A stretch of 22,654 bases of DNA from a virus: IMG/VR virus record IMGVR_UViG_3300010368_004406, positions 1 to 22,654 of that record; one strand, given 5' to 3'. The translations under genes were made by a program, and so were the position numbers. Positions within the stretch are counted from its first letter, which is position 1; every line of letters starts with the position of its first letter. Shown piece by piece: positions 1 through 22,654 of the stretch. The notes below the pieces were generated by a model. It had not been told where the DNA came from and did not search any database. It saw only the letters and a program-made list of their open reading frames with translations.

Positions 1-2061
1 ATGAGCCTTATGACTGGCTTCGCCACCGGATTTCAGGATCGCCGAGACAGCCAACTCCGGCGTCGCGGCGAACTCGCGCAAGCTTTTGGCCAGTTCCGCC
101 AACAGAACCCGAACGCGACCTACCAAGAGTACCAAGACTACGTCGACTCGCTGTCTGGCGGGGACAATTACCTGCGCGGTGGTCTGCCTTCGCAGCAAGT
201 CCTGCAAAGCATGGCCGAGCGCAACGAAACCAGACAAAACGAGGAGCGCGTTCGTCAGCAGATGGTCGACGACGCTGCGCGGTTTGACTTCGACACTCAG
301 TTTGAAACAAATGCAGATCGTCATATTGCCAACGCCGACACCGACGACCCAGACACCCTGTATTCGTCGTTTAGTGAGCGTTTCCCAAACATTGACCTGT
401 CTCAGTATGGCGGCAGCAGCCGGTTCACCGCGCGCAACATCTCAAGGGTTCGCAGTCGGCAGGTGGAAGAATACATGGACCGCGCCGTTGGTCTCATCAC
501 GGACACCAATGGCCAGATCACATCCCAGACCCTCGAACAAGAATACGGCGTCCCCCGCAACATTTCCGAACCCCTTCTTCGGGCCGCCCAACTCCGCGCC
601 AACGAAGCGCGCGCCGAGCGGGAGCGTGGCCGGGCTGCGACCGAGAACGTCCAAAACACGGCGCTGGCGTCGACACTCTGGACGCAAATTCGGGAAGCCC
701 GAGCCGACGGTCTGGTTCAGATGCACATTCAGAATGGCCGCATCGACGATGCCGTCGAAATGATGGTCCAAGACCTCGCGCCCTTCGCAAATGCGTGGGA
801 AACCGTTCGCGGCGTTCCATTGGACAGCCCTCAAGGCCGCGCAATTCTGTCAGGTGATTTGACCAATCGTGCGCGTGCCGGTCAAACCGTCCAAACATAT
901 GAGCATGGCGCTGCGCGCGAAGCCGCCATCGCAGACAACACGCCACAACTGCTCGAAGAACTCACCCGAGCATCTGTCTCAGCCGCCCCAGAAGGTGGAG
1001 ACGAGCGCGAGGCCATCGCGCGCATTGTCGCCGGGACGTACCAGTACGATGAGGGCATCGGCCAAGCAGTCAACGACACCATTGACCGTCTCGACGGCGC
1101 TGGCTTCATTCGCCGTGGCGACCGCCAAGGCCTCACCCAAGCTGTACTCAACGACCCAACGTTTCTGGCTGCCGTGGCTGGCCGCGAACTCTCGACCATT
1201 GCTGGCATGCGCGCGAACGCGATGGCCCTTCAATCTGCACCGCTGCTGCCGATGGCTTCGCCAGATGTTGTGGCCGAGATTACGGAGGAGTCAGAAAACC
1301 TCCAAACCCAAGTCAACGCTCGCATCCTCGCGGCACAAAAGCACATGACCCCAGAGGGGACGCCAGACATCGCGCGCCAGACAGCCGAACTCAACCGTCT
1401 GGCAGACTATGTCGACCTTTGGGAACAGACCAATGTTACCCAGTGGGCGCGAAGGGCTACCGATCCAAGCTCAAATACCGTCGGCACGACATTCGATGGA
1501 GACGCGATCCGCTCTCAAATCAGCGGCGCAAACAGCGCGCTGCACCGCACCCGTGAGCGTATCCGTCAGGGGCGTGAAACCCTCAGTCATTATGTGCCAG
1601 ACAACACGGTTGCTCCAGCGGACGCTATCCCCTCGTTCGACCAAAGAAATGCGAACCTCGACGCCGCACGCGATCAGCGCATCCAACGCAACAGAGCTTT
1701 GGGCAGCCTTGGTTCGGCGGCGCGCGAGCATGTCCGCACCACTGAGCGCAGCCGCGACGAACGCATCAACAGAACCGCTCCTTGGGATGTTATGGAAATG
1801 CGGTCCACCAATATGGATCAAAGAGAGCGCGCCGACCTTATCAACGCCGCTCGCCGCGACGCCGAAGCTATGGTCCGAAGCCTCTTGGAAAATGAAACCA
1901 TGGGCCAAGAGGAAAAGCGGCGCGCAATCCAGCGCGTCACCACGGCCTTCGAAAGCGATCCCGTCGCCTTCGCCCGGACAGTCCAAAACGACCCTCAAGC
2001 ATATCAGCATGTCGGTGCCAGCGAACAGGCTCAACCCGGCCCTACCCCCACGCCGAAGTAA
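1..2061 (+). CDS. Helical putative virion/ejection protein, 686 aa
   Basis: I do not recognise a named family. The reading frame opens with ATG on base 1 of the window, so the true start could lie upstream. It ends with TAA at 2059-2061. The protein is rich in Gln, Arg, Glu and Ala, lacks a signal peptide or membrane segments, and is predicted by eye to be mostly alpha-helical, with a Gln/Arg/Asn-rich N-terminus (residues 10-90) and a short Pro/Thr tail. It lies 72 bases before the giant polyvalent gene, in the same direction. The arrangement of a mid-size helical protein followed by a very large multi-domain protein resembles the internal virion (ejection) protein block of podovirus-like phages, which is the basis for the call. 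Other possibilities are a tail or capsid-interior structural protein. Confidence is high that this is a gene and low for its role. Confidence 0.8.
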   Translation: MSLMTGFATGFQDRRDSQLRRRGELAQAFGQFRQQNPNATYQEYQDYVDSLSGGDNYLRGGLPSQQVLQSMAERNETRQNEERVRQQMVDDAARFDFDTQFETNADRHIANADTDDPDTLYSSFSERFPNIDLSQYGGSSRFTARNISRVRSRQVEEYMDRAVGLITDTNGQITSQTLEQEYGVPRNISEPLLRAAQLRANEARAERERGRAATENVQNTALASTLWTQIREARADGLVQMHIQNGRIDDAVEMMVQDLAPFANAWETVRGVPLDSPQGRAILSGDLTNRARAGQTVQTYEHGAAREAAIADNTPQLLEELTRASVSAAPEGGDEREAIARIVAGTYQYDEGIGQAVNDTIDRLDGAGFIRRGDRQGLTQAVLNDPTFLAAVAGRELSTIAGMRANAMALQSAPLLPMASPDVVAEITEESENLQTQVNARILAAQKHMTPEGTPDIARQTAELNRLADYVDLWEQTNVTQWARRATDPSSNTVGTTFDGDAIRSQISGANSALHRTRERIRQGRETLSHYVPDNTVAPADAIPSFDQRNANLDAARDQRIQRNRALGSLGSAAREHVRTTERSRDERINRTAPWDVMEMRSTNMDQRERADLINAARRDAEAMVRSLLENETMGQEEKRRAIQRVTTAFESDPVAFARTVQNDPQAYQHVGASEQAQPGPTPTPK

Positions 2062-2133
2062 TCGGCACGGGACGACCATGACGACGGCGCTCCAGTAACT
2101 TCGCAAGACAACGCGGAAACTGGAGTACCGCTC

Positions 2134-5100
2134 ATGCCCCCTTTGACTATCGACTCGATGTACGCCGCTGCGCGCCAGACCAACCAGTCCGCTAATCGCG
2201 GCGCTCCGACCCCCGACAATTCGTACACCTCGGAAACCAACCCGCAGACGATCCTCCAAGACCCGCGCTTCCTGCGCGACTTGCGTGATTATTACGCCGA
2301 CCGTGGCGTCAGCTCTGCGTCCTACGAGACAGCCACTCAGCTCGTCGACCGCTTCTTTAGCGACGGTGTCTGGCGTCAGGCCAATACGGTTTCTGCCATC
2401 GGCTCGGCCATCGAAGCCAACACTGGCTCCGCCGATAGCCGCGCCCGCATGTCCCGCATCGAGCAGGCCTCCCGTGCCATGCCGATGTTCTGGCAAGAAG
2501 GCGGTCGGGGGTGGCGCGGTGTCGGCGATACCGTCGGCGCGATCCTCTCTGATCCAACCAATCTCGTTGGCGGCCTTGCCGCTGGTGGCGCTGCGCGTGT
2601 CGGAACCCGTTCTGCCATTGCCGCTGGCCGCTCTGTTGCTGGCCTGCGCGGCGCTGCTCGTGGTATCGGCGCAGCCGCGCTCACAGAAGGCGCAATCGGC
2701 GGCGCACAAGAAGCAATCGTCGACGCCTCCCTTCAAACCCGCGACATGGGCCTTGGCCTGCAAGACGGCTTCGACCGTGGCCGCTTGGCTACCTCCGCTG
2801 GGGTCGGCGCTCTCATGGGCGGCGCAATCGGCGGCGCAATCGGCGTGCCCGGCGCTCTGTCTGGCGCGAGCCAAGGCATGCGCGATGTGGCAACCGCAGC
2901 CCGCCACCAAATTCCAGCCGAAGACTTCGGACGCACGACCAGCCGCCAGTTCGATGAGCTTCAAGGCGCCGAATACGTTCCGCCACCAGCACCAGAAGTC
3001 GTGGAGGAGGTGGAGCCTGCGCCAGCACCAGAACTCTCCCCCGGCCTTGCCAATCTCGACACCGAACTAGCCACGCTTCGCAGCATGCACGAGGCAGAAA
3101 ATGCCGAACTGCGCTCTCGTGCAGCGGACGGCGCAGACACGTCTGAGCAAGAGCAAAATCTCACGATTTACAGCCGCCTCGCTCAAATCGGCAAACGCTT
3201 GGTTGCCGCCCAGACAGAGATCGACGCCCTTTACGCGACCAATGACGCGGCCTCGATCCGAACAGCCGACGCTCGCTCCGAAGCCCTCAACCGCGACCTC
3301 GCCAAGTTCTATGTCGCCATCCAAAACCCGGAACTTTCGACCGTCACCGAACTCCAGCGCCTCATGGAGCTGTATACTCCAGAGGCCGAGACAGCCGCAC
3401 CAGCAGCCGCCGCACCAGCGGCGACCCCAGCAACTCCACCCGCCGCCCCTGCCGCACCACCAGCCGAGCCAATTGCGCCAGCGGCACCTGCCGCTCCAGC
3501 GGCTCCCGCCGCACCTGTCCGCACATCGCCAGCCGCGCGCCAACTGGCCACCGATGCTGGCCTCGACCTCAACGAAATCGCGTCCTCCCGCGAAGACGGT
3601 TTCGTCACCGTGGAAGATGTGCGCCGCGCCGCCGCGAACCAAAACGAACCCGAACCAGTCATCGGCGTCGATGAGCCAGAGCTTCCCCCTGAAGTCGTTG
3701 CTGCCGACGCTGAAGCAGAGGTTGCTCCTGCCCCAGCCAAGACACGTCGCGCCCGCGCTGCCGCAGAGGAAATTGCTGCCCCGGCCACGCCAGAAGTCGT
3801 TTACGACAGCGACCGCTTCGCTCGCCTGCTGGCCAATGCCGAAGACGACCTCGAAGCCACGACAGCCAACACCGAGCTGGAAGAAATCCTTGATGAGATC
3901 GGCGACGACAACCACCTGTCTGACACCGAGCTGGCAGAGATTGTCGAGCTTATCGGTGCCAACAACCGCTGGCGCACCAATCACCTCGATCTTGGTGGGA
4001 TGGTCCGCTTTGCTGTGGAGAATGGCGAGCCTGCGCTCAACTCAGCCAGTGCTGGCCGCTCTCTCCAAGAAGCCATCGCCAGCCTCACCGATGAGCAGCG
4101 CAAGGTCTACGCAGACTTCCTGCGCGCCGAAATCGCAAACAACCCAGACATGCCTCAGCTTGATGCTGCCCGGAACGCCATCGACCGCCTTCAAGACGGC
4201 GGCGAAAGCGGCATCGAAGCCGACCTCTTGCCCGGACGCGAGGGCCGTCAGTCTGGCCGCCTTGTGCGCGATCCTGCCAACGCCAGTTTGTGGGTGACTG
4301 CCGGTCGCTCCAAGACAACTGGCCGCATCCAAAGCTTCCTGCGCCGTGGCCGTTCGATTGGCGGAGAAAATCCAGACTACACCATCACGGAAGGCGTGCC
4401 TTCGACCGCCGCCACCCTCAATGAAGAAGCTGCCCGCGCCGAAATGGCGCTCAACAAGGGCCTTCGCCATATGCCGTTTTCGGCAACGGCGCGCACAAAA
4501 GTCGTGGGCGTTCGTGGCGGGCAAGTCCGCAGGGGCACAATCGTCATTGCCGACGGCACTTCGGACAAGAACTACCTGTCCATGGAAGACCTGCGCAATG
4601 CGCGGGGCGAAGGGCCAGCCACGGCAGCCGAGCCTACTGCCGCCATCCCCGCTGGCATCACTGGCGCATACGGTGTGCGCACCAATGCCCTCAAGAAAAT
4701 CGTCCGCGACTTCATGGGTGATCCTGCTGGCGCGCTCGAAGCCCTCAAAACAATCAACCGTGGCCGCCCAGCGCCCCGCGCACGCCGCTCTGGTGGCCGT
4801 GAGGCGCAGGCAGCCAAGCGCAAGGCAATCGCACTAGCAAATGGCGTGGTCGAGCCTGACGCAGACCTGTTGGACGCTCAAGCCGCCGTCAATCCACCCG
4901 AGGGCATGCTCCTGCTTATCCGCCGCAGGACTGGCGACCGCGTCATTCGCCTCCAAGGCAAGCACCAAAAGGAAAAGGGCGTCAACTTCGCTGGCCTTGC
5001 CGGTGACGCCATGCCCGATCCCAACGATTGGGAAATTGCCTATGTACCAGACACGACCCGCGCCAAGGGAAACGAGGCTCTGGGTCTGCTTTGGAACAAG

Positions 5101-8100
5101 ACAAAGGCCGACGAGGCCAGCGCGACCGAGTACGACTACACGATCCTCACCGACGAAGGCGCGGAGTTGCAGGGCAAGTTTGTCCAAGAACCCATCGACT
5201 TCGACACCGAAGCCGGACGCTCCCGTACCACAGCCCCACTGACCGAACACGAGGTCGCCATCCTCAATTTTGTTGCGTCTATTTCAAGTCCGGGCATGCG
5301 GCGAGGGCGGTTGGCCGAGGGCGATAACATCAGTCTCAGAGCGCTCGTTTACTTGACCGATGTCTTTGAGACCTCGTCTTGGGCCGCCATCGCCGGACGC
5401 AAAGACCCCATCTCTGGTTCCGACATGGCCAACGTGTCGCTCTTTTTGAACGAACTCGTCGACAAGTATGTCGGCGGCGGCTGGAAAAAGGGCAACATTG
5501 AACGCGCCGCATCCGTTGACGCGCTGACAAAAACCATCGGCGACTACACGCCAGAAGAAATCGCCGAGGCGAAATTCTTCCTTGAGCATCGCCTTGTTGG
5601 TGATGGCGACGGCATGCTGCCAGACTTCAAAGCAACTCTCAGCACCAACAGTCTGGAAAGGTCTGCCGCTGGCAAGCAGCACATCAATCTCGGCACTCGT
5701 GGCGAGCAAAAGGGAGACGGCAACTTCACGCCGCGCCTCCAAATCCTGTATCACGAGATTGGCCATTGGGCGTATGCGAACGTCCTCAGCGCACAAGACA
5801 AAGCAACTTTCTGGCGCGCTATGTCTGGCCACTTGGTCAACGAGCGTGGTCGCCAGCCGGGTGGACCTTCATTCCGAGACGGCATCCCAGCGCCCGAAAG
5901 CCTGAAAGCCTCCGATCCAAATCCTATCGCGGGCCGCTACCCGGATGGGAACTACGGCAACACAGAGCTTTCCCCCGGCGAGCTGTGGGCCGACCAGTTC
6001 TCGGCGTGGGTTGTCCAAAACCTTGAGAAGTCGCTCGTCCGCGATCTGCCATACTGGGAGCGCATGGGCCATGTTGTGAAAGAAATCTTCCAGCGTTTCA
6101 CTGGCAGGAAGAAAGCTTTCTATGACCCGGCACTGGTGCCGCTGTTCCAGCGCGTCATGCCTGACGAATACGTCTCCAAGACAGGAAAGCTTCGCGTCGA
6201 GGGTCTGCCAAAGGGCAAAGCCACCACCGTCGTCACACCCAAGAAACCAAAGGCTGATCCGAACGGTGCGCCAGATGCCGCGCCGACGGCAGATCAAGTC
6301 ATTGCCGAGCCGCTCACGCCAGTTGGTATCGTCATGCACCGCCGCCTTGTCGAACTCGACATGACGCAAAACGAAATCCATGCCGCCATCTCCTCTGGCA
6401 GCCCGGACGCCATCATCAATGCCTTCGAAAACTACCGCACAAACCTGCTCTCGCTGTTCACATACGGCAAGAAAGCCCCTGCCCTGAAAGCCGTTAGTCG
6501 CCGTCGCTGGTATGCGAAACAGCGCATCGACGCCATTGACGAAATCATCAAGGGAGCGCCGGTCGAAGGGCGGTCCTCGACCTACACCCCCAAAGAACTC
6601 TCCGATGTCTTCAATGCTGGCGACAGCGTCGACGATGTCGGCGAGCCAGCTCTGGTGAATTGGGATGATTACGAGCGCATGAGTGTGTCTGGCGACCCTC
6701 AAGAGATCGCCGACAACCTGATCGACTACTACTATTACGGCTACAAGAACTTCACCCCGTCCAACGGTGTGCCGAAGGTCATCAAGTCCATCGAGCAGAC
6801 GGGCGGATACCAGTTCATCGACACCCTGCGCAAAGACCTGACCGGAACCTTCGTTTCCCAAGAAGGCGGCCTCCCTCTGGCCCCGACAAACCGCGTCCCT
6901 GACTTTCTGCCAGAAGACGTCTATGTCGTCGAACTCGCCAAAGCCCGCAAGGTCATCAAGCGCAATCGTATGCGTGATGCCCGCGTCGACATGGCAGCCG
7001 AAGATGCCGCTGCGGCAACAACCAAGAAGCCTCGCAGCAAACGCCGCCAGAAAGCAGCCGACGCCAGTATCGAGCGCAAAAACCCTACTCCGAAATCAAG
7101 ACAAGACCTTCGCACGCGCCCCCACAAGGACGTGCTGGAGTTCTACAAGGCCAACAAAGAGACGCCGGAAGGCGACGATGCAGCCTTCATCTTGATGGAG
7201 AAGCGTCGCGCCCAGACAGTCGAGATCACGGTCGCAAAAAATCCCGAGCGCGACGCAGCAATGCTCAAATTCAACACTCGTGAGCTGTCACTCTTGTTCT
7301 CCGAGGCTCTGGCCAAGAACAAGAAGGCCGACATCGACATCTATGGCCATGAAATCCAGCGCCGCCAGACAAAGCGCACGTTGAAGCCCAAGAAAACCTC
7401 TCAGGCCTCGTTGTCGCCCTCGCGTGTGCATCGCAACATCAAAGACGAGATCGCTGATCGCGCCGGAACACCAGCCGATGACGGCATCCCGCGCAAGGCG
7501 CGGCCCGCTGTCCGCGAGCTTCTGTCTTTCATCACGCACCGCGACCCCGAGGTTCAATACACGGCGCGCATGACCCTCTACCGCATGCTCAACCTGCTCG
7601 GCAAAACCTCAAACCGCGTTGTCGACAACATCGAAGTGATGACGACCGACCAAGTCATTGCCCGCATGATTACTGGCAGCGACATCTCTGTGATGGCGGG
7701 CCTCGACGCTGGCCAATCGTCTGGCATTGCCGTCGACTTCCGCTCGCCAGCCTTCAAAAAGCTCCGGGCTGACCAGCGACGCATCGCAATTGGTCTGACG
7801 AAGGGCACATCTTCGCCCGAAGAAGTCATGCACGAGGTGGCTCACAGCCTCGTCCGCTCGCGCCTGATCCCCGGTGCCGAAGGCGCCTCGATCACGAGTG
7901 CTTTCCGTGGTGCATCGGACAAGATCAAGGAGCGCGTGATGAACGATTACGCCTCCAAGTACAACGACCTGTCTCCATCGGCCCGTGAAGCAGCGGTCGC
8001 CGAGGAATGGTTCTCTGAGAGCCTCGTCGAATACCTGTCTGAGCGGATCACCCGTGAAGATTACGCCGCAAAATATGGTGCAGGACTTCGTGGCGAGGAA

Positions 8101-11100
8101 CGTGGGAAGCTCATGGCCGCCCTCGACCGCGCCATTGAATACGTCTCGTATATCTTGAACGGCATGGTCGGGCGCGACGACATCAAACAGGTGTTCCGTC
8201 GGATCACCTTCTATGGCGATATGTTCGAGGCTCCAGACAGCGGCGCACTTCGTCGCCCGAGCCAGTATTCCTATGCTTCGTCCGAAGCTGCCGGTGCTGC
8301 CGACGAAATCCTGCGCATGTCGCCCAAGGCTCGCCGGGAATTGATGCTGGAATACATCGACAACGGCTACGGTCTTGGCGAAGACGGCGAAATTCTCACC
8401 TTCTATCATGGCACCCCGAACGGCAAAGCCGCCTCCGCCGATGACTACTTCTTGGAGCCAAGCATGCGTGGCGATTATGGTCGGGGCATCTATGTCACGA
8501 GCAGCCCTCGCGTGGCCGACGAAGTCTATGGTCGCAACCCCACCGTTGGCGCAATGATCGCCAAATTCACCAAAGACAACCCAACCGCCGCTCAATCCAC
8601 CCACGATGAGTTCGCTTATTGGGCCTCAATGCTGGGCAATTCCCGGTCAGAGCTGCGCGCTGCGCGCGTCGAATACACAGAGCTTCTGATGGACATCCAG
8701 AAGTCCGAAGACGCAGGCGACGAGGTGAACGCATTTATTTTGCGCGAGGAACTGAACGAAGATCGTCTGGAACTCGAAGAACTGATGATCGCCGAGCGCG
8801 AAGATGCCGCTCATCTGGCGGCCATGGGATATGAAGACGTTCCTGATGTCTTGCCTCTGGTCATTCGCCTTCAGAACCCGGTTGATTTCACCCCCGCTGC
8901 CAAGCACACCCTCGGCGGCGACCTTGTCGCGGGCCTCACCGAGCGTCTTGCTGACAGTCTCGGCGAAGACGCGTCCGAGTTTGCGCGGAAGGTTTCCACC
9001 AAGCTCCACAATATCGCCGACACTTCACCAAGTGGCGTAACGTACCTGAACGGCGAAGACCTTTACCGGAGCTTGGTCGACTTGACCAAGCGTGGACCCG
9101 ACAACGCGACCATCTCAAGGGTCCGCGAAGACGCAGCCAAAGACCTGATTACCGAAGCCCTTCAAGACATGGGGCACGATGGCCTCATCACCACGCATTA
9201 CAATAATGTTTCGGACCCCGACATTGCGCCATTCGGCCTCAAGCGGGAATTTCACGAGACGGTTGTTCTCTTTGACTCAGCGCAAGCCAAGCACCTACAG
9301 GCGACCGACTTCGACAAGGCAGACCCGATCATCCGGCACAACGCCCGCGATGAAATCCCCAAGGGGGTCACGGGCGGGATTGTCGCTGCGCTCATGCACA
9401 GCGAGAGCAAAAACCTGACCATGGCCGACCTGCCTATGGGGCCAATCGGAGAGGAACTCGTCGCCAAAAACGTGACGAGTGACTATGTCGACATGCTGGC
9501 CACCATTGCCCGGCGTCGTGAGCCTTCGAACACTGAGATCGAGAAGGCAAACAAGCTGGCTCCGTTCGGTTTCTTGCAGGAAACATCTACCCGGATGAAG
9601 CGTATGGGCTTCAACTGGGCTGCCGACTGGTACAAGACAACATTTGTCGAGCGCCAGAACACGTTTGCGCGCAAATTCTACCCGCTCAATAATGCTCTGC
9701 GCGCCCTCCCCGATGCGCGCGGTCACATTGGCCGCTGGTTCGATGGGGCTACCGCCAACCTGCGGAAGCAGCCCGAAAGCTATCGTCGCATCGAGGGTGC
9801 GCTTCGCTTCGGTGATGGCTCCCGCCAAGAGGCGGCCCTGTCTACGCAAGAACGCGAGATTTACCGCTCGTTCCGCCAAGCCTTCAAGCGTGAGCGCGAC
9901 GAGCTGATCTCTGCTGGCGTGATGGTCGGTGGGCGAGACAACTACTACCCACAGGTCTGGAACCAAGAGGCTATCCGGCGTGACCGGGAAGGCTTCCTTT
10001 CCAACATGGCCGACTATTATCAGGCCGAGCGCCTCAAGGCAGGGGAAGACCCAGCTCCAGAAGTCGACGCACAGGACTTCGCGCAGACCATGATGGAGCG
10101 CTTGTCTGGCGACAACTCCGACGGCGTCTGGGTTGGCGAACATCAGCCACAGGCTACCGGCCTGCGAGCCGATCACATCGACTTCTCTCGTGTGATCGAA
10201 CTCGAAAAGCACCCCGAGATGATGAAGCGGCTTGAGCCATTCCTCGTGAATGACCTCGAACTGATGACCATCAAGTATTTCGACGGGACATCTCGCCGCC
10301 TGTCCAACGTCAAAAAGATGGGCGTGAACAATCACGCCTTCTACGACTACATGAAGGTCGCATCGGGCGGCAGCGAGGCTATCGCAACCCTCCTGTCTCA
10401 CCCGAAGGTGTTCTCCCGCGACATCACGTCATTCGACGGCGTGCGCTATGGGCATCACGAACTCACGCGCGACATGCGCTTGCCCTTCATCGGAAACGAA
10501 GTCGGGGCCAAGGAATTTGCAGACCAACTTCTAGCGGAGTTCAAAGAGCAGGGCACCAATGGCCCGGCGCACGCACGCCGTCGCCTTATGGAAGCCATCG
10601 GGGAAGTCGGCACCAGCACCGATTACGAACGCCGCGTCGAGGCCATTGTCGGCGGCCTCCAAGACTTCGGTGGTGAGCCGAAATCCTTGACCTCAGACAA
10701 GCCGCACTTCGACTTCGCCGAAGACGCCCTCCGTCTGGCCATGAAGCACCCGATTGGCGAGAGCCAAAAGACCCTTCGCCGGGCGTCCGGGGCGTTCCGT
10801 ACAATGAACAATGTTTCGTTGCTGGGCTTCACTGTCTTGTCGTCGCTCGGCGACGTGGCGCTGCCGATTATTCGGTCAGGCTCCTTCTCCTCGTGGACGA
10901 AGGCGATGACCAAGTTTGCGGGCGACAAAGAGTACCGCCAGATGATCGTCAATGTCGGCGTGGCCATGGAGAATATCGTCCATGAGCGCATGGTCGGCAT
11001 GTACGGGGCGACCGATGGCAAGCTCTCCACCGCCTTCTTCAACATGACTGGCCTCACGCCTTGGACGGACGTTCAGCGTCAGCTCGCTGGCGCAACAGGC

Positions 11101-12042
11101 CTCGAAGCCTTCCGCACCATGCAGCGTCGCGCCTCCAAGAGCTATCGCCCCGGCGTTGAAATCGGCCAACAAAGCACCGACTACAAAACCTCGGCGCGCT
11201 TCCTCAAGCGCTATGGTCTTGGCGACTTCTTGCCCGACGGCCCTCGCGCGAATGAGTCACTCGAAACGCAGAAGCTTCTCCAAGACGATGCGGGCCTCGG
11301 GATGGCGATTATCCAGTTTTCTGACGAGGCTATCTTCCAGCCGAACCCGAATGACATTCCAATGTGGGCGCAAACCCCTATTGGCGCGATGATCTTCCAG
11401 TTCAAGTCGTTCCCTCTGATGATGGGCCGCCTGTCTGGCTATGTCGTGGAGGAGTTCATGGCCGGAAATCCGAAGCCTGCCCTCTATCTGGCGACGTTTG
11501 GGGTTGGCTCTGGCGCAATCGCCTACGCATCCAAGGACATTATCCAAGGACGTGGCGGCGATGAGCGCCGTGAACACACCATCAGCCAGCCAAATGTCCT
11601 CGACGCCATCGGCTACGATGCCGAGACACACGGCGACGTGGGCAACTACATGAACTGGTATTTCGCTGGCCTGTTGCAGATGGGCGGAATGGGCCTGCTG
11701 GGCGACGCCATGTTTGGCATCATCGACCAAGCCGACAACGGCGCATACGGCAAGACACGCATCACATCGCTTCTCTTTGGCCCGTCTGTCGGCCTCGGCT
11801 ACTCGGCCATCGAAGTTGGTGCGGGTGTCGCTGACGCAGCCTTCGGCGACGGGTCGTCCAATGCCCAAGCCCGGTCCTCGACGCGCGAGCTTGCGACACG
11901 CATCCCGATTGCTGGCGGTGTCCGGTCATTGCGCGAACAGGCCGTCGACGTTGTCGCGGGACGATCATCTACCAGTCAGCGTGAGACAGGCATCGGATCG
12001 AGTGAGCTTGGTGAAAGCGAACTCGGGGAAAGTGAGCTGTAA
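2134..12042 (+). CDS. Giant polyvalent virion protein with PSBD-like, two metalloprotease-like and ADP-ribosyltransferase-like domains, 3302 aa
   Basis: ATG at 2134 has GGAG eight bases upstream. Domains in order: Gly/Ala-rich, membrane-active-looking stretches (about residues 130-250); helical/coiled region (300-420); Ala/Pro linker (about 420-462); E3-binding/PSBD-like motif (464-503, SPAAR...GLDL...GFVTVEDV); first zinc-protease motif HEIGH (1207-1211) with acidic ELWAD at about 1283; basic linker (about 1620-1660); second motif HEVAH (1900-1904) with EEWFSE at 1957-1962; ADP-ribosyltransferase-like domain with FYHGT (2090-2094), GIYVT (2118-2122), DGLI (2349-2352) and FDSAQAK (2380-2386), giving an H-Y-Q triad; and a hydrophobic C-terminal part (about 2890-3200, including QFKSFP). 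It ends in SELGE repeats. Large proteins mixing proteases, ARTs and linker domains are known as phage polyvalent proteins, thought to be packaged and ejected into the host. Host targets are inferred, not shown. No transglycosylase motif was seen. The frame is intact for 9.9 kb. Confidence 0.9.
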   Translation: MPPLTIDSMYAAARQTNQSANRGAPTPDNSYTSETNPQTILQDPRFLRDLRDYYADRGVSSASYETATQLVDRFFSDGVWRQANTVSAIGSAIEANTGSADSRARMSRIEQASRAMPMFWQEGGRGWRGVGDTVGAILSDPTNLVGGLAAGGAARVGTRSAIAAGRSVAGLRGAARGIGAAALTEGAIGGAQEAIVDASLQTRDMGLGLQDGFDRGRLATSAGVGALMGGAIGGAIGVPGALSGASQGMRDVATAARHQIPAEDFGRTTSRQFDELQGAEYVPPPAPEVVEEVEPAPAPELSPGLANLDTELATLRSMHEAENAELRSRAADGADTSEQEQNLTIYSRLAQIGKRLVAAQTEIDALYATNDAASIRTADARSEALNRDLAKFYVAIQNPELSTVTELQRLMELYTPEAETAAPAAAAPAATPATPPAAPAAPPAEPIAPAAPAAPAAPAAPVRTSPAARQLATDAGLDLNEIASSREDGFVTVEDVRRAAANQNEPEPVIGVDEPELPPEVVAADAEAEVAPAPAKTRRARAAAEEIAAPATPEVVYDSDRFARLLANAEDDLEATTANTELEEILDEIGDDNHLSDTELAEIVELIGANNRWRTNHLDLGGMVRFAVENGEPALNSASAGRSLQEAIASLTDEQRKVYADFLRAEIANNPDMPQLDAARNAIDRLQDGGESGIEADLLPGREGRQSGRLVRDPANASLWVTAGRSKTTGRIQSFLRRGRSIGGENPDYTITEGVPSTAATLNEEAARAEMALNKGLRHMPFSATARTKVVGVRGGQVRRGTIVIADGTSDKNYLSMEDLRNARGEGPATAAEPTAAIPAGITGAYGVRTNALKKIVRDFMGDPAGALEALKTINRGRPAPRARRSGGREAQAAKRKAIALANGVVEPDADLLDAQAAVNPPEGMLLLIRRRTGDRVIRLQGKHQKEKGVNFAGLAGDAMPDPNDWEIAYVPDTTRAKGNEALGLLWNKTKADEASATEYDYTILTDEGAELQGKFVQEPIDFDTEAGRSRTTAPLTEHEVAILNFVASISSPGMRRGRLAEGDNISLRALVYLTDVFETSSWAAIAGRKDPISGSDMANVSLFLNELVDKYVGGGWKKGNIERAASVDALTKTIGDYTPEEIAEAKFFLEHRLVGDGDGMLPDFKATLSTNSLERSAAGKQHINLGTRGEQKGDGNFTPRLQILYHEIGHWAYANVLSAQDKATFWRAMSGHLVNERGRQPGGPSFRDGIPAPESLKASDPNPIAGRYPDGNYGNTELSPGELWADQFSAWVVQNLEKSLVRDLPYWERMGHVVKEIFQRFTGRKKAFYDPALVPLFQRVMPDEYVSKTGKLRVEGLPKGKATTVVTPKKPKADPNGAPDAAPTADQVIAEPLTPVGIVMHRRLVELDMTQNEIHAAISSGSPDAIINAFENYRTNLLSLFTYGKKAPALKAVSRRRWYAKQRIDAIDEIIKGAPVEGRSSTYTPKELSDVFNAGDSVDDVGEPALVNWDDYERMSVSGDPQEIADNLIDYYYYGYKNFTPSNGVPKVIKSIEQTGGYQFIDTLRKDLTGTFVSQEGGLPLAPTNRVPDFLPEDVYVVELAKARKVIKRNRMRDARVDMAAEDAAAATTKKPRSKRRQKAADASIERKNPTPKSRQDLRTRPHKDVLEFYKANKETPEGDDAAFILMEKRRAQTVEITVAKNPERDAAMLKFNTRELSLLFSEALAKNKKADIDIYGHEIQRRQTKRTLKPKKTSQASLSPSRVHRNIKDEIADRAGTPADDGIPRKARPAVRELLSFITHRDPEVQYTARMTLYRMLNLLGKTSNRVVDNIEVMTTDQVIARMITGSDISVMAGLDAGQSSGIAVDFRSPAFKKLRADQRRIAIGLTKGTSSPEEVMHEVAHSLVRSRLIPGAEGASITSAFRGASDKIKERVMNDYASKYNDLSPSAREAAVAEEWFSESLVEYLSERITREDYAAKYGAGLRGEERGKLMAALDRAIEYVSYILNGMVGRDDIKQVFRRITFYGDMFEAPDSGALRRPSQYSYASSEAAGAADEILRMSPKARRELMLEYIDNGYGLGEDGEILTFYHGTPNGKAASADDYFLEPSMRGDYGRGIYVTSSPRVADEVYGRNPTVGAMIAKFTKDNPTAAQSTHDEFAYWASMLGNSRSELRAARVEYTELLMDIQKSEDAGDEVNAFILREELNEDRLELEELMIAEREDAAHLAAMGYEDVPDVLPLVIRLQNPVDFTPAAKHTLGGDLVAGLTERLADSLGEDASEFARKVSTKLHNIADTSPSGVTYLNGEDLYRSLVDLTKRGPDNATISRVREDAAKDLITEALQDMGHDGLITTHYNNVSDPDIAPFGLKREFHETVVLFDSAQAKHLQATDFDKADPIIRHNARDEIPKGVTGGIVAALMHSESKNLTMADLPMGPIGEELVAKNVTSDYVDMLATIARRREPSNTEIEKANKLAPFGFLQETSTRMKRMGFNWAADWYKTTFVERQNTFARKFYPLNNALRALPDARGHIGRWFDGATANLRKQPESYRRIEGALRFGDGSRQEAALSTQEREIYRSFRQAFKRERDELISAGVMVGGRDNYYPQVWNQEAIRRDREGFLSNMADYYQAERLKAGEDPAPEVDAQDFAQTMMERLSGDNSDGVWVGEHQPQATGLRADHIDFSRVIELEKHPEMMKRLEPFLVNDLELMTIKYFDGTSRRLSNVKKMGVNNHAFYDYMKVASGGSEAIATLLSHPKVFSRDITSFDGVRYGHHELTRDMRLPFIGNEVGAKEFADQLLAEFKEQGTNGPAHARRRLMEAIGEVGTSTDYERRVEAIVGGLQDFGGEPKSLTSDKPHFDFAEDALRLAMKHPIGESQKTLRRASGAFRTMNNVSLLGFTVLSSLGDVALPIIRSGSFSSWTKAMTKFAGDKEYRQMIVNVGVAMENIVHERMVGMYGATDGKLSTAFFNMTGLTPWTDVQRQLAGATGLEAFRTMQRRASKSYRPGVEIGQQSTDYKTSARFLKRYGLGDFLPDGPRANESLETQKLLQDDAGLGMAIIQFSDEAIFQPNPNDIPMWAQTPIGAMIFQFKSFPLMMGRLSGYVVEEFMAGNPKPALYLATFGVGSGAIAYASKDIIQGRGGDERREHTISQPNVLDAIGYDAETHGDVGNYMNWYFAGLLQMGGMGLLGDAMFGIIDQADNGAYGKTRITSLLFGPSVGLGYSAIEVGAGVADAAFGDGSSNAQARSSTRELATRIPIAGGVRSLREQAVDVVAGRSSTSQRETGIGSSELGESELGESEL

Positions 12043-12044
12043 CC

Positions 12045-12239
12045 ATGGCCCTACCAACCAACTGGCGGGAGCTTTATCGCTCCCTTCCCCGCCCGACATT
12101 GAGTTGGGTCGGGGTGTTTTGTTTGCCGGTGGCAGTCTTCCTGCCGTCCGTTGACGCCTCAAAACTTGGGGTGCTTACGGCCTTCTTGGTCCTGCTTTAT
12201 GGCATACGCGAAGCTGGCAAAGCGGCGGGCAACGAATGA
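12045..12239 (+). CDS. Small two-TM membrane protein, holin candidate, 64 aa
   Basis: The ATG lies two bases after the stop of the giant gene. The 64-aa product has two hydrophobic segments, roughly residues 18-36 (LSWVGVFCLPVAVF) and 41-56 (LGVLTAFLVLLYGI), and a short charged C-terminus with Arg, Lys and Glu. Holins are small inner-membrane proteins that form the lesion releasing the endolysin to the peptidoglycan. This protein fits by size, topology and position: it overlaps the i-spanin start by four bases (ATGA) and begins a block of i-spanin, o-spanin and endolysin. Holin families share little sequence, so the call rests on context and topology. The ribosome binding site is weak, so translation may be coupled to the upstream gene. 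It could also be another small membrane protein of the lysis block. Confidence 0.75.
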   Translation: MALPTNWRELYRSLPRPTLSWVGVFCLPVAVFLPSVDASKLGVLTAFLVLLYGIREAGKAAGNE

Positions 12240-12589
12240 TCTGGAAAATCATCATAGGCGCTCTTGTCTCGGTGATCCTTTTTGGTGGGGGTCGGCTGGT
12301 CTGGGTTGAATGGCAATTCGACAAGACAAAAACCCAACTCGTGTTTGCCCTCGACGGCTTGGCTCTCGCCGAGAAGAACGTCGAAATCGAAACCCGCGCT
12401 CGCATCAGCGCCGAAGCGTCGGCGGCACGCGATGCTGCCCGCGTTGCGGGAACGCTGCAAGATGAAAGAGAAATCAGAAATGTCCCGGTCACTTATGAGT
12501 GTGCTTCTTCCCCTGCCATTAGCCTTGCTCTTGACCAGTTGCGGCACCGTCAGACAACTCGTCGCGCCAGCGCAGACGATACCCCCTAG
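12236..12589 (+). CDS. Rz-like i-spanin, 117 aa
   Basis: The product has one N-terminal transmembrane segment (about residues 2-22, IWKIIIGALVSVILF), followed by a charged, Ala/Glu/Arg-rich helical region (about 25-85) suited to a periplasmic coiled coil. This is the layout of Rz-type inner-membrane spanins, which bind an outer-membrane lipoprotein partner and disrupt the outer membrane at the end of lysis. The start overlaps the holin candidate by ATGA. A lipoprotein with a clear lipobox is encoded in another frame across its last 110 bases and beyond, the classical nested Rz/Rz1 arrangement, which strongly supports the identification. The C-terminal roughly 20 residues are compositionally different, as expected where the sequence must also encode the partner's signal peptide. 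Confidence 0.8.
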   Translation: MIWKIIIGALVSVILFGGGRLVWVEWQFDKTKTQLVFALDGLALAEKNVEIETRARISAEASAARDAARVAGTLQDEREIRNVPVTYECASSPAISLALDQLRHRQTTRRASADDTP

Positions 12590-12737
12590 CCTTCTGACCT
12601 GCTCGGAGTTTCCAGATATTCCAGACACGGAATTATCGGATACCGAAATCGCGCTTGTCTTGCGGTGGGGCTACACGTCTTGGGAAAACTGCTCAGACAA
12701 GCTCGCCGAAGTGCGCCAGCTCATAGCGGAGGAATAG
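12480..12737 (+). CDS. Rz1-like o-spanin lipoprotein, nested with the i-spanin gene, 85 aa
   Basis: The frame encodes a 21-residue signal peptide ending in the lipobox LLTSC, with Cys21 as the predicted lipidated residue. The mature part has a Pro-containing stretch and two further Cys residues near positions 40 and 70, as in many Rz1/LysC proteins that form disulfides in the periplasm. The start could also be ATG at 12462, adding six residues (MKEKSE). I prefer 12480 because a purine-rich AAAGAGA precedes it and the signal peptide has normal length. The first 110 bases overlap the i-spanin gene in a different frame. The stop at 12735-12737 lies two bases before the endolysin ATG. Role: outer-membrane subunit of the spanin complex that fuses or disrupts the outer membrane, implying a Gram-negative host. 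Confidence 0.82.
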   Translation: MSRSLMSVLLPLPLALLLTSCGTVRQLVAPAQTIPPSLLTCSEFPDIPDTELSDTEIALVLRWGYTSWENCSDKLAEVRQLIAEE

Positions 12738-12739
12738 CC

Positions 12740-13210
12740 ATGACGTTTAAGTTCTCGAAGCGGTCCCTCGGACATCTCGAAGGTGTCGATCCAAAACTTC
12801 AACGCGTGATGGCCCGCGCACTGGCCATCTCCAAGGTCGACTTCGGCATCATCGACGGCCTGCGCACCCAATCAGAACAGCGCGCTCTCGTCGCCTCGGG
12901 TGCCAGTCAGACGATGTCATCGAAGCACCTCACTGGCCATGCGGTCGACGTGATGGCTTATGTGGGATCAAGGGGGAGTTGGGAAGCGCCGCTCTATCAC
13001 AAGATCGCAGACGCCGTGCGCGATGCCAGTATCGAACTGGACGTATCTGTCCGGTGGGGCGGGGCGTGGCAAGTCCCCGATGTTGGCCAGTGGGCGCAAG
13101 ACATGGAGGCGGCGAGCCGTCGCTACATCGCCATTCGTGTCGCGGCAGGGCGTATGCCATTCGTTGACTCAGGGCACTTTGAGCTGTCTGGTGACGATTA
13201 CGTCGGGTGA
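12740..13210 (+). CDS. M15-family peptidase endolysin (L-Ala-D-Glu / D,D-peptidase type), 156 aa
   Basis: The start at 12740 is preceded by GGAGGA seven to twelve bases upstream. The product carries the M15 zinc-peptidase signature SKHLTGHAVD (residues 61-70) and the C-terminal GHFEL (145-149). By comparison with phage T5 endolysin, H63, D70 and H146 should bind zinc and D143 should be the catalytic acid: the spacings H-x6-D and D-x2-H match that enzyme. The length is normal for single-domain M15 endolysins (about 130-160 aa). There is no signal peptide, so release depends on a holin, for which the 64-aa protein upstream is the candidate. It cleaves peptide cross-bridges or stems in peptidoglycan; the exact bond cannot be read from sequence. 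It is the last rightward gene of the late block and faces a convergent gene. Confidence 0.93.
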   Translation: MTFKFSKRSLGHLEGVDPKLQRVMARALAISKVDFGIIDGLRTQSEQRALVASGASQTMSSKHLTGHAVDVMAYVGSRGSWEAPLYHKIADAVRDASIELDVSVRWGGAWQVPDVGQWAQDMEAASRRYIAIRVAAGRMPFVDSGHFELSGDDYVG

Positions 13211-13225
13211 CAAAAGCTGTCGCCC
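13205..13225. terminator. Hairpin between convergent genes, possible bidirectional terminator
   Basis: GGGTGACA and TGTCGCCC form an 8-bp stem with one G-U pair around the loop AAAGC, placed exactly between the endolysin stop (13208-13210, inside the left arm) and the stop of the leftward gene (13226-13228). There is no U-tract on either side, so it may only weaken transcription or protect mRNA 3' ends. Confidence 0.4.
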
Positions 13226-13606
13226 CTAAATGTCTAGGTATCCTCGCACACTGGCGAAGACAAACATGCGGGCACACTCGACCTCGACCTCTTGACGAAT
13301 GACCTTGTTGGTCAGCGTTTCGAGTTCGTCTCTCAGGTGGCGGTGCTTGTCTTTTGCTTTGGCGTACTGATCCACCAGCGGGTTTGTTGTGTCTTGCGGG
13401 GTGCGATGCGCGCCCTTGTCTGTCAGCTCGAAAATGCGCGACTCGATAGACCCAATCTGGCCCTCAATGCTGAGGGCGGCTGTTCGCAACGCCGCCAGCT
13501 TTAGCGCTTCGACGCGGAACCTTCCTATAGCGATCTTGTGAGGCGGCTCGTCAACCGACGCGCCATGCTTTTTCGTCATAGTTTCACTCTCTATGGTGGT
13601 CGTCAT
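13226..13606 (-). CDS. Small coiled-coil protein of unknown function, 126 aa
   Basis: I do not recognise a family. ATG at 13606 has AGGAG five bases upstream, and that sequence contains the stop of the preceding nuclease gene (two bases between stop and start), so the two are translationally coupled. The middle of the protein (residues about 30-65 and 80-115) is charged and heptad-like, with Leu/Ile spacing typical of two helices forming a coiled coil (ALRTAALSIEGQIGSIESRI; HRHLRDELETLTNKVI). There is no signal peptide or membrane segment. It is the last gene of the leftward recombination operon and may be an accessory of the Cas4-like nuclease, but that is only context. Confidence 0.75.
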   Translation of the reverse strand: MTTTIESETMTKKHGASVDEPPHKIAIGRFRVEALKLAALRTAALSIEGQIGSIESRIFELTDKGAHRTPQDTTNPLVDQYAKAKDKHRHLRDELETLTNKVIRQEVEVECARMFVFASVRGYLDI

Positions 13607-13608
13607 AC

Positions 13609-14469
13609 CTACTCCTTGGGGTCGACGATGAAGCGTTGGTATGAGCCACAGGCTTCATGGGCATCGATCTTGAACTTCGTACACTCCCAATCTCCATTTG
13701 GCTTGGGGCGTGAGAAGGCGCAGGTAGGGCAAGAGGGAACAACCTCTTGAAGCTCCGGCTCCCAGCACGCCGAGCGCTTAAAGCAACCCTTGCAACGCCA
13801 GTCCAACGGGTCAGGTGATACCCGTTTCTTTGCACTACCGGCAAGAACATTTTTTATCCGCTCGCAGATGAACGCGTATTCAAGCTCATCGAAGTCAACA
13901 ATTTCCGCGTGGTATCTTGAATTGTTTTTGCAGATCGCCAGCATGAGAGCCTGCCGCATGCCCGACATACCAAGCATCATCTGCATCTGAGCATAGTACG
14001 AAGGATGCGAGCGCTTGATGCCGACCTTCATAAATTTTTCGAAGGATGCCAAGTTCATCGACTTGATTTCCAGCACGCGAACTTCCTCATCGGCGAACTC
14101 GATGTGCCCATCCATATGACACACCACATGGCCACCCCACTCGGTGTAGGCGAATTGTTTTCCGGTGACGCCATCAACCTCCCACATGCTGATGCCAGCC
14201 ATCTTTTTGAGGTCGGCCACAACCATGTCTTCCAGCGCATGGCCAAGCTTGAAGATACGCGCCAGCCCCGGCTCGGGCGGATCATTGGGGAAGCCGCGCA
14301 TCGAGAGCGTCAGGTTCGCGTCACAGGTATTCCCGATTGAACTGGCCCCGATATAGCGGCGCGGCTTTTCTTTTTGGCTGGCTCGGTAGCCCTCGTTGAT
14401 TGCATCTACAACATCGGAAGCCGTCTTGATTGGTATGGCTGTCTTGGTTGGGTTAGTTGTTTTTGTCAT
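13609..14469 (-). CDS. Cas4/RecB-like PD-(D/E)XK exonuclease with predicted Fe-S cluster, 286 aa
   Basis: The nuclease core shows the GHALE motif (residues 76-80), D120 in the MDGH block, E134-x-K136 in LEIKS, and a Q161-containing YYAQMQ motif, the order found in Cas4, AddB and RecB-family nucleases. Cys49, placed before the core, plus C226-x2-C229-x5-C235 at the C-terminus matches the four-Cys 4Fe-4S arrangement of Cas4/AddB. A second Cys set follows (C247-x2-C250, C263, C274), possibly a zinc ribbon. I chose ATG at 14469 rather than 14493 because GGAG stands nine bases before it. Likely role: resects double-stranded DNA ends to give single strands for the Sak4/SSB-like pair encoded upstream. 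A strong terminator separates it from those genes, so it may be expressed at a lower level by read-through. Confidence 0.87.
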   Translation of the reverse strand: MTKTTNPTKTAIPIKTASDVVDAINEGYRASQKEKPRRYIGASSIGNTCDANLTLSMRGFPNDPPEPGLARIFKLGHALEDMVVADLKKMAGISMWEVDGVTGKQFAYTEWGGHVVCHMDGHIEFADEEVRVLEIKSMNLASFEKFMKVGIKRSHPSYYAQMQMMLGMSGMRQALMLAICKNNSRYHAEIVDFDELEYAFICERIKNVLAGSAKKRVSPDPLDWRCKGCFKRSACWEPELQEVVPSCPTCAFSRPKPNGDWECTKFKIDAHEACGSYQRFIVDPKE

Positions 14470-14506
14470 TTGTAGTAACTCCATTAACCGCAATCAAAAC
14501 CCGATC

Positions 14507-14542
14507 AAAAAAAAGAGGCGCGCAGTTTGTCTTGCGCGCCTC
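14507..14542 (-). terminator. Strong intrinsic terminator (leftward)
   Basis: Read leftward, GAGGCGCGCA and TGCGCGCCTC form a perfect 10-bp GC-rich stem with an 8-base loop, followed immediately by eight U (A-tract at 14507-14514). It lies after the SSB-like gene and before the Cas4-like gene, so it ends or attenuates the recombination operon. No convincing promoter with room for a leader lies between it and the nuclease gene. Confidence 0.9.
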
Positions 14543-14588
14543 AGTCGTCGGCAGGTGGGAGGGTTGGTGCCGCCCACTTATTGTCGGA

Positions 14589-15122
14589 CTAGAAAGGGAT
14601 TTCGTCGTCCATGTCTTTGTGCGCACCGCCGCCAGATCGTTGCGCACTACCGGCGCTCGACAGGCTCGACAGATCAGCCGGTGTCTCGGTGGGCGTGGTG
14701 AACTTGTCGAAGTCAGCGACAGGGAAGAAGCGCTTGGCCTCAACGGACTGGCGCTTCTCGCCCTTGTTGTTCAGGTACGGCTTCCCGTATCCGATAATCA
14801 CGCCGACAGTCAGGTTGTTCAGGGAAGTAATGTCCCCCGGACGGTCTGGTGACGGGTGCGCGGCACTGATCAGAAAGCTCTTGAGTTGCGAGAGCGCAAT
14901 CTCTTGTGCCTTCGCCGATGTGTGATGGATATTGAACCCGACGCGCAGGTCGCCACCGCCCTGAGTATCCGTCAGCACTATGGTCAGGCGGCGGTTCGTT
15001 GTCTGGCCAACCTGTTCCACCTTGGCGTCGCCGACATTGACGATGTATTTGCCAGCACCGAGCATAGCGGTGCTGCCTTCGATGGTAGACAGATCGAGTG
15101 CGTCAAAACCATTCCAGCTCAT
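14589..15122 (-). CDS. DUF669/SSB-like single-strand DNA-binding protein, 177 aa
   Basis: The N-terminal about 115 residues look like the beta-rich DUF669 phage family (GKYIVNVGDAKVEQ, RRLTIVLTDT, LKSFLISA), which is often encoded beside recombination ATPases and nucleases. A Gly/Ser/Ala-rich disordered region follows, and the protein ends in DDEIPF, the acidic-hydrophobic tip of bacterial single-strand DNA-binding proteins (DDDIPF in E. coli SSB) that recruits partner enzymes. Its ATG overlaps the stop of the Sak4-like gene by one base (TAATG), with AAGGAT inside that gene as ribosome binding site. Likely role: coats phage single strands and recruits the Sak4-like annealing/recombinase protein. 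It is the last gene before the strong terminator. The DUF669 assignment is from memory of the family pattern. Confidence 0.8.
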   Translation of the reverse strand: MSWNGFDALDLSTIEGSTAMLGAGKYIVNVGDAKVEQVGQTTNRRLTIVLTDTQGGGDLRVGFNIHHTSAKAQEIALSQLKSFLISAAHPSPDRPGDITSLNNLTVGVIIGYGKPYLNNKGEKRQSVEAKRFFPVADFDKFTTPTETPADLSSLSSAGSAQRSGGGAHKDMDDEIPF

Positions 15123-15958
15123 TATTTGGTATCCTTCGTGTTAACAGTGACCGTTTCGCTTTTGGCTTCGGTCGGCTCTGAGGGGGCTGCTTTGTGCATG
15201 GCCTGATAGTCTTTCTCCGAGAGGCTCATGCGATGGAGAAGTTCGGTGACGTCAGACACAGGCTCTTGAGGCTTGAGGCGACCGCGTGGATCGCGGACCT
15301 TCCCATGCCAGCCTGAGACTTCATCGGTAATGACGAAGCGACGAACTCGCGCCACGCCCTTGTCGTCACGCTCGGTACTGCGCACGCCACACAGGACGTG
15401 ATCGAACAGAGCGGGGACTTGCTTGGAAACCTTGTTGCCCTTGACCAGAGGCCAGAAGTGGGTGGTTCCGTTGGCGTCGCTTTCTTCGCCAGCAAGACAC
15501 GTCACATAGACGTGCATCGGCAGATCGCGGACCCACTTGAGGGAGCCGATCATCAGGCGCGAATAGTCTTGCCAGATGGCGAAGCCGCCCTCCGGGTTCT
15601 CGCGCTCAAGGTGTTCGAGTAGGCGCTCGGACACTTCGGTCAGGCTGTCGATGGCGATCCAATTGTACCCGGCTTCGCGGAACTCTTTCGAGTGCAGCAT
15701 TTTCACGATGCCGCGAAAGGAATAGATGCCGCTCTCAGGATCGTGCTTCCCATCCCAAGACACGAACGGCAGGTAATCAATGTCGCAGTCTTCGAGGGAT
15801 TTCAGACCGCTCTCGCCAGAGATAATCAGACCCTTTCCGTAGCGCGCCTGATAGTAGCGTGTCTGGTACGTCTTGCCGAAGCCGTGGTGCGAGTAGAGCA
15901 GAACCTTTGTCGGCCCATTCTCCTGCAACTCAGACGTATTCATAGTGGCGAAGCTCAT
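15122..15958 (-). CDS. Sak4-type RecA-like ATPase (AAA_24), phage recombinase, 278 aa
   Basis: A Walker A-like loop, SHHGFGKT (residues 23-30), and a Walker B strand, WIAIDS (100-105, Asp104), frame a small RecA core, followed by a sensor-like strand (VYVTC, 150-154). This size and motif order is that of the Sak4/AAA_24 phage nucleotide-binding proteins, RecA-core proteins that promote annealing or strand exchange together with a phage SSB. The first residue of Walker A is Ser instead of the usual Gly. ATG at 15958 has AAGGA six bases upstream. The gene overlaps the SSB-like gene by one base, supporting a Sak4-SSB pair. The last roughly 30 residues are a charged, probably disordered tail (EPTEAKSETVTVNTKDTK). 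Confidence 0.85.
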   Translation of the reverse strand: MSFATMNTSELQENGPTKVLLYSHHGFGKTYQTRYYQARYGKGLIISGESGLKSLEDCDIDYLPFVSWDGKHDPESGIYSFRGIVKMLHSKEFREAGYNWIAIDSLTEVSERLLEHLERENPEGGFAIWQDYSRLMIGSLKWVRDLPMHVYVTCLAGEESDANGTTHFWPLVKGNKVSKQVPALFDHVLCGVRSTERDDKGVARVRRFVITDEVSGWHGKVRDPRGRLKPQEPVSDVTELLHRMSLSEKDYQAMHKAAPSEPTEAKSETVTVNTKDTK

Positions 15959-15994
15959 GGCGTGTCCTTTGGACTGAGAGTTGTGGGGGGAAGG

Positions 15995-16666
15995 CTAGAA
16001 GGGCATGTCGTCGTCAGACGACGCGGTCGTCGTGATTGGCGCAATTGGCGCAAGTGTCCCGATACCCACCACGCCGCTGGCATCCAAAGTCATGCCGGTC
16101 TTCCAAGCCGCTCCCGGCGCAAGCTCTGCCGAGAGGGATGGTGAGCTTTTTTTCTTGGTCAGGTAGGGGTCCAGAATTTCTTTGCCGCTAATTGACAGGG
16201 CTTCATAGGTACGATTGTCGACCGAGAAACGGGACGTCACAGCAGGTGGGCGGGAGACAAGGCCAGCCTCAAAAGCCCGCTTCAAGCCGTCCGAGTCCCA
16301 AATGTTCCGCACCGAAACCTTGGCCTTGATCGTGCCGGTAGGCGTCGAGAAGTATGTGACGCCTTCGTCCGGGTCCAAGGTCCGGTTGAACTCGTCCACT
16401 ATGGCGGCGCGATCACTTCTGAGCGCGGCAATCTGTTCATCAATCTCAACGAGGCGGCGCGTTGCCTCATCCATTGGAAAGCGCGTCTCGATTGTTCGGC
16501 CCACGCCACTCTCATCTACGCAATTAACCGAGACGAGAGGGGTGGGAGAGGTGGAAAAGATGGTGGCTGTGACGGCGATGATTTCTTCCAACTCCTTCAC
16601 ATAGGTAGGAACATCAGGCTTCTCGTCAGGCTCGTTTCCGAAGTCATCGAAGTTTGCGCTTTTCAT
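15995..16666 (-). CDS. Recombination-operon protein with SSB-like C-terminal tail, 223 aa
   Basis: The family is not firmly recognised. Residues about 70-95 form a helical segment (RRLVEIDEQIAALRSDRAAI), followed by a beta-rich part (about 100-170) and a Ser/Ala/Pro/Thr-rich linker. The protein ends in DDDMPF, another SSB-type acidic-hydrophobic tip. ATG at 16666 is chosen over the longer frame (open to 17044, which would run through the promoter region and into the divergent primase gene) because GGAGAG stands six bases before it. It is the first gene behind the predicted leftward promoter, 36 bases before the Sak4-like gene. It might be an SSB-fold protein, a Gam-like end-protecting protein or an accessory that uses the same partner-binding tip; the sequence alone does not decide. 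Confidence 0.8.
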   Translation of the reverse strand: MKSANFDDFGNEPDEKPDVPTYVKELEEIIAVTATIFSTSPTPLVSVNCVDESGVGRTIETRFPMDEATRRLVEIDEQIAALRSDRAAIVDEFNRTLDPDEGVTYFSTPTGTIKAKVSVRNIWDSDGLKRAFEAGLVSRPPAVTSRFSVDNRTYEALSISGKEILDPYLTKKKSSPSLSAELAPGAAWKTGMTLDASGVVGIGTLAPIAPITTTASSDDDMPF

Positions 16667-16717
16667 AGAAAACTCTCCGAGGGGCGATGCTACAGATGGC
16701 ATCTTGTGGACACCCAA

Positions 16718-16746
16718 CAAATAGGCTAGGTGTGACACCTTGGCAA
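16718..16746 (-). promoter_or_regulatory. Predicted leftward early promoter with palindromic operator in the spacer
   Basis: On the minus strand, TTGCCA (16741-16746) and TATTTG (16718-16723) are spaced by 17 bases, a fair sigma70-type arrangement, about 45 bases before the first gene of the recombination operon. A perfect inverted repeat, AGGTGT-G-ACACCT on the plus strand (16728-16740), fills most of the spacer, where a bound repressor would block RNA polymerase. The same region must also contain the rightward promoter of the primase gene, for which I see only a weak candidate (TTGTGG at 16704). Confidence 0.55.
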
Positions 16747-16766
16747 CCCCCACTGGAGAAAAAAGC

Positions 16767-18692
16767 ATGACGACACTTTCACAGGTCGACGCCGCTCTCG
16801 AATATCTGGATCGCGGTTGGTCGGTGATCCCCATCTGCCTTGATACAAAGCGCCCCCGCATTGAGTGGAGGAAGTACCAGACCGAATTGCCAACCTCAGA
16901 GGAGGTCGAGCGCTGGTGGACAGTGAACCCCAATGATGGCATCGCCCTCGTCACTGGCGAGTTGACCGGCCTTGTGGTCGTCGACTGTGATAATGAGGAA
17001 GCCGCCGAGGCGGCGCGGCAAGCCGGGATGGTATCGCCGGTCAAGGTCCAGACGAAACGTGGACACCATCTCTATTTCGCACACCCGCGCGATGGCATAC
17101 GGCGCGGCCCGCGTGCTGGCGTGAATACAAGGGGTGCCGATTGGCCAAAGATTGATGGCCTCGATTTCCGAGGGGACGGCGGATACGTCCTGCTTCCGCC
17201 CACCAAAAATTATTCATGGGAGATCGCAGCCGGTTGCTGCGAAGACGACACGCCCGAATGGAAAGATTGGAAGCCCTCATTGAAGCCAGATGGGGTGGTC
17301 GGTTTTGATTTCTCCCATCTTGACCTGACTGCCGTTCGCGCACAGCACAGCTTCGTCAGCGAATGGGATCGAACGGCCCGCTATGTGGTGGAGAAGTTCC
17401 CCGAGACACTTCGCATCCCGTCCGGCATGGGCAATGGCCGCAACGAACGGGTCATGCGCTGGATCAGCGAGTGCATCATGGAGGGTTTGTTCGGGAGCAT
17501 GCTGCGTGTTCGCGGTCTTGCTTTCATGCGAGAGTTCTTCGAAAGCGAACTAACTGAGCATGAGTTCGAGGCCACCTGCCGCTCGATGGAGGAAGCCGAA
17601 CGCCGCAACCATCCTGAACGCTTTGATGCCAGCGGGGAGTACATCTTCAAGCCCTGCCTTTCGATCCATGAGCAAGACCCCGCAGTCGCAAGCCCGAAGG
17701 CCAAGCTCATTACCATGGCCGATGCCGAGGATTTGTTGGCCAAGGCTGGTGGCCGGGAATACCTGATCGAACCTTGGCTCCCGGCTCAGACAATCGTGCA
17801 GGTTTACGGTTACTCTGGTCACGGCAAGTCGCTGTTTGTCGAGCATTGCATGGCGGCACTGGCGGCGGGCCGCAGGTCTGTTGGTCCTTTCGAAATCGGC
17901 AAGCCGTCTCGCGTCCTCTATATGGATTTCGAAATGGGCATGGGCACCATCGCCCGTCGCCTGATCGAGTTGCGTGAGACACACGGCGACACGGCTGATC
18001 GCTTGCAGATTTGGGCACCCTTCGTAGGCGACGACGAAGACATCAACCTCCGCACCCGAGAAGGATTGGCTGGCCTCCAGTCTTGGATCGGAGAAGTGAA
18101 GCCACAGGTCGTGGTGATTGACACGGTGCGGACAGGCTATCCCGGCCTCCAAGAGAATGACGCTGCCGAATGGGCTGCCGTCAACACGCTGGCCAAGAAA
18201 CTCCGCAACGCTGGCATGGCCGTGATCCTCGTACACCACGCCAACAAGCCGGGCGAGGGTGCGACCGGACGAGAGGCAGGCTCAACCAACCAGCTCACTG
18301 TCTTGGAAACTCAGATCAGAATTACTCAGGTCTTCACCGACAAGGACACAGCCCAAAACAATGCGGCCCTGTTCGATGACGACTATGAGAACCCCATCTG
18401 GCCACAGCTCCAAGACAAGCTGGAGAAAAACGATCCGGGCTTCACGCTCTACATGGTGATGGAAGTGCGGTACGGGAAAGTGCGCGAGTGGACAGAGACG
18501 CATGACCGTGTCCAGTGGATCGGCTTCGCACAGAACAATACGACTGGCGCTCGGACAATGGTTTCCAATTCGTCGACCAAGCAGCGAGCCAAGTGGATGT
18601 CCCTGTCTGGCGGCATGACGCCCGAGGCCATCTCACTCAAGCTTGGCCGTCCTCTTTGGGCGGTGCGGGAATGGCTGGGCCTTTCCGCCTAA
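16767..18692 (+). CDS. PrimPol-helicase replication protein, 641 aa
   Basis: N-terminal primase-polymerase domain: VVDCDN (residues 71-76, metal-binding Asp73 and Asp75), GHHLYF (99-104) and the GLDFRGDGGYVLLPP block (131-145) are the three motifs of the bifunctional DNA primase/polymerase (PrimPol) family. A RecA-fold helicase-type domain (AAA_25/RepA-like) follows: Walker A GYSGHGKS (348-355), LYMDFEMG (384-391), Walker B VVVID (448-452) and LVHHANK (488-494). The C-terminus (about 610-641, GGMTPEAISLKLGRPLWAVREWL) looks like a winged or plain HTH. I chose ATG 16767, with GGAG eight bases upstream, over the TTG at 16740, which lies inside the operator. Role: makes primers and unwinds DNA at the phage replication fork. 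It is transcribed divergently from the recombination operon. Confidence 0.9.
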   Translation: MTTLSQVDAALEYLDRGWSVIPICLDTKRPRIEWRKYQTELPTSEEVERWWTVNPNDGIALVTGELTGLVVVDCDNEEAAEAARQAGMVSPVKVQTKRGHHLYFAHPRDGIRRGPRAGVNTRGADWPKIDGLDFRGDGGYVLLPPTKNYSWEIAAGCCEDDTPEWKDWKPSLKPDGVVGFDFSHLDLTAVRAQHSFVSEWDRTARYVVEKFPETLRIPSGMGNGRNERVMRWISECIMEGLFGSMLRVRGLAFMREFFESELTEHEFEATCRSMEEAERRNHPERFDASGEYIFKPCLSIHEQDPAVASPKAKLITMADAEDLLAKAGGREYLIEPWLPAQTIVQVYGYSGHGKSLFVEHCMAALAAGRRSVGPFEIGKPSRVLYMDFEMGMGTIARRLIELRETHGDTADRLQIWAPFVGDDEDINLRTREGLAGLQSWIGEVKPQVVVIDTVRTGYPGLQENDAAEWAAVNTLAKKLRNAGMAVILVHHANKPGEGATGREAGSTNQLTVLETQIRITQVFTDKDTAQNNAALFDDDYENPIWPQLQDKLEKNDPGFTLYMVMEVRYGKVREWTETHDRVQWIGFAQNNTTGARTMVSNSSTKQRAKWMSLSGGMTPEAISLKLGRPLWAVREWLGLSA

Positions 18693-18822
18693 CAGCGGTC
18701 AGCACCGCCCCCGGAAAATACTTTCGAACATCATCAACGAGCGCCGCGACCTCCGGGTCGCGCGCTCTGTTGTATGCGATTATCCGTGCACGCTCGGCTT
18801 CCGAGCCGCGTCGCTTCGTCAT
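18637..18822 (-). CDS. Small basic protein of unknown function, 61 aa
   Basis: This is a leftward gene whose ATG at 18822 has AGGA eight bases upstream; its last 56 bases overlap the 3' end of the primase gene tail to tail. The product is basic at the N-terminus (MTKRRGSEAERARIIAYNRA) and near the C-terminus, with a helical centre (PEVAALVDDVRKYF) and a Pro-rich tail. No family is recognised. A possible -10 (AATAAT, 18847-18852) and an operator-like palindrome lie just upstream, and a stronger promoter-like sequence lies at 19027-19055, which favours a real expressed gene. It could be a small DNA-binding or host-interaction protein. The convergent overlap with primase means it could also act antisense to the primase mRNA end. 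Confidence 0.6.
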   Translation of the reverse strand: MTKRRGSEAERARIIAYNRARDPEVAALVDDVRKYFPGAVLTAVRRKGPAIPAPPKEDGQA

Positions 18823-18858
18823 GTCTAAAGTCCTGAAAAATCTCGGATTATTTGAGAG

Positions 18859-18871
18859 AGGCGTGTCACCT
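18859..18871. promoter_or_regulatory. Operator-like site (AGGTG-N3-CGCCT on minus strand)
   Basis: This is an imperfect palindrome resembling the site at 16728. It lies seven bases upstream of an AATAAT -10-like hexamer (18847-18852, leftward), close to the position relative to the -10 seen in the recombination promoter. It could regulate the 61-aa gene. Confidence 0.4.
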
Positions 18872-19026
18872 TAGTCTCGCCTACGAGTAGCTCTACGAAA
18901 GCAGCGCTTTCTCCGGCTACGCGAGAGGCCTCGTCAACTGACTGCGTCAGCCGCCCCCATAGCCCCCCCAAGGGGCGTCGGGGGTGGCGACCTGAAACTT
19001 CATTTCATGTCACCAACTCGTCGGCG

Positions 19027-19055
19027 AGATTAATAAGGTTCGCGCCAAAAGTCAA
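19027..19055 (-). promoter_or_regulatory. Predicted leftward sigma70-type promoter
   Basis: On the minus strand, TTGACT (19050-19055) and TAATCT (19027-19032) have a 17-base spacer. The -35 matches consensus at five of six positions; the -10 is weaker. It would transcribe leftward through the hairpin region to the 61-aa gene, leaving a roughly 200-base leader. An operator-like palindrome lies directly upstream of the -35. Confidence 0.5.
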
Positions 19056-19058
19056 CGA

Positions 19059-19071
19059 GGGTGTGACACCT
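19059..19071. promoter_or_regulatory. Operator-like palindrome GGTGT-G-ACACC
   Basis: The core GGTGTGACACC (19060-19070) is identical to the core at 16729-16739. It is centred about 45 bases before the predicted start of the leftward promoter at 19027-19055, a position used by activators as well as repressors. Confidence 0.5.
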
Positions 19072-19171
19072 TTTTGCAGCTCAAGCCCCCAACCCAAGCA
19101 CCAATGCGCAGGTCAGCAGACCCCCTTTGGGGGGGGGCCTGCTTGGAATTTCCGTAGTCTACGCAAGCGTT

Positions 19172-19198
19172 TCCAACCGCTCCCCCGGAGCGGTTGGA
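19172..19198. repeat. Perfect 12-bp inverted repeat with 3-base loop
   Basis: TCCAACCGCTCC and its exact reverse complement are separated by CCC. It is very stable as a hairpin on either strand but has no U-tract following it in either direction. It is the strongest hairpin of the non-coding region and could be part of an origin or of a structured leader RNA. Confidence 0.75.
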
Positions 19199-19237
19199 TT
19201 GTCACTCCGCCCCCTCAAAAAAGACACCCCACCCAAC

Positions 19238-19276
19238 GCGTTAGGTATTGGAGTAACACCTAACGCATGCCATACT
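19238..19276 (+). promoter_or_regulatory. Predicted rightward promoter overlapped by an inverted repeat
   Basis: TTGGAG (19248-19253) and CATACT (19271-19276) are spaced by 17 bases and would start transcription near 19283, about 30 bases before the HTH/zinc-ribbon gene. A perfect 9-bp inverted repeat, GCGTTAGGT/ACCTAACGC with 11 bases between (19238-19266), covers the -35 and part of the spacer. Within it, GGAGTAACACCT resembles the operator-like motif found at 16728 and 19059. This arrangement fits a repressible early promoter, possibly autoregulated by the first gene. Confidence 0.45.
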
Positions 19277-19313
19277 CACACGAACACCAACCCTAACTGC
19301 GTGGTCGCTGTTC

Positions 19314-19604
19314 ATGCCCCGGTACGTTGTCGTCAGCGCAGAGAACATCGAGTGGCTCAAAGCCAACCACTCACGCAGCACCTACACGGCCATGGCCTCC
19401 AAGCTTGGCTGCCATGTCGACACCCTCAAACGCATCCTCGCCCGCGAGGGCCTCCAAGAATTTGAAGCAGCCAAATACACCGCCGCCCTCAAGCACCCCA
19501 AGTGGACCCGCCCCTGCATCCTCTGCTCCAAACCTGAAACCCGTCCCCGCAATTGGTTCATGTGTTCCAGTTGCCGAAAGAAGAACGGCTACGAAGAAAC
19601 ATGA
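19314..19604 (+). CDS. Small HTH plus zinc-ribbon protein, possible regulator, 96 aa
   Basis: Residues about 20-47 (TYTAMASKLGCHVDTLKRILA) have the pattern of a helix-turn-helix. C68-x2-C71 and C84-x2-C87 form a probable zinc ribbon, with Arg/Pro/Trp residues between. The protein is basic and has no signal peptide. Such small HTH/zinc proteins usually bind nucleic acid; here it is first in its operon, directly behind a promoter overlapped by inverted repeats, so it is a candidate for the factor that reads the repeated operator-like motif. No good Shine-Dalgarno sequence precedes ATG 19314. Its end overlaps the HNH gene start by four bases (ATGA). It might instead assist the downstream nucleases in DNA recognition. 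Confidence 0.75.
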   Translation: MPRYVVVSAENIEWLKANHSRSTYTAMASKLGCHVDTLKRILAREGLQEFEAAKYTAALKHPKWTRPCILCSKPETRPRNWFMCSSCRKKNGYEET

Positions 19605-20077
19605 CCGATCACCTCCCCCCAAAAATAATTCCCGGCGAACGCTGGGTGCCCATCAAGGGGTACTCCGACTACGAAGTGTCCAGCGAAGGACGCATCCGTC
19701 GCCTCACGCCTCCATCCCACAAGCGCCTTGCCTCCACCCCTCACGACAAGCGCCTCTACCCATACATTCTGCGCGGCTCATCAATGCCCTCAGACTACCG
19801 GCGTGTCCGTCTCTCTCGCCCCGGTGGCTCACCGCGCAACCTTCTCTACATCCACCGCCTCGTCGCGCAGCATTTCCTGCCGCCAGTCGGAGAGATGGAG
19901 TTGGATCGTGTCGGTCATCACAACGGCGAGCGCGGCGATAATCGTGCCGCCAACCTCTACTGGCTCCCCAACGTAGCCCTAATCAACGAACTCCTCGACG
20001 CCTCCAAGCCCGACTATGACGACAGCACCGACTTCGCCTTCACCTATGTCGATCCACCAACCCACACCCCGGAGTAA
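19601..20077 (+). CDS. NUMOD4-HNH endonuclease, 158 aa
   Basis: Residues 13-35 (ERWVPIKGYSDYEVSSEGRI) are a clear NUMOD4 DNA-binding module. Residues about 84-122 form an HNH domain: IHRLVAQHF, then VGHHNGE (104-110), then DNRAANLYW (113-121). The usual V-(D/N)-H has Gly105 in the middle position; His106 remains as the probable catalytic residue and Asn108/Asn118 are present. I chose ATG 19601, coupled by ATGA to the previous gene, over the longer frame from 19553. These enzymes make nicks or breaks and are common as free-standing homing-type endonucleases in phages, though they also act in packaging or host-DNA degradation. No intron or split gene is visible next to it, so it is free-standing here. 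Confidence 0.9.
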   Translation: MTDHLPPKIIPGERWVPIKGYSDYEVSSEGRIRRLTPPSHKRLASTPHDKRLYPYILRGSSMPSDYRRVRLSRPGGSPRNLLYIHRLVAQHFLPPVGEMELDRVGHHNGERGDNRAANLYWLPNVALINELLDASKPDYDDSTDFAFTYVDPPTHTPE

Positions 20078-20083
20078 CCACCC

Positions 20084-20458
20084 ATGGCCAATCCACAAAA
20101 AGCCAAAGGCGACAACTTCGAGCGCGAACTCGCGGCCTACATCAACGAGTACCTTGGCCGCGAACTTTGCTCCCGCGCACCCCTCTCAGGTGGTGGCGTA
20201 GTCGGTATCCTGTCTGGCGGTGCCGACTTGATTGGCCCCCCCGACCTATTCATCGAAGCCAAGCGCGTCGAGAAACTTTCATTCCCTGCCGCCATGGCTC
20301 AAGCCGAGCGCAACATTATCCAAACTCAAACCCAAGACATGGGCGTCGTCATCAATCGACGTAACCGCATGTCCACTGGCCAATCCTACGTCCTGCTCCG
20401 CCTCGACGATTTCCTGCGCCTCTACAAATCTCACTTAACTCTGGAGGGCATCCTGTGA
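20084..20458 (+). CDS. Hjc-like PD-(D/E)XK nuclease, probable Holliday-junction resolvase, 124 aa
   Basis: The N-terminal helix KGDNFERELA (residues 8-17, Glu13) and the core PPDLFIEAKR (52-61, Asp54, Glu58-x-Lys60), followed by a Gln/Glu-containing helix (MAQAERNIIQ, 71-80), give the PD-(D/E)XK pattern of small Hjc/RusA-like or VRR-NUC-like nucleases. The ADLIGPPDLF stretch corresponds to the GSG...PDi region of archaeal-type resolvases. ATG 20084 has GGAG nine bases upstream; the stop overlaps the next gene's GTG (GTGA). With PrimPol, Sak4, SSB-like protein and the Cas4-like exonuclease, it would complete a recombination-dependent replication set by resolving branched DNA before packaging. 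A different structure-specific or restriction-like activity is possible. Confidence 0.8.
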   Translation: MANPQKAKGDNFERELAAYINEYLGRELCSRAPLSGGGVVGILSGGADLIGPPDLFIEAKRVEKLSFPAAMAQAERNIIQTQTQDMGVVINRRNRMSTGQSYVLLRLDDFLRLYKSHLTLEGIL

Positions 20459-20958
20459 CTACCGATTGCCAGAATGATCCGGCCCGCCGTGTCTTCGTCT
20501 CTGCCCACGCCATCGTTCGCTACCTCGAACGCTGCTGTGGTTTCGAAGACGAGGTCGCCGAGGCCACAGCCCTCTACTTGGCGAGCCACCCCCACGCCAC
20601 CGAAGCCCCCGAAATCTTCATCATCACCCATGTCCTCTCTGGCACACCCCTCACCACCAAAGACATCATCAACCACATCCTCACGCCCGAAGTGAAAGCC
20701 GCCGTTCGCGCGGGCGCCTCCATCTTCCGAACCCCCGAACTAACCTTCTGTATCGCCCAGCCCTCAACAATTTGCACGATCCTCCCTGCCGAGATGCCCC
20801 TCTCCCATGGCCAGATGGTCCGACACATTGCGACCCAAAAGAACTGGCAAAACCCCAACGGCACGCCCATCTCCGCCGTCGAACTCAAGCGACAAAAGAA
20901 CCGCTCCCCCATCTCTGGCCGCAAGACAGCCAGCAAGCGCCGCCCCCCTCCCGACTAG
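20455..20958 (+). CDS. Unknown protein with basic C-terminal tail, 167 aa
   Basis: The start is GTG at 20455, overlapping the stop of the Hjc-like gene (GTGA), with a strong GGAGG seven bases upstream. No family is recognised. The N-terminal part contains a helical HAIVRYLERCCG segment (residues 18-29) of a kind seen in small phage and mobile-element proteins of unknown function. The centre is mixed alpha/beta, and the last 35 residues are Lys/Arg/Pro-rich (KRQKNRSPISGRKTASKRR), suggesting nucleic-acid contact. Coupling to the resolvase suggests a DNA-transaction role; this is inference only. The coding strand is strongly C-rich, like its neighbours. Confidence 0.8.
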   Translation: MTTDCQNDPARRVFVSAHAIVRYLERCCGFEDEVAEATALYLASHPHATEAPEIFIITHVLSGTPLTTKDIINHILTPEVKAAVRAGASIFRTPELTFCIAQPSTICTILPAEMPLSHGQMVRHIATQKNWQNPNGTPISAVELKRQKNRSPISGRKTASKRRPPPD

Positions 20959-20994
20959 GACGACACGCCCCCATCCACTCCCCATAAATTACCC

Positions 20995-21972
20995 ATGCTC
21001 CAAGACTTTCCATCCTCGCCCATCCCGCGCACCCCCTCGCAAGACGCGGCATACACATCCCACGTCCCAGCCCCAGCACGCCGCCCCCAACCCTTCTCGC
21101 AAGCCATCCTCGACCAATGGCTCCAAGCGCAAATCTCCCCCGAAAGTGGCGCGGCCTCAGCGTTCGCTGACCGCTCCGCCGCAGCCCGCTCCTCTGGCAA
21201 CTTCGCCGCCATGTATGGCTACCGCAACTTCCCAGCCGAGAGCGTCGACCGCTACTATCTCGACGGCGTACGCGGCCCAGTCGCCGGGCGCGCAAGCTCC
21301 ACATCAAACATGCCCGGCATGAACAGCCTCGAAAACCTTTTCGCCGACCCTCGCATCACCCGTCTGGCTGATCCACGCAGGTCCACCCCTCGCCCCCTCG
21401 CCTCCACCCAAGACGGCGGCGGCATCATCGAGGCCCTAACGGACCCCGGCTCAATGGACGCCGACAAGACAGATCAACATGAACACCAGCACCAAGCTGG
21501 CAACCACCTAGACGCCGAGAACCCCGAGGCCTTCGGCCCCGTAGAAGACGCGCTTCGCGCCGCTAACTTCACGTCCTACGGACCCGGCACCTTCACGCCC
21601 AACTCCTTCGCCGACGAACTTTTTGCGTCCCTCCAAGACATCGTCAACAACCCGTCCACTGGCGACCGAGATTTCCGTGTCGACTCAATCAACTCCATGC
21701 TCACTGGCACAGAGGGCGACGGCTCCCAGCGCTTCTCCAACTACCCAAACGGCTACGGCGGCGACCCCATCGACCCCTCTCGCTCCGGCGAGTTCGCGCG
21801 CATACGCTCGGCCCTCGACGCCTACAACCAACCCTTCATCGACCGCCTGCCCCTGCCCCCCAACTACGATCCAAGACAAGACCCGCGCACCTCTGCCTCC
21901 TACATCGACCCTTGGTCCTCCCCCTCTGGCACAACGGTCGTACGCGCACGTCGCCCATCCCCCAATCCCTAA
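20995..21972 (+). CDS. Pro/Ser/Asp-rich unknown protein, 325 aa
   Basis: This is a long intact frame starting at ATG 20995, but without a clear Shine-Dalgarno sequence (CCATAAATTACCC precedes it). The product is rich in Pro, Ser, Ala, Asp and Arg and appears largely disordered, with short ordered patches (about residues 36-60 and 180-225). A His-rich patch DQHEHQHQ lies near residue 164. There is no signal peptide or membrane segment, and no family is recognised. Codon third positions are dominated by C, and the + strand in this gene has about three C per G. It ends shortly before the leftward terminator region. It could be a virion-associated or host-interaction protein; I cannot tell. Confidence 0.7.
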   Translation: MLQDFPSSPIPRTPSQDAAYTSHVPAPARRPQPFSQAILDQWLQAQISPESGAASAFADRSAAARSSGNFAAMYGYRNFPAESVDRYYLDGVRGPVAGRASSTSNMPGMNSLENLFADPRITRLADPRRSTPRPLASTQDGGGIIEALTDPGSMDADKTDQHEHQHQAGNHLDAENPEAFGPVEDALRAANFTSYGPGTFTPNSFADELFASLQDIVNNPSTGDRDFRVDSINSMLTGTEGDGSQRFSNYPNGYGGDPIDPSRSGEFARIRSALDAYNQPFIDRLPLPPNYDPRQDPRTSASYIDPWSSPSGTTVVRARRPSPNP

Positions 21973-21994
21973 CGCTACCGCGCAAATTCAAGAC

Positions 21995-22025
21995 AAAAAA
22001 AGGGGCGCACCCGAAGGCACGCCCC
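21995..22025 (-). terminator. Intrinsic terminator with UUCG loop (leftward)
   Basis: Read leftward, GGGGCGTGCC and GGTGCGCCCC form a 10-bp stem with two G-U pairs around a C(UUCG)G tetraloop, followed by seven U (A-tract at 21995-22001). It ends the leftward operon from the right edge. Read rightward, the stem lacks a U-tract, but it may still shield the 3' end of the 325-aa gene transcript. Confidence 0.9.
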
Positions 22026-22052
22026 TGTCTTGCTATCAAGTTTGCGGAGTTC

Positions 22053-22298
22053 TTACTTGTCCCGTTCCTTATCCATGCGAGCGACCTCCTGCCGAAGCCC
22101 CTCCTCAATGGCCGCCTGTGTTTCTTTCTCGTATCGCTCATTGGGAACATACTCAGCGTGCCAAAACAGCCAGCGCAACACCCTCAGCCTAAACTTCGAC
22201 GGCACCTGCTCGCGGTCATAGACGTCCACCTGCAAACCAAATCTGCCAAACAGAACCAACCGGCCCAGCGGCACCTTAACAGCCGTAAATCCAGCCAT
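22053..22298 (-). CDS. Small unknown phage protein, 81 aa
   Basis: I chose ATG at 22298, which has GGAGG eight bases upstream, over the GTG at 22307, which sits inside that Shine-Dalgarno sequence. The N-terminal half is hydrophobic/beta-like (VPLGRLVLFGRFGLQVDVYD), the middle has aromatic residues (LRWLFWHAEYVP) and the C-terminal third is a charged helix (about residues 52-81). No family is recognised and there is no certain membrane segment. The start lies one base after the stop of the previous gene, so the two are coupled. It is the last gene before the UUCG terminator. Confidence 0.75.
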   Translation of the reverse strand: MAGFTAVKVPLGRLVLFGRFGLQVDVYDREQVPSKFRLRVLRWLFWHAEYVPNERYEKETQAAIEEGLRQEVARMDKERDK

Positions 22299-22299
22299 A

Positions 22300-22572
22300 T
22301 CACTCACCTCCCTGAGAGCGGAGCCACTCGGCTATGTCAAACCAGCCCCATTCGATTCTGGCTATACCCTCATATGTGGCCTCGTCTGCGCTCTCCGCAT
22401 CAGCCAGCTTCGCCAGCCTCTCACGCTCATCAGCCCGTATATCGGCCTCAGCATCTCGCATCGCCTCCCACACAGCGCGCACCAACTCCGGCCCATACCC
22501 ATGGCCAGTCGTATCAACCAAGACCATTCGTCCAGCCTCAATCATCTCGTCGCTTGGATCACTCATCATCAT
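22300..22572 (-). CDS. Small acidic unknown phage protein, 90 aa
   Basis: Three consecutive ATG codons (22572, 22569, 22566) follow GGAGAGGATT; I list the first, but any could be used. The longer frame from 22611 has no ribosome binding site. The product is acidic and helical: an SDEMIEAGRMVLVD segment, then VWEAMRDAEADIRADERERLAKLADA, a pattern I associate with small accessory proteins of alphaproteobacterial phages whose function is unknown. Its start overlaps the 3' end of the upstream partial gene, and its stop lies one base before the next ATG, so the three look like one operon. Confidence 0.75.
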   Translation of the reverse strand: MMMSDPSDEMIEAGRMVLVDTTGHGYGPELVRAVWEAMRDAEADIRADERERLAKLADAESADEATYEGIARIEWGWFDIAEWLRSQGGE

Positions 22573-22654
22573 AATCCTCTCCGGCCCGTCGCTCTGGGCG
22601 AGGGACATCATTCGTCAGCACAATGCTTGGCGCATACATCACAATGTCCAGCCC
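22559..22654 (-). CDS. 3' end of an upstream gene, truncated by the window edge
   Basis: Read leftward from the window edge, one frame is open for 31 codons and stops with TGA at 22559-22561, overlapping the start of the next gene by about 14 bases. The visible C-terminus (APSIVLTNDVPRPERRAGED, then YDDE) is acidic. The tight overlap and lack of intergenic space fit the operon, but the fragment is too short to assign a function. Confidence 0.45.
   Translation of the reverse strand, partial: GLDIVMYAPSIVLTNDVPRPERRAGEDYDDE

Follow-up and report, generated by a model that had tools for sequence, protein, structure and literature searches.

The present analysis concerns an IMG/VR virus record whose 22,654 bases (referred to here, as a whole, as the window) encode a 3,302-aa protein. 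It suggests that this protein is quite probably the large ejection (pilot) protein with which a marine phage of the CRP-810 type delivers an ADP-ribosyltransferase (ART) together with one or two zincins, a gp16-like core being joined in it to a cargo region of some 2,400 residues. Judged from its sequence, the single chain appears to hold several biochemically unrelated domains: an E3-binding domain, one or two zincin-like domains, an ART and the gp16-like core. The features on which this reading rests are as follows.

1..2061, + strand: upstream gene, 686 aa, no cysteine; position and length as T7 gp15
2134..12042, + strand: whole polyvalent/ejection protein; 3,302 aa read from an ATG without internal stop, no cysteine
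2134..2943, + strand: conserved N-terminal domain, residues 1-270, homologous to CRP-810 gp36
3385..3516, + strand: Ala/Pro-rich linker, residues 418-461
3517..3624, + strand: predicted E3-binding (peripheral subunit-binding) domain, residues 462-497; PF02817, E=1.4e-6
5386..6333, + strand: zincin-like domain 1, residues 1085-1400; conservation, model, weak PDB matches, Peptidase_M91
5752..5766, + strand: HEIGH of domain 1, residues 1207-1211; conserved alignment columns
5980..5982, + strand: E1283, probable third zinc ligand of domain 1; conservation, model
7441..8313, + strand: zincin-like domain 2, residues ~1770-2060; conservation, with a helical model that has no sheet
7831..7845, + strand: HEVAH of domain 2, residues 1900-1904; conserved alignment columns
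8005..8007, + strand: E1958, probable third ligand of domain 2; conservation, profile comparison
8380..9333, + strand: predicted ART domain of ART-PolyVal/HYD2 type with a long helical insert; PF18760, HYD triad, model
8407..8409, + strand: H2092 of the ART triad; conserved column
8491..8493, + strand: Y2120 of the ART triad; conserved column
9178..9180, + strand: D2349 of the ART triad (GHDG); conserved column, with a model strand next to it (2350-2360)
9451..12003, + strand: C-terminal ejection-protein core, residues 2440-3290; phrog_684, phrog_342, hhalign to T7 gp16

The open reading frame is preceded by GGAG. It is uninterrupted, as a preliminary description of this DNA had claimed, and the motifs that it listed lie where it had placed them (HEIGH at 1207-1211, HEVAH at 1900-1904, FYHGT at 2090-2094, GIYVT at 2118-2122 and FDSAQ at 2380-2384). 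The linkers and membrane-active-looking ends that it mentioned were likewise recovered, in the form of the Ala/Pro linker and of hydrophobic stretches close to both termini; the most hydrophobic segments include residues 224-242, 2895-2913 and 3179-3228. Scans of IMG/VR yielded a homologue set of 65 non-redundant loci with a length of at least 1,500 aa, in which the complete homologues are single frames, mostly of 2,800-3,990 aa, with all motifs aligned. Thus, a long single chain is the norm for the family. By its sequence the protein is a typical member of the CRP-810 marine phage family (mSphere 2024, PMC11288001). In CRP-810 (OR671924), homology extends along the entire chain and all motifs are present, split over the annotated genes gp36, gp35 and gp34. 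The split between gp35 and gp34 arises because an exact 31-bp tandem duplication between them (L003:24775-24836) shifts the frame, and a close relative (L004) reads through the split point unsplit; the duplication is either a real mutation or an assembly artefact. Two scans of genome contigs were also run: the first gave no match, and the second matched only metagenome-assembled contigs of mixed taxa.

The preliminary description interpreted the protein as an ejected effector, and this interpretation gains support from a gp16-family C-terminus, from matches to virion structural proteins and from a chain devoid of cysteine. Conservation along the protein is highest in residues 2440-3290. The C-terminus matches phrog_684 (virion structural protein, 2.7e-17) and positions 803-1210 of the 1235 in phrog_342, the T7 gp16 family (4.8e-16; as a control, T7 gp16 scores 1,354.7 bits against phrog_342), and hhalign aligned a second stretch locally with T7 gp16, at lower confidence. 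The C-terminus also resembles proteins of KPP25-type phages that carry a structural annotation, and a Pfam search with it, LPD38 included, gave no match. Gene order places a T7 gp15-sized protein first, then the frame at 2134-12042 and then lysis genes. The 686-aa upstream protein, which is likely, by position and length, to be the T7 gp15 counterpart, has weak similarity to CRP-810 gp37 (E=0.005) and gave no family match. Downstream, 12045-12737 encodes a small membrane protein (possible holin) and then overlapping frames that look like an inner and an outer spanin, with a lipoprotein-like signal in the frame at 12282-12737; an endolysin follows at 12671-13210 (phrog_465, 6.9e-54), and 13612-18689 carries a Cas4-like exonuclease, a Sak4-like annealing protein and a primase/polymerase with helicase in the same order as in CRP-810. 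A 2,050-aa protein of Aeromonas phage phiA008 (L230:5000-11152) has a matching C-terminus, one HELGH and no cysteine.

Cysteine is absent from all 3,302 residues, and the family set (window plus 65 relatives) has 4 in 198,899 aa, as against about 1.07% in the other mechanical ORFs at the same loci. In CRP-810, the gp37-gp34 block contains 1 cysteine in 3,881 aa versus 56 in 9,083 for those other genes that were counted. Known ejected proteins used as controls gave the same picture, with none in the 3,500 residues of the N4 virion RNA polymerase (vRNAP), the 2,065 of T7 gp15/gp16 or the 1,309 of P22 gp7/gp20/gp16; N4 gp50-52 likewise lack cysteine, T7 gp14 has one, and P1 DarB, which is delivered by a phage with a contractile tail, contains 9 in 2,255. 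The signal is strong for long chains and not exclusive: the absence of cysteine is supportive rather than decisive, since cysteine is also missing from some virion proteins that are not ejected, among them the N4 capsid protein and the P22 scaffold. Unfolding in transit is a published model for T7 gp16 and N4 vRNAP, and the lack of cysteine may be linked to unfolding during such a passage. A literature search of limited coverage found no paper stating the cysteine content of ejection proteins, which may be known elsewhere.

The presence of an ADP-ribosyltransferase-like domain, also proposed in the preliminary description, is borne out by Pfam ART-PolyVal matches in 26 of 41 family members (E<=0.01; best 1.6e-10) and by a conserved H2092-Y2120-D2349 (HYD) triad, which is found in 55 of 65 rows of the family alignment. 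The protein itself scores 28.2 bits against ART-PolyVal (PF18760), below the curated cut-off of 31.2, a partial match that may reflect the long helical insert splitting the domain. The proposed set of ART motifs held for FYHGT, which contains H2092, and for GIYVT, which contains Y2120. FDSAQ, however, was rejected as the source of the third catalytic residue: the D2381 column holds D in 31 of 66 rows, as against 62 of 66 for D2349 of GHDG, which takes its place. In polyvalent ARTs (Tox-ART-HYD2), H lies in strand 1, Y in strand 2 and D in strand 5 (PMC5512222), and the predicted H-Y-D triad corresponds to this published set. The active site of the ART is thereby narrowed to three residues. A structure model covering domain 2 and the ART had as its best BFVD match a phage protein with a large polyvalent protein domain (3.7e-15); the alignments behind this model and that of domain 1 exclude the CRP-810 row.

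Both HExxH motifs are conserved columns in the family alignment, and two or more such motifs occurred in 0.12% of shuffled chains (chance expectation 0.047). Domain 1 is probably a zincin. Its model, which has a mean pLDDT of 69.9, contains strands forming a sheet, a helix with the HExxH and a helix with the Glu, although the sheet is of low confidence, and the two best PDB entries matched by the model are zincins, both weak (E 0.28 and 0.39); among the weak matches are the zincins PPEP-2, 1pwv and selecase. Structure prediction, proposed earlier as a check, thus gave a sheet-helix-helix unit, with a weak sheet and weak PDB matches. Peptidase_M91 was matched in 2 family members. In the clade without the site-1 HExxH, E1283 is replaced by K, R or Q; because the two are lost together, E1283 appears to be part of the same site as HEIGH.

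These motifs bear on the idea that the protein is a tail tape-measure or host-membrane protein whose HExxH and ART-like motifs arose by chance. Its long helical stretches, its hydrophobic ends and some weak BFVD matches to tape-measure proteins would suit such a role, but the motifs are aligned and conserved in a deep family, most members examined match ART-PolyVal, the C-terminus is gp16-like and CRP-810 carries the annotation internal virion protein; we regard this explanation as very improbable and already largely refuted.

Domain 2 is a possible zincin on sequence grounds. A Glu is kept at the E1958 column in every row that retains the site-2 HExxH, and a comparison of the domain 1 and domain 2 profiles aligned both motifs, weakly (probability 41.5%). 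The model, however, contains no zincin sheet: it is confident and all helical around the motif, and the model of domain 2 and the ART matched no PDB fold (all E-values >0.2). Sequence searches of the PDB with the domain profiles likewise gave no credible match. Despite the conserved HExxH and Glu, domain 2 is therefore graded below domain 1 because its model is helical at HEVAH, and of the two distinct proteases originally described, one stands as a probable zincin with HExxH and E1283, while the second, lacking a modelled sheet, is a possible one. One relative (L164) has an extra, domain 1-like HEVGHWAYF segment near domain 2, which suggests a duplicated zincin there.

Among the 59 rows in which both zincin sites could be scored, 27 have both, 23 retain site 1 alone, 9 retain site 2 alone and none has lost both. 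This pattern of loss is compatible with redundancy of the zincins. Fisher's test for reciprocal loss gave P=0.009 with kinship ignored; when seven random site-2 losses were placed on the tree, about 34% of trials gave zero overlap with the site-1-dead tips. Since P is about 0.34 once losses are placed on the tree, the reciprocal loss is only suggestive, and it was set aside as proof of redundancy. The decay of sites might also mean that the protein is mainly a structural ejection protein, with ART and zincin regions that are partly decayed remnants doing little in this phage. The C-terminus is indeed the part under the strongest conservation, and the ART triad and site 2 are lost together in the divergent loci L164, L175, L168, L113, L170, L056 and L144. 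Nevertheless, the protein studied here retains two full HExxH plus Glu sets and the HYD triad, the triad is kept in most rows, and at least one zincin site persists in every scorable row, which leaves this explanation improbable.

The N-terminal domain contains a Gly/Ala-rich hydrophobic stretch around residues 224-242, and its CRP-810 homologue, gp36, is annotated as internal virion protein D. The predicted E3-binding domain comes directly after the Ala/Pro linker and scores 28.9 bits against PF02817, above the Pfam cut-off of 23.7; residues 462-497 resemble 1w4i and other pyruvate dehydrogenase (PDH) E2 chains. The domain occurs in 5 of 51 family members and is above the cut-off in 3 other records, and one relative (L107) has two copies. 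In the protein studied here, two of the three arginines that we take to be contact residues seem to be replaced.

From these data we infer virion location, ejection, enzyme activity and targets, as well as the direction and time of any cleavage, and propose the following course of events. The protein is probably packaged in the head, and the chain would pass through the short tail into the host, at least partly unfolded, before or with the DNA. The gp16-type core would help to build the DNA conduit, and the ART, through H2092-Y2120-D2349, would modify a host protein in the early phase of infection. Cutting of the chain, which would part cargo from conduit, is the most likely task of one or both zincin-like domains; alternatively, they may cut a host protein. 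Self-cleavage of the chain, which the preliminary description had raised, is plausible; multiple metallopeptidase (MPTase) domains per chain and self-processing have already been proposed for polyvalent proteins, and P1 DdrB, which has an MPTase domain, is cut prior to packaging (PMC5512222). A serious competitor, to which we give somewhat less than even weight, is that the chain acts uncut, with the zincin-like domains serving as folding, packaging or docking modules or directed against host proteins. N4 vRNAP is packaged unprocessed despite a zincin-like HExxH domain, in a region required for encapsidation (PMC5512222, PMC12633501), and the HExxH is degenerate in many relatives that keep the flanking sequence (the 23 site-2-dead and 9 site-1-dead rows). 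Weighing against an uncut chain are the processing of DdrB and the fact that none of the 59 rows lacks both sites, the latter not significant when kinship is counted.

A broader proposition, which we hold to be evenly balanced, is that a near-zero cysteine content is the mark of proteins which pass through the podophage tail as unfolded threads, and that by this mark the whole CRP-810 giant, together with its enzymes, leaves the virion as a single chain. The gp16-type core of this family would then be a delivery vehicle of general use, and its cargo (zincins, ART, E3-binding domain) would be exchanged and would decay one module at a time. Should this signature prove valid more widely, ejected proteins could be picked out directly from metagenomic phage sequence, for which proteomics is not possible.

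The protein appears to belong to the phage-type polyvalent proteins, a known class whose zincins and ARTs were described in 2017 (Iyer et al., PMC5512222); because chains with several zincins and ART fusions are already published, it is not a new kind of protein. It shares with the class a long chain encoded in the virion region and zincin-like MPTase domains together with an H-Y-D ART, and differs in its terminal T7 gp16-type core, its E3-binding domain and its lack of cysteine. With T7 gp16 (internal virion protein D, phrog_342) it has in common the C-terminal homology, the place after a gp15-sized protein and the absence of cysteine, but it is 2.5 times as long and its N-terminal 2,400 residues carry other domains; the gp16 lytic transglycosylase found no match in Pfam or PHROGs across the whole 3,302-aa chain. 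N4 vRNAP (gp50) is likewise an ejected, cysteine-free chain, of about 3,500 aa, with a zincin-like HExxH domain, whereas the present protein carries an ART and has no Pfam or PHROG match to RNA polymerase. T4 Alt is alike in its working, as a virion-carried ART that is injected and modifies host proteins early, although it has an R-S-E active site and is not a polyvalent protein (PMC5512222), and membership is not claimed. Finally, what is annotated in CRP-810 as three proteins, gp36, gp35 and gp34, labelled hypothetical and internal virion proteins, is here a single frame. The CRP-810 family has a wide distribution in the sea, and up to now its largest gene has been filed mostly as hypothetical; an ejection core joined to an HYD-type ART and zincin cargo offers a testable account of what CRP-810-type phages deliver first.

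Follow-up and report, generated by a model that had tools for sequence, protein, structure and literature searches.

A putative protein-docking module of the E2 peripheral subunit-binding fold in the giant internal virion protein of CRP-810-type roseophages

What is a peripheral subunit-binding domain (PSBD), the domain with which E2 acyltransferases bind another protein non-covalently, doing inside a giant phage virion protein? No report of a phage virion protein carrying a PSBD was found in the literature, mostly outside subscription journals. The question arises from the window analyzed here, the whole 22,654-base virus record IMGVR_UViG_3300010368_004406, which is a fragment of a phage genome. 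An initial annotation had described an E2-like linker followed by a PSBD-like domain at positions 3391-3642, which correspond, as stated there, to residues 420-502 of a 3302-aa open reading frame.

The gene holding this region (2134..12042, on the plus strand, as are all the features of its product given below) is a single uninterrupted open frame, identified as that of a giant internal virion or polyvalent protein by tblastn and BLASTP comparison with phage CRP-810 and by PHROG 684. It was verified that CRP-810 similarity covers 83% of the N-terminal 2822 aa (tblastn), and that the remainder is covered by CRP-810 gp36/gp35/gp34 (BLASTP). The N-terminal region, residues 25-276 (2206..2961), matches the CRP-810 'internal virion protein D' at 42% (tblastn, E 6e-31), parts of it being also matched, more weakly, by the internal virion protein D of pelagiphages. 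At the other end of the protein, the virion structural region (10762..11130) is recognized by PHROG 684 'virion structural protein' (E 2.8e-15), and identity to CRP-810 gp34 is 48% over 831 aa. CRP-810, whose gp36 is annotated as internal virion protein D, is the nearest described relative of the window phage, and this homology assigns the protein to the T7 gp16-like 'internal virion protein D' family found in CRP-810-type roseophages. Phages of this type form a family with a global distribution, and the host of CRP-810 belongs to the CHUG lineage of Roseobacter (PMC11288001).

Between its two ends, the chain carries two HExxH motifs found by motif scan, HEIGH at residue 1207 (5752..5766; HELAH in CRP-810) and HEVAH at residue 1900 (7831..7845; HEIGH in CRP-810), each possibly belonging to a zincin peptidase, and both without a family match. 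Additionally, residues 2083-2154 (8380..8595) resemble the ART-PolyVal domain with 22.6 bits (E 2e-4), below the Pfam cutoff of 31.2, and CRP-810 gp35 also matches it with 24.0 bits. An endolysin gene follows in the window, as in the late/lysis region of CRP-810. Considering the internal virion protein D annotation of its relatives and its polyvalent-protein architecture, the 3302-aa chain probably travels in the particle and leaves it together with the DNA; the virion context and entry into the cell supposed by the initial annotation agree with this. Further along the window, a minus-strand replication/recombination block (13609-15958), comprising a Cas4-type exonuclease, a PHROG 2300 protein and a Sak4-like ATPase, keeps the gene order of CRP-810, and the GC skew switches after 12 kb.

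The PSBD (E3_binding) domain occupies residues 462-497 (3517..3624). When the full 3302-aa protein was compared with Pfam E3_binding (PF02817), it scored 28.9 bits against a curated cutoff of 23.7 (E 1.4e-6), with coverage of positions 1-36 of 36, and the domain alone reached 36.7 bits (hmmscan). A PDB sequence search (phmmer) with the domain returned E2 PSBDs, the best with E 4e-6. In a tblastn search of plasmids, the annotated records matched by the domain were all E2 genes, at 39-50% identity, apart from a 'sigma factor region 1.1' match, which was rejected as a chance similarity in an unrelated protein. Additionally, an E2-PSBD profile, built from E2s that were partly found by similarity to the window, gave 51.8 bits to the real 43 residues, at most 8.8 to 5000 shuffles and -3.3 to the reversed sequence; since this profile was partly seeded in that way, the Pfam score is the unbiased one. 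In phage records, tblastn with the domain gave no match, and an E2 PSBD query gave E2-like matches only, the annotated ones being E2 genes; these matches are probably host DNA.

The AlphaFold2 model of a 57-residue construct, with a mean pLDDT of 75.8 and values of 84-89 over residues 11-40, shows the order strand-helix-turn-loop-strand-helix, as in PSBDs, with helices at construct residues 11-20 and 38-49. When this model was used as a Foldseek query, ranks 1-34 were PSBD or E2 entries, with modest E-values (best 1.5e-3) owing to the shortness of the domain. Structural alignment by VIA-align gave Z 6.6 and 1.0 Å over 40 residues with 2eq9_C, a PSBD solved with lipoamide dehydrogenase, and Z 6.5 and 1.4 Å over 42 residues with 1w85_I, a PSBD solved with E1, in comparison with Z 3.8 and below for unrelated rows. 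No non-E2 fold close to the PSBDs was found with VIA-align, an absence that in itself proves nothing. The models indicate that the window domain would adopt the PSBD fold of two parallel helices separated by a helix-like turn, a loop and a short strand, at about 1 Å rmsd from E3-bound PSBDs, with the reservation that in a domain of only ~36 residues a common fold does not show a common function. By profile score and predicted fold, the match is confirmed as a genuine PSBD, and the PSBD pattern that the initial annotation had read in a phage protein was recovered both by the Pfam search, significant at residues 462-497, and by the fold prediction. As a separate observation, the predicted-structure library BFVD contains a 243-aa viral protein, R4THZ4, with a PSBD-like match (Foldseek probability 1.0, E 0.024), and the viral use of PSBDs may therefore be wider.

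The domain has counterparts in related phages. The C-terminal part of the giant protein is encoded in 52 further loci, in many of which the giant gene is one ORF of about 3150-3300 aa, and an HMM of these relatives places an equivalent domain at the same position in nearly all intact orthologues, with a more divergent version in L015, L024 and L054. This 45-residue slot, with the consensus ISxELRGRALAxGxDWRxLxPSxxSKxGRITKGxxxxAI, directly precedes a conserved 'DPYAxxVxxELDDI'-like stretch. Four relatives (L019, L040, L042 and L046) exceed the Pfam E3_binding cutoff unaided, the others falling below it, and L046 forms a bridge between both groups of domains, the phage profile giving it 40.7 bits and the E2 profile 37.7. 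Alignment by hhalign of 11 Pfam-negative relatives with 20 E2 PSBDs gave 92.3%. When all 57-residue segments along the alignment of one orthologue were compared with the E2 profile, those over the slot gave 88%, 63% and 37%; no partly overlapping or adjacent segment exceeded 28%, and none elsewhere in the protein exceeded 7.6%. A model predicted from Pfam-negative relatives only also had PSBD or E2 entries at Foldseek ranks 1-30. Since an hmmsearch of PDB sequences with the profile of these relatives finds no E2s, their connection with PSBDs rests on hhalign and fold. Same-place equivalents whose profile and independently predicted model point to a PSBD establish a PSBD-type domain as a conserved module at a fixed position across this phage protein family.

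Two other features of the relatives were recorded. A further module of ~55 aa lies upstream of the slot, between acidic linkers, in L002 (the gp35 N-terminus of the CRP-810 isolate, ISNGRVRLGKNGRLTNQSIAEI), L010, L018, L023, L037, L040, L046, L064 and L068, and is absent from the window protein; this module (GRVRLGKNGRLTNQS) was considered as a second PSBD and rejected, since segments over it score only about 2% against the E2 profile. In addition, the giant gene, a single ORF in most relatives, is broken up into three overlapping ORFs in the CRP-810 isolate (L002, 9956-19596) and in L014 (1413-11269), at different places; this may reflect frameshifts, either from sequencing or programmed, or a genuine split of the gene.

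What such a module could do is suggested by its surroundings. A composition scan identified an Ala/Pro linker at residues 418-462 (3385..3519), whose DNA is partly tandem-repetitive and which, with 84% Ala+Pro, is by far the richest 45-aa stretch of the 3302-aa protein, the next one having 47%; the run of about 45 Ala/Pro residues described by the initial annotation, in an E2-like layout, is in fact present. After the domain, a second linker, rich in Ala, Pro and Glu, extends over residues 505-560 (3646..3813; 47% Ala+Pro at residue 515). Because linkers are found on both sides, the PSBD is a bead between two flexible stretches. We consider that the PSBD-fold module of the CRP-810-type giant virion protein is a putative protein-docking bead, with a probability of roughly 0.6. 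According to this proposal, the giant chain, with its PSBD between two flexible linkers, would enter the cell with the DNA, and the PSBD would act as a small, flexibly tethered docking bead that binds another protein non-covalently, as in E2, and thereby links the N-terminal part of the chain, which would belong to the ejection apparatus, to that partner. As the partner, another virion or ejection protein appears a little more likely than host E1 or E3, since the domain is conserved in a structural gene and its variation in surface charge would be tolerated if the partner co-evolves. Some observations weaken the proposal: the window domain scores only 7.7 bits on the relatives' profile, the strong Ala/Pro linker is restricted to the window copy, the linker of the relatives being A/P/E/T-rich or partly structured, and the ~36-residue domain yields no Foldseek E-value better than the modest one given above.

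The same peculiarities of the window copy raise the question of its origin, and the best surviving alternative is that its linker and PSBD were acquired together from a bacterial E2 gene and took the place of an older phage version, the domain perhaps serving as little more than a spacer. Such an origin is compatible with the functional readings. It is favored by the E2 profile, on which the window domain reaches 51.9 bits, against its 7.7 on the relatives' profile, and by a tree in which a supported split (100/95) groups it with the E2s. In addition, its E2-like linker is exceptional among the relatives, although Ala/Pro linkers also arise without capture, since L032 has such a run ahead of a phage-type domain. 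However, similarity to the window was among the grounds on which the E2s for comparison were selected, which favors this placement, and an AU test on 37 columns did not reject a single clade of all phage copies (p 0.18). Moreover, an exact 8-mer scan of about 85,000 genomes with the domain surroundings found no close relative, and no close relatives were found by an exact-peptide scan of viral contigs with the residues around the domain or by a genome scan with the C-terminal region of the giant protein. A separate capture from an E2 gene is possible on sequence grounds rather than demonstrated, and we regard it as tentative, with the odds leaning against it.

A second alternative concerns the partner. 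The PSBD could dock the injected protein onto E1 or E3 of the host pyruvate or 2-oxoglutarate dehydrogenase complexes, where it would deliver neighboring enzyme domains to central metabolism or compete with the E2 of the host. The predicted fold is the very one by which E2 docks, and identity between the window domain and bacterial E2 PSBDs reaches about 49-50%; the Ala/Pro linker layout is also that of the Rhodovulum E2. In the Bacillus E2 PSBD, we take R135, R139, R146, K153 and R156, in a numbering that we assume, to be the basic contacts with E1/E3. Most relatives are basic at three or four of these five positions, those matching R135, R146, K153 and R156, which is consistent with such docking. 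The window copy, on the other hand, is basic at only one of them (R469, T473, N480, E487 and F490), and the net charge of its core is -3, the lowest among the 37 PSBD-type domains compared, the 21 E2s ranging from -1 to +4 and most relatives from +2 to +6. PSBD surfaces are rich in positive charge (PMC6270654), and in E3 recruitment the charged side chains of helix 1 have been described as forming an electrostatic zipper (PMC9974300). The slot of the relatives also differs in its helix-1 pattern (RGRAL). Several genuine E2s in the comparison set also keep only the first arginine, so that the lost basic positions only make E1/E3 docking less likely. Host E1/E3 docking would agree with the fold and with the basic surface seen in many relatives, but poorly with the acidic window copy; we consider it unlikely.

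The initial annotation had suggested that the domain could bring an enzyme cargo to host E1/E3. Its reading is supported as regards the PSBD fold and the E2-like Ala/Pro layout in a probably ejected kind of virion protein, and is not supported so far as regards docking to host E1/E3. The lipoyl domain PF00364 was not found in the window record or in six longer relatives, 14 of 14 control genomes being matched, nor was the catalytic 2-oxoacid_dh domain PF00198 found in the same records, an observation that applies to the window as a fragment and not to the whole phage. As the lipoyl and catalytic E2 domains were not found, the giant phage protein, judged by its domain content, is not an E2, which also speaks against an E2-like role at host E1/E3. 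What stands of the cargo idea are the weak ADP-ribosyltransferase match and the two HExxH motifs within the same chain. The most far-reaching version, in which CRP-810-type phages would inject a giant protein hitching via an E2-type PSBD onto host pyruvate or 2-oxoglutarate dehydrogenase E1 or E3, placing ADP-ribosyltransferase-like or peptidase-like regions on central carbon metabolism as infection starts, seems improbable.

A third alternative, also raised by the initial annotation, is that the PSBD binds nucleic acid in the manner of the Lsr2 C-terminal domain and thereby anchors the protein to the DNA inside the capsid or on its way into the cell. In most relatives, the slot is basic and carries GR or GK in its loop, which would suit such contacts, but that of the window copy is acidic, with REDGF as its loop. 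An hmmscan of 12 slot members up to E 10 returned E3_binding only, with no Lsr2, SAP, Rho_N or HeH, with the caveat that HMMER filters can lose weak matches; the Lsr2 family PF11774 presumably represents the N-terminal end of Lsr2, the wrong end for a test of DNA binding. In the fold lists, no nucleic-acid-binding PSBD-like structure ranked above the E2 PSBDs. DNA-binding domains, among them the small Rho-N/SAP HEH fold, are known from polyvalent proteins (PMC5512222). The basic relatives keep part of this suggestion alive, and the acidic window copy, without a match to those families, tells against the rest, so that DNA contact is rated as quite improbable. Finally, an accidental similarity of a helical segment within an Ala-rich protein, which the short domain and its Ala/Pro-rich surroundings might invite, is refuted by the shuffles, the Pfam score, and the same slot and fold predicted in relatives without the window sequence.

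The PSBD is thus kept as a module in a giant protein, probably an ejected one, throughout a marine phage family of global distribution. If the domain binds a protein, the partner could be fished with a ~40-residue domain, which would make it testable what giant ejected proteins hold on to. Were the partner host E1 or E3, a new route from the phage particle to host central metabolism would emerge.

Among known systems, the Lsr2 C-terminal DNA-binding domain has a related PSBD-like two-helix fold, from which the window copy differs in its acidity and in giving no profile match. The E2 acyltransferase PSBD (PF02817) is closer, sharing with the window copy a sequence above the cutoff, a two-helix fold at about 1 Å and a preceding Ala/Pro linker. 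Unlike it, the window copy lies in a 3302-aa virion protein, is acidic, reads SSR where E2 PSBDs have the GTG loop, and has lost most of the contacts that we assume. The internal virion protein D of CRP-810 is homologous to the window protein along nearly its whole length (gp36-gp35-gp34) and carries at the same place, in gp35, a diverged counterpart of the domain; it differs by its three overlapping ORFs, a domain missed by Pfam, a linker that is not an Ala/Pro run, and the extra upstream module. The survey of phage polyvalent proteins by Iyer et al. (PMC5512222) nowhere uses the terms 'E3-binding' and 'peripheral subunit' in its main text. Those proteins, for which injection along with the DNA has been proposed, resemble the window protein in being giant multidomain chains among late or virion genes, with an ART-like region and HExxH motifs (PMC5512222).
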